Shown here one piece after another: positions 1 through 64,000 of a stretch of DNA of 64,000 bases. The notes under the pieces are model-generated. The model made no database searches and was not told where the DNA came from. It saw only the letters and a list, made by a program, of their open reading frames with translations. Source of the stretch: Candidatus Sumerlaeota bacterium. Lineage in GTDB: Bacteria; Sumerlaeota; Sumerlaeia; JAFGJS01. The stretch is from positions 105,483 through 169,482 of the forward strand of contig JAFGJS010000054.1 in assembly GCA_016928995.1 (NCBI GenBank). Reading direction: 5' to 3'. The position numbers and the translations under genes were made by a program. Within the stretch, counting starts at the first letter, position 1; the number at the start of each line of letters is the position of its first letter.

Positions 1-2
1 CC

Positions 3-785
3 GGAATATCGTCGAATCCCCTTTGCGTCATTCTCCCCGCCGGCGCGGCGGTGTATGCGGTCATGGAGTGCGCCAGGGCAAACTGGAAAAACGCGGCAAG
101 GTATGCTTTTTTCGCCGTGATTCAAATCGTGGTTTTATTGGCCATCATTGAATCGCCGCCCGTGACGGTCCTGACCTATACGGATGTCGTCAAAAGGGCT
201 GTTGATGCGATGTATCTGATCCTGGCGCGCGTCATCTCTCCCGTTTCCGGCGCCATCCATCCGCTGGATTTACAGTTCGTGTTTTTAACGTCCGGTTTTG
301 CGCTGGGCTTCCTGTTTGTGATGCTCTCCAAGGATCGCAGCCGCCACATACAGTATTACATTTTTGCTGCCATCATCTGCGTGTTCACGTTTCTGCTATG
401 CCTCACCAACCGGTACAATATCTATTATCCGGAAATGATGCATGATGCGGCGCGGGGGAACAGGTATGTCTATATTCAGTTTTTTTTGTTTCTCGAGCTG
501 CTCTGGATCGCGATCCTGCTGATTCGAAAATCCTTGCCGCGATACGCCGTTCTTGCTTTATTTGTCGCGCACCTTTGCGGTCCGATTTTGTATTATCCGG
601 CTTTGGTGCAAACGTATGGCGAGCTGGATTATAACGGCGGGGACGATTGGATCGACCGCAGCAACAGATATAACGACGTGCTTGAAAGTTACGTCCGGCG
701 GATCAATCAAAACGGCGAAGCGAGCGAATTTTACTTGTCGGGATACTGGCGGGATCGAGTCTATAAATTGGTGAAGAAAGACTGA
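3..785 (+). CDS. Membrane protein of a polysaccharide locus, 5'-truncated
   Basis: The reading frame is open to the left edge of the window, so the N-terminus is missing; the GTG at 51 is only the first possible internal start. The visible 261 codons encode about five hydrophobic segments (roughly AFFAVIQIVVLLAII, FVFLTSGFALGFLFVML, YYIFAAIICVFTFLLCL, FFLFLELLWIAILLI and AVLALFVAHLCGPILYY) and a soluble polar C-terminal tail of about 60 residues ending KLVKKD. I do not recognise a family. The stop lies 3 bases before the next start, so the gene is very probably cotranscribed with the sugar transferase that follows. That context suggests a part in exopolysaccharide or O-antigen assembly, for example a polymerase or an integral glycosyltransferase. 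This role is inference from position only. Confidence 0.75.
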   Translation, partial: GISSNPLCVILPAGAAVYAVMECARANWKNAARYAFFAVIQIVVLLAIIESPPVTVLTYTDVVKRAVDAMYLILARVISPVSGAIHPLDLQFVFLTSGFALGFLFVMLSKDRSRHIQYYIFAAIICVFTFLLCLTNRYNIYYPEMMHDAARGNRYVYIQFFLFLELLWIAILLIRKSLPRYAVLALFVAHLCGPILYYPALVQTYGELDYNGGDDWIDRSNRYNDVLESYVRRINQNGEASEFYLSGYWRDRVYKLVKKD

Positions 786-788
786 CGC

Positions 789-2219
789 ATGCATCCGCCT
801 GTTCGACATATGGCCAATGTGAAGGCCGTGCAGCACCGGCTGCTGCAGCGGCGCTTCATTCTGGATTGCGTCATGATTCTCGCCGGCATGCTGTTCGCTT
901 ACGCCTTGCGGTTTTATGTGTTGCATTGGCTTAACATCCTGCCCGTCGAAAAGGGCTACGATCCGCGCGATTACGCCTGGCTGCTGGCCTATGCGCTGCC
1001 GGTGATGGTGATGTCTTACAGCTGGACCGGCATGTACGGCTTGCGCGATCCGGTGTTCAACTACGACATCGGTAAGCGCGTGATTCGCGGAACGCTGCTT
1101 GGCGTCGCGCTGGTTCTGACGATCAACTTCTTCTTTCGCGAGGCGGAATACGCCCGTCCGGTGTTCATGACGGCTCCGTTCAGCGTGATCGGATTCGTCT
1201 TCGCCGGGCGGCTCTATTTGCGGCAGTATGTGGACCGCTTGCGCGCTGAACGCCGCATCGGCGACATCGGCACGCTGATCGTCGGCGCGGGCGACTCCGC
1301 ACGGCTGCTGATCCGCAAGATCCACGAGCATCCCGAATGCGGCCTTGAGGTTGGCGGCGCCGTGGCCGCGCAAACCAGCGACGCTCCGGACGAAGTGGAA
1401 GGAGTCCCGGTGCTGGGGACGATCAGCGACATGATGCAGATCGTCCGGGAAAAGAAAATCCGGCGCGTGATTTTCGCCCAGCCGAATCTGACCAATAAGG
1501 AAATCTTCGACCTGATGGCGGAATTGGAAAAAGAACTGGTCGATGCGCGCTTCGTGCCGAATCTGCTGGAGAGCCACTTGACGGATTGTTCGTTCGAGAA
1601 CCTGGACGGCCTGCCGCTTTTCGGCCTGAAGGATACTCCGTTGCAAGGAATGAACCTGGTGGTGAAAAATCTCTTCGACAAAATCGTCAGTTCGATCATG
1701 CTGCTGCTGGGCGCGCCGTTCTACGCCTTGATCGCCCTGGCTGTCTGGCTCGACTCGGGAAGGCCGCTGTTTTATAAACAGCGCCGCCTGGGCATGGACG
1801 GCCGGTCGTACAACATGTATAAATTTCGCTCCATGCGGCTCAACGCGGAGCAGAACGGACCGGGGTGGACGCGGCCGGACGACGACCGGGTGACGCGGAT
1901 CGGGCGATTTCTGCGGCGATGGAATTTGGATGAGTGGCCGCAGCTGATCAACGTCTGGCGCGGCGATATGAGTCTGGTCGGGCCTCGTCCCGAGCGTCCG
2001 GAATGGGCGCAAAAATTCAAGGAGGAGTTTCCGCATTACATGATGCGCCACACCGTGAAAAGCGGGATGACGGGCTGGGCGCAGGTGAACGGGCTGCGCG
2101 GCGACACAGATCTTCAAGCTCGACTTGACGCGGACCTCTATTATATAGAGAATTGGACGCTATGGCTTGATATTAAGATTTTGCTGATGACCATGCGAGC
2201 GACGAAAAACGCGTATTGA
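789..2219 (+). CDS. Polyprenyl-phosphate glycosylphosphotransferase (initiating sugar transferase)
   Basis: Starts exopolysaccharide repeat-unit assembly by moving a sugar-1-phosphate from a nucleotide sugar onto undecaprenyl phosphate at the inner membrane. The 476-aa protein has the usual layout: four N-terminal transmembrane helices (about 23-45, 57-77, 95-113, 120-140), a Rossmann-like cytoplasmic domain opening with GTLIVGAGDSARLL, a fifth hydrophobic hairpin (about 295-318), then the catalytic Bac_transf domain. The catalytic domain shows KQRRLGMDGRSYNMYKFRSM, DEWPQLINV, SLVGPRPERPEW and GMTGWAQVNGLRGDT, which are the conserved family blocks. Length is normal for the WcaJ/CpsE group. 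It sits 3 bases after a membrane-protein gene. The sugar specificity (glucose, galactose or another) cannot be read from the sequence. Confidence 0.93.
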   Translation: MHPPVRHMANVKAVQHRLLQRRFILDCVMILAGMLFAYALRFYVLHWLNILPVEKGYDPRDYAWLLAYALPVMVMSYSWTGMYGLRDPVFNYDIGKRVIRGTLLGVALVLTINFFFREAEYARPVFMTAPFSVIGFVFAGRLYLRQYVDRLRAERRIGDIGTLIVGAGDSARLLIRKIHEHPECGLEVGGAVAAQTSDAPDEVEGVPVLGTISDMMQIVREKKIRRVIFAQPNLTNKEIFDLMAELEKELVDARFVPNLLESHLTDCSFENLDGLPLFGLKDTPLQGMNLVVKNLFDKIVSSIMLLLGAPFYALIALAVWLDSGRPLFYKQRRLGMDGRSYNMYKFRSMRLNAEQNGPGWTRPDDDRVTRIGRFLRRWNLDEWPQLINVWRGDMSLVGPRPERPEWAQKFKEEFPHYMMRHTVKSGMTGWAQVNGLRGDTDLQARLDADLYYIENWTLWLDIKILLMTMRATKNAY

Positions 2220-2252
2220 CGCTAAACCGGCGATCACACGGAAGGAGACGCG

Positions 2253-2651
2253 ATGCAATTTCTTTCCTTTGAAACGGACCACTTCAACCGGACAGAAGTG
2301 CGTGATTACTTCATCAATCCCTGCTGCTTTGGCGACGACGTCGCCACGTGGCTGATGGCGCAACTGGAAAAGCGCCACGTCAACGTGGCGAAAATCTACC
2401 AGGAAGACTGGGGCTGGGAGCTCGATTGCGAGTTCGGCGGCTCCCGGTACTTTCTCAGCATTGTGCTCGTGGCTGGAGACCAGGATGGGGACTATGGCGA
2501 GTGGCGCATTTACGTGACCAAGCAGTGCTCCCTGATCGGGCGCATCTTCGGCAAGGACAAAATGGTTCGCGAAGAAGCCATCATCGCCGTCGCTCACACA
2601 ATTTTAAGCGAGGCTCAATTCGGCAACATCCATTGCCTGGCGGAGGTGTAG
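2253..2651 (+). CDS. Small protein of unknown function
   Basis: A 132-aa soluble protein with a good ribosome binding site (GGAAGGAG about 8 bases before the ATG at 2253). It has no signal peptide or membrane helix. The middle is rich in aromatic and acidic residues (YQEDWGWELDCEF), and the second half alternates hydrophobic and charged residues as in a beta-sheet followed by a helix (REEAIIAVAHTILSEA). I do not recognise the family. It follows the sugar transferase by 33 bases on the same strand, so it may be the last gene of that transcript, but nothing in it points to sugar metabolism. It faces the methyltransferase gene end to end. I see no nuclease motif that would make it a restriction partner. 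Confidence 0.7.
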   Translation: MQFLSFETDHFNRTEVRDYFINPCCFGDDVATWLMAQLEKRHVNVAKIYQEDWGWELDCEFGGSRYFLSIVLVAGDQDGDYGEWRIYVTKQCSLIGRIFGKDKMVREEAIIAVAHTILSEAQFGNIHCLAEV

Positions 2652-2710
2652 CCTCGCGATAGACTTTGCCGCCGTCCGTGGAGGCATATTGATTCGAGGG
2701 CTTCTATTGA

Positions 2711-3682
2711 TTATTTTTTATCAATAACATTCAGGATGGAAAAATAGCCGCGTCCATATTCCTCGCAGAGCAAATCGATCGCCTGCCGCTTGGTTCCGCA
2801 TTGTTTTTTATATTGGATGTATTTCTTTTTCACATCACGAAGGTCATGGGGCGACCAAGCCTTGCCTTGATTCCTCGGCGTTGAATTTTGAGGAGCAATT
2901 AAGGATGATTCATCAAGCTCAACGGCATTCAGTTTGCGTTGCAATCCCTCGAATGATTTTGAATTGATTTCAAAGCCGAGAACTCGCCGTTTGAGTCTGA
3001 GAGCGGCGAATGCGGTCGAGAAGCTCCCCATGAACAAATCCAAAACGCCGCTGCCCTCATTGCTGCTGTATAGCAGCATCTTCTTGAGCAATTCATACGG
3101 CAGTTCATTTTTGTTCTTCGCTTTGCCCGGTTTATATTCCCGGCGAATCTCCCAGACGTCTTCCCGGTCGGCATAGTTTTTTTTCTGTCCCGATCCGTTC
3201 TGTTCATTTGCGCCGAAGCGGCAGTAGGTGTTGAATGTATGCCTGGCGCCGGGCTTCACGTAGAACAGAATATGGTAATGCGAGGAGACGTACTTATAGC
3301 GCGTGTGCACGCCGAAGTTGTACTTCCAGATGATGTGGTTGACTTCTTCGAGCGGCGAGTCGGCCAGCGCGTTGAGGATGTGGCGCAGGTTGGTGTAGCC
3401 GGAGACGATGTAGATGCTGCCGCCGGGCTTGAGGATACGCGCGGCTTGCTCGATCCAGCGGCGGCTGAACTCGGCATAGTCTTCCGCCGGAACTTCGACG
3501 TAACCGTCGAGCACGAAGGATTCATCGCGGTTGTAGTGCTTGTGAAGTTTGTCGCCGTTGATGCCGTAGGGCGGATCGGTGATGATCAGGTCCACGCTAT
3601 CAGCATCGAGGTGCTTGCAGCCTTCGACACAGTCTTCATTGTAAAACCGATACCATTCGGTTTCAATCGGCGGGTGGGGCAT
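2711..3682 (-). CDS. Site-specific DNA adenine methyltransferase, beta class
   Basis: A DNA methyltransferase that transfers a methyl group from S-adenosylmethionine to an amino base, most likely adenine N6. Motif IV is near the N-terminus (LIITDPPYGING) and the SAM-binding motif is C-terminal (GVLDLFMGSFSTAFAALRL, then GFEIN). This order defines the beta class. The region between (about 70-190) should contain the target recognition domain. I chose the ATG at 3682 rather than the TTG at 3712 because AGGAAG lies 6 bases before it; that gives 323 aa. The C-terminal 60 residues are basic (HDLRDVKKKYIQYKKQ). No restriction endonuclease gene is adjacent, so it looks like an orphan methylase or one whose partner has been lost. 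The recognition sequence is unknown. Confidence 0.93.
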   Translation of the reverse strand: MPHPPIETEWYRFYNEDCVEGCKHLDADSVDLIITDPPYGINGDKLHKHYNRDESFVLDGYVEVPAEDYAEFSRRWIEQAARILKPGGSIYIVSGYTNLRHILNALADSPLEEVNHIIWKYNFGVHTRYKYVSSHYHILFYVKPGARHTFNTYCRFGANEQNGSGQKKNYADREDVWEIRREYKPGKAKNKNELPYELLKKMLLYSSNEGSGVLDLFMGSFSTAFAALRLKRRVLGFEINSKSFEGLQRKLNAVELDESSLIAPQNSTPRNQGKAWSPHDLRDVKKKYIQYKKQCGTKRQAIDLLCEEYGRGYFSILNVIDKK

Positions 3683-3733
3683 ATACGGCTTCCTGCGTTT
3701 TAGCGGAATCAAAGCATCGCCGGACGCGGATTG

Positions 3734-4564
3734 TCAACCTGCGGTTTCTTCGTCCTGCTCGTCGCGGATCGCTTCGATGTCCAGTGATGCGGCGATCTGC
3801 TCGCGCAGGGGATCGAGCCATTCATACGCAGTCCATTCCACGCGCAGCGGCGTGATCGAGACGCAGCCGCGGCGAACCACGTTCGAATCGGAGTCCGGGA
3901 TGCGATCCATGGTGATTTGCGTCCCGCTGTTGCAGTAAACCGGCAGGCCGTTGCGTTCGCCGCTTGGCGTGAAGATGTCCGAATACCAGGCATGGCCCTG
4001 GCGTGTCGCCTCGACGCCGCGAATCGTTTCGACGCTCCCGCTGGGCGCGTTGACGTTGAGGATCGCGCGCTCCGGGATCCCGCGTTCCAGCGCCATGCGG
4101 ATGATCTGCGGAAGCACGGCGCAAATGCCGCTGAAATCCGGACGCTCGCGGTTGAAATCGTAGCACAGCGAAACCGCGATGGCCGGAATGCCGAACATCG
4201 CAGCCTCCAGCGCCGCGGCCACGGTTCCCGAATATTGGATGTTGTTGCCCGTGTTCGAGCCGTTGTTGATGCCGGAGACCACCAGGTCCGGCCGCGGCAG
4301 ATCAAGGGCAGTGAGGGCGAATTTCACGCAGTCGGCGGGCGTGCCGTCCACGGCATAGCCCCACACGCGGCCGGAGGAATCGCGGCGCTCCTGCATCGTA
4401 AAGTCGTTGAACACTGTCACGGCATGGCTGGCCGCGCTGCGTTCGCGGGAAGGCGCAACGACATACAGCTCGCCCATGCCGGCGACGGCCTCGCGCAACG
4501 CCGTCATCCCCGGCGCGTCGATGCCGTCGTCATTGCAGAGTAAAATGTTTGGAATTGTTGACAT
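3734..4564 (-). CDS. surE: 5'/3'-nucleotidase SurE
   Basis: A metal-dependent phosphatase that removes phosphate from nucleoside monophosphates, acting in the cytosol and often linked to stationary-phase survival. The 276-aa protein begins with the diagnostic LLCNDDGIDAPG block, whose paired aspartates bind the metal, followed by VAPSRERSAASHAVT and VVSGINNGSNTGNN, all at the spacing expected of SurE. The C-terminal 25 residues (about REQIAASLDIEAIRDEQDEE) are acidic and lie beyond the usual fold. The start ATG at 4564 leads directly into the first beta strand. It lies 52 bases after the methyltransferase start on the same strand and about 130 bases downstream of plsX, so it could be read from the yceD-rpmF-plsX transcript. 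Confidence 0.95.
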   Translation of the reverse strand: MSTIPNILLCNDDGIDAPGMTALREAVAGMGELYVVAPSRERSAASHAVTVFNDFTMQERRDSSGRVWGYAVDGTPADCVKFALTALDLPRPDLVVSGINNGSNTGNNIQYSGTVAAALEAAMFGIPAIAVSLCYDFNRERPDFSGICAVLPQIIRMALERGIPERAILNVNAPSGSVETIRGVEATRQGHAWYSDIFTPSGERNGLPVYCNSGTQITMDRIPDSDSNVVRRGCVSITPLRVEWTAYEWLDPLREQIAASLDIEAIRDEQDEETAG

Positions 4565-4693
4565 AAACCTTGCTCATTTTTGACTGGAAAAAAGGGAGTT
4601 TAATCGTTGGAACAAAGAAGATCAAGACCGGGTTGAAGCTTTTACGAACGGCCGACAATCCGGGAGACTGTGCGAGTTCCGTCGTGGCGCAAT

Positions 4694-5731
4694 CTATACG
4701 TTGGCGATCTCGAACGCTTCGGCTTTGTGCAGGAGTTGCTCTTCCTGTTTCAGCAGCTTGAGGATGGCGGCGTTGGGATTATGCTTGATGGTCTCTTCGG
4801 CGCGGATGATGGCATTGCTGATGGCCTTGGCGTCGCTGGAGCCGTGGCAGATGACGCAGTTGCCGTTGACGCCGAGCAGCGGCGCGCCGCCCATTTCGGA
4901 TTTATCCACGCGCTTCATCAGGTTTTTCAGCGATGGCTTGGCGATGAGTCCGCCGAGCATCGCGATGGGATTGCGCTTGAGCTCGCGTTTCATTTCGCTG
5001 AAGAGGAACTTGACCACGGAGGAGCCGAATTTCAGCACGATGTTGCCGACAAAGCCGTCGCACACGATGACGTCGAACTTGCCGGAGAGGACATCGTTGC
5101 CTTCGGCGTTGCCGCCGAAATTCAGCGTGGACTCCTTGAGCAGTTTATACGCCTGGAGCGTCGTTTCGTCGCCCTTGGTGTCTTCCTCGCCGATGTTGAG
5201 CAGCCCGACCAGCGGATTTTCCCGTCCCATCACTTCGTGGGCGTACATGGCGCCCATCAGCGCGAACTGCAGGAGATTTTCCGGCTTGCAGTCCACAGTC
5301 GCGCCGACATCGAGAATCAGAACGGGCCGTAGATGCGTGGGAAAAAGCGTGCTGATGGCCGGCTTTTTAATGCCTTCCAGCCGGCCGAGTCCGAACAGGG
5401 CGTGCGCGGCGGTGGCGCCGGTGGCGCCCGCGGAGATCATCGCGCCGGCCTGGCCCGCTTTCACCAGTCCCACGGCGACCGCCACGGAGGAGTCTTTCAT
5501 TTTGAGGGCTTCGCGCGGCTTGATGTGCATGTCCACCACGACGGGCGCGTGAGCGTAATCGAACGCATCCTCGCTCACGCCGTTCTGGCGCACGATGTCG
5601 CGAAGGCGTTGTTCATCGCCAACGAGTGTGATGCGGCTCTCGACGCGATCCATCGCCTTCACCGCGCCTGCAATCAACACGCCGGGGCCGTTGTCGCCGC
5701 CGAGAGCGTCGAGTGCGATGCGCGAAGTCAT
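4694..5731 (-). CDS. plsX: Phosphate acyltransferase PlsX
   Basis: Makes acyl-phosphate from acyl-ACP for the PlsY step of phospholipid synthesis; a peripheral membrane enzyme. I take the ATG at 5731 because it gives the family N-terminus MTSRIALDALGGDNGP and forms a 4-base ATGA overlap with the stop of rpmF, a sign of translational coupling; the open frame upstream has no homologous look. The resulting 345 aa is the normal length. Conserved blocks include SSVAVAVGLVKAGQA, GATGATAAHALFGLGR, RPVLILDVGATVDCKP and DVIVCDGFVGNIVLK. The order yceD-rpmF-plsX is the common bacterial arrangement, but fabH, often next, is absent here; about 130 bases without a gene and then surE follow. Confidence 0.96.
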   Translation of the reverse strand: MTSRIALDALGGDNGPGVLIAGAVKAMDRVESRITLVGDEQRLRDIVRQNGVSEDAFDYAHAPVVVDMHIKPREALKMKDSSVAVAVGLVKAGQAGAMISAGATGATAAHALFGLGRLEGIKKPAISTLFPTHLRPVLILDVGATVDCKPENLLQFALMGAMYAHEVMGRENPLVGLLNIGEEDTKGDETTLQAYKLLKESTLNFGGNAEGNDVLSGKFDVIVCDGFVGNIVLKFGSSVVKFLFSEMKRELKRNPIAMLGGLIAKPSLKNLMKRVDKSEMGGAPLLGVNGNCVICHGSSDAKAISNAIIRAEETIKHNPNAAILKLLKQEEQLLHKAEAFEIANV

Positions 5732-5913
5732 GAGTGCACGACGACCCGGTAGGACTTGCCTTTGTATTGGCCGCAGGATTTGCAGGCGCGATGCGGCAGT
5801 TTCGGTTCGCCGCAGTTTTCGCATTTACTCACGTTCGTGATTTCCTTCATTTTCAGGTGCGAACGGCGTTTGTCGCTGCGAGCACGGCTGTGTCGTCTTC
5901 TTGGTGTGGGCAT
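5728..5913 (-). CDS. rpmF: 50S ribosomal protein L32
   Basis: Structural protein of the large ribosomal subunit. The 61-aa product starts MPTPRRRHSRARSDKRR, as L32 proteins do, and contains the zinc-ribbon CENCGEPKLPHRACKSCG, so this is the four-cysteine, zinc-binding form of L32. The ribosome binding site GAGGAG overlaps the stop codon of the upstream yceD gene, 6 bases away, and the TGA stop overlaps the plsX ATG by 4 bases. The three genes are therefore almost certainly translated from one mRNA, matching the conserved order in many bacteria. Confidence 0.97.
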   Translation of the reverse strand: MPTPRRRHSRARSDKRRSHLKMKEITNVSKCENCGEPKLPHRACKSCGQYKGKSYRVVVHS

Positions 5914-5919
5914 CTTTCT

Positions 5920-6489
5920 TTACTCCTCATCATCTGGTAGATGAATTTGATTCAGTTGTTCCTGCCAGTCGGGATTTTTGTCCGATTCGGCTTCTTCATC
6001 GCCGCAGGCGGGAGGCAAGCTCTCCGTGAACGGCGATTCGTCGTATTTATGCGGAAACGCTGGAACTTCAAGCAATAACAATTCGCGCAATTCGTTGTCC
6101 AGCGTCAGCTCATCGTGAATGTAGTAAGCGAAGTCCTCGTCTTCCAGGGCGACGGTGACGACGCGTTCGCCGGTTTCCTCGTCTTCCGTTCGAGGAGGAG
6201 CGGGAATGTACATCAGTTCGATGTTTTCCACGTTCAATTCCTGCTCGAACGGCTCCAGCGTCCGCACGCATTCCAGCCGCACTTTCGCGCTCATCCTGCC
6301 GGTCACGCGAATCCGCTGGCCGATCTTTTTGAGCCGCAGATCCACTTCGATCGGGGCGATGAATTCGACCGGCTGAGCCAGATGCGTGTCACCCGCAAGC
6401 GCTTCCTCCAAACCGAGCTCTTTTGGCGGCAGCGTTTGCTGGAGCTCCAGGGGCTGGAGGTCGCCGATTAAATGCACTTTAACTTTCAT
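5920..6489 (-). CDS. yceD: YceD-family (DUF177) protein
   Basis: Member of the YceD/DUF177 family, linked in other bacteria to 23S rRNA accumulation and found next to rpmF. The start at 6489 follows a strong GGAGGAGGG site 7 bases upstream; the longer frame to 6567 lacks one. The 189-aa product has the family outline: an N-terminal beta segment (MKVKVHLIGDLQPLELQ), the core block VTGRMSAKVRLECVRTLEPF with its conserved cysteine, an acidic middle containing EDEDFAYYIHDELTLDNELRELLLLEVP, and the C-terminal PDWQEQLNQI, which resembles the usual DPRWAAL-like ending. It is the first gene of the yceD-rpmF-plsX unit and faces away from the large secreted-protein gene at 6687. Confidence 0.88.
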   Translation of the reverse strand: MKVKVHLIGDLQPLELQQTLPPKELGLEEALAGDTHLAQPVEFIAPIEVDLRLKKIGQRIRVTGRMSAKVRLECVRTLEPFEQELNVENIELMYIPAPPRTEDEETGERVVTVALEDEDFAYYIHDELTLDNELRELLLLEVPAFPHKYDESPFTESLPPACGDEEAESDKNPDWQEQLNQIHLPDDEE

Positions 6490-6686
6490 AAAACGGCCCT
6501 CCTCCAACCGCAAAAGGAGCGGTATTCCATTGAGAATGCGCCCGGAAGTCAAGTCCAAATTTAGCAAGTTCGCCGCGATTCGGTCAATTTTTCGTTTTTT
6601 TGGCTGAAAGATCCGCTGCGTTGTATTTTACTGATTGTAAGATCAGCAGATCTCGCGATCCATCCTTTTTTACCAGGAATCAAACG

Positions 6687-9600
6687 ATGCATCCGATATG
6701 GCGTTGTGGTTCTTTTATATTCATTTTATGGGCGTTAGGCTTCGATGCAGGTTCTTTTCGAATGCTTCATGCCGCCACGCCGCGGCTTGACAGCGACGTG
6801 CCGGTCCAGGAGACGATCCTCGATGACGATCAATATGGCCATCGCGCCGTAGCCGAAGTGAATGGCGACGGCTATAATGATATTGTAGGGCTCAATTACG
6901 GCAGCGGAAACGGCGATCTCGTCTGGTATCGCTATCCGGACTGGACCCGTTTCGTCATCGCGCAACCGAGTCTGTATGCGGATTACCAGTGGTATCGCTC
7001 GGACGATCTTGCGGTCGCGGACATCGACAACGATGGCGACGACGACATTGCCGGGCGGGTCGGTCCGAACAGCGACGCCGCGGGTCCGATCTGCTGGTGG
7101 GAGAATCCGCTGCCGTCGGGCGATCCTTCGCTGCCGGGCTGGACGCGGCATGACATCGGCATCACGGATTACAACAAGGACCTGGGCCTGGCGGATTATA
7201 ATATGGATGGCAAGATCGATGTGGCCGGACGGGAAAACGCGGAAACCCACGTCTTCATTCAGGGCGGCACGCCGCTGGAATGGACGCTGGTGATGCAAAC
7301 CAGCCACTACCACCACGAAGGCATGGCCATCGGCGACTTGGACAATGACGGCGACATCGACCTCGCGCTCAATGGCTTCTGGTTCGAGAATCCGCATCCG
7401 GATCCGATCACCAACACCTGGGTCTTTCACGATGTCGATGCTAAGTGGTATACGCAAAGCGGCTATGGCTGGCAGGACAATAACAGCAACATCGAGGTGG
7501 CGGACGTCAACGGCGACGGCAAGGCGGAGTTCCTGATCTCGCAATCCGAGCTGCCGGGATTCCCACTTTCGATCTACTCGGCGGGCGATCCGATAAACGG
7601 CCCCTGGACGGAATTTCAACTGGAGCCGGTGGCGGATTATTATCAGACGCTGAAGGCCGCGGATTTCGACAACGACGGCGACACGGACATCTTCTCCGGC
7701 GAATTTCCGCGTTATCCCGATGCGGCGCCATGGAATGTGTATATCTACCTGAATGAAGGCAACTCCGGGAGTTGGACCAGGCAGCTGCTGACGCAGGATG
7801 GCGTGTATCACGGCTCCATCGGCGACGTGGGCAGCGACGGCGACATCGACCTGATCGGCACGCGCAGCTACGATACAGCGCCGCTGTTTCTCTGGGAAAA
7901 CCTGACCGCCGACACGAGCGTGCATTCGCTGGATAAATGGACCTACATTGAAGTGGACAACTCGCGCCAGAGCTGGGGGGACTTCGACACGCCGAGTTGG
8001 GTGCGGTATTTCGGCCTGGCGTTCGGCGACGTGGACGGCGACGGGAATAAGGACATCATCTCCGGCCGCTATTGGTATCGCAACCCCGGCGGCGGCATGA
8101 CCGGCGTCTGGACGCGCACGGACCTGGGTTTGAACTGCGACGCCAGCTTGTTCGTCGATGTGGATGACGACGCGTTCGCCGATCTGATCGCTTCGGCCGG
8201 CACGACGATCTATTGGCTCGAAGCGCAGGACGCCAACGGGACGTTATGGACGCCCACGGCCATTGACACCGCTTTTCCCGGAACCGATCACGTCAACACG
8301 CAGGGCTATGAAATCGTGGAACTGATCGGCGGGGGCAAGCCGGAATTATTGCTTCACGCCGATGGTGTCTATATGTACCAGATCCCCGCGAATCCCTCGT
8401 CAACGGCTTGGACGCGCACGAAGATCGTCTCCAATTCGAATGGCGAGGCGATCGGCATCGGCGACATCGACGGCGACGGCTGGACGGACGTCGCCGTGGC
8501 TCATTCTCCCGCTGAATCCACAACCTGCCGCATCAAATGGTGCAAGCATCCCGGCGCAAGCGGCGGCGCATGGGCGGAGCATTTCATCGGCTACTTCGAC
8601 GGATTGTATCCTGATCGAGTGGAAGTTGGAGACTTGAATGGCGACGGCCGCCCGGACATCGCGGTCAGCGAAGAGGGGCAAGTGGAGCAGCCGATTTATC
8701 AGACCGCCTGGTTTGAAGCTCCGGCCGATCCCACACAGGACAACTGGACGCGCCGCACGATCGTCACGCAGCACACGACCAACGCGATGGACGCGGCGGA
8801 CATGGACAACGACGGAGATTTGGATTTAATCACCGGCGAGCATCGCGGCACGGAGAAGGTGGCCATCTGGGCCAGCGACAATGCGGGCAATTTCACCGAG
8901 TATGTGGTGCCGGAAGGCCGCGAAAGTCATCTTGGCGCGCGCGCCGTGGACCTGGACGGCGACGGCGATTATGAGATCGTCAGCATCGCCTGGGATGATT
9001 ATCAATACCTGCATCTCTGGCGCAACGACAACGTCGGGATCATCGTCCCGCCGCCGGCTGAAAACCGCCCGCCTAGTGTCAGCGCGGGTTCGGACCGGTT
9101 GATCGTGGCGCCGGAGAATTCAACAACTTTAAACGGCTCGGTTTTCGATGACGGACTGCCCGCCACAGGGACGTTGACGGTTCAATGGAGCCAGGTCAGC
9201 GGGCCGGGAAATGTGACTTTCGGATCGCCCGATACCCCTGGCACCACCGCGGTTTTCAGCATTTCGGGCGCTTATGTCGTGCAATTGAGCGCGAGCGATG
9301 GAGCGTTAAGCGCATCCGCTCATGCGACGGTGTCGTTCCTGCCAGCCAGCGCCAATCAAGTTTTGCATTGGCGGTTTGATGACGTCAGCGGGGCCAGCGC
9401 GACCGATTCGAGTCCATTCGGCAATCATGGCACAGTGTCCGGCGCGACCTGGACAGACGGTTATTACGGCGGCGCGTTGACTTTCAACGGCTCAAGCGAT
9501 TACGTCGCCATCTCCGATATCGCCATCAACGGCGATTTCCCCGGCTGCACGGCGGGTCAGACCGGCGACTTCACCCTTTGCGCCTGGATCAAGCGCGGCA

Positions 9601-10166
9601 GCAGTGGTTCTCGTCATCCGGTTGTTTCCAAACAGGGCGATCTGGGCAGTGCGGCGCGCGGTTTCGTGTTTGAAATCACCGACGCCGATTATCTGAAGAT
9701 TGAATTATTCAACGGCGACGACAGCGACCTTAATCGCACGGACGTGTTCAGCTCACAGCAGATTCCTACCGGCATCTGGACGCATGTCGCCGTGACTTAT
9801 GAATATATCAGCGACGGCGCGTCAAAAGTCCGGTTGTACATCAACGGCGTGAATGACGGCGCCAGCGACATGGCGCATGGTCCGTTGCAGCAGAATTCCA
9901 GAGCGTTTGAGGCAGGGCGCTACTATTGGTCAAACAGCTACAGCGCTTTCTGGCACGGCGAAATCGACGATGTGCGGGTGTATAACGTCGCGCTGACCGC
10001 GACCGAGATCGCCCGCATCCTCATCGGGCCGCTCGTTCGTCCGGATCTGCAGGATCATCTGCTGGGAGTGGATACGATGACCAGCCAGCAGCAGACCGAG
10101 GCTGAAATAAACGGCGATTCGCAACTGGATATCGGCGACTTGCTGGAATGGTCGCGCTTCGATTAA
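6687..10166 (+). CDS. Secreted FG-GAP/VCBS repeat protein with PKD-like, LamG and dockerin-like domains
   Basis: A 1159-aa exported protein. I chose the ATG at 6687 (AGGA 8 bases upstream), which opens a signal peptide (WRCGSFIFILWALGFDAG, then MLHAATP). The body contains at least eleven calcium-binding-type FG-GAP repeats such as DIDNDGDDDIAG, DLDNDGDIDLALNG, DVDGDGNKDIISG and DLNGDGRPDIAVS, expected to fold as one or two beta propellers. Next comes a PKD/REJ-like beta domain (NRPPSVSAGSD to ATVSFL), a LamG/concanavalin-like domain (LHWRFDDVSGASATDSSPFG to DDVRVYNVALTATEIARIL), and a tail with EINGDSQLDIGDLLEWSRF that resembles one dockerin-type calcium loop. Such proteins usually act at the cell surface in adhesion or polymer binding; there is no catalytic domain that I can see. 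The gene stands alone between divergent yceD and the coiled-coil gene. Confidence 0.9.
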   Translation: MHPIWRCGSFIFILWALGFDAGSFRMLHAATPRLDSDVPVQETILDDDQYGHRAVAEVNGDGYNDIVGLNYGSGNGDLVWYRYPDWTRFVIAQPSLYADYQWYRSDDLAVADIDNDGDDDIAGRVGPNSDAAGPICWWENPLPSGDPSLPGWTRHDIGITDYNKDLGLADYNMDGKIDVAGRENAETHVFIQGGTPLEWTLVMQTSHYHHEGMAIGDLDNDGDIDLALNGFWFENPHPDPITNTWVFHDVDAKWYTQSGYGWQDNNSNIEVADVNGDGKAEFLISQSELPGFPLSIYSAGDPINGPWTEFQLEPVADYYQTLKAADFDNDGDTDIFSGEFPRYPDAAPWNVYIYLNEGNSGSWTRQLLTQDGVYHGSIGDVGSDGDIDLIGTRSYDTAPLFLWENLTADTSVHSLDKWTYIEVDNSRQSWGDFDTPSWVRYFGLAFGDVDGDGNKDIISGRYWYRNPGGGMTGVWTRTDLGLNCDASLFVDVDDDAFADLIASAGTTIYWLEAQDANGTLWTPTAIDTAFPGTDHVNTQGYEIVELIGGGKPELLLHADGVYMYQIPANPSSTAWTRTKIVSNSNGEAIGIGDIDGDGWTDVAVAHSPAESTTCRIKWCKHPGASGGAWAEHFIGYFDGLYPDRVEVGDLNGDGRPDIAVSEEGQVEQPIYQTAWFEAPADPTQDNWTRRTIVTQHTTNAMDAADMDNDGDLDLITGEHRGTEKVAIWASDNAGNFTEYVVPEGRESHLGARAVDLDGDGDYEIVSIAWDDYQYLHLWRNDNVGIIVPPPAENRPPSVSAGSDRLIVAPENSTTLNGSVFDDGLPATGTLTVQWSQVSGPGNVTFGSPDTPGTTAVFSISGAYVVQLSASDGALSASAHATVSFLPASANQVLHWRFDDVSGASATDSSPFGNHGTVSGATWTDGYYGGALTFNGSSDYVAISDIAINGDFPGCTAGQTGDFTLCAWIKRGSSGSRHPVVSKQGDLGSAARGFVFEITDADYLKIELFNGDDSDLNRTDVFSSQQIPTGIWTHVAVTYEYISDGASKVRLYINGVNDGASDMAHGPLQQNSRAFEAGRYYWSNSYSAFWHGEIDDVRVYNVALTATEIARILIGPLVRPDLQDHLLGVDTMTSQQQTEAEINGDSQLDIGDLLEWSRFD

Positions 10167-10201
10167 AGCGATGAAAGAGACGACAAAATTCGTAAAAACT
10201 C

Positions 10202-10231
10202 TTGCAGCTGCGTTGTGCAATCCGCTAGATT
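10202..10231 (+). promoter_or_regulatory. Candidate promoter for the coiled-coil gene
   Basis: TTGCAG at 10202-10207 and TAGATT at 10226-10231 are separated by 18 bases, a sigma-70-like arrangement about 45 bases before the start of the small coiled-coil gene. Assigned by eye only. Confidence 0.3.
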
Positions 10232-10276
10232 CACCCAGATGGCAGGCTATTTTTATTTCTTAAAAGGTTGCAGACG

Positions 10277-10552
10277 ATGAGCGACGATATTATCAAAATT
10301 GTGCAGGATAAACTTGATGAGAAAAATGAAGTCATCAAAGAGCAACAGGTGCAGATCCAGGAGCAGGATCAGAAGATCGAGGAAATCAAAGAGGAACTTG
10401 AAGATAAAAACAATGTGATCAAAGAGCAGCAGCTGCAAATCGCGGAACTCGAGGGCAAGCTGGAAGAGATGCAGGCGCGCATTGCGGAACTCGAACAAAC
10501 CGCCACGAGTCATGATGAGTTGGTCAAGCGCCTTAAGGAAGCCATTGAATAG
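10277..10552 (+). CDS. Small coiled-coil protein of unknown function
   Basis: A 91-aa, highly charged protein that is predicted coiled coil along almost its whole length. The ATG at 10277 has AAAAGG about 10 bases upstream and is preferred over the TTG at 10268. Residues 11-65 hold two imperfect copies of a block built on [DE]-K-N-x-VIKEQQ-x-QI followed by a run of E, I and L heptads, so the protein appears to have grown by internal duplication. There is no signal peptide, membrane helix or catalytic motif. Similar small rods serve as cell-division, cytoskeletal or oligomerisation factors, but no specific role can be assigned. A 26-bp exact tandem duplication covers its stop codon. Confidence 0.72.
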   Translation: MSDDIIKIVQDKLDEKNEVIKEQQVQIQEQDQKIEEIKEELEDKNNVIKEQQLQIAELEGKLEEMQARIAELEQTATSHDELVKRLKEAIE

Positions 10553-10595
10553 CGTTATCGCAAATTAGAATTGAATAGCGTTATCGCAAATTAGA
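10544..10595 (+). repeat. Exact 26-bp tandem duplication over a stop codon
   Basis: Bases 10544-10569 and 10570-10595 are identical. The first copy contains the last sense codons and the TAG stop (10550-10552) of the coiled-coil gene; the second lies wholly in the 3' untranslated region. It looks like a recent slip or unequal exchange that left the protein unchanged. Confidence 0.9.
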
Positions 10596-10606
10596 TCGGA
10601 AAACAG

Positions 10607-10643
10607 AACGCCGCCGAGCGTCAGTATATGCCACGGCGGCGTT
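10607..10643. terminator. Intrinsic terminator between convergent genes
   Basis: A 10-bp perfect stem, AACGCCGCCG at 10607-10616 pairing with CGGCGGCGTT at 10634-10643, with a 17-base loop. T-rich sequence follows on the plus strand (TTGGTTTG) and a shorter TCTGTTTTCC follows on the minus strand. It sits between the coiled-coil gene and the aminotransferase gene, which converge here, so it can serve both. Confidence 0.7.
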
Positions 10644-10668
10644 TGGTTTGATAGACTCAACGTCCGAC

Positions 10669-11859
10669 TTACAGCACGCCGGCGATGGCCTGAGTCAAGT
10701 AGTCCATGTTCGCTTCGGTCATGCCAGCCACGTTGATGCGGCCGCTGCCGACGATGTAGATTGCGTATTTCTCGCGCAGTTGATCGACCTGATCGCGATT
10801 CAATCCGCTGAACGAGAACATGCCGTTTTGCCGCGTGATGAAGGAGAAGTCGCGCTCCACGCCTTTTTCCTTCAGCGCGTCCACGAAGCGCCGGCGCATG
10901 AGATTGATCCGGTCGCGCATCTCTTTCAGTTCACCGAGCCATTCCTGATGGAGCTGCTTGTCGCTCAGGATTTCGCGCACAATCAGTCCGCCATGCGCAG
11001 GCGGATTCGAGTAATTCACGCGAATCACGCGCTTGATCTGACTGAAGGCGGAATCCGCCGCAGCCGAGTCCGCCGCGACCAGTGTCAATGCGCCCACGCG
11101 ATCCTGGTACAGGCCGAAGTTTTTCGAGAAGGAGCTACAGATCAGCAGTTCACATCCGGCCGTGAGGAATTCGCGCAAGCCGGCCGCGTCTTCTTCCATT
11201 CCGGCGGCCAGGCCTTGATAGGCGAAGTCGATCAGGGGCATCGCGCCGCCTTCCGACAATGTCGCGGCGATCTGTTTCCATTGTTCCTGCGTGGGATCCA
11301 TGCCTGTTGGATTGTGGCAACAGCCATGCAGCAGCACCATGTCGCCTTTGGGGATCTGCTTCAACGCAGCGATCATGCCTTCGAAGTCCAGCCGCTGATT
11401 CGCCGCGTCGTAATACGGATACGCGACGGTCTCCAGTCCGGCTGCCTCGAAGATTCCCTTGTGATTCGCCCAGGTCGGATCGCTGATCCAAACCCTGGCG
11501 CCGGGCAGCTGCGTGTGGATGAAGTCGCCCGCCACGCGAAGCGCGCCGGTTCCGCCGGGAGTATGCGCGGTGCGCGCACGGTTCGAGGCGATGATCTCGT
11601 GATCCGCGCCGAACAGCATTCGCTGCGCGTGCAGGGCGTACTGCGGATCGCCGTTGATCGGCATGTAGCTCTTCGAGTCGGCCGATTTCAAAATGCGCTC
11701 TTCGGCTTTCTTGACGGAATTCAACACCGGCGTTTTGCCGTTGGCGTCTTTGTACACCCCTACGCCGAGATTGACTTTCTTGGGATTGGGATCCTGTTTG
11801 AAGGCTTCGGTCAGCCCCAGAATCGGATCCGCGGGCGCGGCTTGAATGCGTTCCAGCAT
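10669..11859 (-). CDS. Aspartate/aromatic aminotransferase
   Basis: A pyridoxal-phosphate enzyme interconverting aspartate or aromatic amino acids and their oxo acids with glutamate/2-oxoglutarate. The start at 11859 (MLERIQAAPADPILGLTEAF) has GGAG 7 bases upstream and gives 396 aa, the standard AspC/TyrB length. Family blocks are clear: KVNLGVGVYKDANGKTPVL, SDPTWANHKGIFEAAG, LLHGCCHNPTGMDPTQEQW, and the cofactor lysine in CSSFSKNFGLYQDRVGAL, with RINVAGM near the end carrying the substrate-binding arginine. It is class I, subgroup I-alpha. ArgG is encoded just upstream on the same strand, separated by an inverted-repeat element; the shared use of aspartate is suggestive but co-transcription is not shown. 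Confidence 0.95.
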   Translation of the reverse strand: MLERIQAAPADPILGLTEAFKQDPNPKKVNLGVGVYKDANGKTPVLNSVKKAEERILKSADSKSYMPINGDPQYALHAQRMLFGADHEIIASNRARTAHTPGGTGALRVAGDFIHTQLPGARVWISDPTWANHKGIFEAAGLETVAYPYYDAANQRLDFEGMIAALKQIPKGDMVLLHGCCHNPTGMDPTQEQWKQIAATLSEGGAMPLIDFAYQGLAAGMEEDAAGLREFLTAGCELLICSSFSKNFGLYQDRVGALTLVAADSAAADSAFSQIKRVIRVNYSNPPAHGGLIVREILSDKQLHQEWLGELKEMRDRINLMRRRFVDALKEKGVERDFSFITRQNGMFSFSGLNRDQVDQLREKYAIYIVGSGRINVAGMTEANMDYLTQAIAGVL

Positions 11860-11885
11860 GATCGTGCTCCAGTCATAAAAATTAT

Positions 11886-11967
11886 AACGCAAAGTCGCTA
11901 AGACGCAAAGAAGCGCTAAGTTTTATCGCTTTCTTTGCGAAACTTTGCGACTTTGCCTCTTTGCGTT
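11886..11967. repeat. Inverted pair of short-period AACGCAAAG repeats, no cargo
   Basis: The gap between the aminotransferase and argG is almost entirely two arms of a degenerate 8-9-bp reiteration (units like ACGCAAAG and TCGCAAAG). The left arm (11886-11920) reads AACGCAAAG forward; the right arm (about 11926-11967) reads CTTTGCGTT, its reverse complement. RNA from either strand could fold into a long imperfect hairpin. The same unit recurs at 33033, 33478, 59412 and 60053. Confidence 0.8.
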
Positions 11968-11972
11968 AATTT

Positions 11973-13214
11973 CTATTCCTTCGAGGCCAGGCCCTTGCGC
12001 GCCAGGATGCGCGCGCTCACGGCCAGCACATTTAAAAAGCCTTCGCTGTCGGCGTGATTGAACTCGCCAATGCTTTCCATTGATGCGGCGGATTCGCTGT
12101 AGATGCTGTGCGGGCAGTCCGTGGCGGCCTCGAACACCACGTTGCCCTTGTAGCAGCGCACCTTGATCGCGCCGGTGGCCAGTTTGGCGAAATGCGCCGT
12201 CGTGGCCCGCGCCGCCGCGCTGGCCGCGTCATACCAGTAGCCCTGGTAAATCTGCTCGGCCAGCGTTTCGCTCGCTGCACGGAAAACCTTGCGCGCACGG
12301 CGGTCGAGAATCAATTGAAGCAGGTAGTCGTAGCACTCGCCAAGCAGCGCGAGTCCGGGCTGCTCATACACGCCGCGGGATTTGATGCCGACGAAACGGT
12401 TTTCCACGACGTGCTTGCAGATGCCTACGCCGTTGCGGCCGGCGATGGCGTTGGCCTGTTCAAAGGCTTGCAGCACGCTGACGGGCTGGCCGTTCACCGA
12501 CACGGGGCGTCCGGCTTCGAAGCGCACCTCGAAGGTCTCCGCAGTGTCCGGGGCTTGATCGGGACGCACGCCGAATTCCGGCTCGACTTCCCATGCGCCG
12601 ACTTCGAGCGACTCCAGTTTGCCGGCCTCGTGCGTCAGTCCGAGGAAATTGGCGTCCGTGCTATATGGTTTGTCATGCGAGTGCTTGATTTGCAGACCGT
12701 GCTGCTGGCAGAAGTCGATCATCTCCTTGCGTCCGCCGAATGCGCCGAGGAATTCCTCGTCGCGCCAGGGAGCGTAAACCGAAAAGTCCGGTTCGACCAT
12801 GTTCGTGGCGAGCTGAAAGCGCACCTGATCGTTGCCGCGCCCCGTGGCGCCGTGGCTGATGACGCTGATTCCGCGTTTTTTCATTTCATCCAGAATCAGG
12901 CTCGTGGTGACGAAACGGGCGATACCGGTGGTGTTCCAGTAGCCGCCCTCGTAGGCCGCCTGGGCCTGCACGACGCGCAAGCCTTCTTCGGCCAGCGCTT
13001 CGCGGCCGTCGAGCACCACGGCGTCCTGCGCTCCAGCGGCGAGCATGCGTTGCCGCACGGCTTCCAGATCGGGATCATCGGGCTGGCCCAAGTCAACCGT
13101 CATGCTGATGACCTTGACTCCCAGGTCCGTCAGCCAGCGGGTGATGGTCATGCTATCCAGTCCGCCGGAACCGGCAAAGGCGATGGTTTGGCCCTTTAAT
13201 TCGCTTGCTTTCAT
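11973..13214 (-). CDS. argG: Argininosuccinate synthase
   Basis: Joins citrulline and aspartate with ATP in arginine synthesis (cytosol). The 413-aa protein has the N-type PP-loop IAFAGSGGLDSMT, then EGGYWNTTGIARF, SHGATGRGNDQVRFQL, and the citrulline/aspartate-binding HSHDKPYSTDANFLGLTHEAG. These features and the length match the branch of ArgG that includes the E. coli enzyme rather than the shorter B. subtilis branch. The start ATG at 13214 has AGGAGG 7 bases before it. The nearest same-strand gene downstream is the aminotransferase; no other arg genes are in the window. Confidence 0.95.
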   Translation of the reverse strand: MKASELKGQTIAFAGSGGLDSMTITRWLTDLGVKVISMTVDLGQPDDPDLEAVRQRMLAAGAQDAVVLDGREALAEEGLRVVQAQAAYEGGYWNTTGIARFVTTSLILDEMKKRGISVISHGATGRGNDQVRFQLATNMVEPDFSVYAPWRDEEFLGAFGGRKEMIDFCQQHGLQIKHSHDKPYSTDANFLGLTHEAGKLESLEVGAWEVEPEFGVRPDQAPDTAETFEVRFEAGRPVSVNGQPVSVLQAFEQANAIAGRNGVGICKHVVENRFVGIKSRGVYEQPGLALLGECYDYLLQLILDRRARKVFRAASETLAEQIYQGYWYDAASAAARATTAHFAKLATGAIKVRCYKGNVVFEAATDCPHSIYSESAASMESIGEFNHADSEGFLNVLAVSARILARKGLASKE

Positions 13215-13344
13215 GGCAGCGCCTCCTAAAACGCGATCGGCGGCCGCTGAGCCGCCCTGTTAAATTCCGCAAACCATATAGACGCGGGAAGCTCCGTGTC
13301 AAGCAATGGTTGCGTGGAAGGATGTTCTTGATTTTGCCCTGTGT

Positions 13345-13486
13345 CATTTCTTGCTCTTGATCTTGCTCCTGCTCTTGCTCTGAGATTACGGCACAGTCAT
13401 GGATTTTGCTCTCGCGGTGTCAGTCATCCAGTCCTAAAACCTGAATTCATAGCGTTGAGACGGATTGGGAGCAAGAGCAAGAAATG
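13345..13486. repeat. Inverted pair of GAGCAAGAGC short-period repeats
   Basis: Within the 432-base gap between argG and secG. The left arm (13345-13384) reads CATTTCTTGCTCTTG and continues with CTTGCTC units; the right arm (13467-13486) is the reverse complement type, GGGAGCAAGAGCAAGAAATG. The 80 bases between hold no gene. A fragment (TTTCTTGCTT) recurs near 13532. The rest of this gap shows nothing recognisable apart from the secG ribosome binding site. The same family is found at 36396-36470. Confidence 0.8.
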
Positions 13487-13646
13487 AAAAATCGGGTTAA
13501 ACTTGAGAGCCTGCCGCGTGGAACATCGTGTCGTTTCTTGCTTGACATTCGATTGCGGCGCGAGTTGACTCTTCGTTCCGTCCGAGCGTAAAGCCTTGGG
13601 CGAAATGGATTTTGCATAACGTTTTGATTCGCAGGGAGAGAATGCG

Positions 13647-14054
13647 ATGAAATTGTTTTTCGCGTTGTTGATAGTCGCCTATATTCCGGCTTGTCTGTTG
13701 CTGATCGTCGTCGTGCTGGCGCAGGAAGGCAAGGGCGGTGGAGTTTCCGGTTTGATCGGCGGCGGCTCGCCGCTGGGCGACACGTTGGGCGCATCCGGCG
13801 CCGAGGCGGTGTATCGCAAGTGGACCCGCATCATCGCGGCCATCTTTCTCGCGGGTTCTTTGTTAATCACGCTGAGTTTCCAGGGCATCGCGAAACAAAG
13901 CGACCAGTCTGATTCGCTGGCGGGCGTGAAGGATGAATCGCAGACGGCTGTCACGACTCAGGAAGCGGCTCCGGCCGATACGGGCGGAGAAGAGCCAGCC
14001 GCGACGAATCTGCTGGAAACGATCAGCGACTCTGAGCCAACTACAAACCAGTGA
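13647..14054 (+). CDS. secG: Preprotein translocase subunit SecG
   Basis: Small inner-membrane subunit of the SecYEG export channel. The 135-aa protein has two transmembrane helices (about 3-24 and 58-77) with the conserved loop QEGKGGGVSGLIGGGSPLGDTLGASGAE between them, including the GG-rich part typical of SecG. A long acidic, Thr/Glu-rich cytoplasmic or periplasmic tail of about 50 residues follows, longer than in E. coli and common in other phyla. The ATG has GGGAGAG about 7 bases upstream. The stop TGA overlaps the GTG start of the M16 peptidase gene by 4 bases, so the two are translationally coupled. Confidence 0.92.
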   Translation: MKLFFALLIVAYIPACLLLIVVVLAQEGKGGGVSGLIGGGSPLGDTLGASGAEAVYRKWTRIIAAIFLAGSLLITLSFQGIAKQSDQSDSLAGVKDESQTAVTTQEAAPADTGGEEPAATNLLETISDSEPTTNQ

Positions 14055-15463
14055 ATGTCTTTGGACGAATCGCCCTCCTTTGCGGATTGACCTTGCTGTT
14101 GAGCGGATGCGCGCGTTTGGCGCCTTCGCTTCAATCGAAGTCCCGAGCATTTTCCGTGGAACAACACACCCTCGACAACGGCCTGACCGTGCTGATTAAT
14201 GAATCGCATGCCCATCCGCTTGTGACCATTGATCTGTGGGTTGAGGTCGGGTCGGCGTATGAGCCGGAAGAGCTGGCGGGCGTTTCGCATTATCTTGAGC
14301 ATATGCTGTTTAAGGGCACGCCGGAGCACAAGGTCGGCGATATCGACCGCATCGTGGAAAACATGGGCGGCTTGTGGAACGCAGGAACCTCGCGCGATTA
14401 CACTCATTTTTACATCACGGTCGGCTCGTCCTTTTTCGAACCGGCGCTGAAAATCCTGACGGACGTGGTGTTGCGTCCGAGCATCGACGCAAACGAGTTT
14501 GAGCGGGAGCGCTCCGTGATCCTTGAGGAGATCCGCCGCAAGCAGGACAATCCCTCGGCGTCGCTGTGGGATGAAACTTACGCCCGCGCGTATGAAAAAA
14601 GCCCGTATAAGGGAAGCGTGCTGGGACCGGCGGAATCGATCAAGGCGATGCCGCATTCCGGCATGCTCGGTTATTACGCGGAGCATTATCAGCCGGGCAG
14701 GATGACGCTGGCGCTCGTGGGCGACGTTGAAACGTCGCATGCGCTGAGCTGCATCGAGAGCGTATTTGACGCCGCGCTGGCGGACCGTCCGGCGATCCGG
14801 CCCAAAGAAGAAGCCGGCGTTGAATTTGATTCTCTGGGCGAGCTGTCGATCAATGCGGTATATGCCTCGCGCGGCCGGACGGACCTGCGCCGCGATACGC
14901 AGGAGGCTTACGTGGCGATCGCCTGGCCTGCCGCGGGCATGGATCAACTCGATGATGTGTATCCGCTCGATGCGCTGGCCACGATTCTGGGCGATGGCCG
15001 CACGTCCCGCTTGTACCGCACGATCCGCGAGGAGAAACAGCTCGCGACTGCAATCAGTTGCTCGTATTTGACGCAAAAGGGGCCGTCGCTTATGGTTGTG
15101 GTTGCTGCTACGGCGCCGGACAAGGTTGATGCGCTGATCGAGGCCGTGGAGGATGAGATGGAGCGGATGCGCCAAGATCCCGTGGAGAGCAAGGAGTTGG
15201 ATCGCGTCCGCGCGATGCTGCGCAATCAGCGTATTTTCGCCACGGAAACCACCTCGGGCGAGGCGTCGTTGATCGGTTATGGGTACACGGTCAGCGGCGG
15301 AGTGGAGTTTGAGCAGACATATCTGGATCGTATCGAAGCATTGAACGCGGGCGATTTACGCCGCGCTGCAATGCGTTATCTCAAACCGGAACACCGTGTT
15401 GTCACTGTGATTCTGCCGCAGCAAACCGCGTCAGAGGAGCCGCCTGCCGGCGAGTCGAATTGA
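14051..15463 (+). CDS. M16-family zinc peptidase, lipoprotein
   Basis: A predicted periplasmic metallopeptidase of the pitrilysin/processing-peptidase family (470 aa). The N-terminus is a lipoprotein signal with lipobox LLSGC (Cys20). The zinc site is the inverted motif HYLEH (His80, Glu83, His84), and the third ligand is expected in ERSVILEEI about 75 residues later. The second, non-catalytic M16 domain is present to the C-terminus (RTDLRRDTQEAYVAIAWP, RTSRLYRTIREEKQLA), so the protein is the usual one-chain alpha/beta-like subunit. The start is a GTG overlapping the secG stop. Such enzymes degrade exported peptides or help outer-membrane biogenesis; the substrate here is not known. Confidence 0.92.
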   Translation: MNVFGRIALLCGLTLLLSGCARLAPSLQSKSRAFSVEQHTLDNGLTVLINESHAHPLVTIDLWVEVGSAYEPEELAGVSHYLEHMLFKGTPEHKVGDIDRIVENMGGLWNAGTSRDYTHFYITVGSSFFEPALKILTDVVLRPSIDANEFERERSVILEEIRRKQDNPSASLWDETYARAYEKSPYKGSVLGPAESIKAMPHSGMLGYYAEHYQPGRMTLALVGDVETSHALSCIESVFDAALADRPAIRPKEEAGVEFDSLGELSINAVYASRGRTDLRRDTQEAYVAIAWPAAGMDQLDDVYPLDALATILGDGRTSRLYRTIREEKQLATAISCSYLTQKGPSLMVVVAATAPDKVDALIEAVEDEMERMRQDPVESKELDRVRAMLRNQRIFATETTSGEASLIGYGYTVSGGVEFEQTYLDRIEALNAGDLRRAAMRYLKPEHRVVTVILPQQTASEEPPAGESN

Positions 15464-15728
15464 CCTGCGCATTCAATAAAATCAAACAGCGACGGTTGAA
15501 AAACACACAAAGCGCTTGATTTTTCTCCAAAAAATAACGATATAGCTGTGTCCGTAGATGAATGTAGTTCCGGACAATGACCGCGGAAGCCTTCATAAGA
15601 TCTTCATTTTCGCGTCTTAAGTGATAGCGAAAACGCTTCCGCGAAAAGCCGCGAAAGGCAGGCGGGGCGAGCGGCGCCATACGGAGCACGGCTGAACCGA
15701 AGGCGACCAGCCCTGAACGAGGCGAGCC
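15464..15728. other. Intergenic region before the ATP synthase operon
   Basis: 265 bases without a gene between the M16 peptidase and atpZ. The promoter of the ATP synthase operon is expected here. I see only a weak TTGATT...GATATA pair near 15516-15545 and no clear terminator; the last 100 bases are GC-rich. Confidence 0.4.
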
Positions 15729-15980
15729 ATGAGCGGCGAGAACGACGAAGAGCATAAAGAAAAAGAGAAGCAGCGGAAATTGCCCGTGGCGCCGGAGGCG
15801 TTGGAGGCGCTGATGATTCCGTTTTTACTCGGCGCCGGACCGATCGTCGGCTGGTATCTGGGCAATCAGGCGGATCAGTGGTTTGGCAGCAGTCCCTGGG
15901 GGCAATTCATCGGACTTGGCTTCGGCCTCGGCGCTGGCGTCCATCAAGCAGTGATCATCATCCGGCGGATTTCACGATGA
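15729..15980 (+). CDS. atpZ: AtpZ/AtpI-family protein
   Basis: First gene of the ATP synthase operon; an 83-aa member of the small AtpZ family, thought to assist assembly or magnesium/calcium handling of the F-type ATP synthase. It has a charged N-terminal region (EDDEE/K-like, HKEKEKQRK) and two membrane helices (about 28-45 and 56-75) with the family glycine pattern in GPIVGWYLGNQADQWFG and IGLGFGLGAGVHQ. Its stop overlaps the next ATG by 4 bases (ATGA). Confidence 0.82.
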   Translation: MSGENDEEHKEKEKQRKLPVAPEALEALMIPFLLGAGPIVGWYLGNQADQWFGSSPWGQFIGLGFGLGAGVHQAVIIIRRISR

Positions 15981-16417
15981 ATGGAAATACGACACCCCAA
16001 ACGCCCCCGAGCGAAAGCATCGGCCGGGATGTGGCCCAGCGCGCGGCGATCATGGCAGGCTGGATCACGCTCTGCGGTTTTTGTTGTTATGCAGCGTTCG
16101 GTTCATGGCAGAATGGCGCGCAGTACGCCATGTTCAGTCTTTGGGGCGTGTTTTTTCTGCTGGTGATCCGCCGTTTCATTATGGCGATCTTCCGCAAGGA
16201 CGGTCTGTCCACGGCGGGCTGGGGCGCGGCCAATGCGGGGATGATGCTGGCGCTGCTGGGATTGTGCCTGCTGTTCACGGCGCTGGAGCGCCTCAGCGCG
16301 GCGGCCATGTTGCTCGGGATTCATACGATCTATCTGGCGCTGATTTGGAAAGCATTGCGCAGCGGATCGCAAGGCGCCGGCGTCAAGCCCAATGAAAACG
16401 GCACGATATGCGAATGA
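15977..16417 (+). CDS. atpI: ATP synthase I-like membrane protein
   Basis: A 146-aa integral membrane protein with four predicted helices (about 22-40, 47-65, 80-100, 107-126). Position between atpZ and atpB, a 4-base overlap with atpZ and the general shape fit ATP synthase protein I, but the sequence itself is weakly conserved, so the name rests mostly on context. The start at 15977 was chosen because of the ATGA overlap; a longer frame in the same phase extends back inside atpZ but would duplicate that coding region. Confidence 0.72.
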   Translation: MNGNTTPQTPPSESIGRDVAQRAAIMAGWITLCGFCCYAAFGSWQNGAQYAMFSLWGVFFLLVIRRFIMAIFRKDGLSTAGWGAANAGMMLALLGLCLLFTALERLSAAAMLLGIHTIYLALIWKALRSGSQGAGVKPNENGTICE

Positions 16418-16503
16418 AAATGAGATAATAAGAGGATAGATTTTGACATTCATACGCGGTTTATTTTTGATGCCAGAAGCAGGCGTGGGAGATTGATTTC
16501 AGA

Positions 16504-17427
16504 ATGGCAGCATTGGATACGCAACATAACACGCTGAATGAGCATGAGGGCGCCGCCGCAGCCGGTGAACACGGCGAGACGGGAGCGGGCGCCGAACACT
16601 CGAATGGCGAAGAGGGGCATGGCGCCGGCGGGCAAGATATTCATGAAGTGCCGCATGTGCTTTACGTCGTAACGGAAAGTTTGAACCGGTCGGGGCATGC
16701 TCACGCCGCGCACGTCATCGAGCGATATGAAAACACGATCTACTCGTTTGGCTTTGTGATTATTTTCTGCCTGTTCGTGCGGATCGCCATGAAGCAGCGC
16801 CGCGTGATTCCAGGCAAACTGCAAAACGCCGTCGAGGCCGTGGTGGAGCTGTTCTATAACTTTTTCCGCGAGCTCCTCGGCGATAAGCACGCCCAGCGAT
16901 TTCTGCCGTTCCTCGGCAGTCTCTTTTTATTCATCATCTGCAATAATTACATGGGGCTTGTGCCGGGATTAAAGGCCCCGACTTCCGTGCCGCAGACCAC
17001 GTTCGCGCTGGCGGCGTGCGTGTTTGTCTATGTGCAATACATCGGGATCCAGTTGAACGGCATCGGCGGCTACATCTTTCATCTGATGGGTTCGCCGCGC
17101 AGCGTCGTGGAATGGTGTTTGATGCCGTTCATGTTTGTGCTGCACACCATCGGCGAGTTGATCAAGCCGGTCTCGTTGGCCTTGCGTCTTATGGGCAATA
17201 TCATGGGCGAGGACATTCTGATTTTCGTGATGGCGACGCTGGGCACGGCGCTGGCCGCGGCGATCGGATTGGGCGCGCTGCATATCGGGCTGCCGTTGCA
17301 GCTGCCGTTCATGTTTCTCTCGCTGTTGCTGGGCGGAATTCAGGCGCTGGTGTTCACGCTGCTGGCGGCGATTTATTTCCTGCTGATGTTCCCGCATGAG
17401 GAGCATCATGGCGAGGAAGAGCATTAA
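16504..17427 (+). CDS. atpB: ATP synthase F0 subunit a
   Basis: Stator half-channel subunit for proton movement. The 307-aa protein has a long Gly/His/Glu-rich N-terminus of about 55 residues ([18 protein letters not shown]) before the conserved part, then [34 protein letters not shown], and the essential arginine in [14 protein letters not shown] (Arg228). The ending [10 protein letters not shown] is again His/Glu-rich. About six transmembrane helices are visible. The His-rich ends are not needed for catalysis and are a lineage feature. The ribosome binding site is weak (GGGAG about 15 bases upstream). Confidence 0.95.
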
Positions 17428-17495
17428 CAGAAATCAAGATCGGGAATTATACGAACAATCATCATAATCCAACAATCGTACGCGGAGGATTGATC

Positions 17496-17774
17496 ATGGA
17501 AAATTTCCAGTGGGTGTTCGCTCTGATGGCCATTGGCTACCCGCTCGGGCTGGGCATTGCGGCTTTGGGCAGCGGTCTGGGTCTGGGCAAGGCGGTGAGT
17601 TCGGCTTTGGAGGCCGCCGGTCGTCAGCCGGAGGCCGCCGGCAAGCTGCAGACGATGATGATCATCGGCGCAGCGTTCATTGAGGCGTTGACGATCTATG
17701 CGCTGATCAGCCCGTTCCTGGCCAAGGCCACTTTTATGGACGTCATCATCAAAGCGGCGGAAAAGATCCAGTAA
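17496..17774 (+). CDS. atpE: ATP synthase F0 subunit c
   Basis: Rotor-ring proteolipid. The 92-aa protein has two helices joined by the polar loop GRQPEAAGK, with the ion-binding glutamate Glu63 in [12 protein letters not shown]. The residue after Glu63 is alanine rather than the serine or threonine used for sodium coordination, so I read this as a proton-type ring (inference). The start at 17496 follows CGGAGG by about 7 bases. A GC-rich hairpin (ACGGCA at 17803-17808 with TGCCGT at 17813-17818) lies in the 129-base gap before atpF and might allow extra expression of subunit c. Confidence 0.96.
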
Positions 17775-17802
17775 GCTGGAGCGGAATTCGAAGAGACCGG
17801 CG

Positions 17803-17818
17803 ACGGCATAGCTGCCGT
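17803..17818 (+). other. Hairpin between atpE and atpF
   Basis: ACGGCA / TGCCGT, 6-bp perfect stem with a 4-base loop, nested in a wider imperfect pairing of CGGCGAC (17798-17804) with GTCGCCG (17843-17849). No T-tract follows, so it is more like an mRNA processing or stability element than a terminator. Subunit c is needed in excess over subunit b, which makes such an element plausible here. Confidence 0.35.
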
Positions 17819-17903
17819 TGTCCTGCGCCATCGGCGTGGCAGGTCGCCGTTCCGGCGGCGGCCTTCTCAGCCATGCAGCGAAAAATGCAAGGAGCCCGTC
17901 ATC

Positions 17904-18401
17904 ATGGGTGCAATCATACTTGAAAATCTCGGGCCGATCTCGGCGCAAGTGATTTCGTTTTTGATCTTTTACTGGCTGCTGAAGCGCTTTGCCTGGGGTC
18001 CGGTGATGGTTCTGCTGGAGGAGCGCCGCAAGCGGATCAAGGGCGAATACGACAAGGTCAGCGCGCTCCAGAAGCAGATGGAAGAGCTCAAGACGGACTA
18101 TGAGAAGCGCATCGGGGCGATTGAGGCCGAGGCGCGCGAGCGCGTGCAGGAGGGCGTGAAGGAAGGCCGCCGCGTGGCGGAGGAGATCGCCGAAAAAGCC
18201 CGCGCCGAGGCGCGCGAGCGCGTCGAGAAGTCCAAGCAGATGATCGATCTGGAGATGATCAAGGCGCGCAAGGAACTGCGCGAGCAGATCGTTGATATCG
18301 CGATGAAGACTTCGGAGCTGGCTGTGCGTGAACGGCTGGACCGCACCAAGCATGATGAATTAGTGGGGCGGTTTATCGATGAGCTGAACGCGAAGAATTA
18401 G
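17904..18401 (+). CDS. atpF: ATP synthase F0 subunit b
   Basis: Peripheral stalk subunit. The 165-aa protein has one N-terminal membrane helix (ISAQVISFLIFYWLLKRFAW) followed by a long, very charged amphipathic helix (RRKRIKGEYDKVSALQKQMEELK and onward) that dimerises as the stalk, ending in the delta-binding part REQIVDIAMKTSELAVRERL. AAGGAG lies 9 bases before the ATG. A single b gene is present; there is no b' gene. Confidence 0.95.
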   Translation: MGAIILENLGPISAQVISFLIFYWLLKRFAWGPVMVLLEERRKRIKGEYDKVSALQKQMEELKTDYEKRIGAIEAEARERVQEGVKEGRRVAEEIAEKARAEARERVEKSKQMIDLEMIKARKELREQIVDIAMKTSELAVRERLDRTKHDELVGRFIDELNAKN

Positions 18402-18413
18402 GGATAGTGGTCC

Positions 18414-18483
18414 GAGTTTAGAGTTTAGAGGTTAGAAGTCAGGATCAGTCGGACGGGTCGGACATGTCGAACTCGTCTGACGG
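18414..18483 (+). repeat. Short-period repeats between atpF and atpH
   Basis: Two short-period elements fill the 137-base gap: TTTAGAG units (18414-18438, with another copy near 18508-18518), and GTCGGAC/GTCGGAC/GTCGAAC/GTCTGAC units at 18448-18483. They differ from the other families in the window but share the style of 7-9-bp reiteration. Confidence 0.6.
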
Positions 18484-18538
18484 ATTTGAAGCCGGAAGAA
18501 TGCCGTTTAGAATTTAGAGTATCGGATATTGGAAGAAG

Positions 18539-19087
18539 ATGATTCTTGATCCCGAAGTGGCTGAACGTTATGGCGATGCGCTGTTTGCGGTGGCGAAACG
18601 GCGCAACGAGCTGGATGCGATCTGGCAAGATGCGGAAGAGCTGATGGCGCTCGTGCCGCGCGGCAGCCAGATCCGCACGTTTCTCGAAGGTCCGCAGTTC
18701 AACACGGCGGATCAGGAGCGCGTGGTGGAGAAGGTGTTCAAGGGGCAGTTGCACGAGCTGCTGACGAATCTGCTGCATCTGCTGATCCACCGCCGACGGA
18801 TTTATTATCTGGAGGCGATTCTGGAGACCTTCCAGCGCCTGGTGGAGGAAAGCCGCGGGATTTATCCGGCGGAGGTCGTCAGCGCAGTGGAACTGAACGA
18901 GGCGCAGAAGAGGGACGTGGAGGCGTGTATGGAGCGCTATACGCAAACCGATCTGCGCATCCACTGGCGCGTGGAGGAAAATTTGATCGGCGGGCTGGTG
19001 GTGAAGTTCAAGGATTTGCTGATCGACGACAGCGTCAGCACGCGATTTGCGAAATTGAAACATGATATGATGGCGGTCAGGGTTTGA
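18539..19087 (+). CDS. atpH: ATP synthase F1 subunit delta
   Basis: Connects F1 to the peripheral stalk. The 182-aa protein has the N-terminal helical domain starting MILDPEVAERYGDALFAVAKRR and the conserved C-terminal block in which EENLIGGLVVKFKDLLIDDSV is the family signature. Length is typical. The ribosome binding site GGAAGAAG abuts the ATG at 18539. It is separated from atpF by repeat-rich sequence, so expression may be modulated there. Confidence 0.93.
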   Translation: MILDPEVAERYGDALFAVAKRRNELDAIWQDAEELMALVPRGSQIRTFLEGPQFNTADQERVVEKVFKGQLHELLTNLLHLLIHRRRIYYLEAILETFQRLVEESRGIYPAEVVSAVELNEAQKRDVEACMERYTQTDLRIHWRVEENLIGGLVVKFKDLLIDDSVSTRFAKLKHDMMAVRV

Positions 19088-19188
19088 GCTTGGAAACGAG
19101 TGAACGGAAAGCGGAAGGCGCGGCGAACGCGGCGCAGCCGTCAATAGAGTGAATCAACGAATCATTTATCATAAAGAGGTACGCGTCC

Positions 19189-20706
<1,518 letters not shown>

Positions 20707-20724
20707 GCGGCCAGGAAGCGACTT

Positions 20725-21615
20725 ATGGCGGAAAACCTGAAAGCATTACGGCGGCGCATCCGCTCCATCGGCAACACGATGAAGATCACGCGCGCGATGG
20801 AGATGGTCTCCGCGGCGAAGCTGCGCCGCACGCAGTCGATCTTGCACGCCGGTCAACCGTATGCTGAAAAATTGCAGGAGTTGCTGCAGCGCCTGGCCGG
20901 CGCCGCGGGCGATTCCGATCCGCTGTTCGCGCGCCGCGAGGCCGGACGCATCGCCATCGTCGTCTTCACCGGCGACCGCGGATTGTGCGGCGGCTTCAAC
21001 AACAACCTGCTGCAAATGGCCGAACGCTGGATCAAGGAACGCGGCAAGGATAACGTCGATGTCGTCTGCATGGGCAAAAAGGCCCGCGACTATCTCGGCA
21101 AGCGCGGATATAAAATCCTCAACGCTCACATCGATCTGGGCGGACTGCCCGAGGCGCCGTTGGCGCGCGAGACCGCCAACGAGCTCCGGGATTGCTTCCT
21201 GGCCGAGGATTATAATCGCGTTTTCCTGCTGTATAATTGTTTCATCAGCCAGGCGCAGTATGAGCCGGTGGTCGAGCAGTTCCTGCCGCTGAGTCCGGAT
21301 GAGATCTCCGAGGAAGGCGATGGAGACGAACAGAAAAAGGGCTTGCACGCCGAAGTGGAGTATATCTACGAGCCGGATCAGAAGCAGCTGTTCGCCCGTT
21401 TGCTGCCGGCGTACCTGGAGTCGATGATGTACATCACGCTGGCGCAGAGCATGACGGCCGAGCATAGCGCGCGGATGATGGCGATGAACAATGCGACGAA
21501 GAATTGCGGCGAGCTGATCGACAGTCTGACGCTGAAGATGAACAAGGCGCGGCAGGCGGCGATCACGACGGAAATTCTTGAGGTTGTCGGCGGGGCTGAC
21601 GCGCTGAAGGGATGA
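20725..21615 (+). CDS. atpG: ATP synthase F1 subunit gamma
   Basis: Central rotor shaft. The 296-aa protein starts with the conserved RRRIRSIGNTMKITRAMEMV and VSAAKLRR helix and ends with the partner helix RQAAITTEILEVVGGADAL. The Rossmann-like middle contains FTGDRGLCGGFNNNLL. An insertion of about 15 acidic residues (SEEGDGDEQKKGLHAE) lies around position 195, a region that varies between phyla. AGGAAG is 10 bases before the ATG. The next 269 bases hold a repeat element before atpD. Confidence 0.96.
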   Translation: MAENLKALRRRIRSIGNTMKITRAMEMVSAAKLRRTQSILHAGQPYAEKLQELLQRLAGAAGDSDPLFARREAGRIAIVVFTGDRGLCGGFNNNLLQMAERWIKERGKDNVDVVCMGKKARDYLGKRGYKILNAHIDLGGLPEAPLARETANELRDCFLAEDYNRVFLLYNCFISQAQYEPVVEQFLPLSPDEISEEGDGDEQKKGLHAEVEYIYEPDQKQLFARLLPAYLESMMYITLAQSMTAEHSARMMAMNNATKNCGELIDSLTLKMNKARQAAITTEILEVVGGADALKG

Positions 21616-21625
21616 TTTTTTAATT

Positions 21626-21823
21626 CACCACAGAGGACACAGAGAACTGATTTTTTTTGACGGGATGAACAGGATTCGCAGGATTTGAAAACTGGCATCA
21701 GCCGAAAAATAATGACCGGCTGAAGTTGAGTTTAAGCAAGGCGCGGGAAGACGAGGGCAGGCAATAAGGTTTTATTGCTCGAACAATAAAAAAACCCTCA
21801 GTGCTCTCTGTGTGCTCTGTGGT
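21626..21823. repeat. Inverted CACAGAG repeat pair inside the ATP synthase operon
   Basis: Left arm CACCACAGAGGACACAGAGAAC (21626-21647), continuing through a T-run into GACGGGATGAACAGGATT and CGCAGGATTT (to 21686); right arm 21795-21823 is the reverse-complement type, CTCTGTGTGCTCTGTGGT. The roughly 110 bases between them hold no gene. The GACGGGATGAACAGGAT part has an inverted relative at 60016-60043. The pair splits atpG from atpD, which in most operons are adjacent. Confidence 0.75.
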
Positions 21824-21881
21824 AAAAAAAGAAGTTTCGAATCAGCATTCAACGATAAGGAAATATTTTTCACAGGACTGA

Positions 21882-23321
<1,440 letters not shown>

Positions 23322-23328
23322 TTCGAAT

Positions 23329-23610
23329 ATGGCGAAGACGTTCAAACTGCAGATCGTGACGCAGGAGAAGGTGGCCTTCGACGGCGACATCGAGTCGTTG
23401 GTGGTTCCGGCGGAAAACGGATATCTCGGCGTACTGGCGCATCACGCTCCGCTGTTGGCCGCGCTGACGCATGGCCGCGTCACGGTTGACACCGGTCTGC
23501 GTACGCTGGAGGGCGAAGTCAACGACGGCTTCATCGAGGTTCAGAACAACACCGCCACGATTCTCACCAGCGATATTTCCGGCGATTTCGCAAAGAATGC
23601 GGCAAACTGA
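23329..23610 (+). CDS. atpC: ATP synthase F1 subunit epsilon, short form
   Basis: Couples F1 to the c-ring. The 93-aa protein contains only the N-terminal beta-sandwich domain: FKLQIVTQEKVAFDGDIESLVVPAENGYLGVLAHHAPLLA and the strands to about residue 85. The two C-terminal helices that carry the inhibitory and ATP-sensing role in the usual 130-140-aa epsilon are missing, and no continuation is present in other frames before the terminator. Short epsilons are known from some phyla, so this is probably genuine rather than truncation. Confidence 0.92.
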   Translation: MAKTFKLQIVTQEKVAFDGDIESLVVPAENGYLGVLAHHAPLLAALTHGRVTVDTGLRTLEGEVNDGFIEVQNNTATILTSDISGDFAKNAAN

Positions 23611-23622
23611 AACATTCCAATG

Positions 23623-23658
23623 AAAAGGCTCACAGCCCAAGGGCATGTGCGGCTTTTT
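23623..23658. terminator. Terminator at the end of the ATP synthase operon
   Basis: Imperfect hairpin: AAAAGGCTCACAGCCC pairs with GGGC-A-TGTGCGGCTTTTT around an AA loop, with a three-base internal mismatch and one bulge. T-runs flank it on both strands, so it can act for atpC and for the convergent pbpC. Confidence 0.55.
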
Positions 23659-23678
23659 GCCATAGAACACAAGGGTCT

Positions 23679-26003
23679 TCAGTCCGTGCGTGACGCAGTC
23701 GTCGATACCCGGTACGCTACCGCCGCCATCCGCCCATCGCCGCTCATGCAGGCCAGCCGATGATCGCCCGGCGTCAGCGCAATCAACGGTCCATTGCCGT
23801 CTTGCGATCGCGCTAAAAAACACCCATCCAAATACCAGAACAATTCAATCCCGTGATCATCCAACGATGTGCGCGGACGCAGTTCCCGCTCACGCGCCGC
23901 GCCAAGCAGGACATATTCCCCGCGATCCGCCGGAGCGTATATCCGTAAATCCGTCGCACCCCTTTCTCCTTCATTCGCCGTCGCAGTCAGGGCGTAAGCG
24001 CGAGAGCGCACATTCGCCAAATCCCAGCCGCGCGCTCCAGACGGCCATTGCTCCGTGACGTACGTTTCACCATTCGGGCGAGTCGCCCCTTTATGCACAT
24101 CGCAAACCCGGTTGAGAAAAAGTTCACGGGGCAATTGGGCCTCGCGCGTATGGCGGCACCACGGCCCCGCAGGCAATCCGCTCTGCGCGCAAACTTGCGT
24201 CAGGCGCAGCCCCTCTTGAAATTCCGGCCATTCCGTTCCAGCGCCGGGAGGCAGGCGCCGGAAAATTTCCGCAGCTAACGGCAGCGCCGCGCCGGCCCCG
24301 TTCAATGCTTCCGACGGCCGCCCGTCATTGTTCCCCAGCCACACGCCGACGACATAACGCCGGTTGAACATCAAGCACCATGCGTCGCGATGATTGGCGG
24401 ACGTTCCGGTTTTCCAGCAGATCCGCGGTTCGCGCGACAGCGTCCCGCTTGAGTCCGTGAATTCGCCCGGCAACGGCTGCTCCAGCATCTGGAATAGCGC
24501 CAGCGCCACGCCGCGATGCAGCACGCGCGCGCCAAGCGCCGCCGGTTCGTCCGCCCGCCAGCGCAAAGGGCGCCATGCTCCTTCGGCGGCGATCATCGCA
24601 TAGCCGCCAGCCAGGTTCTCCAGCGTCGTCTCGCAGCCGCCCAGAACCAAGCCCAGACCGTAATGCTCCGCCGGTTGATCCAGCGCGCCGAAATGCATTT
24701 TGCGCAATGTCTCCAGCGCCGCGTCCGTCCCGATGCGCTCCAACACGATCACGGCCGGCACATTCAACGACTCCCGCAACGCCTCATCCGCCGCAACTCG
24801 GCCGTGATGTTCGCCATCATAATTCTCCGGCTCGTACAAACCAAAATCGAGCCGCGCGTCCATCAACATCTCAGTGGGATACAATCGCTGCCGATCTATC
24901 GCCGCGGCGTATACGAACGGCTTCAGCGTCGAGCCTGGCGAACGCGCCGCGCGGCAGGCGTCCACTTGACCGCCGCCGGGGGTGTTGAAAAAATCAACCG
25001 AACCGCACCAGGCCAGCGCCTTCGCGCTTTGCGCATCGAGCACGATGCACGCTCCGTTTCCGGCTTCGCCCTGCAAGCCGGCCACGCGCCGCTTCAGATA
25101 ATCCTGCGTCATCCGTTGCACGTCCTCGCGCAATGTGACACGGACGGTTGCTCCGTCTTTCGCGCCGGTCAATGCGCGCTGAGCCAAATGCGGCGCATCG
25201 AAGGGAAACTCGCGCCACGCCGCGTCCACTGGACGCTCGAGCGCCCGGTCGCATTCCGCGGCGCCGATCCGTCCGTCTTCAAGCATCCGCCGGAGCACGT
25301 AATCGCGCCGTTCCCGCGCCCGTTCCGGATGCTTGAGCGGCATCAGCGAGTTCGGCGAACACGGCAATCCCGCCAGCAACGCCGCCTCGTCCAGCGTGAG
25401 CTCCCGCGCGGGCTTGCCGAAATAGCGCCGCGCCGCCGCCTCGCACCCCACAAGATTCATCCCATACGGCGCGGAGTTCAGGTATGCTTGCAGCAACGCG
25501 TCCTTGTCCGCGCGCCGCTCCAGCCGCAACGCCTGCCACGCCTGTCGCGCCTTGCCCGCCAGAGTGCGCGGATTGCGCTCGCGCCATTTCACCAGTTGCA
25601 TGGTCAGCGTCGACGCGCCGGATACGATCCGTCCTCCGCGCAGATTCTGCCATGCCGCCCGCCCCGCCGCGATGAAATCCACCCCCCAATGCTCGCGGAA
25701 ACGTTGGTCCTCCGCCGCCAGCGTCGCTTCAATCAGCCACGGGCTGACCGCGCCGAGTTTCACCGGCAGCTGCCATTGCTCCTCGCTGTTCGGCCGCGCG
25801 GCGAGCAAACGTCCCATCGCGTCCAGCATTTGCGGGGAGCCCTTCGACGCCAGGTACGGCGCCGGGTTCATCGGCCATAGCATCCCCAGCGCGGCCATCG
25901 CTCCGGCGGCCACCGTTGCCAGGGCGAAACGCCGCATCCAACGCTGGAACGGCGCCTTTGCGCAAACGGCTCGCCAGTTTATTGTGATCGTCGCAAGTTT
26001 CAT
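23679..26003 (-). CDS. pbpC: Penicillin-binding protein 1C
   Basis: Bifunctional peptidoglycan synthase, 774 aa. N-terminal membrane anchor (about 26-45), glycosyltransferase domain with the catalytic glutamate in AAEDQRFREHWGVD and the block GASTLTMQLVKW, then NSAPYGMNLVGCEAAARRYF. The transpeptidase domain has SxxK in SPGSTLKPF, SxN in ESLNVPAV, and KTG in CWKTGTSANHRDAWC. The C-terminal part (RLTQVCAQSGLPAGPWC to the end) is the BiPBP_C domain characteristic of 1C proteins. The ATG overlaps the stop of the upstream macroglobulin gene by 4 bases (ATGA); the pairing of pbpC with an alpha-2-macroglobulin is widely conserved. Confidence 0.96.
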   Translation of the reverse strand: MKLATITINWRAVCAKAPFQRWMRRFALATVAAGAMAALGMLWPMNPAPYLASKGSPQMLDAMGRLLAARPNSEEQWQLPVKLGAVSPWLIEATLAAEDQRFREHWGVDFIAAGRAAWQNLRGGRIVSGASTLTMQLVKWRERNPRTLAGKARQAWQALRLERRADKDALLQAYLNSAPYGMNLVGCEAAARRYFGKPARELTLDEAALLAGLPCSPNSLMPLKHPERARERRDYVLRRMLEDGRIGAAECDRALERPVDAAWREFPFDAPHLAQRALTGAKDGATVRVTLREDVQRMTQDYLKRRVAGLQGEAGNGACIVLDAQSAKALAWCGSVDFFNTPGGGQVDACRAARSPGSTLKPFVYAAAIDRQRLYPTEMLMDARLDFGLYEPENYDGEHHGRVAADEALRESLNVPAVIVLERIGTDAALETLRKMHFGALDQPAEHYGLGLVLGGCETTLENLAGGYAMIAAEGAWRPLRWRADEPAALGARVLHRGVALALFQMLEQPLPGEFTDSSGTLSREPRICWKTGTSANHRDAWCLMFNRRYVVGVWLGNNDGRPSEALNGAGAALPLAAEIFRRLPPGAGTEWPEFQEGLRLTQVCAQSGLPAGPWCRHTREAQLPRELFLNRVCDVHKGATRPNGETYVTEQWPSGARGWDLANVRSRAYALTATANEGERGATDLRIYAPADRGEYVLLGAARERELRPRTSLDDHGIELFWYLDGCFLARSQDGNGPLIALTPGDHRLACMSGDGRMAAVAYRVSTTASRTD

Positions 26004-29000
26004 GGCTGAATCATAACCTTGCCCGCCGCGGAGCGTGCGCGCACCCGCGCATCATACATGCATTCCGCTTCCAGCCCCGGATGAGCATATTCACCCGGCG
26101 CCATCGCCGTTACAGTATAATAAAAGCGGCTCGTTCCCTGCGGTAGTTCATTATACGCCAGGATCAGCCGGTCGTCGCGTAAATCCTGGAACGATGGATG
26201 ACGCAGCTCCGACATGAATCCCAACACGCCGCCGCCGCCCATTTCGAGCCGCGGATTTTCCACTTCCAAGCCGGCGGGCAGCAGCTCCGACACGATGATA
26301 TTGTGGCGCGGCAATGTGGTTTTCAGCGTCAGTTCCATCACGTATGTCCGGCCTGTATGCAGCTGTTGTTGATCCGCCGCCGCGCCATCAGTGGTCAGCA
26401 ATCGCCGCTCCACAGTCAATCCTTCGCTGATGGCTTCCAGGTTGGGCTTCAGCGGCACGCCGCGCGTCGTGCAATTCAAGATCAAGTTCGTTTTGCCTGC
26501 ATTGCGCACAATGAATTGTTTGTTCGATCCGGCGCACTTGCCGTGATAAGTTTCCGTTCCGGACGCTGTATGCTCACCGTCCGGCGCCTCGATCATGGCG
26601 CGCGTCTCGCCGGACTCCGCCGCATGCATCCGTTTATAATACAACGCCCAGGCCGAAAGCGCCAGCGCCCGCTGATGCGTGTTCCAGCGCGCATCGTCCT
26701 GCGTCAGCGCATCGGCCAGCTCATACGCGAGTTTCTCGCACTCCGCTTCCGTATCCTGCATTGCCGTGAGCGCCATCAACCGCACGGCCTTGTTGCGCAA
26801 TTCCGAATTCAACGCGCCATAAGCATATGGTTCATTGTATGGATGCGACGGCGTTTCATTCAGGTATTGCCGTACGCGCGCCGGATCCTTCGTGCCTACG
26901 GCCAACGCCGCCGCCAGCAGATAGCGTCCGGCTTCGGGCAGGTCGATGTTGTCGAAGCGCTCGATTGTTCGCAGCGCCTCGCCGTCGCCATCCAATGCCA
27001 GCGTGTAGATCGCATAGCATCGCGTGTAGCGCTGGTCGTCACTGTCCGCCCCGTTGTAATCCAGCGCAATTTGCCGCACGTATTGCTGCAAATCGCGGAA
27101 GTTCGCCTCCGGCACATCGAAGCGGGCGTCGCCGCGAATCAGCGTCAGGCAGTTGAGCGCATAGATCGAACCGTAGGGATACGGATACGCATCACCCGCC
27201 CAAGATCCCAGTCCGCCAGTCGCGGTCTGCATGGAAAACAACCGGTCGATTCCGCCCTGAATCATCCGTTCAATATCTGTCGTTTCGTCCAGCAGCGCAT
27301 CGAGCGCCTCCGGCTGGCCGCTCATCACATACAGCGGCATCAACCGCGACGTCGTTTGCTCCACGCAGCCATAAGGATAGCTCAGCAGATACTTCATCGA
27401 GCGGCGCAAGTACAGCAGCGGCGAAGATCCCAGGCTAAGTTCCAGTTCCAGGCGGTCATCCGGCAGGTAGCCTTCCGCTTTGAACGTGTAAGACTCGCCC
27501 GGTTTGAGGACTTGAACGTGGTGCTCCGCTTGATATGCCGCAGGCGTCAGGATCGGCAGTTTCAACTCTTCGTTGTACTGCTCCAATTCCTCGCCGTCCG
27601 CGCCGGAGAAACTGACGTTCCATTTCATCATGCCGCTGCCTGGAGCATCGCCCGCCGCGATCTGTGCGGAGTTTGAGGATTCTGCATTTGCCGGAAGTTC
27701 CATATGCGACTTGCCGGCGTCACGTTTCAACCGGCCGTCCGCCTGCCAGCGCAATTCCGCCGTGACGGGCTGCGTCGTCGTATTGAACAGCACGGCGCGG
27801 CACTCTGTCGCATCGCCGGGATATAGGAAGCGCGGCAGGCTCGTGCGCAGCATATACGGCCGCCGGATTAATACGCTGTCCGCCGCAGCGCCCAACGCAT
27901 GCTCCGAACAGGCCACGGCCACGATGCGTAGCCGTCCATTGAACTCCGGCACAGTGAAATGCGCCTCGGCCTCTCCGTTATTGTCCGTCGTTAATTCGCC
28001 GGACCAGAGCGCTACGGTCTTGATCCAGTTCGACGCGTTTTCCGAGAGGCGCTTTTCCGAACTCAACTCCTCGCCGCCGTCGCCGCCGGTTTGGGGCTTG
28101 TCGAATTCATACGCCACCCGATCGTAGTAATAAGTGTAGTTCAGGTCCGGCTTGCGCACGCGACGCAGCCAGGCGTATGGATCAGGGTTCTGATAGCCGC
28201 TCAGCAGATGGATGCCGTCATCCACCGCCGCCAGCGTGACGTTGCCGTGCACGGGTTTGCCGCGATAGTCGGTCACACGGAGCTGAAAATTCACCGCCTG
28301 GAGCGGACGCAGTTCCTGCGGCGCGCCGGGCAATTCCACGTTGAGCCGCCGTTTCGGTTCGTTCACACGCAAATCCGCCGCGCCGAAGCTGGACAGCGGC
28401 ATGACCTCCTTCGCGCCGTTGTCTGTCGAGTGCGCCACCGTGGCTTGCAGCCAGACGTTGGGAAAGAATCCAGGTTCGACTTTAAGGCGCGCCACGCCGC
28501 GATTGTCCTTCACGTCCACGGGGATCATCTTCTCGAAGCGCTCTCCCTGCACGACGATCACGCCGTGCCCGTCGAACGGCGCTTCGAGTTGAATCTCGGC
28601 CACATCGCCCGGTTCGTACTCATCGCGATCCAGCGTCACCTTCAACAGATTGGGCTTGGTTTTCGTGTCCGCGCCGTAAGTGTAGAGGTAATTCCAGCCG
28701 GAATAAAAGTCGCGCTCGCAGGCCAGCGCGCCGTCGCCTGCCGAGGCGTTCAGCCGGAAATCGCCATAGGAACTGGGCAGACTTAAAGTGACGGCGCCGT
28801 GTCCGTCTTTCAAGTCCACGTCCACCTGCTGCGCGGTTTCATAGCGCGTTTCCCATTCCCAGCCGTAATGCGAGTAATAGCGGCGGAAGTAACCGTTGCC
28901 ATAGACCTTCCGCTGCAACATGAGCGTCGCCTGGGCGAGGTCCGCTGGAGCGCCGTCCGGCTGCACCGCGGCCACTTGCACGTCAACGGCCCGTGGATCT

Positions 29001-31717
29001 GTTTCCGAGCGAGTGATTTGCAGGCCGAGCATGATGCCGGCCGGAAAGTACACCGCCGATGCGCGGGCCGATGCCGCGCGGCCGCCGATTTCATGCACCG
29101 CGCCGATGATTGTGATCCGCAGAGGGCTGGGGACATTGCCGCCGGGTCGCGGAGCATATTCAAACACCGTCCGGCCTTCCGCGTCCGTGATCTGCTCGCC
29201 GAGTGAAACCAGATTCGGCTTGTATCCATCGCGCAGGCCGAAGCCAAAGCCCTCCCAGCCATCCGGCTTCCAGTCCAGCGGCTCGAAGCGCACTTGCGCG
29301 CTGGCCTGCCGATCCGCCGCCGGCGCGCCGAACAAATGGCGTCCGGTCACTTCGATCTTGACCGTATCGGCCGCCCGCCAGAGCGATGAATCCGCCGAGA
29401 CTTTCGCCTCCATGCGCAACGGCACGAATTCTTCCAGTTGGAAGGCATAACTGCCGATGGGTTCGTCTTCGCCTGGAACTTTCAGCTGAATGGTGTAGCG
29501 CCCCGTGGGATGGCTGCGTTGCGTGGGCGCGTCGATGGTGAACGCGCCGAATTCGTCCGGCGTCACAGTCCGCGTGAAGAGCGGCTTGCCGTCCGGCTTG
29601 AGCGTCTCCAAGAGCAGCGGGACGGCGGCCACGGCGTCTCCGTGGCGCTCGCGTACGATGCCGCAAATCCGCGCTGTTTCTCCCGGACGGTATAGGTCGC
29701 GTTCGCCGTAAAAAAACGCTTCATACTTGTCGCCCGGATACGGCGCGCCAGCGATCTTGGCCGCGGCGTAGTCTTCCGTGCGCGATTTCAGTTCGAGAAA
29801 GGTAAAGTCGTCTTTGCGCTCGATGGCCGCTACGACCGGTTGGCCTAACGATGTGTCGAAGCCGCGCAGCAAGATCAATCCTTGACGGTCGGCTTTTCCT
29901 TCTCCCAGCAGCTGATTTTTATCCGAGTACACCCGCACGTTCGCTCCGCCCAGCGGCTCCAGCGTGTAGAGATCGTGCGCAAACAGCGCCAGTTCGTCCG
30001 CCTGCCAGTGGGCCATCGCGCCAATGCGCGTGAGCAATGCGATCTTGCGGTCCATATCGGAGGCTTGTCCGTCTGCGTCGTGCGCGACAAGCTGCAAGGC
30101 GAACACGCCGTTTATGTCTTCTCCGAGCAATGCGGCCAGATCGAACGAGCCGTTCGTGATCGCATCGGCCGGGCCGTTCAGCTCGATTTCTTGCTCCGCG
30201 GCCTGCAGGCACCATGAACTTTCAAATTGCCAGCCGCCCTTGCCGTCATTCACTTCTTTGACGGCCAGCGCGATGTTATTCGGAAAAACTTTGTATGCGG
30301 TCAATTTTACTTTTGCGGCGTTGCGAGCGCGGAATCGGGCCTGCATCGAGGCCTGGCGCGGAAGATAGTATTGACCCGGAGCATCGAATTCGATTTTCAC
30401 GGGAACGCGCGGCGCTTGAAAGGTGTGTGTGAACGGTTGCTTCAGCGTGCTGCCGTCGCCCAGCGGCATGCCCGCTTTGAGCCGCATCGTGTACAGTTGA
30501 GATGAGCGGAATTCGCCCGACAGGCGGTATGAGCGGTCCCATTGACGTTCGAATCGCGCGTTTTCGATTGGCGGCTCGAATTCCGCGTATTGCTCCAGCT
30601 GCTTCGGCTCGAGCGCATGCGTAGTGTTGATTTGGTAAAACAATGGATCGTCCATGGAGCCGCCCCAGGTCTGCCAGGAGGCGTAGGTGATCTGCAATGG
30701 CGCGGCGCGGTGAAGCAATGTGACGCTGTATGGCTGCGGCAACAGGCGGTCGCCTTGCGACACCAGGTCCGCCTTTACTTCCACGCGGATCTGCGCATTG
30801 GCCGCGTCCGGCAATGCATCCAATTCCAGTTCCAGGCGCGAGCGCGCCTCATCCGTCGTCACCTGATAATTCAATGGCTGGCCGCTGGGAACGTCCGTCA
30901 ATGTCACGTTCGGCTTGATCTGCGAGGGATCGACGCCGTCATTGAATTGCAGGGCGATGCGTTGCGTTTCCGCCGTGTATTCCGACCAGAGGGCGCGGAC
31001 GCTTAGCGTCTGATTCTGCGGATAGACCAGTTTCTTTGTCTCACGCTGCACGCGTTCATGTTTCGCATCCCAGAGTCCATAGGCGAAGCGCAAAGTGAGC
31101 GGCGCCGCCGCATCGGCCGGCACGGCGAGCGCGATCCGGTCGGCCTCGTCCGTGGGAACTCGTTCAAACTTCACTGGCCGGCGTTCCCGGTCGGAGATGG
31201 AGAGCATTGCGGCGGCTTCATCGGCTTTCACGGCGCCGGGATAGCGCACGCGCAAGATGAGCTGTCGGGCGTCCGCTTCATGCTTCCACACGGCCATTGG
31301 CGCGAATTCGTCGTAAAAGCTGAAACTGCGCGAATCCGCGGCCAGAGCGCGTCCATCCGCACTACGCAGGCTGGCGTCCAGCGTGGCGCGCACGGTCTGG
31401 CCTTTTTGCGATTTGTTTGCGATGAACTGGATGTAGCGCGGGCCGGTGAAAAAGCGGCCCTCCATCGCCGGTTCAAAATGTATCGGGCGTTCCAGCGCCG
31501 CGCTTTCACGCGACAAATCCGCGTTAAAGAAGAATGTGATCTCGCGGTCAAAGGCCTGGCCCAACACGGGCGCCACGCCGGCGACATGCAAGGTCGGAGA
31601 ACTGGGCGCGTCTCCCTGCGCTCGCGCAATGGTTCCGATCGCCAAGAGCGCCAGCAGAATCAGCCAGCATTCGCATGCGGAACGGGAACGGTTTGCAACA
31701 TCAACGGCATGCTTCAT
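26000..31717 (-). CDS. Bacterial alpha-2-macroglobulin with thioester
   Basis: A 1905-aa periplasmic or surface protease trap, the YfhM-like partner of PBP1C, thought to defend the cell when the wall is breached. The second of two adjacent ATGs (31717) is chosen because GGAGGT lies 6 bases before it. A Sec signal peptide (CWLILLALLAIGTIARAQG) lacks a lipobox after it. Multiple macroglobulin beta domains follow, including the MG2-like YKPGETARICGIVRERHG form as GERDLYRPGETARI. The thioester motif CVEQ (Cys1451 to Gln1454, in YPYGCVEQTTSRLMP) is intact, so covalent trapping is likely. After it come the alpha-alpha toroid and a C-terminal receptor-like domain. The protein is longer than the 1650-aa E. 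coli homologue. Confidence 0.95.
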   Translation of the reverse strand: MKHAVDVANRSRSACECWLILLALLAIGTIARAQGDAPSSPTLHVAGVAPVLGQAFDREITFFFNADLSRESAALERPIHFEPAMEGRFFTGPRYIQFIANKSQKGQTVRATLDASLRSADGRALAADSRSFSFYDEFAPMAVWKHEADARQLILRVRYPGAVKADEAAAMLSISDRERRPVKFERVPTDEADRIALAVPADAAAPLTLRFAYGLWDAKHERVQRETKKLVYPQNQTLSVRALWSEYTAETQRIALQFNDGVDPSQIKPNVTLTDVPSGQPLNYQVTTDEARSRLELELDALPDAANAQIRVEVKADLVSQGDRLLPQPYSVTLLHRAAPLQITYASWQTWGGSMDDPLFYQINTTHALEPKQLEQYAEFEPPIENARFERQWDRSYRLSGEFRSSQLYTMRLKAGMPLGDGSTLKQPFTHTFQAPRVPVKIEFDAPGQYYLPRQASMQARFRARNAAKVKLTAYKVFPNNIALAVKEVNDGKGGWQFESSWCLQAAEQEIELNGPADAITNGSFDLAALLGEDINGVFALQLVAHDADGQASDMDRKIALLTRIGAMAHWQADELALFAHDLYTLEPLGGANVRVYSDKNQLLGEGKADRQGLILLRGFDTSLGQPVVAAIERKDDFTFLELKSRTEDYAAAKIAGAPYPGDKYEAFFYGERDLYRPGETARICGIVRERHGDAVAAVPLLLETLKPDGKPLFTRTVTPDEFGAFTIDAPTQRSHPTGRYTIQLKVPGEDEPIGSYAFQLEEFVPLRMEAKVSADSSLWRAADTVKIEVTGRHLFGAPAADRQASAQVRFEPLDWKPDGWEGFGFGLRDGYKPNLVSLGEQITDAEGRTVFEYAPRPGGNVPSPLRITIIGAVHEIGGRAASARASAVYFPAGIMLGLQITRSETDPRAVDVQVAAVQPDGAPADLAQATLMLQRKVYGNGYFRRYYSHYGWEWETRYETAQQVDVDLKDGHGAVTLSLPSSYGDFRLNASAGDGALACERDFYSGWNYLYTYGADTKTKPNLLKVTLDRDEYEPGDVAEIQLEAPFDGHGVIVVQGERFEKMIPVDVKDNRGVARLKVEPGFFPNVWLQATVAHSTDNGAKEVMPLSSFGAADLRVNEPKRRLNVELPGAPQELRPLQAVNFQLRVTDYRGKPVHGNVTLAAVDDGIHLLSGYQNPDPYAWLRRVRKPDLNYTYYYDRVAYEFDKPQTGGDGGEELSSEKRLSENASNWIKTVALWSGELTTDNNGEAEAHFTVPEFNGRLRIVAVACSEHALGAAADSVLIRRPYMLRTSLPRFLYPGDATECRAVLFNTTTQPVTAELRWQADGRLKRDAGKSHMELPANAESSNSAQIAAGDAPGSGMMKWNVSFSGADGEELEQYNEELKLPILTPAAYQAEHHVQVLKPGESYTFKAEGYLPDDRLELELSLGSSPLLYLRRSMKYLLSYPYGCVEQTTSRLMPLYVMSGQPEALDALLDETTDIERMIQGGIDRLFSMQTATGGLGSWAGDAYPYPYGSIYALNCLTLIRGDARFDVPEANFRDLQQYVRQIALDYNGADSDDQRYTRCYAIYTLALDGDGEALRTIERFDNIDLPEAGRYLLAAALAVGTKDPARVRQYLNETPSHPYNEPYAYGALNSELRNKAVRLMALTAMQDTEAECEKLAYELADALTQDDARWNTHQRALALSAWALYYKRMHAAESGETRAMIEAPDGEHTASGTETYHGKCAGSNKQFIVRNAGKTNLILNCTTRGVPLKPNLEAISEGLTVERRLLTTDGAAADQQQLHTGRTYVMELTLKTTLPRHNIIVSELLPAGLEVENPRLEMGGGGVLGFMSELRHPSFQDLRDDRLILAYNELPQGTSRFYYTVTAMAPGEYAHPGLEAECMYDARVRARSAAGKVMIQP

Positions 31718-32057
31718 CATCGCACCTCCAAAGCCGGAAATAATATCGTTGGCGCTCATTGAGCGCGTGGTTTGCAGTTAATCAATACGTGGAGAAACGG
31801 ACCGCGGCATCAGCACTGCTGCCGTTGTAAATGCAAACGGCCTATCGCCGCTGCGGCCGGTGCGGCGATTCGTCATCCTGCTGTTGAGTTGTTCAATGCT
31901 GCGCTATAGGTTCGCGCCCAGGCAACGGGCAAAGAAGCCGGTTGAAACCTGCTTGTCCATCTTGACTCAACCAGCCCATGTAAGTTTGCCGCAGATCGAA
32001 AAAATTATCAACAGTTGTTTCATTCTATCGTTGAGGGGCAAACGCTGATCACGTCCG
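31718..32057. other. Intergenic region between ppk2 and the macroglobulin gene
   Basis: 340 bases without a gene. A hairpin (ATCGCCGC at 31844-31851 with GCGGCGAT at 31862-31869) lies near the middle; on the minus strand it follows ppk2 and precedes the macroglobulin gene, so it may end the former transcript, although no T-run follows. I see no clear promoter. Confidence 0.4.
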
Positions 32058-33005
32058 TCATGTTGAGGAAGTTTTTTGGCCTGGACTCTTTTTCGCTTTC
32101 GAAGCGGCCAAAGTTTCGCCAGCCGGGGAGGCTTCTGCTTCGCCGGTCTCCTCGAGGGTCCAGCGGAAGTCGGACACCCTGCCGACAATCAGCGGATCCG
32201 GCACGTGCGCAATCTCGGGGTTCTTGTTCGTGTAATCCAGCCGATGCAGCAGATGCAGCATGCAATTGATCCGGGCGCGCTTTTTGTCGTTCGACTTAAT
32301 CACGGTCCACGGCGCCTTGGCGGTGTCCGTGCGGGCGAACATGGCGTTTTTCGCCTCGGTGAATTCTTCCCATAACTCCTGCGCCTTCTTATCCACCGGA
32401 CTCAGCTTCCATTGCTTCAGCGGATCGTGCTGGCGCGATTCGAACCGGCGCCGTTGCTCGGCTTGCGTGACGGAAAACCAGTATTTAAACAGGATGATCC
32501 CGCTATTCACCAGCATCGTTTCAAACTGCGGCACGGCGCGCATGAATTCCCGATATTCCTGATTCGTGCAAAACCCCATCACGCGCTCCACGCCCGCCCG
32601 GTTGTACCATGAGCGGTCGAAGAAGACGATTTCGCCGTGCGTCGGCAGCTGCGCGACATAGCGCTGAAAATACCACTGGCCCTGCTCGTTCTCCGTGGGC
32701 TTTTCCAGAGCCACCACGCGCGCGCTACGCGGATTGAGATGCTCCATGAAGCGTTTGATCGTCCCGCCTTTGCCTGCGGCATCGCGGCCCTCGCAAACCA
32801 CGACGATTTTCTGGCCCGTCTCGCGCACCCAGGATTGCATTTTGAGCAGCTCGATCTGCAGCTCGGCTTTGAGTTGCTCGTACTCCTTCCGCCGCATCTT
32901 TTGAATGCCCGGATACGTCGAGTCGATGAAGTGTTTTTGCGTCAGCGGCAAGGACTCCGCGTGCACGACGATCGAAGGCTCATGTTGTCCTTTTTTGCGG
33001 TCCAT
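32058..33005 (-). CDS. ppk2: Polyphosphate kinase 2
   Basis: Transfers phosphate between polyphosphate and nucleotides, usually making GTP or ATP from the diphosphate. The 315-aa protein has the PPK2 fold with Walker A VVVCEGRDAAGKGGTIKRF, the lid block YFQRYVAQLPTHGEIVFFDRSWYNRAGVERVMGF that includes Walker B, and the C-terminal APWTVIKSNDKKRARINCM. It is the single-domain class I type. Two ATGs are adjacent; the second (33005) is 6 bases from AGGAG and is preferred. The C-terminal tail is Lys/Ser-rich. A repeat-bounded small gene lies immediately upstream. Confidence 0.95.
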   Translation of the reverse strand: MDRKKGQHEPSIVVHAESLPLTQKHFIDSTYPGIQKMRRKEYEQLKAELQIELLKMQSWVRETGQKIVVVCEGRDAAGKGGTIKRFMEHLNPRSARVVALEKPTENEQGQWYFQRYVAQLPTHGEIVFFDRSWYNRAGVERVMGFCTNQEYREFMRAVPQFETMLVNSGIILFKYWFSVTQAEQRRRFESRQHDPLKQWKLSPVDKKAQELWEEFTEAKNAMFARTDTAKAPWTVIKSNDKKRARINCMLHLLHRLDYTNKNPEIAHVPDPLIVGRVSDFRWTLEETGEAEASPAGETLAASKAKKSPGQKTSST

Positions 33006-33032
33006 CATTCACTCCTGATAACGATTTTATTT

Positions 33033-33057
33033 AACGCAGAGACGCGGAGGCGCGGAG
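33033..33057. repeat. Left arm of a repeat-bounded cassette (ACGCAGAGACGC family)
   Basis: 25 bases of the form AACGCAGAGACGCGGAGGCG plus a final CGGAG, followed by a T-run. Its reverse complement (CTCTGCGCCTTTGCGTCTCT then GCGTTT) is at 33478-33503. Together they enclose the small membrane-protein gene 33114-33437. Confidence 0.85.
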
Positions 33058-33113
33058 TTTTTTTCAGGTATAACTTTGCGTCGAAATGCTTTCGTATAAA
33101 GTTATTTTGCTGT

Positions 33114-33437
33114 TTAGCGTTCATGCTGATGGCGCTCAACCGGCGTGTTGCTGATCGTTCCAATTGATTTCTGATTTTTGAGTTGTAGAATGCAAAACAC
33201 TCCCGTCGCTGCAAGAATCTGGATCAATGCGGCCAGTGCAGACGCCGAATGGAATTCGCCAAGCCGGATATTACGGATCACGTCTGTAATTCCTCCGCCC
33301 TGGACCGCATATTGCAGACCGTATCGAATGCTAATACTTGGCGTATCCCCTTGTCCATGCATCAAGATCAGCCCTGAAATAATGGCGACAACCACGTATG
33401 CAAGGATTGCGAAGAAAATATTCCGAAGCATCTTCAT
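33114..33437 (-). CDS. Small membrane protein in a repeat-bounded cassette
   Basis: A 107-aa protein with two predicted membrane helices (about 5-27, FFAILAYVVVAIISGLILM, and 66-84, ALAALIQILAATGVFCILQL) joined by a polar loop. I do not recognise the family. The ribosome binding site is weak. Base composition is AT-richer than in the neighbouring genes. The gene lies between inverted copies of the ACGCAGAGACGC repeat, like the DMP19-like gene at 59458, which suggests it arrived as cargo of such an element. Function unknown. Confidence 0.62.
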   Translation of the reverse strand: MKMLRNIFFAILAYVVVAIISGLILMHGQGDTPSISIRYGLQYAVQGGGITDVIRNIRLGEFHSASALAALIQILAATGVFCILQLKNQKSIGTISNTPVERHQHER

Positions 33438-33477
33438 ATCATTTGCTCGTGGGCGACCTTTTGAAGTATGAATAAAA

Positions 33478-33503
33478 CTCTGCGCCTTTGCGTCTCTGCG
33501 TTT
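33478..33503. repeat. Right arm of the repeat-bounded cassette
   Basis: Reverse-complement copy of the 33033-33057 arm (CTCTGCGCCTTTGCGTCTCT then GCGTTT). The two arms are about 420 bases apart. Confidence 0.85.
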
Positions 33504-33513
33504 ATTCGTTTAC

Positions 33514-34983
33514 TTAAGCCCATAAGAGATTCTTCAGGCGTTTGATGCCGGCCTGGAGATAATTGCTTAGCGTGCCTTCGCGTCGTGCGCGGTTCAGCGT
33601 GCGGAAAATATAGCCGGGATTGAGGCTCATTTTCAGCAGCGCGCGCTTGCGCCAGCGGCTGAGCTCGTCCGCGCTCAATGTAAACGTGCGCACAGCGGCC
33701 TTATGATATCCTACATCGGTGTTTAACTCCGATGCCATAAGCCCTTCGCGCTGCACGATGTCGTAGAGTTCCGTCCCTGGCAGCGGCGTGGCGATGTTGA
33801 AATCGAAGAAGTCCAGCTGGAGCGACCGGGCGAAGCGGTACGTCTGCTCAATGGTTTCGCGCGTGTCCCACGGCATCCCGACCACGAAAAAGCCATGCAC
33901 GCACAGTCCGGCTTCCTTGCAGATGCGCACGGCCTGCGGGGCGCGATCCACCTTGGCCTGCTTCTTCATCTTATCCATGATTTCCTGGCTGCCGGTCTCT
34001 AGTCCGAAGGCGACAACCCAACAACCGGCCTGCCTCATTCTTTGCGCCCGCTCCGCGCAGATCGTGTCCACCCGGCTGTTGCAGCCCCAGCGAACCGGCA
34101 GCTGCGCCTCGATGAGGCGGTCGCAGAGCTCCAGCGTCCATTTTTTGTTGATTGTAAATGTGTCGCCGTGAAACAGGAATTCCCGCACGCCGTGCCGCTC
34201 CACGCACTCGCGGATTTCCTCGACCACCTTCGCCGGATCGCGAAAACGGACGCGGTAATTGCTGATCGTTCCGGCGGGGCAAAAGATGCATTTCGACGGA
34301 CAGCCGCGATTGGCGTAGACCACCGTGATCGGCTGATGCGTGTCCGGGCTGCGATAGCGTTCGTTCGCCAGCAGATCGCGCGCGGGAAAGGGCAGGCTGT
34401 CCAGCGATTCGAGCAGTTCGCGCTCCGGCGTGCGCCGCACCTCGCCCGCTTCGGCGCCGCACCAGGCCAAGCCTTTCACTTCCGTCACGGGCTGGCCCTT
34501 CGTCAACGCGAATAGCGTCATTTCCGGTTCGCCCAGCAAGACCAGGTCGAGCTCCGGATGGTGCGGCAAGATCCGTTCGCAATTCACCGTGAGGTATTCT
34601 CCGCGCCCCACGTTGACGATATCCGGGCAGAGCTCGCGCGCCAGACGCATCGCCTGCAGATCGCCCTCGATCGTGCCGGTGGTCGCGCTGACCAGCAGCA
34701 GGTCCGGCTTGAATTCGCGCAGTTCGCGCTCGAACTCCGGCCACGACTGGCCCAGCGCGGGGTAGTCGCCGATGCGGCATTCCACGCCGTTCTGCCGCAG
34801 CACCGCCGCGTCGTACGCCAATTCAATCGGAGGAAAATTCACGGCGACCGTTTGCTCTTCCACCTTGACCTGGCAGCGGTCGTCGCGCCGGTAATTGCCT
34901 GAGGGTGGATTCACGAGCAATGCGCGGCGGATGTTCAGGCTCTCATGCCTCATGGAATGATGTTCAATGCAGGCGCTCAGCAT
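33514..34983 (-). CDS. B12-binding-type radical SAM protein
   Basis: An iron-sulfur enzyme that cleaves S-adenosylmethionine to start radical chemistry. The 489-aa protein has an N-terminal cobalamin-binding-like Rossmann domain (NFPPIELAYDAAVLRQNGVECRIGDYP, then LLLVSATTGTIEGDLQAMRLARE), without the base-off DxHxxG motif, then the radical SAM core with CxxxCxxC at Cys228, Cys232 and Cys235 (NRGCPSKCIFC). Further core blocks are FLFHGDTFTINKKWTLELC and GLETGSQEIM. It resembles the BchE-like group acting on lipids, porphyrins or unknown small molecules; the substrate cannot be read here. The start could be at 34983 or 34953; neither has a strong ribosome binding site. It diverges from the amidase-like gene over 72 bases. 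Confidence 0.9.
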   Translation of the reverse strand: MLSACIEHHSMRHESLNIRRALLVNPPSGNYRRDDRCQVKVEEQTVAVNFPPIELAYDAAVLRQNGVECRIGDYPALGQSWPEFERELREFKPDLLLVSATTGTIEGDLQAMRLARELCPDIVNVGRGEYLTVNCERILPHHPELDLVLLGEPEMTLFALTKGQPVTEVKGLAWCGAEAGEVRRTPERELLESLDSLPFPARDLLANERYRSPDTHQPITVVYANRGCPSKCIFCPAGTISNYRVRFRDPAKVVEEIRECVERHGVREFLFHGDTFTINKKWTLELCDRLIEAQLPVRWGCNSRVDTICAERAQRMRQAGCWVVAFGLETGSQEIMDKMKKQAKVDRAPQAVRICKEAGLCVHGFFVVGMPWDTRETIEQTYRFARSLQLDFFDFNIATPLPGTELYDIVQREGLMASELNTDVGYHKAAVRTFTLSADELSRWRKRALLKMSLNPGYIFRTLNRARREGTLSNYLQAGIKRLKNLLWA

Positions 34984-35055
34984 GCCTGTCGCTTTTCAAT
35001 TCAGCGCGATGAATCGCTTGATCTATGAAACAAGATAGTTTAATCTGCCAGCGAA

Positions 35056-36354
35056 ATGACGTCAATAAGAACCCGTATCAAAAGCATGCAAGCATGGCGT
35101 TGGCGCGTTGTGTTGTTGATGACTGCGCTGGCGGCGCCGGTGTTGCTTTATTCCGCAATGGCGCAAGTGGATGAGCCGGCCTCGGTCGAACTGCGCGTGA
35201 ACTTGCCCGGCGGCGAGTATTTTCCGCTTCCCGTGCGCGTGTTGAACCTGAAATCCGGCGAGCAGACCGCGCAACTGGAGTGCATCGCGGCGGATGAGCT
35301 GGAGACGGCGTTGCGGGAAATCGATCCGGATAGCTCCGTGACGTGGTACGAGCGCGACGCCGTGCTGCGCATCGAGCTGCGCGGGAAACGGCTCTCGCTG
35401 TATAAGCGTAAAATCATCGCCGGCGGCGAGCTCGATGAGCTGACGCATCCCCTGCAGAGCGCCGACGGCAACGTCTATCTTCCGCTGAAGTCGGTCGAAG
35501 CGCTGTTCGGCCATCTGCCGGACGTGACCGCGCAACGCGTCGAGCAAAAGCCTCTGCCGGAGGAGCCGCCGGCGCAGAATCAAACCGAGGAACAGCCGCC
35601 CGTGGGCATCGCGTCACTGGAGTCTGAGGAAATAACGCCAACGCCTTCGACAGAACCGTTGCAGGCCATGGAGACGGACAAGCTTCCGCTGCTGCCGCCC
35701 GTCGCCGCGCTGTTGCCGCTGGCGCGTCCGAATCGCGCAAAGCCCCTCATCGCGCTGGATGTCAGCGGTTTACGGCTGGCTGTCGAGCCGGAATACGCGC
35801 ATGGCCTTCGCAACGCCCTTGCGGCCTTATCACGGAGGCTGGAGCAATCCATCGAGTCGGATTTGGGCGCCGATTGCGAGCTTGTCGGGCTCGACGCGGC
35901 GATGACGCCCGAGCAGCGCCTGGCGCGCCTGGCGGAAATGCGGCCGGATGCGCTGCTGATCCTTCGCGTTGGACAAGGCGGCGCCGAGGAATCGGGCGGC
36001 GTATTGATTTGCTATCCGACGAACCTGCTCGACGCCTCCAGCGCGCTGCCGCCCGGAGGGAAATCCTCGCGCAAACTATACTTCCGCCCTTACGCGGAAC
36101 GATCCCGGCGGCTTGCCGAGGCTCTGCAGAGCCGTTTTGCCGCCGCTGGAGAGCGTCCGGTGAGCGCAGTGCAGGCCGCTCCCCTGTACATCCCCCGCCG
36201 GATGGATTGCCCTTCCGTGCTCATCGAAATCGGCCGCATAGCCAACGCCGCCGACCGCGACTGGTTCAATCAACGTCCGGATTATTACGCCGATGCAATC
36301 GTTCAGGCGCTGAAAAAAAACGTCTATTCTTCAACCGGCGACGCCGTCCGCTGA
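35056..36354 (+). CDS. Amidase_3-like protein lacking the zinc ligands
   Basis: A 432-aa exported protein: a signal anchor (WRVVLLMTALAAPVLLYSAMAQ), a region like the copper-amine-oxidase N-terminal domain (LQSADGNVYLPLKSVEALFG), a Pro/Glu/Thr-rich linker (about 160-225), and a C-terminal domain with the outline of N-acetylmuramoyl-L-alanine amidases (Amidase_3). The match is clear around DALLILRVGQGG, SRRLAEALQSRFA and CPSVLIEIGRIANAADRDWF. However the ligands are replaced: the DPGHGG position reads LDVSGLR, and the SIHAN position reads LRVGQ. Only the glutamate of IEIG remains. I infer a non-catalytic wall-binding or regulatory protein. The start ATG at 35056 lacks a strong ribosome binding site; another ATG is at 35086. 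Confidence 0.8.
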   Translation: MTSIRTRIKSMQAWRWRVVLLMTALAAPVLLYSAMAQVDEPASVELRVNLPGGEYFPLPVRVLNLKSGEQTAQLECIAADELETALREIDPDSSVTWYERDAVLRIELRGKRLSLYKRKIIAGGELDELTHPLQSADGNVYLPLKSVEALFGHLPDVTAQRVEQKPLPEEPPAQNQTEEQPPVGIASLESEEITPTPSTEPLQAMETDKLPLLPPVAALLPLARPNRAKPLIALDVSGLRLAVEPEYAHGLRNALAALSRRLEQSIESDLGADCELVGLDAAMTPEQRLARLAEMRPDALLILRVGQGGAEESGGVLICYPTNLLDASSALPPGGKSSRKLYFRPYAERSRRLAEALQSRFAAAGERPVSAVQAAPLYIPRRMDCPSVLIEIGRIANAADRDWFNQRPDYYADAIVQALKKNVYSSTGDAVR

Positions 36355-36395
36355 GTAAAATTGCCGCGACTAGTCTGGATTTCTCAGCGTCGCCC

Positions 36396-36470
36396 GCTTG
36401 CTCTTGCCCCTGCTCTTTTGGACGGATAACACACTGTTTTTTTTGAGCAAGAGCGAGAGCAGGAGCAAGA
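36396..36470. repeat. Inverted pair of GAGCAAGAGC repeats
   Basis: Arms GCTTGCTCTTGCCCCTGCTC (from 36396) and GAGCAAGAGCGAGAGCAGGA (from 36445), reverse complements, 25 bases apart with a T-run before the right arm. Located just after the amidase-like gene. As RNA it forms a hairpin of about 20 bp and could end transcription. Confidence 0.8.
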
Positions 36471-36560
36471 CAATTCGGCTTGAAGCATTCGACAATTACA
36501 ATTTCACTCACCGTGTTGAGAAAACCGCGACTAGAATCAGCTTGCGAGAATGAGCGCTTA

Positions 36561-36576
36561 ATGATAATTTTATCAT
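36561..36576. promoter_or_regulatory. Palindromic candidate operator before the DtxR-like gene
   Basis: ATGATAA-TT-TTATCAT, a perfect 7-bp inverted repeat with a 2-base spacer, 35 bases before the GTG start of the DtxR/MntR-like regulator. It resembles the AT-rich palindromes bound by metalloregulators (Fur-like ATGATAAT half sites). Likely an autoregulatory site; binding is inference. Confidence 0.5.
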
Positions 36577-36610
36577 CTCATGCAATCAATGCGGGCGATG
36601 GATTTTCATT

Positions 36611-37177
36611 GTGACGAACGATAGCGAATATTGGCGCAAATACGAAGAAGCCAAGGTGACGCATTCCGCGGCGCACTACCTGATGGCGATCATCAACCTG
36701 CGCAAACAGCAGGGCTACGCCCGGATCACCGACGTCGCGGATTACCTGCGCGTTTCGCGCGGCGCCGCTAGCAAAGCAATCGCCCTGCTGCGCGAAAGGG
36801 AATACATCTGCGAAGATCCGAATCGCATGCTTGAACTGACGCGCAAGGGTTTCAACGTCACCCATGCCGTGGAGCGCAACTTCGCTGTCGTGGAATGCTT
36901 CTTCAAGGACATCCTTAAGATCGAAGAAACCATCGCGCGCGAAAACGCCTGCAAACTTGAGCATCTCCTCAGCCCTTCGGTCACTGAGTCTCTCTTCCGC
37001 TTTGTGCGCGCGCTGGAGGAAAATCCGGCCTTGATGGATCAGATCCGGCGTAAAATCGACACGGATGACAATCCATGCGTGGATAAAACCGGATGCATGG
37101 TCTGCAACGAATATGACGGTTGTCTTGACGCCGATCTGCAAGACATGAGCAGAACGGATACCGGCAGCGCGGAATAA
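36611..37177 (+). CDS. DtxR/MntR-family regulator with a cysteine-rich tail
   Basis: A metal-responsive transcription factor, 188 aa. Winged helix (about 17-80) with HYLMAIINLRKQQGYARITD and VADYLRVSRGAASKAIALL, then the dimerisation/metal domain (AVERNFAVVECFFKDILK, ENACKLEHLLSPS). Of the usual ligands, Glu95, Cys114, Glu117 and His118 are kept, but the RH[ER] histidine of the ancillary/primary site is Asn90 and the position of DtxR His98 is Arg110. Instead, four cysteines (156, 162, 165, 171; C-x5-C-x2-C-x5-C) lie in the C-terminal tail and might bind another metal or a cluster. Start is GTG at 36611; the ribosome binding site is poor. A palindrome 35 bases upstream suggests autoregulation. 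Its target genes are not visible. Confidence 0.85.
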   Translation: MTNDSEYWRKYEEAKVTHSAAHYLMAIINLRKQQGYARITDVADYLRVSRGAASKAIALLREREYICEDPNRMLELTRKGFNVTHAVERNFAVVECFFKDILKIEETIARENACKLEHLLSPSVTESLFRFVRALEENPALMDQIRRKIDTDDNPCVDKTGCMVCNEYDGCLDADLQDMSRTDTGSAE

Positions 37178-37219
37178 ATCACTGATATAAGCATGACGTA
37201 GATGCTCATGCTGTATCCG

Positions 37220-37379
37220 AGCCCTCCCTCAGGTCGGGCTATGGCATTTCATGCGGCGATGCGGTAAAAACTATTCACTTTCCCACAGGATACTACAATC
37301 CGTACCGCGACCATCTGGGAGCGGTCCGCAATTCTTTCCGCAAGGTCGTTCGGGCTGCTCCCTGACGGTCGCGGTACGG
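37220..37379. other. Hairpin cluster after the DtxR-like gene
   Basis: Several inverted repeats in a 234-base gap: AGCATGA/TCATGCT (37190-37212), AGCCC/GGGCT (37220-37240), and a large nested one in which CCGTACCGCGACC (37300-37312) pairs with GGTCGCGGTACGG (37367-37379), with GGGAGC (37318-37323) and GCTCCC (37357-37362) inside. It separates the convergent DtxR-like and GH30 genes and could end both transcripts, or be a palindromic mobile repeat. Confidence 0.6.
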
Positions 37380-37411
37380 TTTCGAAATCATCAGGAATTC
37401 TGCGGAGCAGT

Positions 37412-38626
37412 CTAAAACTGGTGGGCCGTGCTGATACTCTTTGGCCACAGATACATGCCGAAGGTATCGCCGGAAAATGTTGATGTTCCCATATACTCCA
37501 TGTTCAGACTGGCGGCTGTCCGATGGACCTGCATCGAAGTAAATCCCCCGAGATTCTTGATGCTGAATGTTTGCCATACATAATTGTCGGTTGTGTTGAC
37601 TGCGACAATCACCACCCCGTAATTGCGATATGCAGTGACATAAACTCCGGAAGTGGGTTGATAGGTGCATGAAATGCGCTGTTTGCCTGGAACCACCCAC
37701 TTGGCAAACTGGCCGATTGTATAGGCGTTCTTGTTAATGGTTCCGCCATTGGTGACGAGATTGACATCGCTATCATCATCATTAGCCCACCACCAGAAAT
37801 ACGCGCTCATGCTGGCGTTCATGCAATCGCTGATTTCTTTAGCGATAGCCACGCAGTTGTTGATATCATTGGCGCCGTCTCTGAAATGCTCGGTCATCCA
37901 GACTTTTTTTCCGTAGTTGAGCGCGTTTGTATGGGTGTAAAGGCCGCTGCCATAAATGTGACCGCCGATGATGTCGATGTTATTACGGGCCGCGGCATTG
38001 TTCAAAGTGGGATCCGAATACGAGTCGTTGAATTGATAGGATTCGGGCATCAGCACGGGTATGTTGATGGAGCCTGCGTTATTCTGGCAGAAGCTGAGCA
38101 ATTGCGTTGGCGTCCAGTCGCAGGACTCGTAGGTGACGTCGATATCCGGTTCATTTTGGATGGAAACGTAATCCAAGTCGATGTAACTCGCTGCGCCATT
38201 CAACCAGTTGGCGTAGTTGCTATAATATGAGCTCAGCAGCGATCCGCCGATATAATCATTGTTGTCCTTATACCACGGGGGGGGCGTCCAGGGCGTGCCC
38301 AGCACCTCGGCGCCGTAGGAATGCGCCGCAGAGGCGTTGTTCTTTTCTGCGTCCCATCGGCCATTCGAGGAACTGCCCCATGGATCGATGCGGACGCGCA
38401 ACAGCGAAAATCCGAGTGTGTTGTACAGCGCGTAGTTTTTGGCGGAGCTGAACTGTCCGCACCAGGCGCTGGAGCATCCGAATCCATCAATTGATTGATA
38501 CCTGATGTCGCCGTCGATAATGCAACTGCCCGCATTGGCGTTGATAGAGAGCGCAGTCATCGCCAGAATGACAAGAAAACTGACGATATTACACGTAGAT
38601 CTTTTCCAGTCCGTTGCTAATTGCAT
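37412..38626 (-). CDS. Glycoside hydrolase family 30 (xylanase-like)
   Basis: A secreted 404-aa endo-acting glycosidase, most like the GH30 subfamily that cuts glucuronoxylan. The ATG at 38626 has AAGGAG 7 bases upstream and starts a signal peptide (NIVSFLVILAMTALSINANA). The barrel contains QSIDGFGCSSAWCGQFS, LLRVRIDPWG, WTPPPWYKDNN, the acid/base Glu159 in VSIQNEPDIDV and the nucleophile Glu246 in VWMTEHF. The side beta domain follows (RISCTYQPTSGVYVTAYRN to the end). The gene is alone on its strand and has a lower GC content (about 47 % in a line counted by eye) than its flanks, which suggests acquisition by transfer. No transporter or sugar-use genes are nearby. Confidence 0.93.
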   Translation of the reverse strand: MQLATDWKRSTCNIVSFLVILAMTALSINANAGSCIIDGDIRYQSIDGFGCSSAWCGQFSSAKNYALYNTLGFSLLRVRIDPWGSSSNGRWDAEKNNASAAHSYGAEVLGTPWTPPPWYKDNNDYIGGSLLSSYYSNYANWLNGAASYIDLDYVSIQNEPDIDVTYESCDWTPTQLLSFCQNNAGSINIPVLMPESYQFNDSYSDPTLNNAAARNNIDIIGGHIYGSGLYTHTNALNYGKKVWMTEHFRDGANDINNCVAIAKEISDCMNASMSAYFWWWANDDDSDVNLVTNGGTINKNAYTIGQFAKWVVPGKQRISCTYQPTSGVYVTAYRNYGVVIVAVNTTDNYVWQTFSIKNLGGFTSMQVHRTAASLNMEYMGTSTFSGDTFGMYLWPKSISTAHQF

Positions 38627-39362
38627 TTTGTTTCTCCTTGGTATGATTTGTTCAAGCAAACAACATGTTGGCGTACTGCGAAATGACATAACCGCAGTAA
38701 TGTGCCGATTCATTGCCGTGCTTACCAGAAACCATATTTACTGATTCAATGGCGCCTCAATGACAGGATCGACAATCTGCTCCATAAACATTGGCGGCTG
38801 TTGAATGCCTCCTTTCTTCTTGCCATCGAGTTGGATTGGTATCGGAGTGTGATCAATGCAATCCATTGCATAACATGTCACGATGCTGGACTGAATGTAT
38901 GTCGCGCCGGGGGTTGGCGTTCATCTGGTAGAATCTCATCCCTTTTCCACGGGCACACACTTTTTGAGCAAAGCGTCAAAAATAATGCAATTGTCTGGTT
39001 TGTTTATTTATTTGTATTTTCTGATGAGCACGAGAGGGTTGCACGATATCGAGGTTTGCCCGCATTCCTGCTTGTATTGGGTATTTTCCGTGTTCATTGG
39101 GGAGAAGAAACCTGCATTGCAGTGGATCATAATACGAGCAGTTTGGCTTATCGTTGCGCATATGGCGACGGCTAATGGCTGATCTGCGGCGCGATAATCA
39201 CTTGCCTCACTGGCGTTGCATGGCGTAATCTGAGGGCAGCCTGGATTTCTTTCGTCTAACTTCTAATTGTGTTCATCGTTATTGTAGTAAGAACTTTTTT
39301 TCGCATACGTTGTCAGTGGTATAATATTGGCGCTGCATCCCAATCTATGGAGGACTCGCACC
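38627..39362. other. Gene-poor, AT-richer region before the giant-protein locus
   Basis: 736 bases between the GH30 gene and the first giant-protein gene. Open frames here do not look like genes: their composition is random-like and they have no ribosome binding sites. A perfect palindrome, ATGCAAT-CC-ATTGCAT, lies at 38856-38871 inside a looser GTGA...TCAC frame and could be an operator for the GH30 gene, 230 bases away. Confidence 0.45.
39320..39325 (+). promoter_or_regulatory. Candidate -10 element for the giant-protein locus
   Basis: A perfect TATAAT about 40 bases before the GTG start at 39363. The -35 position (39297-39302) is a T-rich TTTTTC, so the promoter would be weak there. GGAGG at 39349-39353 is the ribosome binding site. 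Confidence 0.4.
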
Positions 39363-42300
39363 GTGTCGCTCAGAGCATCTATTCTCGCATTGATCGCATT
39401 GCTGGCGGCAATGCCGCGATCGCCGTTGGCTCAGGCGGCTGATCGCACGCCATCGGCGGACGCCGAACGGGTCGTGTTTGTGCCTTATGAGAAGGCGTCC
39501 GGTCCGGAATGGGGCCTGGATCAGTCGGTATTGATCCCTTATGCGGAGTTTTTGAAGTTGAAGAACGCGGGCGCGGATCCGGCGGCCGCCGCGGATTTTC
39601 ATCCTGCCGCCGCCATTGCCCAGGCGACGCTGAAGGGGCGAGTGGAAGGGGATGTCGCGGTTTTTGACGCGGAGTATGTGATCGAGGTGATGGCGCGCCA
39701 GGATGATTTGCTGAAGCTGCGCTTGCCGTTCGAAAATGTTTCGGTGGAGAGCGTCCAGGTCGAGGGACCGCAGGCGCTGCTGTCGCCTTTCACGAAGACA
39801 TCGGGCTTTCAGCTGGAGCTGTTGGGGCCGGAGCGGCGGACGTTGCGGATACGGATGGCGGCGGCGATCCATCAGCAGGGCGCGGCGCAGATCCTGGATT
39901 TTCAATTGCCGCGAGCGGCCGCGGCTTCGATGGAGCTCATCGTGGATGAGGATGTGGCGCTGGAGAAGATTCCGGACGGCCTGGCCACGGCGATGATAGC
40001 GCCGGCGGAAGAGGGGAAGTTTAAAATCACCGCGTCGCTGGGCTCGCAAGGGCATGTGCGGCTGGGATACCGTCCGCGTGTGTTGAAAACCGGCGCGGCG
40101 GCGCAGAAGAGGATGGCGGTGGATCAGCAGTATCAGCTGTCCGTTTCGCGGCAGGGCGCGAGGGCCGGCGTGAAGCTGCATGTCGAGCTGCTTTCCGGCG
40201 AGATCGATTCGTTTCAGCTCACGCTGCCGGAAGGCGCGCGGTTGCTGAGCGTTGCCGGGGATTATGTCAAGGACTGGAAGGCGTTGTCCGAGCCGGGAGC
40301 GGTTGAGGTGGCTTTGATCGAAAGCATGTCCGAGCCGTTTGAGGTCGCATTGGATGTTCAGTATGTGGGCGCGGCGGACGACGGCCGGCTGAATGTGCTT
40401 GAGCTGCGTTTGCCCGAGGCGCTGAGAGAGTCGGGGACTATCATCGTGACTCCGGATCCTGAGGTTTCGGTTTGGCCGGAGCAATCGGCGGGGCTGGATG
40501 AGGTTGCGCCGCCGGCTTCGTCCGGGGCGATGGCTCGCGCGTATCAGTTTTCGCAGCCGGGCTGGACGCTGGAGCTGACGCGCCGCCCGAAGGATGCGCG
40601 CGTGCAGTCTTCTTCGATCGTGTTATATGAAGCGACGGAGGATTGGATTCGTTTAAAGTCGCAGCACCGGCTGGCGATTTTTTCGCGCAGTATTTTCGGT
40701 GTGAGTTTTGAAGTTCCGGAGGGCTTTCAATTGCGCGAGGCGGGGCCGCCGGAGCTGGTGGCCGGTTTCCGGCAGGAGGGCCGCTTGATCGAGCTGACCT
40801 TTAACCGGGAACAGAGCGATGCCTGCGAAGTGCGCTTGAGCTTGCAGCGTCCGCGCGAGGCCGGCGAGGCGGCGTTGCAGTTGCAGCCGATTCGCGTGCA
40901 GGGAGCGGAGGAGGACACCGGCGGACTGGCCTTGGCCGCGCCGTTGGCGCTGCGCGTGGCTGAAGTGGAATCGAGCGGGCTGCATGGGGCGGATGTGCGC
41001 ACGTTGCAGTCGCGCATCGCGCCGTTGCTTTCGCCGGATTTGACGCCGGCGCTGGGGTATCAGTTTTTTCAACCGGAATTCGAGGCGACGATATCCATCG
41101 AGCGTCAGCGCACGCGGATCAGCTGCGAGACTTCGATTTTGACCTCGATCATGCCGAATCTGCTGAAGGTGCACGCGACGCTGAATTACAACATCGAGTT
41201 TTCGGCGACGGATGAATTGCATCTTCGTGTTCCGGCGAGCATCGGCGAGGACGTAGTGATCTCCGGCGCGGACATCAAGGAGCGCACGCCAATGAAGGCG
41301 CCGGATGATCGCGCTGTTCCGGGCGTGTTGACGATGTGGACGGTGAAGTTGCAGCGCCGCGTGATCGGCCCGTACCGTTTGCATGTGACTTTTGACGTTC
41401 CGCTGAAGGAGGCGGAGCAAGGCAAGCCGATGATTGTCGTGGCGCCAGTGGTCAGCGCGGCGGACGTGGTTCGCGAGACGGGCTATGCCGGCGTTTCGCG
41501 CGGCGAGAATCTGGAGGTGCGCATCGCGAAAAAAGCGGATGCGCTGGAGCTGCGGGACGTGAAGGAACTGCCGGGCGATTTGGCGAGCGCTTCGCTGGGC
41601 TTTCGATATTTTGATCCGAAGGATTTTCAGCTGGAGTTGGAATTGATCCGGCATGAGCTGGAGAGCGTGCTGGGGGCGCTGGTGCGCAGGATGCATATCG
41701 ACACAGTGTTGACGAATCAGCGCGAGGCCGTGCATGAGGCGGTCTTTGAGGTGCAGAATAACAGCAAACAATACCTGGAGCTGGATCTGCCCGTTGGAAT
41801 GAAGATCTGGTCGGCGTTCGTGCGGGGCGCGCCGGTGCGGGCCACCAAGCGTCAGGAGGACGGGGCGTATTTAATCGCGCTGCCCAAATCGCCTTCGATG
41901 GACGAGGCTTTTCGCGTGCGGCTGATCCTGCGCGAGACGCTGCCGGGCGGCGCCATGGGCATATTCGGCAAACTGAAGTTTGATCCGCCGCAGCTAATAC
42001 AAGGGACGATCCCTGTCTTGCGAGTGACGTGGAAGCTGTATCTTCCGCCGGATTATCATTATGTGAAGTTTCGCGGCGGAATGCGGCATGAGACGGGCGG
42101 GAGTTCGCCGTGGATCGAGCCGGCGATGGAGAAGCTGCTGAATGATCTTCCGGCCGGCCTGGCCGGGGGCATCGCGCAACCGGCGCTGAGGCCGAATCAG
42201 GCGCGAGTGGGAGTGGCGTATAATTTGCAGGAGACGAACGCGGAGCGGGAGGCGCGGGTGCAGGGAACCGCGCTGGAAATTCCGATCGTGCGCGAGGGGC

Positions 42301-42740
42301 TGCAATTTCAATTCAGCAAGCTGAGCGGAACCGGCGACATCCAGGTTGCGTTCTGGAAGCGCAAGCCGCTGTTGCTGTTGCAGGGGGCGGTGGGTCTGGC
42401 GTTGCTGGTTGGATTGCTCTGGTGGATGCTGCGGGGCGGCGGAAGATTGCGGGATTGCTTGCTCGCCGCCGTGGTCTTGTTTATCGCCGCCAGTCTGATG
42501 GATGGATTGCTGGGGCGTTTGTTCGCCACAGCGTTCGGCGGTTCCGCCGTAGCGGTGATCGCTGGCGCGTTCATCGAAGTCCAGCGCCGCGCGAAAATGG
42601 CGAAGAAGGATGATGGTTTGCCGCCTTCATCTTCGCCACCGCCTCCGCCAAGCTCGAGTCAAGCGGATCTGGCTGACGGACCGGATGGAGCGGAGAGCAT
42701 TGAAGGAGCGGATGATCCCATAACTTCAAACGACGACTGA
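39363..42740 (+). CDS. Giant exported membrane protein, module A
   Basis: A 1125-aa protein of a family I do not recognise. The GTG at 39363, 9 bases after GGAGG, opens a signal peptide (RASILALIALLAAMPRSPLAQA). A long region rich in predicted beta strands (about 37-980) starts with VVFVPYEKASGP and SVLIPYAEFLKLKNAG. Late landmarks are LPPDYHYVKFRGGM (about 894-907) and LQFQFSKLSGTGDIQVAFWKR (about 980-1000). Then come three membrane helices (about 1002-1075) and a Pro/Ser/Asp tail. The same landmarks recur twice in the next gene, so I call this module A of three. Between the last two landmarks A has only a short linker. The next gene starts 10 bases after the stop, so they form an operon. 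Likely faces the periplasm; function unknown. Confidence 0.85.
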   Translation: MSLRASILALIALLAAMPRSPLAQAADRTPSADAERVVFVPYEKASGPEWGLDQSVLIPYAEFLKLKNAGADPAAAADFHPAAAIAQATLKGRVEGDVAVFDAEYVIEVMARQDDLLKLRLPFENVSVESVQVEGPQALLSPFTKTSGFQLELLGPERRTLRIRMAAAIHQQGAAQILDFQLPRAAAASMELIVDEDVALEKIPDGLATAMIAPAEEGKFKITASLGSQGHVRLGYRPRVLKTGAAAQKRMAVDQQYQLSVSRQGARAGVKLHVELLSGEIDSFQLTLPEGARLLSVAGDYVKDWKALSEPGAVEVALIESMSEPFEVALDVQYVGAADDGRLNVLELRLPEALRESGTIIVTPDPEVSVWPEQSAGLDEVAPPASSGAMARAYQFSQPGWTLELTRRPKDARVQSSSIVLYEATEDWIRLKSQHRLAIFSRSIFGVSFEVPEGFQLREAGPPELVAGFRQEGRLIELTFNREQSDACEVRLSLQRPREAGEAALQLQPIRVQGAEEDTGGLALAAPLALRVAEVESSGLHGADVRTLQSRIAPLLSPDLTPALGYQFFQPEFEATISIERQRTRISCETSILTSIMPNLLKVHATLNYNIEFSATDELHLRVPASIGEDVVISGADIKERTPMKAPDDRAVPGVLTMWTVKLQRRVIGPYRLHVTFDVPLKEAEQGKPMIVVAPVVSAADVVRETGYAGVSRGENLEVRIAKKADALELRDVKELPGDLASASLGFRYFDPKDFQLELELIRHELESVLGALVRRMHIDTVLTNQREAVHEAVFEVQNNSKQYLELDLPVGMKIWSAFVRGAPVRATKRQEDGAYLIALPKSPSMDEAFRVRLILRETLPGGAMGIFGKLKFDPPQLIQGTIPVLRVTWKLYLPPDYHYVKFRGGMRHETGGSSPWIEPAMEKLLNDLPAGLAGGIAQPALRPNQARVGVAYNLQETNAEREARVQGTALEIPIVREGLQFQFSKLSGTGDIQVAFWKRKPLLLLQGAVGLALLVGLLWWMLRGGGRLRDCLLAAVVLFIAASLMDGLLGRLFATAFGGSAVAVIAGAFIEVQRRAKMAKKDDGLPPSSSPPPPPSSSQADLADGPDGAESIEGADDPITSNDD

Positions 42741-42750
42741 GGATTGCGCC

Positions 42751-45700
42751 ATGAAGCTTCGAATACAGAGCATGTTCGTTTTTTTCATCGCTGGCGCAAT
42801 CGGGTCGGCGGCGCCGGCGTTGGCGGCCGCCTCAACGGATGTTGCGCCGGTTGAGGTTTTCTATATTCCGCAGGAGGATCTGGCGCGCGGACCGGGGTAT
42901 GCGAGCGAGGGTTTGTATCTGCCGTTGTCCGAGCTGCTGGAGCTGGCGGCGCACGCTCAGGGCGCTTCGGAGAAGCGCGAGACCCTGAGCGGCGTCTGCT
43001 GCCGGTCGCTGAATTTGTCCGGAACGTTGAAGGAGGGGCTGGCCCTGGAGGGCGAGCTGTCGTTCGTGGCGGCGGGCGATGGCTGGTCGGCGGTTTTGGT
43101 CGATGACGGGGGGATTCCCTGGCTTTCGCAGGCATCGCCGGAGACGGCGCCGGCGTTTTTGTCTCGCGTACGCGGAAAGACTTTTCTTTTTGCGCGCGGA
43201 CCGTCCGAGGGTGTGGTTCGGCTGAAGGCGTTTGTTCCGGCGCGGGGCGATGGCGTTGTTCTCCAGGCGTCGCTGGGGCGGATTTTTGCTCCGTGCCGCG
43301 TGACGCTGGATCACGACGAGAGCATCGCGTTTGATACAGCGTCGGCGCCAGCTGATGCGTCGCCGGCGCAGCTGCGTCTTTGGCCTGCGCAGGGGGCGCC
43401 TGTCGAGCTGCGATACCGCATGAAGGCCGGATTTCAGGCGCCGGCCGCTTTGCGCGTCGAGCATGCGCGCGAGATCAAGGCTGCCGGCGGGGGATTGCAG
43501 CTCGAGGATGAGCTGACTCTGGCAGGAAGGTTTTCGCCCGGAGAGCCGATTCAATTTGCGCTGCCGGAACAGATGCGGCTGTTGCGCGCGACGACCTCGG
43601 ATGCGGCGGAGGTTCGTATCGATGACGCCGCGTTGACGGTCGTTCCACTGCAACATTGTGAAACGTTGAAGATTTGGGCGTCGTTGGCCGTTGATGCGGT
43701 TGAGGGACGGGCGGTGTTGAAGCCGTGGAAGTTCGATGCGCAGGCGGTTTATTCTAGCGTGCGGCTGATCGCTTCGCCGCAGTATGCGCCTGTGCCGGTG
43801 GATTGGCCGGAGGAGCTGTTTCCCGCGGCTGGCGGCGCCGCGGACCGTCATTACGAGTGCTGGGGGGCGTTGCCTGAATTGAGCGTCGCGCTGGCGGACG
43901 CCTCGCCGCCGCAGCCTTTGCGTGTTTCGGCGCTGCTGACGCTGGCGGAGAATGCGGCGACGGTTGAGTATTATGTGGAGCTCACGGATCCCCATCAGCG
44001 CGAGATTCGATTTCAACTGCCGGTGGATTGGGTTTTGACGGAGCTGACGGCGACGCGCGGCAAACAAATCGCGCCCGTGGCCGTTCAGCAGGAAGACGAC
44101 CGCTGGTGGCGAGTGACCGGCGCTCCGTCGCAGAATCCGGGAGCGGTTCGTTTTTCTTTGCGGCGGATGGAGCAATGGGGCCGGGCGGATGAGGCGACGA
44201 CGCTGGAACTGCCGCTGGCGCGGTTCGTTGGATTGCGTCCGTCGCTTTATGAGCTGCGGATCGCCTGGCCGGAAGGCCTGGAAGCGCGCGTGGCGCAGTT
44301 GTCGTCGATGGTTGTGACGCCGGTGGGCGGAAGTTTTGTCTTGCCGTCGCCGGGCGACCGTGAGGCTCAGCTGGCATTGCAGGCGGAGGGGGATGCGCCG
44401 TCCGGCTCGCTGGCCGTGCGGATGCGTGAGGCGGAGCAACGGGTGACGGTGGTGACGGTTCTTTCCGTGCAGGAGGATCGGGCCAACATCCGGGCCTTGC
44501 TGTCTTATGAGACGCGGTTTGCGCCCAGCCGCGCGTTCCGTTTTAGCTTGCCTGCGGGCACGGGCTCGAACGTGCGCATTGAGGGCGAGGGAATCCGCGA
44601 GACATCGCTGCAGGAGACAGCGGAAGGCGACGTCTGGACCGTGATTGCGCAGCGCGATGTGCTGGGCGAGTTTCAATTGACGTTGGAGTGGAGTCTGGAC
44701 GCCAAGCCAGGCGCGAAGGCGATTCAGGCGCCGGAGATCCGGCTGCCGGACATTGCGATGCAACAGGGTTTCATTGTGCTGGAAGGCTCCCAGACCTTGC
44801 TGCTGAATACGGAAAGCAAGAATCTGGCTGAGACGGAGCTGTCCGAGCTGCCGCCGTTGCCCTGGCCCCGAGAGAACCGGCTGCTGGCGGTGTATCGCTA
44901 TATTGAACCGCCGTTTTTGTTGAGCGTGCAGGCGGAGAAACTGGAGCCGGAGCCGGCGCTGGAAGGCTTGGCGGATAAGGCGGAACTGGTGACGACGGTG
45001 GCCGCGAACGGTGAGCGTTTAACGCGGGCGCGGTACGATGTGAAGCCGACGAACGACCGTCAGTTCTTGCCGGTGACGCTGCCTGCGGGAGCCGTGCTGT
45101 GGTCGGCGCTGGTCAATGGCGAGGGGATCAAACCGGCGCGGCAGACAATCGGCGCTGAGACGGTTTTGCTCGCGCCGCTGCCCGCGCGCGGAGAATCGTC
45201 CGCCGGTTCGGACAAGAAGAACGTGCAGCTCGAGTTGTTGTATCTGGAACAGGGCAAGCCGCTGTGGGGATGGGACCGGCTGAAGCTGACCGGACCGGAG
45301 CTGCCGATTCCAATCAATCGCACGGTGTGGAAGTTGAATCTTCCTCCGGGCTTCGAATACATGACTTTCGGCGGGAGTTTGACGGACACGATCCCGACGC
45401 ATCCGCCGATCATCACGTTTTTGCGCACGTCGGATTATCCGCCGCGCTTGGTGTTTCTCAATGCATCTACGTTTGCGATCATCTTTCTCACGTTCGTGAC
45501 GGTGATGCTGGGGATGACCGTTTATTTCGGCGTGAAGCAGCAGCGGGAAAAACGGGAGGCGCAGGCGCTATCTGGAGAGAGCCGCGTGAAAGAGGCGCCG
45601 AAAAAAAATACAGTGTCGCGATTGGTCGAATTGCTTGTCGTTTTGCTGATCATCGCCATACTGGCGGCGATCGCCGTGCCGAATTTTCTGGAGTTTCAGA

Positions 45701-48700
45701 CACGGGCGAAAGTGTCGCGCGCGAAAGCGGATCTGCGTACAATGGCGACGGCGCTTGAGGCGTATTTCGTGGATAATCGAGCTTATCCGGTTGATCCGGA
45801 CATTCTGTGGCAAGGTTCGGTTCGTTATATCACCGGGCCGGCTAACGATCCGTACACCTATGGCGAATATTACTCGAGCGGTGGCGAGGAGGCTCAATTC
45901 CGGTATTTGCAGGGGATGGAGGCTTACCGCGCCGCGCAGCGGAATGGAGCTGTGGATTTATCCGGAGTCGATCCGAATCAGTTCTGGTTGATGTATAGCG
46001 TGGGGCCGGATCAGCGCGACGACAAGGCGCAAATTTTATACGATCCCACGAATGGCACGGAGAGCACGGGCGATGTCGTGCGATTTGCGCAAGGGGCGGC
46101 CGAGTATGATTATGATCGTAAGCCGCGGGTGATAAACCGACTTGCGGGTCGTATGGATGAAAGTCGGCAAGTGTCGGTCGCCGGGAAGGCGATTCCGCAA
46201 GCGCCTGCGAGGCAACTCGCTTGGGATGAAGAATTAGCAAAAGAGCCGCAATCGATCTCAGTCGATGGCGACATGCCGGCGGAGCTCAACGGTGACTCTG
46301 GAGTTTCTTTCGGTCCGAAGAGAGAGCGCCAGGTCGCAAACCAGCCGGCGTCATTAGAGGAATTAATGCCGGCGGAGCAATACGCCAAGTATCAGGCTGG
46401 ACGTCAGGCCGGCTTGCTTTCGCTGGGGATTGAAATTCCGGAAGGCGGCGTGCAGCGGGCGTTTGAGGCTTTGGGCGGCGAGGCGCGCATGGAAGCCAAT
46501 TTGATGAGCGAGGGTTTTTTCAGGCGGCTGGTTTTTATTTTCTGGATCGGCGCGATGCTGGCCATGATCGCGGTGTGGCGCTTGAAGCGCGAGTCGTACC
46601 GGCTGGTGTTTGTGTCGGCGTCGGCGGCGGCGCTGTTGATTCCGCTCTTTGTTCCCGGTCCGTACATCGTGCTGTTTAATGCGGCGTTTCAGGGGATTCT
46701 GTGTTCGCTGGTAGCGCCGCTGTTTACGGTCGTGGTCAAGCGCATGGGATTGAATCACCGTCAGGCGCCGCTGGTCGTGTTGATCGGGGCGTGCCTGCTT
46801 GCGGCTTCAGTTCCGGCGCGGTCTGCCGCTGAGGAAAAAGCGGAAGCCGTGCGGATTCTGGCGCCGTACGGAGAAGATTGGAGTCCGTTGAGCGCAGGCG
46901 ATCCGCAGGCGTTCATCAGCCGCGAGCATTTCACTCGATTGTGGGACGCGGCGCAAACGGATCGCGCGGCGGCTGAGGCGGCGCCACCGGTGTTGGCTGA
47001 GGCGCGGTTGACCGGGGCGCTCGATGCGGATGCGCCGGTGATTCGGGGCGAGCTGTTGATCCGGGCGATGAATCCGGAGGATGCGCCGACGAGCTGCGCG
47101 CTGGCGATGGAGGGGCTTGTGTTGCAGCGCGCCGTTGCGACGCCGCCCGGCGCGACGCTGGAAGCGGCGGGAGATCAGCTGCGTTTGCAGATGGACGCTG
47201 GATGGAGCGGTTCGATCACCGCGGCGTTCGAACTGCCATGCGAACGGCTCGGTTTTACGGGCAGCCTGCGTTTGTCCTTGCCGGACCTCGCTTGCGGGGA
47301 ATGGCGCGTGGAATTTCCTTTCGCGGACATGGAGCTGAGCGGATCGTCCGCGCCAAGTTGCGTGGTGGATCGCAGCGGAGAGTGCGTCGCGGCGACGGGC
47401 GCGATCCGGGCCGGGACGCTCGAACTGTCCTGGACCGGGATGCAGGCGGAGCGCGACGCGGCGGCGGAAGCGGCTTCGCAGCCGGAGTATCAGGCGAACG
47501 TCTTCACTCGTCTGCTCTGGCCGGATTTGTCTTTTTCCCGCTGGCATGCTTCGATCCATCTCGAGGCTTCGGATCAGCGCGATTTGCTGCCTGAGGAGCT
47601 CAGGTTCAAACTCGATCCGGGGCTGCGGATTTTTTCCGTGCAGGGGAATCGTTTGCTTTCCACGGTCGTTGATGAAAATGAAATGATCGTCCGCTTGCGG
47701 CCATCTCAAGCGGCGACGCTTGAAGTTGAGGGCTTTTCCACGGCGCAGACTGTCGCGACGGACGGGATTCAACAATGGGTCGTGCCGGGGTTGCGTCCGG
47801 CGGATGGGATTCGGACGCACACGTTGCTGAAATTCGCGATCGCGGGCGGCATTGAGATCCTTTCGTCCAAGGCTGAAGGCATGACGCGGACTCCGGTCGA
47901 TGTTCCGCTGCCCGGCTATGCGGCGCAGCAGTATGAGACGGAGTCGGCGGATTGGCGCGTTGTTGTTGATATGCGCCGGCGCAAGGCGGAACTGCGCGCG
48001 GATGTTCATGAACTGATCGTGGCCGGCGGTGGTTTTTTGCGCTTGGCCGCGTCGATTGGATTGAATCCGCAACAGGACGCCGTGCATCAGTGCCGGCTTC
48101 AGGTTCCGGAGGGCTTGAACGTGCAGTCGCTGAGCGGTGATTCGTTGAGCGATTGGTCGCAGGCGGACGGCGAGGTGCATTTGACGTTTGATCCGCCGTT
48201 GCAGGATAAGCTGGAACTGGTTTTAACGGCGCTGGCGGAGCTGGATGCGGAAGAAGGCCGATTTGCCGTGCAGCCATTGTCCGTGGCGGACGCGCGAGAC
48301 GACAGCCGCACGATGGCGATCATTGTGTCGCCGGATCAGAAGCTGACGGAATTGGATTTGGCGGGTGCGACGCCGCGCCGGTCGAATGAGCTGGATCAAC
48401 GGCTGCGGGAATTGATGTTGAGGGATGCATCGCTGACGTTTTACGCTGCGTCGCCGCTGCAGTGTTATGCGCTGACCGGAGGCGAGCCGCTGACGTTTCG
48501 GCTGGAGCCGGTTCCGATCCGCATGCGGACGGCGATTTTCAATCATGTGACGATTGAGGACGGCGTTCAGCGGTTGGAGGCCGTGATCCGCGCGACGCCG
48601 TTGAAGGGGCGGATTCAGGAGGTCGCGGTGTTGCTGGAATCGCCGGAGGCGCAGGCGGCGGCTTCGCGCTTGCAGACGCCGGATGGCGTGCGGCAAGTGA

Positions 48701-50289
48701 ATTTCAGTCCGGCGGGAGACGGTCTGCTGAAGGTCGCGATGGAGTTGATGTCGCCGGTGCAGGGGCGGCCGGTGGAGCTTCGCTTGAAATTGGATCAGGC
48801 GCAGAACACGGAAAACGGCGATCCGGTGGTTCCTTCGGTATTCCTGCCGTTTGAGCCGGAGGGAGCGCGGGTGTTTCTGCATTTGAGCCGCGAGTTCGAG
48901 GGCGAGTTGTCCGGTTTGGAGCGAGGGCGGGCGCAAGCGGCGGATCCTTCCGAAGTGAATTGGCCGGAGACGGGATTTCGCGTTTTGCCTTCGGATCAGG
49001 CGTTTGAATTGTCTCCCCAGCCGGGGGGCGCTCCTTCGTTTCAGGTTGTTCGTCATGAGCGGGCGGACGCCTTGCGGGCGATCGTGGAGGTGATGCGTCA
49101 GCGCACGATCATCACGAAGGATGGCTTTGAGCGAAGCGAGCTGGATATTGCGCTGCAGAATCAATCGAGCCAGTTTTTGAAAATCGGCTTTCCGTATTCT
49201 CGGGAGCAGCTATCGATCTATGAGATTCGCGTGGCTGGGCGCGCGGTGCGGGCGATTTTTGATCAGGAGAACGGCCGGGATGTTTTGCTGGTGCCGCTGA
49301 TTCGCACCGGGATGCTGGATCCGGAGTTGAATGTCCGCATCGCTTACACAGTGTCCGATCGGCCGGAATTTTCCGGCAAGGGCAAGCGTGTGCAACAGCT
49401 GCCGGAGATTCTGGACGGCGTGCCTGTGGCGCAATCGTCGCTGGTGTTGATGCTGCCGCCGAATTTTAAGTATTCGAGCTTCAAGGGGACGCTGAATGAG
49501 GTTGAGCTGGTGGACCTGGAGTTGGATGAGGCTGTGCGGCAATCGAAGCGCCTGGAGCAGATGACCGAGGAGGCGTTGCTGTTGAAGGGAACGATGCAAC
49601 GGCGGGCCTTGAAGAAGGTCGTCGCGATGCAGTCGAAGGTGGAGTCAAACGTTCAGCAGACTCAGCAGATCGTTTCGGCGCAATTTAAGCAGGAGAGCCT
49701 GCAGCGTAGAAACGAGGGCAAGGACAAGGAGCGCTGGAGGGACCGTTTGCAACAGGAGCGTGAAGGCAACCTGGAGATCATGGCGTCCAACGCGGCGGTG
49801 AGCTACAGCAACATCAGCCAGTTGAATGATTTTATTTTACAGCAGGATCAGCAGGCCGGGCAAGCGGGCGCGATGCAAGCGGCGCAAGAGGCGCAGGCGG
49901 AACCGGAGCCAGAGGCGGCTCAGCCGGCGGTTGAGGGGAACATCGTATTTCCTCGCGCGGGCGAGGTGTTTGCGTTCCGGCAGTTGCAGGGTACGGGCAT
50001 GATCCAATTTAAATTCAAGTCGCTCGAAGCGCGCGAGATTCGCAATGACGTGTTGCTAGGGGCTTTCGTCGTGGCGGCGATCGCGCTGTTGACATTCGCC
50101 AGCCGGTTTATTTTTCACTCGTTCCGCCGTGTGGCGGTCATTTTTCTGGTTGTGTGCGTTGCGGCTGTGCTGACGGGAACCGCGCTGGATCTGAGCATCC
50201 CTGGGGCCGTCATTGCGTTGATCGCGCTGATGTTCAAGGGCGGCGGTTTGCGGCGTCATGCGGAGGATGGAGTTGCGCCGGGGCGTTGA
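42751..50289 (+). CDS. Giant membrane protein with two A-type modules and an internal pilin-like domain
   Basis: A 2512-aa protein not known to me. Order: signal peptide (1-26); module B from VEVFYIPQEDLARG (about 33) to LPPGFEYMTFGGSL (about 863-876); a membrane helix (about 905-928); a type IV pilin-like domain (about 956-1117) with RLVELLVVLLIIAILAAIAV and AVPNFLEFQTRAK, where Glu960 is the pilin Glu5; a linker; the end of module B (IEIPEGGVQRAFEALGGEAR, about 1225); a membrane bundle (about 1258-1355) ending in a signal-like helix (VVLIGACLLAASVPARSA); module C from AVRILAPYGEDW (1365) to LPPNFKYSSFKGTL; a coiled coil (about 2260-2350); FAFRQLQGTGMIQFKFKSLE (about 2408); and final helices. 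The prepilin Gly-1/Phe+1 are Val955/Ser956, so cleavage is not expected. GAGG precedes the ATG by 9 bases. Confidence 0.85.
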   Translation: MKLRIQSMFVFFIAGAIGSAAPALAAASTDVAPVEVFYIPQEDLARGPGYASEGLYLPLSELLELAAHAQGASEKRETLSGVCCRSLNLSGTLKEGLALEGELSFVAAGDGWSAVLVDDGGIPWLSQASPETAPAFLSRVRGKTFLFARGPSEGVVRLKAFVPARGDGVVLQASLGRIFAPCRVTLDHDESIAFDTASAPADASPAQLRLWPAQGAPVELRYRMKAGFQAPAALRVEHAREIKAAGGGLQLEDELTLAGRFSPGEPIQFALPEQMRLLRATTSDAAEVRIDDAALTVVPLQHCETLKIWASLAVDAVEGRAVLKPWKFDAQAVYSSVRLIASPQYAPVPVDWPEELFPAAGGAADRHYECWGALPELSVALADASPPQPLRVSALLTLAENAATVEYYVELTDPHQREIRFQLPVDWVLTELTATRGKQIAPVAVQQEDDRWWRVTGAPSQNPGAVRFSLRRMEQWGRADEATTLELPLARFVGLRPSLYELRIAWPEGLEARVAQLSSMVVTPVGGSFVLPSPGDREAQLALQAEGDAPSGSLAVRMREAEQRVTVVTVLSVQEDRANIRALLSYETRFAPSRAFRFSLPAGTGSNVRIEGEGIRETSLQETAEGDVWTVIAQRDVLGEFQLTLEWSLDAKPGAKAIQAPEIRLPDIAMQQGFIVLEGSQTLLLNTESKNLAETELSELPPLPWPRENRLLAVYRYIEPPFLLSVQAEKLEPEPALEGLADKAELVTTVAANGERLTRARYDVKPTNDRQFLPVTLPAGAVLWSALVNGEGIKPARQTIGAETVLLAPLPARGESSAGSDKKNVQLELLYLEQGKPLWGWDRLKLTGPELPIPINRTVWKLNLPPGFEYMTFGGSLTDTIPTHPPIITFLRTSDYPPRLVFLNASTFAIIFLTFVTVMLGMTVYFGVKQQREKREAQALSGESRVKEAPKKNTVSRLVELLVVLLIIAILAAIAVPNFLEFQTRAKVSRAKADLRTMATALEAYFVDNRAYPVDPDILWQGSVRYITGPANDPYTYGEYYSSGGEEAQFRYLQGMEAYRAAQRNGAVDLSGVDPNQFWLMYSVGPDQRDDKAQILYDPTNGTESTGDVVRFAQGAAEYDYDRKPRVINRLAGRMDESRQVSVAGKAIPQAPARQLAWDEELAKEPQSISVDGDMPAELNGDSGVSFGPKRERQVANQPASLEELMPAEQYAKYQAGRQAGLLSLGIEIPEGGVQRAFEALGGEARMEANLMSEGFFRRLVFIFWIGAMLAMIAVWRLKRESYRLVFVSASAAALLIPLFVPGPYIVLFNAAFQGILCSLVAPLFTVVVKRMGLNHRQAPLVVLIGACLLAASVPARSAAEEKAEAVRILAPYGEDWSPLSAGDPQAFISREHFTRLWDAAQTDRAAAEAAPPVLAEARLTGALDADAPVIRGELLIRAMNPEDAPTSCALAMEGLVLQRAVATPPGATLEAAGDQLRLQMDAGWSGSITAAFELPCERLGFTGSLRLSLPDLACGEWRVEFPFADMELSGSSAPSCVVDRSGECVAATGAIRAGTLELSWTGMQAERDAAAEAASQPEYQANVFTRLLWPDLSFSRWHASIHLEASDQRDLLPEELRFKLDPGLRIFSVQGNRLLSTVVDENEMIVRLRPSQAATLEVEGFSTAQTVATDGIQQWVVPGLRPADGIRTHTLLKFAIAGGIEILSSKAEGMTRTPVDVPLPGYAAQQYETESADWRVVVDMRRRKAELRADVHELIVAGGGFLRLAASIGLNPQQDAVHQCRLQVPEGLNVQSLSGDSLSDWSQADGEVHLTFDPPLQDKLELVLTALAELDAEEGRFAVQPLSVADARDDSRTMAIIVSPDQKLTELDLAGATPRRSNELDQRLRELMLRDASLTFYAASPLQCYALTGGEPLTFRLEPVPIRMRTAIFNHVTIEDGVQRLEAVIRATPLKGRIQEVAVLLESPEAQAAASRLQTPDGVRQVNFSPAGDGLLKVAMELMSPVQGRPVELRLKLDQAQNTENGDPVVPSVFLPFEPEGARVFLHLSREFEGELSGLERGRAQAADPSEVNWPETGFRVLPSDQAFELSPQPGGAPSFQVVRHERADALRAIVEVMRQRTIITKDGFERSELDIALQNQSSQFLKIGFPYSREQLSIYEIRVAGRAVRAIFDQENGRDVLLVPLIRTGMLDPELNVRIAYTVSDRPEFSGKGKRVQQLPEILDGVPVAQSSLVLMLPPNFKYSSFKGTLNEVELVDLELDEAVRQSKRLEQMTEEALLLKGTMQRRALKKVVAMQSKVESNVQQTQQIVSAQFKQESLQRRNEGKDKERWRDRLQQEREGNLEIMASNAAVSYSNISQLNDFILQQDQQAGQAGAMQAAQEAQAEPEPEAAQPAVEGNIVFPRAGEVFAFRQLQGTGMIQFKFKSLEAREIRNDVLLGAFVVAAIALLTFASRFIFHSFRRVAVIFLVVCVAAVLTGTALDLSIPGAVIALIALMFKGGGLRRHAEDGVAPGR
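45616..46101 (+). other. Type IV pilin-like domain inside the giant protein
   Basis: In-frame segment of residues 956-1117. It carries the N-terminal hydrophobic pilin helix with the conserved glutamate (position 5), the proline and NFLEFQTRAK that follow, the RAKADLRTMATALEAYFVDN segment and the C-terminal YDPTNGTESTGDVVRF typical of pseudopilins from PVC-like bacteria. The residues at the cleavage site are Val and Ser rather than Gly and Phe. The fold probably remains in the membrane as a tether. Confidence 0.85.
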
Positions 50290-50383
50290 TGCTTCGGGCG
50301 TTTGTTCACAGAATTCATCGCTGTGCTTCCCGATTCAGGGGCGCGGCGATTTTTTTTGCGTTGCGCTTGGAATGACGCCGGGC

Positions 50384-50478
50384 TAGAACGCTTCTCAAAA
50401 GCTTTTGCCGAATGAAATGGATTCACAGCCGAAGGCGGCTGTGCCACATTTTTCAGAAAGCGCCATTTCTTTCGAGAG
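50384..50478 (+). repeat. MITE-like repeat, copy 1
   Basis: About 95 bases with ends TAGAACGCTTCTCAAAAG and CTTTCGAGAG, imperfect inverted repeats of each other, around a palindromic core CACAGCCGAAGGCGGCTGTG. It fills most of the gap between the giant gene and the spermidine-synthase-like gene. A second copy is at 60732-60828 (opposite orientation) and a partial one at 53800-53823. Confidence 0.75.
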
Positions 50479-50515
50479 GCGCTCTAAGGGCGCGCGAACG
50501 CAAGGGGAGGATGCC

Positions 50516-53500
50516 ATGAAGCGGTATTTTGTTTTGCTGTTTACGTTGTTTGTCTTGTCGGGTTTCGCCGGACTGACCTATGAGGTGGTCTGGTCGAAAT
50601 ATTTGGCGTTGTTCCTGGGGGCGAGCGGCTATGCGCAGCTGTTGGTGCTTTCCACGTTCATGGGGGGGCTGGCGCTGGGTTCGGTGTGGCTGGGGGCGCG
50701 TTCGGACCGCATGCGGCGGCCGGTTGTGTTTTATGCCTGGCTGGAGTTGGGCGTGGGAATTTGGGGCTTTTTGTTTCCGCTGCTGTTTCCGTGGGCGCGG
50801 GATGCGTTCATGGCGGCGGCGATCCGGATGGAGCTGAGCCCCGGTTTGATTTTCAGCCTGAAGCTGTTGATCTGCATGGCGTTCGTGCTGGTTCCGACGA
50901 CGCTGATGGGAGGAACGCTGCCGGTGATGACGCGCGCGGCGGCGCCGTGTCTGGCGGCGGTGGGGCGCAATGTCTCGAGTTTGTATTACATCAATAGTTT
51001 CGGCGCGGCTTTAGGATGCGTGGGCGCGGGGTTTTTCCTGATTCCGCGGCTGGGTCTGGCGGGCGCGAATATGACGGCGGCGACGCTGAATGTGGCCGTG
51101 GCGGGGCTTGCGTTATGGGCGGAGCGGGGCATTCGGCGGCATTCGGGGGAGCTTGAGGATGCGCATGGCGGGCGCGAGGTGATCGTCGATGAGGCGCACG
51201 CGAATGAGGCGCTGGAGCCGGAGCGCAACCGGCAGATCGCGGTGTGGGCCGCGGGGATTTCCGGGGCTTTGGCGATGATGTACGAGGTGATCTGGATCCG
51301 GCTGCTGACGTTGACGATTGGGTCTTCCACGTATTCTTTTTCGTTGATGTTGTCGGCGTTTATCACGGGAATCACGCTGGGGAGTTGGATTCTCTCGAAG
51401 AAGAAGACGCCGGGAGGTTATTTTTTAATTCTGGGCGCGAGCCAGCTGGCGGCCGGCGTCGTGGTGTTGCTGTCTTTGCCGGTGTATCCGCTGCTGCCTT
51501 ATTTCTTTTTTCTTTGGGTTTCGATGTTGAATCACGAGCCGTATGCTTTTCCTCTATATCAGGTGTTGAAGTTCATTTTTTGTTTTCTGGTGATGGTGCC
51601 TCCGGCGGTGTTTTTCGGGATTTCGCTGCCGGCGGCGAGCCATGTGGCGGCGGACAAGATGAAAGTGTTGGGCCGTCAGGTGGGGGGAGTTTTTGCGGTG
51701 AATACGCTGGGCACGATCATCGGGACGTTGACGGCCGGTTTGGTCTGCATGCCGTTGTTGGGCTTGCAGGGATCGATCATGTTGTGCGTGCTGGTGAGCA
51801 TGCTGTTGGCGATTGGGGTGCTTTGGAACTGCTCGAAATCGCCGTGGGCGGCGCGGCTGCGATTCGCCAGCCTGCCGATTTTGTTGTTTGGATTAGCCTG
51901 GTTTTATCTTCTCTATCCGTCGTGGAATCATGATATGCTGAATCGGGGATATTATTACGTGATCCGCAAGCAGGGGAATGTCCAGCGCACGAGCATGCGC
52001 GATCCTGAGCATTGGAAGATCACGCCGCCCCTGGCGGCCGAGGCGATTTCGTCGAGAAAGGCGGAGCTGGAATCGGAAAAATCGAGCCAGGACGGGATGC
52101 GGCGGATGCTCTACCAGAAGGATGGAGTGAATGCGACGGTGGCGGTTTTTCAGTCGCCGTATGATCCGAAGTCGGTTTTTCTTAAAGTGAATGGCAAGAC
52201 GGACGCTTCCTCGCAGGGCGATATCGCCACGCAGTTGTTGGTGAGCCATTTGCCGTTGATCGTGAAGGGCGGAGCGGAGGATGTGCTGGTGATCGGGCTG
52301 GGGAGCGGGATGTCGATGGGCGCGGCGCTGCAGCACAAGGTGAAGCGCGTGGACGCTGTGGAGATCTTGCCGGAGGTGGTGGAGGCGGCGGGACTGTGCT
52401 TTTCGGAGCATAACAACAACGCGGTGAATCCGGATGGATCGTGCGATGATTCGCGGGCGCATCTTTATCTTGATGATGCGAAGACGTTCATGCAGACGAC
52501 GCGGCGGCAGTACGATGTGATTGTGAGCGAGCCGACGAATCCCTGGATCGCGGGCGTGGCGGGGCTGTTCAGCAAGGAATTTTTCGAGACCGTGGATTCG
52601 AGACTGAAGGAAGATGGCCTGCTGGCGCAGTGGCTGCAATCGTATTATTTGGAAGACGAGGCGATGTGGATGATCATTGACACGCTGCAGCAGCATTTTC
52701 CTTATGTCGTGGCGTGGAATTCGCAGGGCGCGGATATCATCCTGCTTTCGAGCCGCAAGCCGATTACGCCGGACTTTGCGGCGATGGAACAGGCGATGGC
52801 GCAGCCGGGAGTGCGGAAGGATCTGGAGCGGATCAACGTCAGGAGTCTATGGACGTTGCTGACGATGCAGTTGGGTGAGCTGCCGTTGCCGGCCGAGCCG
52901 ATCCCGGATAGCCGGATTCATTCGGATATCCGGCCGAAGCTGGATTATATCGCTCCGCGGGGGATGTTTCTGCAGATCCGGGCGCCGTTGCTGGAGACGA
53001 TGGATCAGCGTTTGGCCGCGCATCCGAGCGAGCAATTATGGCTGAATCGTTATGCGCCGCCGGAGCCGATTTCCGCGGATGAGTTCTACCAGGTTTATAC
53101 GCAGAATTATCATATGGCGATGTTGAGGCCGGAAGTGCGGCGCTCGTGGTGCAAGCTCTGGGTTGAGGCGTATCCGGATGATGAGCGGGCGCAGGTTTCG
53201 TGGATCATGGAGTGCAAGGAGGGTTTGGCGGAGCAGCAACGGATGTTTGAGGAGCGGCTGATTCCAGGCTCCGGGGAGCTGTATACCTGGGAGTCTTACG
53301 CCTTGATTTTAGGGATGCGCTATGTGCGTTCGCAGCAGATCGGACTGTATGAGCGGCATCCCGAACTTGAGGCGGCGCTGCGGCGATGCATCGAGCTTGG
53401 ATCGCGCAATTCGTGGCGATATTACCGGACGCTGGCGGAGCTGCTGACCGGCGATGGCCGGTTCGAGGAAGGGATCGCAACGGCGCTGGAGGGCTTGAAT

Positions 53501-53722
53501 GCGCTGCCGGAATCGAGCGCCGGCGAACCAGAACTGACGTTGTATAGGCGCAATTTGCTGCTGATCCAATTGGCCGATTGCGCACTGGCCGCAGGCGACT
53601 TGCGTCAGGCTGAGCAGGCGATGGAGCGGATTGATTTTGATCGTGTGCCGGAGTGGGATGCGCGGCAGTTGCGCGATCGTTTGTCGCGCCTTCAGCGCGA
53701 AGGCTCCAGCCGGGAGGAATAG
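50516..53722 (+). CDS. Spermidine-synthase-like membrane protein (fused transporter-like, methyltransferase-fold and TPR-like parts)
   Basis: A 1068-aa protein. The ATG at 50516 has GGGGAGG 5 bases upstream; the open frame before it overlaps a repeat. The N-terminal half (to about 470) has about 12-14 membrane helices in two related halves, each starting with a GLTYEVVWSKYLALFLG-like segment (second: MMYEVIWIRLLTLTIG). The middle is a spermidine-synthase fold with the SAM-type loop VLVIGLGSGMSMG (about 591-603), VDAVEILPEVVEAA, LDDAKTFMQ and IVSEPTNPWIAGVAGLFS. The C-terminal 250 residues are helical and TPR-like (MECKEGLAEQQRMFEE, RRNLLLIQLADCALAAGDL). Fused membrane-spermidine-synthase proteins are widespread but of uncertain substrate. 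It follows the giant protein on the same strand, separated by a repeat. Confidence 0.88.
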   Translation: MKRYFVLLFTLFVLSGFAGLTYEVVWSKYLALFLGASGYAQLLVLSTFMGGLALGSVWLGARSDRMRRPVVFYAWLELGVGIWGFLFPLLFPWARDAFMAAAIRMELSPGLIFSLKLLICMAFVLVPTTLMGGTLPVMTRAAAPCLAAVGRNVSSLYYINSFGAALGCVGAGFFLIPRLGLAGANMTAATLNVAVAGLALWAERGIRRHSGELEDAHGGREVIVDEAHANEALEPERNRQIAVWAAGISGALAMMYEVIWIRLLTLTIGSSTYSFSLMLSAFITGITLGSWILSKKKTPGGYFLILGASQLAAGVVVLLSLPVYPLLPYFFFLWVSMLNHEPYAFPLYQVLKFIFCFLVMVPPAVFFGISLPAASHVAADKMKVLGRQVGGVFAVNTLGTIIGTLTAGLVCMPLLGLQGSIMLCVLVSMLLAIGVLWNCSKSPWAARLRFASLPILLFGLAWFYLLYPSWNHDMLNRGYYYVIRKQGNVQRTSMRDPEHWKITPPLAAEAISSRKAELESEKSSQDGMRRMLYQKDGVNATVAVFQSPYDPKSVFLKVNGKTDASSQGDIATQLLVSHLPLIVKGGAEDVLVIGLGSGMSMGAALQHKVKRVDAVEILPEVVEAAGLCFSEHNNNAVNPDGSCDDSRAHLYLDDAKTFMQTTRRQYDVIVSEPTNPWIAGVAGLFSKEFFETVDSRLKEDGLLAQWLQSYYLEDEAMWMIIDTLQQHFPYVVAWNSQGADIILLSSRKPITPDFAAMEQAMAQPGVRKDLERINVRSLWTLLTMQLGELPLPAEPIPDSRIHSDIRPKLDYIAPRGMFLQIRAPLLETMDQRLAAHPSEQLWLNRYAPPEPISADEFYQVYTQNYHMAMLRPEVRRSWCKLWVEAYPDDERAQVSWIMECKEGLAEQQRMFEERLIPGSGELYTWESYALILGMRYVRSQQIGLYERHPELEAALRRCIELGSRNSWRYYRTLAELLTGDGRFEEGIATALEGLNALPESSAGEPELTLYRRNLLLIQLADCALAAGDLRQAEQAMERIDFDRVPEWDARQLRDRLSRLQREGSSREE

Positions 53723-53799
53723 GCGTCGCGAAACTTCGGTGCTGAGGACAGCCCCTCCCGCTTGACACCCATCCTGAAATCGGGATTGTTTCGGGGGCA

Positions 53800-53823
53800 G
53801 TCAAAACTTTTGAGAATCGTTAT
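53800..53823 (+). repeat. Partial copy of the MITE-like repeat
   Basis: The reverse complement reads TATAACGATTCTCAAAAGTT then TTGA, matching the left end of copy 1 (TAGAACGCTTCTCAAAAG). It abuts the terminator. Confidence 0.55.
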
Positions 53824-53864
53824 AAAAAAAACCGGAGCCCTTCGCGAAAAGGACTCCGGTTTTA
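53824..53864. terminator. Bidirectional terminator between the spermidine-synthase-like gene and glnK
   Basis: AAACCGGAGCCC pairs with GGACTCCGGTTT (one mismatch) around a short CGCGAAAA-type loop. Plus-strand RNA ends in UUUU; minus-strand RNA, following glnK, ends in a run of eight U. A strong intrinsic terminator for both convergent genes. Confidence 0.85.
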
Positions 53865-53889
53865 TGGTTATGCGGGAATGGTCGTGTTG

Positions 53890-54363
<474 letters not shown>

Positions 54364-54380
54364 CTACGCAGACCGCTGTA

Positions 54381-55691
54381 TCAACCTGGGAACGGATCTT
54401 CAGGATATGCCTCCATGCCCATTTCGGAGATATCGAGACCAAGCGATTCGACTTCCTGCGAAACGCGAAGCCCGATTGTGGCTTTGATGATGGCCCATAC
54501 GATGAGAGAGACGATGAAGGTGTACAGGCCGACGGCGATGATGCCGACTATCTGCGAGCCGAGGCTGCAACCTTCGCCTCCAAAGATTCCGACGGCGAGC
54601 GTGCCCCAGATGCCGCAGGCGAGATGGACCGAAAGAGCGCCGACGGGGTCGTCGATTCTTATTTTGTCGAAGAAGACGACGGAGAAGACGACCAGCGCTC
54701 CGGCGATGGCGCCGACAACGATTGACATGGGGACGCTGATGACGTCGCATCCGGCGGTGATCGCGACGAGTCCGGCCAGGCAGCCGTTGACGGTCATGCT
54801 GAAGTCGGGTTTGCCGAAGTAGAGCCAGGCGACGATCGTGGCGGCGACCAAGCCGGCCGCGGCCGACATGTTGGTGGTGAGCACGATGTGCGCGACGGCG
54901 GAACCGTCGCCGATAGCCAGGTTGCTGCCGGGATTAAAGCCGAACCATCCGAGCCAGAGGATCAGGCCGCCGAGAAAGACCAGCGCCATGCTGTGGCCGG
55001 GAATCGGATGCACGCCGCCGCTCTTGGGGAATTTTCCGCTGCGGGGTCCGAGCAGCAGGATGCCGGCCAGACCCGCCCATCCGCCGACGCTATGTACGAC
55101 GGTGGAGCCGGCGAAATCATGAAAGGGCGTTCCGAGTGTGCTGAGGAAGCCGCCGCCCCAAACCCAGTGTCCGGTGATGGGATACAGGATCGCCACCAGC
55201 ACGAAGGCAAGGGCCATGTATGCGCCGTAGTGGATGCGTTCGGCGACGCAGCCGGAGACGATCGTGGCGGCTGTGGCGGCGAAAGCGAGCTGGAAGAAGA
55301 AAAACACCTTTTGCGGCAGGTTGTCCGCGGGATTGACGTCGCCGAGCATCCAGCCCGATGTGCCCATGATGGGGTTGCCGCTGCTGAACATCAGGCCGTA
55401 GCCGATGATGTAAAAGGAAAGCGAGGCGAGTCCGAAGACGACGAAGTTTTTGCCGAGAATGTTGACGGCGTTCTTGGCGCGGCAGAATCCCGATTCGACG
55501 CAGCCGAAGCCGACATTCATAAAGAAGACGAGGAATGCGCTGAGGAGCACGAAGACGGAATCAAGTCCTTTGGTTAACGTGGCCAGGGCTTCCTCGGTGG
55601 ATGCGGATTCCTGGGCGAAGGCGGACGGGCTCATGGCGAGCACGGCCAGCATCGTCGCCGGAATCCATTTGTGATGTGACATTGTTTTCAT
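54381..55691 (-). CDS. amtB: Ammonium transporter
   Basis: Eleven-helix channel for ammonium/ammonia, regulated by GlnK. The 436-aa protein starts with a signal-type helix (HKWIPATMLAVLAMSPSAFAQ), then FLVFFMNVGFGCVESGFCRAKN, AGSTVVHSVGGWAGLAGILL with the first channel histidine, VFLGGLILWLGWFGFNPGS, and SVHLACGIWGTLAVGIFG with the second. The start ATG at 55691 is 7 bases after GAAGGA. It lies between glnA and glnK on the same strand. Confidence 0.96.
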   Translation of the reverse strand: MKTMSHHKWIPATMLAVLAMSPSAFAQESASTEEALATLTKGLDSVFVLLSAFLVFFMNVGFGCVESGFCRAKNAVNILGKNFVVFGLASLSFYIIGYGLMFSSGNPIMGTSGWMLGDVNPADNLPQKVFFFFQLAFAATAATIVSGCVAERIHYGAYMALAFVLVAILYPITGHWVWGGGFLSTLGTPFHDFAGSTVVHSVGGWAGLAGILLLGPRSGKFPKSGGVHPIPGHSMALVFLGGLILWLGWFGFNPGSNLAIGDGSAVAHIVLTTNMSAAAGLVAATIVAWLYFGKPDFSMTVNGCLAGLVAITAGCDVISVPMSIVVGAIAGALVVFSVVFFDKIRIDDPVGALSVHLACGIWGTLAVGIFGGEGCSLGSQIVGIIAVGLYTFIVSLIVWAIIKATIGLRVSQEVESLGLDISEMGMEAYPEDPFPG

Positions 55692-55891
55692 GACGTTTTC
55701 CTTCCATATATGGCAGTTTGTCCTAAAATTGCCTGTTTTGCCTGAGTATGAAAACCCCCTTGCGTTTTGCGGCGTATTGCCGCATTCCGCTCGTCTGCTG
55801 CGTCTAATCTGTGTGATGGAATGCGCCGGTGTTGTCTCGAAAAGGCTGTTTGAGCGTCGTCGATGCAGAGGCTCAGGAGGTTGTTTTTTAT

Positions 55892-55923
55892 GGACGGCCG
55901 ACGGCGTATACCGTCGGCCGTCC
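55892..55923. other. Perfect 13-bp hairpin between glnA and amtB
   Basis: GGACGGCCGACGG and CCGTCGGCCGTCC around CGTATA, within a 358-base gap without a gene (55692-56049). There is no T-run on the exit side of either strand; on the minus strand A-rich sequence follows. It may be a protein-binding palindrome, an mRNA stabiliser, or a factor-dependent pause site after glnA. The rest of the gap shows nothing recognisable. Confidence 0.6.
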
Positions 55924-56049
55924 TCGCCACATCACCGAACTGGAGTCTCATCAGGAGAACTCCACTTGTTATGCGTGTTTCGCGTTCCAAGTGTGCTGGA
56001 GCGTCCGAACCGCAAAGTTCTCGTCAGGCGCGCGGCGTTTTCATTCCTT

Positions 56050-57480
56050 TTAGCAGTCGTAATACATCGAGAATTCAATCGGCGCAGGCCGCAGTCGCAG
56101 TTGCTGCACTTCGTTCGTCATTTTGTAGTCGATCCACGCTTCGATCACGTCTTTAGTGAAGACGTCGCCCTTGAGCAGGTATTCATGGTCCGCTTCAAGC
56201 GCGGCGAGGGCTTCATCCAGGCCGGCCGGAACTTTCGGCACCTTGGCCGCGATTTCAGCGGGCAGGTCGTAGATGTTGCGATCCAGGGGCTCGCCCGGAT
56301 CGATTTTGTTTTCGATGCCGTCCAGGGCGGCCATGACCATCGCGCTAAAGGCCAGGTAGGTGTTGCAAGACGGGTCGGGCGTGCGGAACTCGATGCGTTT
56401 GGATTTCGGGCTTGCGCTGTACATCGGGATGCGCACGGCGGCCGAGCGGTTGCGTTGCGAGTAAGCCAGGTTGATCGGGGCTTCGTATCCCGGCACCAGG
56501 CGTTTGAAACTGTTGGTGGTCGGACAGGCGAAGGCGACGATTGACGAGGCGTGCTTCAGGATGCCGCCGATAGCGTGGAGCGCCATTTCGCTGATTCCGG
56601 CGTATTCGTTGCCGGCGAAAAGCGGCTGTCCGTCTTTCCAGAGGCTCATGTGCACGTGCATACCGGAGCCATTGTCGCCGTAGAGCGGCTTGGGCATGAA
56701 GGTCACGGTGCGGCCATTGCGATGAGCGACGTTCTTGATGATGTATTTGTAGAGCACAGCCTGGTCGGCCATTTTGGTCAGCGTGGCGAACTTCATGTCG
56801 ATTTCGGCCTGGCCGCCGGTGGCCACTTCGTGATGGTGGCATTCCACGTCGATGCCGGCCTTGATCAGTTCGAGCACCATCTCGCTGCGGAGGTCTTGCA
56901 GCGAATCGATCGGCGGCACGGGGAAGTATCCTTCTTTGTAGCGCGGGATGTGGCTGAGCTGAATTTCCTCGAATTGACCGTTGTCGAAGCGCTTGCCAGT
57001 GTTCCAGCGGCCTTCACGGCTGTCGATTTTGAAGAATCCCGCGTTTTGCGAGTTGTCGAAAAGGACTTCGTCAAAAATGAAGAACTCAAGTTCCGGACCG
57101 AAGAAAGCCGCGTCGGCGATGCCGGTTTCTTTCAGGTACGCTTCGGCTTTTTGGGCGATGTTTCGCGGATCGCGAGTGTACGGCTCCCGCGTGATCGGGT
57201 CGTGGATGTTGCAATAAATGGCCAGCGTTTTAACAGCCATGAATGGATCGATCATGGCGGTCGAGCAGTCGGGCATCAGCAACATGTCGCTCTCGTCGAT
57301 GGCTTTCCAGCCACGAATACTGGAGCCGTCAAATCCAAATCCTTCCTCGAGCGCGTCAGCGTCGACAAACGCCGCCGGGAAACTGGTGTGTTGCCATTGT
57401 CCCGGAAAGTCCATGAACCGCAGGTCAACGATCTGAACTTCTTCGTCTTTGATTTTCTTTAGTACGCCTTTCGCATCCAT
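56050..57480 (-). CDS. glnA: Glutamine synthetase, type I-beta
   Basis: Makes glutamine from glutamate, ammonia and ATP. The 476-aa protein has [52 protein letters not shown] and the longer insertion ([15 protein letters not shown]) that marks the I-beta subdivision, then [38 protein letters not shown] and the adenylylation tyrosine in [14 protein letters not shown] lies 8 bases before the ATG. With amtB and glnK downstream, this forms a nitrogen-assimilation cluster. Confidence 0.97.
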
Positions 57481-57523
57481 AACTCTTTCTTCCTTTCGGT
57501 TTTGATGTGGCTATTCGTCACGC

Positions 57524-57551
57524 ATTTTACATTTTTGCGTCTTGTTCACAA
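57524..57551 (-). promoter_or_regulatory. Candidate glnA promoter
   Basis: On the minus strand TTGTGA (57551-57546) and TAAAAT (57529-57524) are 16 bases apart, about 45 bases before the glnA start. No sigma-54 TGGCAC-TTGC pair was seen by eye. The remaining 380 bases up to the kinase gene hold no feature I can support; they are AT-rich. Confidence 0.35.
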
Positions 57552-57933
57552 GCGTTAATACAAGAGGCGTGCCATTATTACGATTTGGGATGAATATTGT
57601 TAAGTAGTGTTATTTGAGTTGTATGCGGGCATAAGCGCAGCGGTTGATATGAATTTATACCCTAGACTTTGAGGTCATTAATGCTGCAAGCGTATAAAAA
57701 GTTTCACGTAAAAGTCATATTTTGTGAATTCGATTTCGTTGTTTTTGAGCGTAAATTGATCGGATTGATCGCAAAAGGCGATGTTCTGGAAGGGTTTTTT
57801 GCTTGCGTTCAGGTCTAAGGCTGGGTTTACATGCAAGTGGGCTGTTTTTCGTTTTGGACTTTGGCGAATGGGGAGTGCGGAGTCAAATTCCGGGTTTTTC
57901 AGGAATAACATCCGGGGAAGGATTGATGCGATT

Positions 57934-58668
57934 ATGCCTGCACATTTGCATAAGCGACATGATTATCCGGGGAAGCTGATTATTGTGGAGGGGATCGACG
58001 GTTCGGGCAAGAGCACGCAGCTGGATTTGCTGCATACCTGGCTGAATGCGGAGGGGTATTCGGTTTTTTTCACGGAGTGGAATAGCTCGGCGTTGATCAA
58101 GGATACGACGAAGTTGGGGAAAAAGAAGAAGATCCTGACGCCGACGACGTTCAGCTTGCTGCACTGCATTGATTTCGCGGACCGGTTTTATAATGCGATC
58201 ATTCCGCCGTTGAAAGCGGGGATGATCGTCCTATGTGATCGTTATATATACACCGCTTTCGCGCGCGATGCGGCTCGTGGGTGCGACAAGGATTGGCTGC
58301 GAAGTCTCTACAGCTACGCGGTGCGGCCGGATATGGCGATGCTTTTTCGGGTTGATCTGGCGACGTCGCTTAAGCGGATCAAGGCCGGGCGCGCTGAGAT
58401 CAAGTATCATGAGGCGGGGATGGATCTGAATCTTTCGCCGGACATCGAGGAGAGCTTCCGGTTGTTTCAGGGGCGGGTGGTGGTGAATTACGACGCGATG
58501 ATCGAGGAATTCGGTTTGAGCGCGATCGACGGGGCGCAGGATATTGATTCGCAGCAGAAAGAGTTTCGCAAGGCGATCAAGAAAATCCTGAAGGGTTATA
58601 AGCAGAAGCCGCTGCTGACGCAGAATCTGCCGCCGCTCCCGGAGGAGGTGGTGTATGCCGGCCAATAA
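57934..58668 (+). CDS. Thymidylate-kinase-like P-loop kinase, first of a tandem pair
   Basis: A 244-aa nucleotide-kinase fold. Walker A is intact (VEGIDGSGKSTQ, Lys26). The DRY block reads CDRYIYTAFARDAARG, and the C-terminal helices follow. It lacks the TREPGGT segment that follows the P-loop in true dTMP kinases (here TEWNSSALIK), so the substrate may be different. The start at 57934 was chosen because the ATG leads into the domain and GGAAGG lies 12 bases upstream; the open frame back to 57781 has no homologous look. The 3' end overlaps the next gene by 14 bases. Confidence 0.85.
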   Translation: MPAHLHKRHDYPGKLIIVEGIDGSGKSTQLDLLHTWLNAEGYSVFFTEWNSSALIKDTTKLGKKKKILTPTTFSLLHCIDFADRFYNAIIPPLKAGMIVLCDRYIYTAFARDAARGCDKDWLRSLYSYAVRPDMAMLFRVDLATSLKRIKAGRAEIKYHEAGMDLNLSPDIEESFRLFQGRVVVNYDAMIEEFGLSAIDGAQDIDSQQKEFRKAIKKILKGYKQKPLLTQNLPPLPEEVVYAGQ

Positions 58669-59377
58669 ATCGGATAAGAAAAAAACAAAATTGCACGACA
58701 AGTTTTACGGCACGCCGCTGCCGGGGAGCGTGGATGATGAGCTGCCGGGCAAGCTGATCGTGCTGGAGGGCACCGATGGTTCGGGGCGCAGCACACAGAT
58801 GAGCCGCTTGACGCGCTGGCTGGAGGTGGAGGGGTACGGCGTGGTGAACACGGGCTGGACGCAGTCGCCGCTGATGCAGGAGAGCATCGACCGGGCCAAG
58901 GAGGGGCATACGCTGAACAACACGACGTTCAGCCTGTTTTATCTGGCGGATTTCGCGGACCGGCTGGAGTCGACGATCATCCCGGCGCTGAAGGCGGGAT
59001 TCATCGTGCTGGCGGACCGTTATATCTACACGGCGTATGCGCGCAATGTGTTGCGCGGGCTGGATAAAAACTGGACGCGGAAGATTTACAGCTTCGCGAT
59101 CAGGCCCGACCTGGTGTGCTACTTGAAGTGCGACGTAGAGCATTTGATTCCGCGAATGCTGAAGAGCAAGGGGCTGGAGTACTGGGAGGCGGGGATGGAT
59201 CTGGCGCTGGGCGCGGATCTCTACGATTCCTACTGCAAGTACCAGCCGATGCTGTTGAAAGAGTTCGACCGGATGGCGGAGGAGTTCAACTTCAAGGTCG
59301 TGGACGCGAATCGTTCGCCGAACGAGATTTTTCCTGATTTGCAGAAGCACATCCGAAAGCTGCTGGCGGAGGAATAG
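58655..59377 (+). CDS. Thymidylate-kinase-like protein with altered Walker A, second of a tandem pair
   Basis: A 240-aa paralogue of the preceding product, obviously related along its whole length (TTFSLFYLADFADRLESTII, LADRYIYTAYARNVLRG, YWEAGMDLALG). Its P-loop is EGTDGSGRSTQ: the catalytic lysine is replaced by arginine (Arg45). The Walker A lysine is generally essential, so this copy may be inactive or use another residue and may form a heterodimer with the first. GGAGGAGG lies just before the ATG, and the 14-base overlap with the first gene implies coupled translation. Confidence 0.85.
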   Translation: MPANKSDKKKTKLHDKFYGTPLPGSVDDELPGKLIVLEGTDGSGRSTQMSRLTRWLEVEGYGVVNTGWTQSPLMQESIDRAKEGHTLNNTTFSLFYLADFADRLESTIIPALKAGFIVLADRYIYTAYARNVLRGLDKNWTRKIYSFAIRPDLVCYLKCDVEHLIPRMLKSKGLEYWEAGMDLALGADLYDSYCKYQPMLLKEFDRMAEEFNFKVVDANRSPNEIFPDLQKHIRKLLAEE

Positions 59378-59411
59378 CGGAATAGAAGAATAGAAGAGAT
59401 AACTGCAAGCT

Positions 59412-59436
59412 CACGCAGAGACGCGGAGGCGCAGAG
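59412..59436. repeat. Left arm of the DMP19-like cassette
   Basis: CACGCAGAGACGCGGAGGCG plus CAGAG, followed by a T-run and GACGGGA. Inverted counterpart at 60053-60077. Confidence 0.85.
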
Positions 59437-59457
59437 ATTTATTTTTTTGACGGGAGA

Positions 59458-59988
59458 TTGAATTTTGGATGTAGAATTAAATGGCTTGAGGGTTATACAG
59501 GGCAATCAACTGACGAGCTCATCGCATTCGAAGGAAAATATAGGATAGATTCACTGATTCTTGCTTTTGAACAAGCGTTAGATCAAAAGGCTGCGCGTAT
59601 CGGCATTGAAAATCTTACAGCGGAAGAGCGCGTCGTATTGGCAATCGAGGCGTTCGAGCGCGAGGTGAATAATGGGGGATATAGTCAATTCTTCTTTAAC
59701 TCATCCAATGAATATGCCTTGATTATTACTGATGCGCTTCATCGTATCGAGCGTCCAATGATCGTAAAGTTGACCCAGGAGGCGATCAACGCATTAGGAC
59801 TTCAATCCGTCACCGTTGCGGCGATTAACCGGGCAATGGAGAATGAAAGCGCAGAACTTGAGGCAGAATTGGAAGAATGTGATGAGCGATACTACGGGAT
59901 GGGTGATGACTTGGCCATGCCTCTCTTTGAGTTTATCAAGAACAACAAAGGCAAAATTGTGTTAATAAATCAATCGCAGCACCGTTAA
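59458..59988 (+). CDS. DMP19-like (DUF4375) protein
   Basis: A 176-aa soluble protein carrying the DUF4375 signature EVNNGGYSQFFFNSSNEYA and the following ALIITDALHRIERP helix. The founding member, Neisseria DMP19, is a DNA-mimic protein that blocks an HTH regulator; most relatives are uncharacterised. The C-terminal half is acidic (ESAELEAELEECDERYYGMGDD), consistent with a mimic. Start is a TTG at 59458 right after GGGAGA, close to the repeat arm, so the true N-terminus is uncertain. The gene is AT-richer than its neighbours and lies between inverted copies of the ACGCAGAGACGC repeat. Confidence 0.72.
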   Translation: MNFGCRIKWLEGYTGQSTDELIAFEGKYRIDSLILAFEQALDQKAARIGIENLTAEERVVLAIEAFEREVNNGGYSQFFFNSSNEYALIITDALHRIERPMIVKLTQEAINALGLQSVTVAAINRAMENESAELEAELEECDERYYGMGDDLAMPLFEFIKNNKGKIVLINQSQHR

Positions 59989-60015
59989 AATTATAATTAC
60001 ACCATCTGCAATTTG

Positions 60016-60077
60016 TTATCCTGCCTATCCCGTTCATCCTGTCAAAAAAAATCTCTGCGCCTTTGCGTCTTTGCGTT
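60016..60077. repeat. Right arm of the DMP19-like cassette
   Basis: 60053-60077 is the inverted copy of the left arm (CTCTGCGCCTTTGCGTCTTT then GCGTT). It is preceded by a T-run and the inverted GACAGGATGAACGGGATAGG unit (60016-60043), which is related to 21659-21686 in the ATP synthase operon. Confidence 0.85.
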
Positions 60078-60084
60078 ATTTTTT

Positions 60085-60690
60085 TTATATCAGTATCCGC
60101 ACTTTGCGGTCGTCGAGCTGGACGCGGCCGGAGGCGATGAGGGCGAGGGCTTCGCTGTAGATACGGTGCTCTTCGTTGAGGATGCGGGCGGAAAGCGAGT
60201 CTTCATCGTCGCCGTATTCGACGGGCACGACGGCCTGAAGGATGATGGGGCCGGTGTCCATGCCGGCGTCGACGAAGTGGACGGTGCAGCCGCTGAAACG
60301 AACGCCGTAGTCGAGGGCTTGCTTTTGGGCATGCAGGCCGGGGAAGGCCGGCAGCAGGGCGGGGTGGATGTTGATGATGCGCCCTTCGAAGGCGCTAAGC
60401 AGGGGTTCGCGGACGATGCGCATGTATCCGGCGAGGGCGATGAGTTCGATTTCGCGGCGCTGGAGCTCTTCGGCGATGGCTTCGTTGAAGGCCTGGTTGG
60501 ATTCGTGGTTTTTGCGTTCGATCACGACCGTGCCGATGCCGGCTTCGCGCGCGATGGCCAGGGCGCGCGCGTTGGGCTTGTCGCTGAGCAGCACGCTGAT
60601 TTCCACGCCGGGGAGCCGGCCGGCTTGTGCGTTGCGGAGTATTGCTTCGAAATTCGAACCTCGCCCGGATGCCAACACCGCCAGTTTCAT
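60085..60690 (-). CDS. purN: Phosphoribosylglycinamide formyltransferase
   Basis: Adds the formyl group from 10-formyl-tetrahydrofolate in purine synthesis. The ATG at 60690 (MKLAVLASGRGSNFEAIL) has CGGAGA 6 bases upstream and gives a 201-aa protein, the usual size. Conserved: LLSDKPNARALAIARE, ELIALAGYMRIV, the catalytic NIHPALLPAFPGLHA, and GCTVHFVDAGMDTGPIILQ. The open frame further upstream runs through a MITE-like repeat and is not the gene. It is downstream of tig and clpP on the same strand. Confidence 0.96.
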   Translation of the reverse strand: MKLAVLASGRGSNFEAILRNAQAGRLPGVEISVLLSDKPNARALAIAREAGIGTVVIERKNHESNQAFNEAIAEELQRREIELIALAGYMRIVREPLLSAFEGRIINIHPALLPAFPGLHAQKQALDYGVRFSGCTVHFVDAGMDTGPIILQAVVPVEYGDDEDSLSARILNEEHRIYSEALALIASGRVQLDDRKVRILI

Positions 60691-60731
60691 TCGAGTTCTC
60701 CGTAATCTGCGTTTGATGCCGCTGATAGCAT

Positions 60732-60828
60732 CTCTCGAAAAGTTCTTTCTGAATGTAATCCGGTCACAGTCGAGGGCGGCTGTGCCACATTCAAAAGGAT
60801 ACGGCAAAAATTTTCGAGAACCGTTCTA
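60732..60828 (-). repeat. MITE-like repeat, copy 2
   Basis: The reverse complement starts AATAGAACGGTTCTCGAAAA and ends CTTTTCGAGAGA, like copy 1 at 50384-50478. However the central 40 bases (with the CACAGTCGAGGGCGGCTGTG core) run in the opposite direction relative to the ends when the two copies are compared. It lies between purN and clpP. Confidence 0.75.
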
Positions 60829-61434
60829 TTTCATTTCGTTGAGCATGGATTCCTTGTTGATGATGACGCGGTCGATCAGGCCGTACTCCCGGGCTTCCTC
60901 GGCGGACATGAAATTGTCGCGGTCGGTGTCTTTTTCGACCTGCTCGAAGGATTTGCCGGTGTGGGCGACGAGGATGTCGTTGAGCGCTTTTTTCATGCGC
61001 AGGATCTCGCGGGCCTGGATTTCGACGTCGGTGGCCTGTCCGCTGGCGCCGCCGAGGGGCTGGTGGATCATGATGCGGGCGTTGGGCAGGGCGTAGCGTT
61101 TGCCCTTGGCGCCGGCGCAGAGGAGCAGCGCGCCCATGCTGGCGGCCTGGCCGCAGCAGAAGGTGGCGACGGGGGCCTTGATGAATTGCATCGTGTCGTA
61201 GATGGCGAGTCCGGCCGTGACGGAGCCGCCGGGGCTGTTGACGTAAAGGTTGATGTCTTTGTCGGGATCTTCGGACTCGAGAAAGAGCATCTGGGCGATG
61301 ACGGAGTTGGCGATGATGTCGGTGATTTCAGTGCCGATGAAGATGATGCGGTCCTTGAGGAGGCGGCTGTAGATGTCATATGCGCGTTCGCCGCGGTCGC
61401 TTTGTTCGATGACCATTGGAACGTAGTAGCTCAT
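60826..61434 (-). CDS. clpP: ATP-dependent Clp protease proteolytic subunit
   Basis: Tetradecameric serine protease, 202 aa. The catalytic serine is in [16 protein letters not shown], the histidine in [10 protein letters not shown], and the aspartate is expected in the segment before [19 protein letters not shown]. The N-terminal [23 protein letters not shown] is the usual form. It follows tig by about 120 bases on the same strand, the standard tig-clpP order, but clpX, often next, is not in the window; purN follows instead. Confidence 0.97.
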
Positions 61435-61554
61435 GTGAATCCCTTTCTTATGCTCAGCGCGGATTATTTTGCGAAAGCGGCGGCGAGGGAGGTTGATTCC
61501 GTTCGCCGCCGATGTTTCCGCGTTACCAGACTGAATTTCATCGCGCGAGGGTTG

Positions 61555-63009
61555 TTATTCGGCTTTCTTCGTGGCTTTTTTAACCGGTTTTTTTTCTCCC
61601 TCTTTCCCCTCTTCTTTCTGCACGCGCTTGATTTTCGCGCGCTCCAGCAGCAGGTCGCTGGTTTTTTTCATACGCAGGTTTTCCTGGAAACCGTCCCAGC
61701 GGTTTTGCGCTTCGAGCTGGGCGCGGATGGCCAGGGGCTTGCGGCCGGCTTCATCGGCGACTTTCTGCAGTTCCTGATTGATGTCCTCTTCGCTGACGGC
61801 AATGTCCTCTTGCTTGGAAATCGCCTCCTGAATCAGGTCGATGCGGAGGAATTTCTCGGCGTTGGCCTTGACGCGTTCGGCGTAGGCTTCCTTCGTGTCG
61901 CCCATGGCTTCGAGCGTGAGGCCATACTGCCGCAGGCGGTTCAGGTCGCGCTGGGCGAAGTCATAGCTCGCGAGCGCGATCATGGTTTTCGGCAGCGGGA
62001 AGGCGTTGCGTTCGATCAGCTGGTCGTTGATTTGCTCGATGGCCTGCTGATTTTCGCGATCCTGGCGCTGTTTATCGAGGTCGTCGCGGATTTTCTTGCG
62101 CAGGTGATCGAGGCTTTCAAACGCGCCGGCGTCGCGGGCGAATTCATCGTCGAGTTTGGGCAAGGTGCGGCGTTTGACTTCGATGATATCGATTTTCCAG
62201 TTTTGTTTATGCGTGTGATCGCCGTGGGTGTGCTCGGTCGAGGCTTCGAGCGAGGCGCCTTTCTTTTTACCGATCAGCGCGGCGCGAATTTCTTCCGGGA
62301 GATACTCGAGTTTCTCCACTTCGCGCTCTTTCCAGGAGAGCGTCTGGATCGGAGCGCCGTTTTCGTCGGCGACCTGGGTGGTCAGGACGACGGCGTCGCC
62401 TTCTTCGATGGCCTTGGCGCCTTTGTCTTCGAGGATGGCGTTGGCTTCGCGGATGGCTTCGATCTGCTCGTCGACCATGGCGTCGGTGACGGAAAGGTCA
62501 TCGACTTCAACGTCGAACGAGTCGTAGCCTTCGACTTTGATCTCCGGCTTGACTTCGAGCGATGACGCGAATTCGAGCGCTTTGCCTTCTTCGATTTCGG
62601 GCAGGTCATCGTCAAAGCGGTTGTACACCGTGAAGTCATTGGCTTCGATGATCTGCTGGAGGCAGTTGGCGGCCAGCGTTTCCACGGTGTCGCTTTTGAC
62701 TTGCCGTCCGAAACGGGTGCGCACGAGCCGCAGGGGGGCTTTGCCTTTGCGGAAGCCTTCGATGTCGGCGTTTTGCTGCAGTTCCTCGAAGGTGGAGAGG
62801 CTCTTTTTCTCGTATTCTTCCCATGCCACGCGGAAGGAGACGCGTTTGATTGAGCCTTCCTGATCTTCGATTCCGAGGAGTTCGTAGGGTGTTTTTTCCT
62901 CTTGTTCCTCGGCGGTGTCGGAGGCTTCGGAGGCCTCCTCAGCGGCCTCTACGGCCGCCTCGGCTTGGGCGCTGTCCGCCATTTCCGGCTTGTTTTCTTG
63001 TTCGCTCAA
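61555..63009 (-). CDS. tig: Trigger factor
   Basis: Ribosome-bound chaperone and prolyl isomerase. I prefer the TTG at 63009, 8 bases after GGAAGGA, giving 484 aa; the next ATG is 62982. Ribosome-binding domain with RKGKAPLRLVRTRFGRQV (the GFRKGK loop), FKBP-like middle (GDAVVLTTQVADENG), and the long helical C-terminal domain. Two unusual ends: an acidic N-terminal extension of about 45 residues (DSAQAEAAVEAAEEASEAS) and a lysine-rich C-terminal tail (EKKPVKKATKKAE). The gene is first of a tig-clpP pair. Confidence 0.94.
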   Translation of the reverse strand: MSEQENKPEMADSAQAEAAVEAAEEASEASDTAEEQEEKTPYELLGIEDQEGSIKRVSFRVAWEEYEKKSLSTFEELQQNADIEGFRKGKAPLRLVRTRFGRQVKSDTVETLAANCLQQIIEANDFTVYNRFDDDLPEIEEGKALEFASSLEVKPEIKVEGYDSFDVEVDDLSVTDAMVDEQIEAIREANAILEDKGAKAIEEGDAVVLTTQVADENGAPIQTLSWKEREVEKLEYLPEEIRAALIGKKKGASLEASTEHTHGDHTHKQNWKIDIIEVKRRTLPKLDDEFARDAGAFESLDHLRKKIRDDLDKQRQDRENQQAIEQINDQLIERNAFPLPKTMIALASYDFAQRDLNRLRQYGLTLEAMGDTKEAYAERVKANAEKFLRIDLIQEAISKQEDIAVSEEDINQELQKVADEAGRKPLAIRAQLEAQNRWDGFQENLRMKKTSDLLLERAKIKRVQKEEGKEGEKKPVKKATKKAE

Positions 63010-63562
63010 GGTTGCATCCTTCCTTATTTGGGCCTGAATCGCGTAACGCGCGGCTTCATTTTGGGCATGCAGAAGCGGCGCGCGGAATGCGCGAAATGAA
63101 GTAATCGAAGCTAAGCGTCGAAGGTTCAATGTGCAAGCAAAAAGCGCACGGTTCCGCGCGAAAGTTGCGTTTTTGGGCGGGAAATGGAGAATTTCTTGAA
63201 AATGGCGTATATGAGGCGCTGGTAATGGTAGAGTTTGGGCGTACCATCAGGATTACTGTGGCGCGAGGATTGGGCGTGTTGCGATGTTCGTGGTTGGATG
63301 TGGTTTTATAGCGCGCCTTGTCGAGTTGACTCCGGAGATATTTGGATTTTGGACCATTTCAACCGCCTACTATTATACATTTCGAGGGCGAGAATTCAAG
63401 GAAATATTGTCAGTGGGAGATGTGAGCAGAATTCAGGGATTGGTGTGGCAGTATGCTTAAATCTTGATTTACTTGGTTATTTATCACAGCATATTGAGCA
63501 CTCTCGTTTATTTTTTCGGTCACTATTCATTGATCCAAAAAAACAGTGATAGGGAGGATTCA
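63010..63562. other. AT-rich region without a recognisable gene
   Basis: 553 bases between tig and the last gene. An open frame at 63235-63549 has no ribosome binding site and no protein-like pattern. The tig promoter should lie in the first 100 bases, but I cannot identify it. GC content falls clearly here. Confidence 0.5.
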
Positions 63563-63922
63563 ATGGAGAAAAAAAGATACACATTTTGGTATATATTTTG
63601 TTCAATTTTAATTACAAGCGCCGCTTGGCTTGTGATGCTAACATTGAGTTTATTGAATCTGGAACAGTCAAAGAATCGGGAAATTGACGCCATTCGATTC
63701 AAGTATAAGTCTTTAAGGTCAGGATATAAGTCTGCAATGTCCGAATATAAGTCTGCAACTTCAGAAGCTCAAATGTATGTTGATTACTTTGCGTTTAATC
63801 GCTGCCTATTATGGAACGATATGGATCAAGCATTCATCGAATTACAATCAGTGCTCGATAACAAGCATCTTGATGCTGAAATACGTGAGAATGCCTTCAG
63901 GTCATATTGGTATTCTCTATAA
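63563..63922 (+). CDS. Small membrane protein with a YKS repeat, cut by an insertion sequence end
   Basis: A 119-aa protein: one N-terminal membrane helix (FWYIFCSILITSAAWLVMLTLSLL) and a coiled-coil region with near-exact repeats (YKSLRSGYKSAMSEYKSATSEA, about residues 51-72), formed by a short tandem DNA repeat. AGGGAGG lies 5 bases before the ATG, so it is very likely translated. The TAA stop is 1 base before TGTCCCC, the start of what resembles an insertion-sequence end, so the natural C-terminus may have been lost. Function unknown. The base composition is much lower in GC than the rest of the window. Confidence 0.7.
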   Translation: MEKKRYTFWYIFCSILITSAAWLVMLTLSLLNLEQSKNREIDAIRFKYKSLRSGYKSAMSEYKSATSEAQMYVDYFAFNRCLLWNDMDQAFIELQSVLDNKHLDAEIRENAFRSYWYSL

Positions 63923-63923
63923 T

Positions 63924-64000
63924 TGTCCCCAAAAACTGGACAGCCATTAAGGTGGATTTTTCTCCGGTTTTCGTTCGAAAATTCAGAGGAACGAAAAGGA
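63924..64000 (+). mobile_element. Possible left end of an IS3-like insertion sequence
   Basis: TGTCCCCAAAAACTGGACA at 63924-63942 (ends TGTCC and GGACA are inverted) followed by about 60 bases with GGAACGAAAAGGA at the very edge, which could be the ribosome binding site of a transposase gene lying outside the window. The pattern resembles the ends of IS3/IS481-type elements. Only one end is visible. Confidence 0.35.

Follow-up and report, generated by a model that had tools for sequence, protein, structure and literature searches.

Pilins are normally N-terminal in small proteins of their own and are cleaved before use. Type IV prepilins are recognized by a class III signal peptide, with a leader ending in Gly or Ala before Phe1, and by a hydrophobic alpha-1 helix carrying Glu5. 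Modular type IV pilins such as S. sanguinis PilB join a pilin module to large non-pilin domains in one chain, with the pilin N-terminal, able to polymerize and provided with a class III signal peptide that can be cleaved (PMC8179133). Within filaments, the Glu5 of one subunit forms a pair with the N-terminal amine of the next one up, and filaments begin at a tip complex whose capping subunit lacks Glu5 (PMC10191384).

In the window (the whole 64,000-nucleotide stretch of Candidatus Sumerlaeota DNA analysed), an uninterrupted open reading frame at 42751..50289, on the + strand like every feature given below, encodes a giant protein of 2512 residues that contains a pilin domain. As in modular pilins, a pilin module and large non-pilin domains share one chain, but here the pilin lies inside the chain, lacks a cleavage site and follows a periplasmic unit and a transmembrane (TM) helix; 955 residues lie ahead of it, so it is not N-terminal, and the class III signal peptide is absent. 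The alpha-1 helix with Glu5 is common to the embedded domain and GspG/PilA-type (pseudo)pilins (TIGR01710, PF08334), although the embedded domain scores under the curated cut-offs and has no such signal peptide. Tip-cap minor pilins (GspK-like) sit at one end of a stack, as the embedded domain may also do, but the cap is cleaved, whereas the embedded domain carries Glu5 and its N-terminus is not free. DUF1559 proteins (SBP_bac_10, PF07596), which have a pilin-like helix and head, occupy the corresponding slot of the host family and also occur as a neighbor gene; the Sumerlaeota copy differs in being of the YDPTNG type, as in that phylum's own free pilins. The open-licence literature on pilin fusions, DUF1559 and anti-sigma-pilin proteins does not describe this arrangement.

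Homology and predicted topology

The embedded domain (residues 956-1117, 45616..46101; SRLVELLVVLLIIAILAAIAVPNFLEFQTRAK...YDPTNGTESTGD) consists of an alpha-1 helix (residues 956-1008) and a head running to YDPTNG..GD. Sequence comparison confirms it as a genuine pilin-type domain with homology beyond chance, as the original prediction of a pilin-like domain inside a giant protein had it: NCBIfam gives PilA at 3.2e-13 and GspG at 7.2e-11, the PDB gives geopilin at 2.3e-12 and GspG at 1.5e-7, and the genome's own free pilins are 42-78% identical to the domain, varying with the stretch aligned. The PilA and GspG matches both lie under the curated cut-offs (GspG TIGR01710, 42.3 bits against 88.85), as does T2SSG (PF08334, 16.2 bits against 21). 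A Pfam N_methyl search of the genome returned 39 matches, none of them on the giant's contig (C97), as expected because the cleavage motif is absent. AlphaFold2 modeling of residues 860-1345, with only 4 sequences in the alignment, reached a mean pLDDT of 44.6 and predicted hardly more than one long helix (954-1008), a model too weak for judging the lollipop fold of helix and beta-sheet head that marks type IV pilins.

An N-terminal signal peptide (residues 1-26, 42751..42828), with a hydropathy peak at 8-26 and small residues preceding residue 27, opens the predicted layout. It is followed by unit 1, a periplasmic beta-saddle array supported by hhalign (residues 28-890, 42832..45420), by TM1 running from outside to inside (about residues 905-928, 45463..45534) and by a short basic cytoplasmic loop (residues 929-955, 45535..45615). 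Val955/Ser956 (45613..45618) occupy the -1/+1 position of the prepilin cleavage site, and Glu960 (codon 45628..45630) corresponds to pilin Glu5. After the pilin come an unconserved periplasmic linker (residues 1118-1214, 46102..46392) and a juxtamembrane strand, LSLGIEIPEGG.., with TM3-5 (residues 1215-1335, 46393..46755), a segment that the paralogue upstream shares as its C-terminal tail (hhalign E 1.4e-10). TM6 (about residues 1338-1366, 46762..46848) is signal-peptide-like, with small residues ahead of the periplasmic part, and leads into unit 2, a second periplasmic beta-saddle array (about residues 1366-2420, 46846..50010; hhalign), and the C-terminal TM helices (about residues 2429-2500, 50035..50250). 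Hydropathy places TM1 at 908-926, the pilin helix at 958-976 and further TM helices from 1260, in agreement with the topology first proposed, in which TM1 leads inward and the pilin helix returns the chain to the periplasm.

In all fusions extending to TM6, the alignment puts a signal-peptidase-like motif at the end of this helix, which may be an internal signal-peptidase site at which the giant would split in two. The domain had been described as sealed inside a 2512-residue protein; its internal position stands, and a single intact chain is perhaps an overstatement given the conserved character of TM6. An internal translation start at GTG 45613-45615 is unlikely, with no ribosome-binding sequence nearby and relatives that do not have it.

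A repeat-built host and its pilin slot

The giant contains an uncharacterized unit twice in tandem, and a third copy, which has no pilin, is the gene upstream (39327..42740, 1137 aa; hhalign and predicted structure). That gene ends 10 bases ahead of the giant gene, and the two are also adjacent in relatives with enough contig. By hhalign, the upstream protein matches unit 1 at E 1.7e-49 and unit 2 at E 5.1e-53, and the two units match each other at E 1.4e-17. Each unit combines membrane helices with arrays of beta saddles that resemble the M1 aminopeptidase N-domain and ribophorin. The predicted host-unit model (mean pLDDT 75.1) resembles the M1 aminopeptidase N-domain/ribophorin I fold (Z about 11-14; against M1/LTA4H-type structures, Z about 11-12 and rmsd mostly 3-4 across about 150 residues). 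The unit differs in forming a tandem array with TM helices, and neither the giant nor the upstream protein has a Pfam peptidase match. The modeled fold is saddle-like, and a common fold says nothing on function. Foldseek matches to integrins were set aside as array-level only, with low TM-scores and rmsd of about 20 or more.

Within unit 1, the pilin occupies one fixed slot. Beyond the original prediction, the host proves to be a tandem repeat belonging to a multi-phylum family, with pilin-derived sequence in the slot there too. Among planctomycete-like giants, a pilin-like helix was detected in the slot in 18/40 fetched regions against 0/40 reversed ones, and one case has a full DUF1559 domain there (E 1.2e-20). 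Their slot holds a TM1/TM2 hairpin whose helix is often pilin-derived, without Glu5 or head; because Glu5 is lost and most heads are too, filament contact cannot be family-wide. The phylum of genome G315 has a DUF1559 head fragment in the slot (14/16) and a pilin-like gene downstream of the family gene in all 14 testable loci; those downstream genes retain Glu5 in 12/13 and have no [GA]^F site. Upstream of the family gene in this phylum lie Sigma70_r2/r4 proteins and anti-sigma-like TM-DUF1559 proteins, with zf-HC2 in the two tested. Two further reading frames (L106:7940-8674 and 8646-10091) look spurious and have no family match. With pilin-derived sequence in this slot in three or more distant bacterial groups, the pattern looks like old reuse of the domain and no accident.

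Conservation of the fusion

Seven of the 39 genomes of the class, spread over 7 families, carry the fusion, and unit 1, the pilin and unit 2 co-occur in the same 7. A single origin fits the tree (UFB 95, SH-aLRT 28). The two residue-level claims of the original prediction, a Glu at pilin position 5 and replacement of the cleavage residues, both hold across the set: Glu5 is invariant (7/7), and the [GA]^F site is found in 0/7 fusions against 29/29 free pilins of the class (Fisher p 1.2e-7, kinship ignored). The -1/+1 residues are different each time (V^S, T^I, G^V, C^G, T^F, L^R, A^T), with no common cleavage motif at the pilin N-terminus among the 7.

Between families, identity is 60-73% in alpha-1 and 43-54% in the head, compared with 16-34% in TM1, 11-27% in the cytoplasmic loop, 14-27% in the linker and mostly 30-46% in other parts. 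As the best-conserved part of the giant, the pilin itself would appear to be under selection, beyond any requirement for hydrophobicity; alpha-1 conservation may be partly inherited from the strongly conserved free pilins.

A locked pilin as a candidate tether

The explanation that we favor, tentatively, is that a repeat-built inner-membrane protein took up a pilin module in a fixed slot, where the module has been retained as a locked, non-polymerizing pilin. By sequence, the chain enters via TM1 and returns via alpha-1, preserving the pilin's natural N-in/C-out orientation. With Glu5 present and a free N-terminal amine absent, the domain could bind the N-terminus of a stack's last subunit and could not accept the next; it would therefore act as a base anchor or terminator, so that a short filament, or just one pilin-like partner, would be held at the beta-saddle array. 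This docking argument is one of chemistry. A filament base would be the simplest partner for such a tether, any link to filaments being hypothetical; among the neighbors scanned no pilus assembly genes were found next to the giant gene, and a tie to a neighboring pilus operon was rejected, the scanned neighbors being ordinary. In planctomycete-like relatives the module has mostly decayed to its TM helix, which would be at most a packing helix there. The earlier suggestion that the domain serves as a permanent tether or an anchor is plausible, strengthened by the strict Glu5 and the lost cleavage site; the accompanying suggestion of an initiator is unlikely because the tip cap lacks Glu5, whereas the embedded domain has it and has no free N-terminus.

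Somewhat less probable is a domesticated structural module, in which the pilin would supply the return TM helix and a periplasmic domain packing in the beta-saddle complex, with no contact to filaments or free pilins. The planctomycete-like hairpin shows that a complete pilin is not needed for the slot to work in those proteins; in Sumerlaeota, however, Glu5, alpha-1 and the head are kept above any other part, while TM1, a mere anchor, is not conserved. It is distinctly unlikely that the domain binds the partner within a signalling complex that senses the envelope: ECF-sigma/anti-sigma-pilin genes and an uncleavable DUF1559 gene flank the family gene in the phylum of G315, but the link there is one of gene order only, and near those Sumerlaeota copies that were examined, neither a sigma nor an anti-sigma gene turned up.

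Less probable again is release of a free pilin, with signal peptidase cutting at TM6 and either a relaxed prepilin peptidase or some other protease cutting near residue 955. The TM6 motif would suit the former cut, and the genome does encode a prepilin peptidase (a PF01478 match; the N-domain PF06750 has none in the genome), but the residues at the pilin N-terminus vary without a common motif. An assembly or frame artefact fusing separate genes has a negligible chance, with nothing found in its favor: the fusion sought in relatives is present, uninterrupted, in other assemblies, which answers the worry raised at the outset, and four relatives match public records, with the pilin in three. The fusion is not an assembly error.

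The locked-pilin reading has a wider form, rather unlikely as a whole, in which an uncleavable pilin in the slot of a widespread beta-saddle family serves as a permanent base subunit that docks to pilins through Glu5 and links a pilin-like partner to the envelope as well as, in one phylum, to an ECF-sigma/anti-sigma-pilin switch. If the domain is such a base subunit, the pilin domain would have a new use, as a base terminator defined by its chemistry and opposite to the known tip cap. Across seven families the defining N-terminal cleaved signal has gone, but the assembly residue and the remaining domain are kept, so that the fusion is a natural test of the role of Glu5 without a free N-terminus. 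Other membrane proteins can thus take in pilins as parts of themselves, and the partner genes, fold and topology given here offer a first handle on an uncharacterized giant-protein family common in planctomycete-like bacteria.

A pilin domain within a giant membrane protein

The uninterrupted reading frame at 42751-50289 (+) encodes a giant protein of 2512 aa, and its residues 956-1117 (45616-46101, +) form a pilin-type domain by profile matching. The original prediction of such a domain proves real: it matches PilA (3.2e-13) and GspG (7.2e-11) in NCBIfam, as well as geopilin (2.3e-12) and GspG (1.5e-7) in the PDB, and carries Glu960 at the Glu5 position. Val955/Ser956 were found in place of the cleavage residues, as had been proposed. 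The NCBIfam matches lie under the cut-offs of those models, and an N_methyl search of the organism's own genome gives 39 matches that do not include the embedded pilin. Despite these 39 matches, the A24 N-terminal domain (PF06750) was not found in that genome, which holds a single Peptidase_A24 match (contig C155:3386-3757).

The usual definition of a type IV pilin requires a class III signal peptide (PMC8179133). Because a search of the embedded domain for this feature did not find it, the domain is, as judged from its sequence, neither a type IV pilin nor a modular pilin under that definition. In the modular pilin, the nearest described idea, the pilin is instead N-terminal and polymerises (PMC8179133).

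Searches for the pilin with its flanks covered 61 genomes, and those for each half of the giant covered the class's 39 genomes. The same 7 of these 39, each from a different family, have all three of unit 1, pilin and unit 2. Related genomes thus carry the fusion that the original prediction led us to look for, in a single frame throughout in G001, G007, G013 and G026 (2437-2623 aa) and visible in part only in G005 and G008, where contigs end. Public records corresponding to four fusion genomes contain the pilin in three. At the sequence level, the fusion is not an assembly artefact.

A duplicated unit with an insertion

By profile comparison, copies of one unit, a periplasmic beta-saddle array with membrane helices, lie in the giant at residues 25-950 and 1215-2512 and also in the 1137-aa protein upstream (39327-42740), with pairwise E values of 1.7e-49, 5.1e-53 and 1.4e-17. 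Giant residues 1215-1345 align to the upstream protein's C-terminal tail; therefore TM1, pilin and linker are inserted into unit 1, separating its beta-saddle part from its juxtamembrane strand. A model of the upstream protein (mean pLDDT 75) resembles ribophorin I of oligosaccharyltransferase across two domains (Z ~13, rmsd ~12 over 300 residues) and M1 peptidase N-domains at three places (Z ~12, rmsd ~3.5 over 150 residues). No peptidase domain was found in either protein, and the saddle units had no match in Pfam or NCBIfam. An internal signal-peptide-like helix, TM6 (46762-46848, +; residues ~1338-1365), is similar in the fusions reaching that far and may be a relic, or a working signal, of the second copy; if working, it might allow cleavage of the giant into two proteins.

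Other genes nearby include one for a 1105-aa protein 115 bases past the giant gene (50405-53722), which combines a multi-TM N-terminus with a spermine-synthase-like domain and a tail weakly resembling TPRs; tandem thymidylate-kinase-like genes with a few-base overlap (57781-58668 and 58655-59377); and, on the minus strand, a 1919-aa bacterial alpha-2-macroglobulin (26000-31759), after which comes a 1C-type penicillin-binding protein with transglycosylase/transpeptidase domains (23679-26003).

The family and its slot in other lineages

A search of 386 genomes with A4, the profile of the unit, found the family in 23 outside the class, as one gene, two genes or a tandem giant. This multi-phylum beta-saddle membrane protein family (39327-42740, 42751-50289 and A4 relatives) is without a name. 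In the class of G311, called planctomycete-like by inference, partly from DUF1559 content, 113 of 198 sampled genomes match, clear cases having a gene of ~1150 aa and a giant of ~2700 aa. The Sumerlaeota upstream gene groups with that of G311/G174 (94/82), so the pair may be common to the phyla.

Forty slot regions of planctomycete-like giants, corresponding to the place of the pilin in unit 1, were retrieved and queried with an alpha-1 profile built from pilin-like genes of a second phylum, that of G315 (domain E < 0.05); 18/40 match, versus 0/40 reversed sequences. The slot of G456 holds a DUF1559 domain (E 1.2e-20), and Glu5 was absent from the corresponding place in the slot regions inspected by eye.

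In the phylum of G315, the family occurs in 17/68 genomes, and LREG[VI]ERFFITDINNPAAS, a fragment of the DUF1559 head, lies in the slot of 14/16 family proteins (13 by pattern, L143 by eye). A pilin-like DUF1559 gene comes next in 14/14 loci with a continuing contig, having Glu5 in 12 and [GA]^F in none of the 13 readable. At ~9 loci an anti-sigma-like gene that also encodes a pilin-like DUF1559 domain lies upstream, preceded by an ECF sigma factor wherever the contig shows it. At L141, L148, L151 and L110 a single protein links an anti-sigma-like N-terminus via a TM to the pilin-like domain, and lies beside the ECF gene; the L148 and L151 proteins match zf-HC2.

One slot thus holds pilin-derived sequence in three lineages, Sumerlaeota, the class of G311 and the phylum of G315. 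The Sumerlaeota copy is most similar to its own phylum's pilins. A single old insertion, then decay and replacement, fits, as does repeated capture.

Selection on the pilin and its possible role

Free pilins of the class read [GA]^FTL[IV]E in 29/29 cases, which puts [GA]^F at 29/29 free versus 0/7 embedded pilins, whose cleavage positions read V^S, T^I, G^V, C^G, T^F, L^R and A^T. Like the other counts here, these are uncorrected for kinship, which leaves the p-value of the contrast (Fisher, 1.2e-7) no more than indicative. Glu5 is invariant across the seven, which form one group in the tree (bootstrap 95, SH-aLRT only 28). In four, a Gly-Cys pair, predicted to be cytoplasmic, stands directly ahead of the pilin helix (45595-45615 and relatives in G007, G013, G026 and G005).

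The best-conserved stretch of the giant is pilin alpha-1 (60-73%, although free pilins also keep alpha-1 strongly) with the head (43-54%), while TM1 (16-34%), loop (11-27%) and linker (14-27%) are free to change. This pattern argues for selection on the pilin itself, beyond service as a hydrophobic anchor.

Subunits of a pilus are paired through Glu5, which contacts the N-terminal amine of the next subunit up, and a subunit without Glu5 caps the tip (PMC10191384). Having Glu5 and lacking a free amine, the embedded pilin could serve as the final, basal subunit, unable to accept another. Of the two roles originally offered, anchor is therefore the more likely, initiator the less. That the domain has a purely structural function is almost as probable as anchoring; a sensing role, for which gene order in the second phylum speaks, is possible. 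A part in a real filament would be a further step of inference from Glu5 chemistry. Although outside the usual definition of a type IV pilin, the embedded domain may yet behave as one end-subunit.
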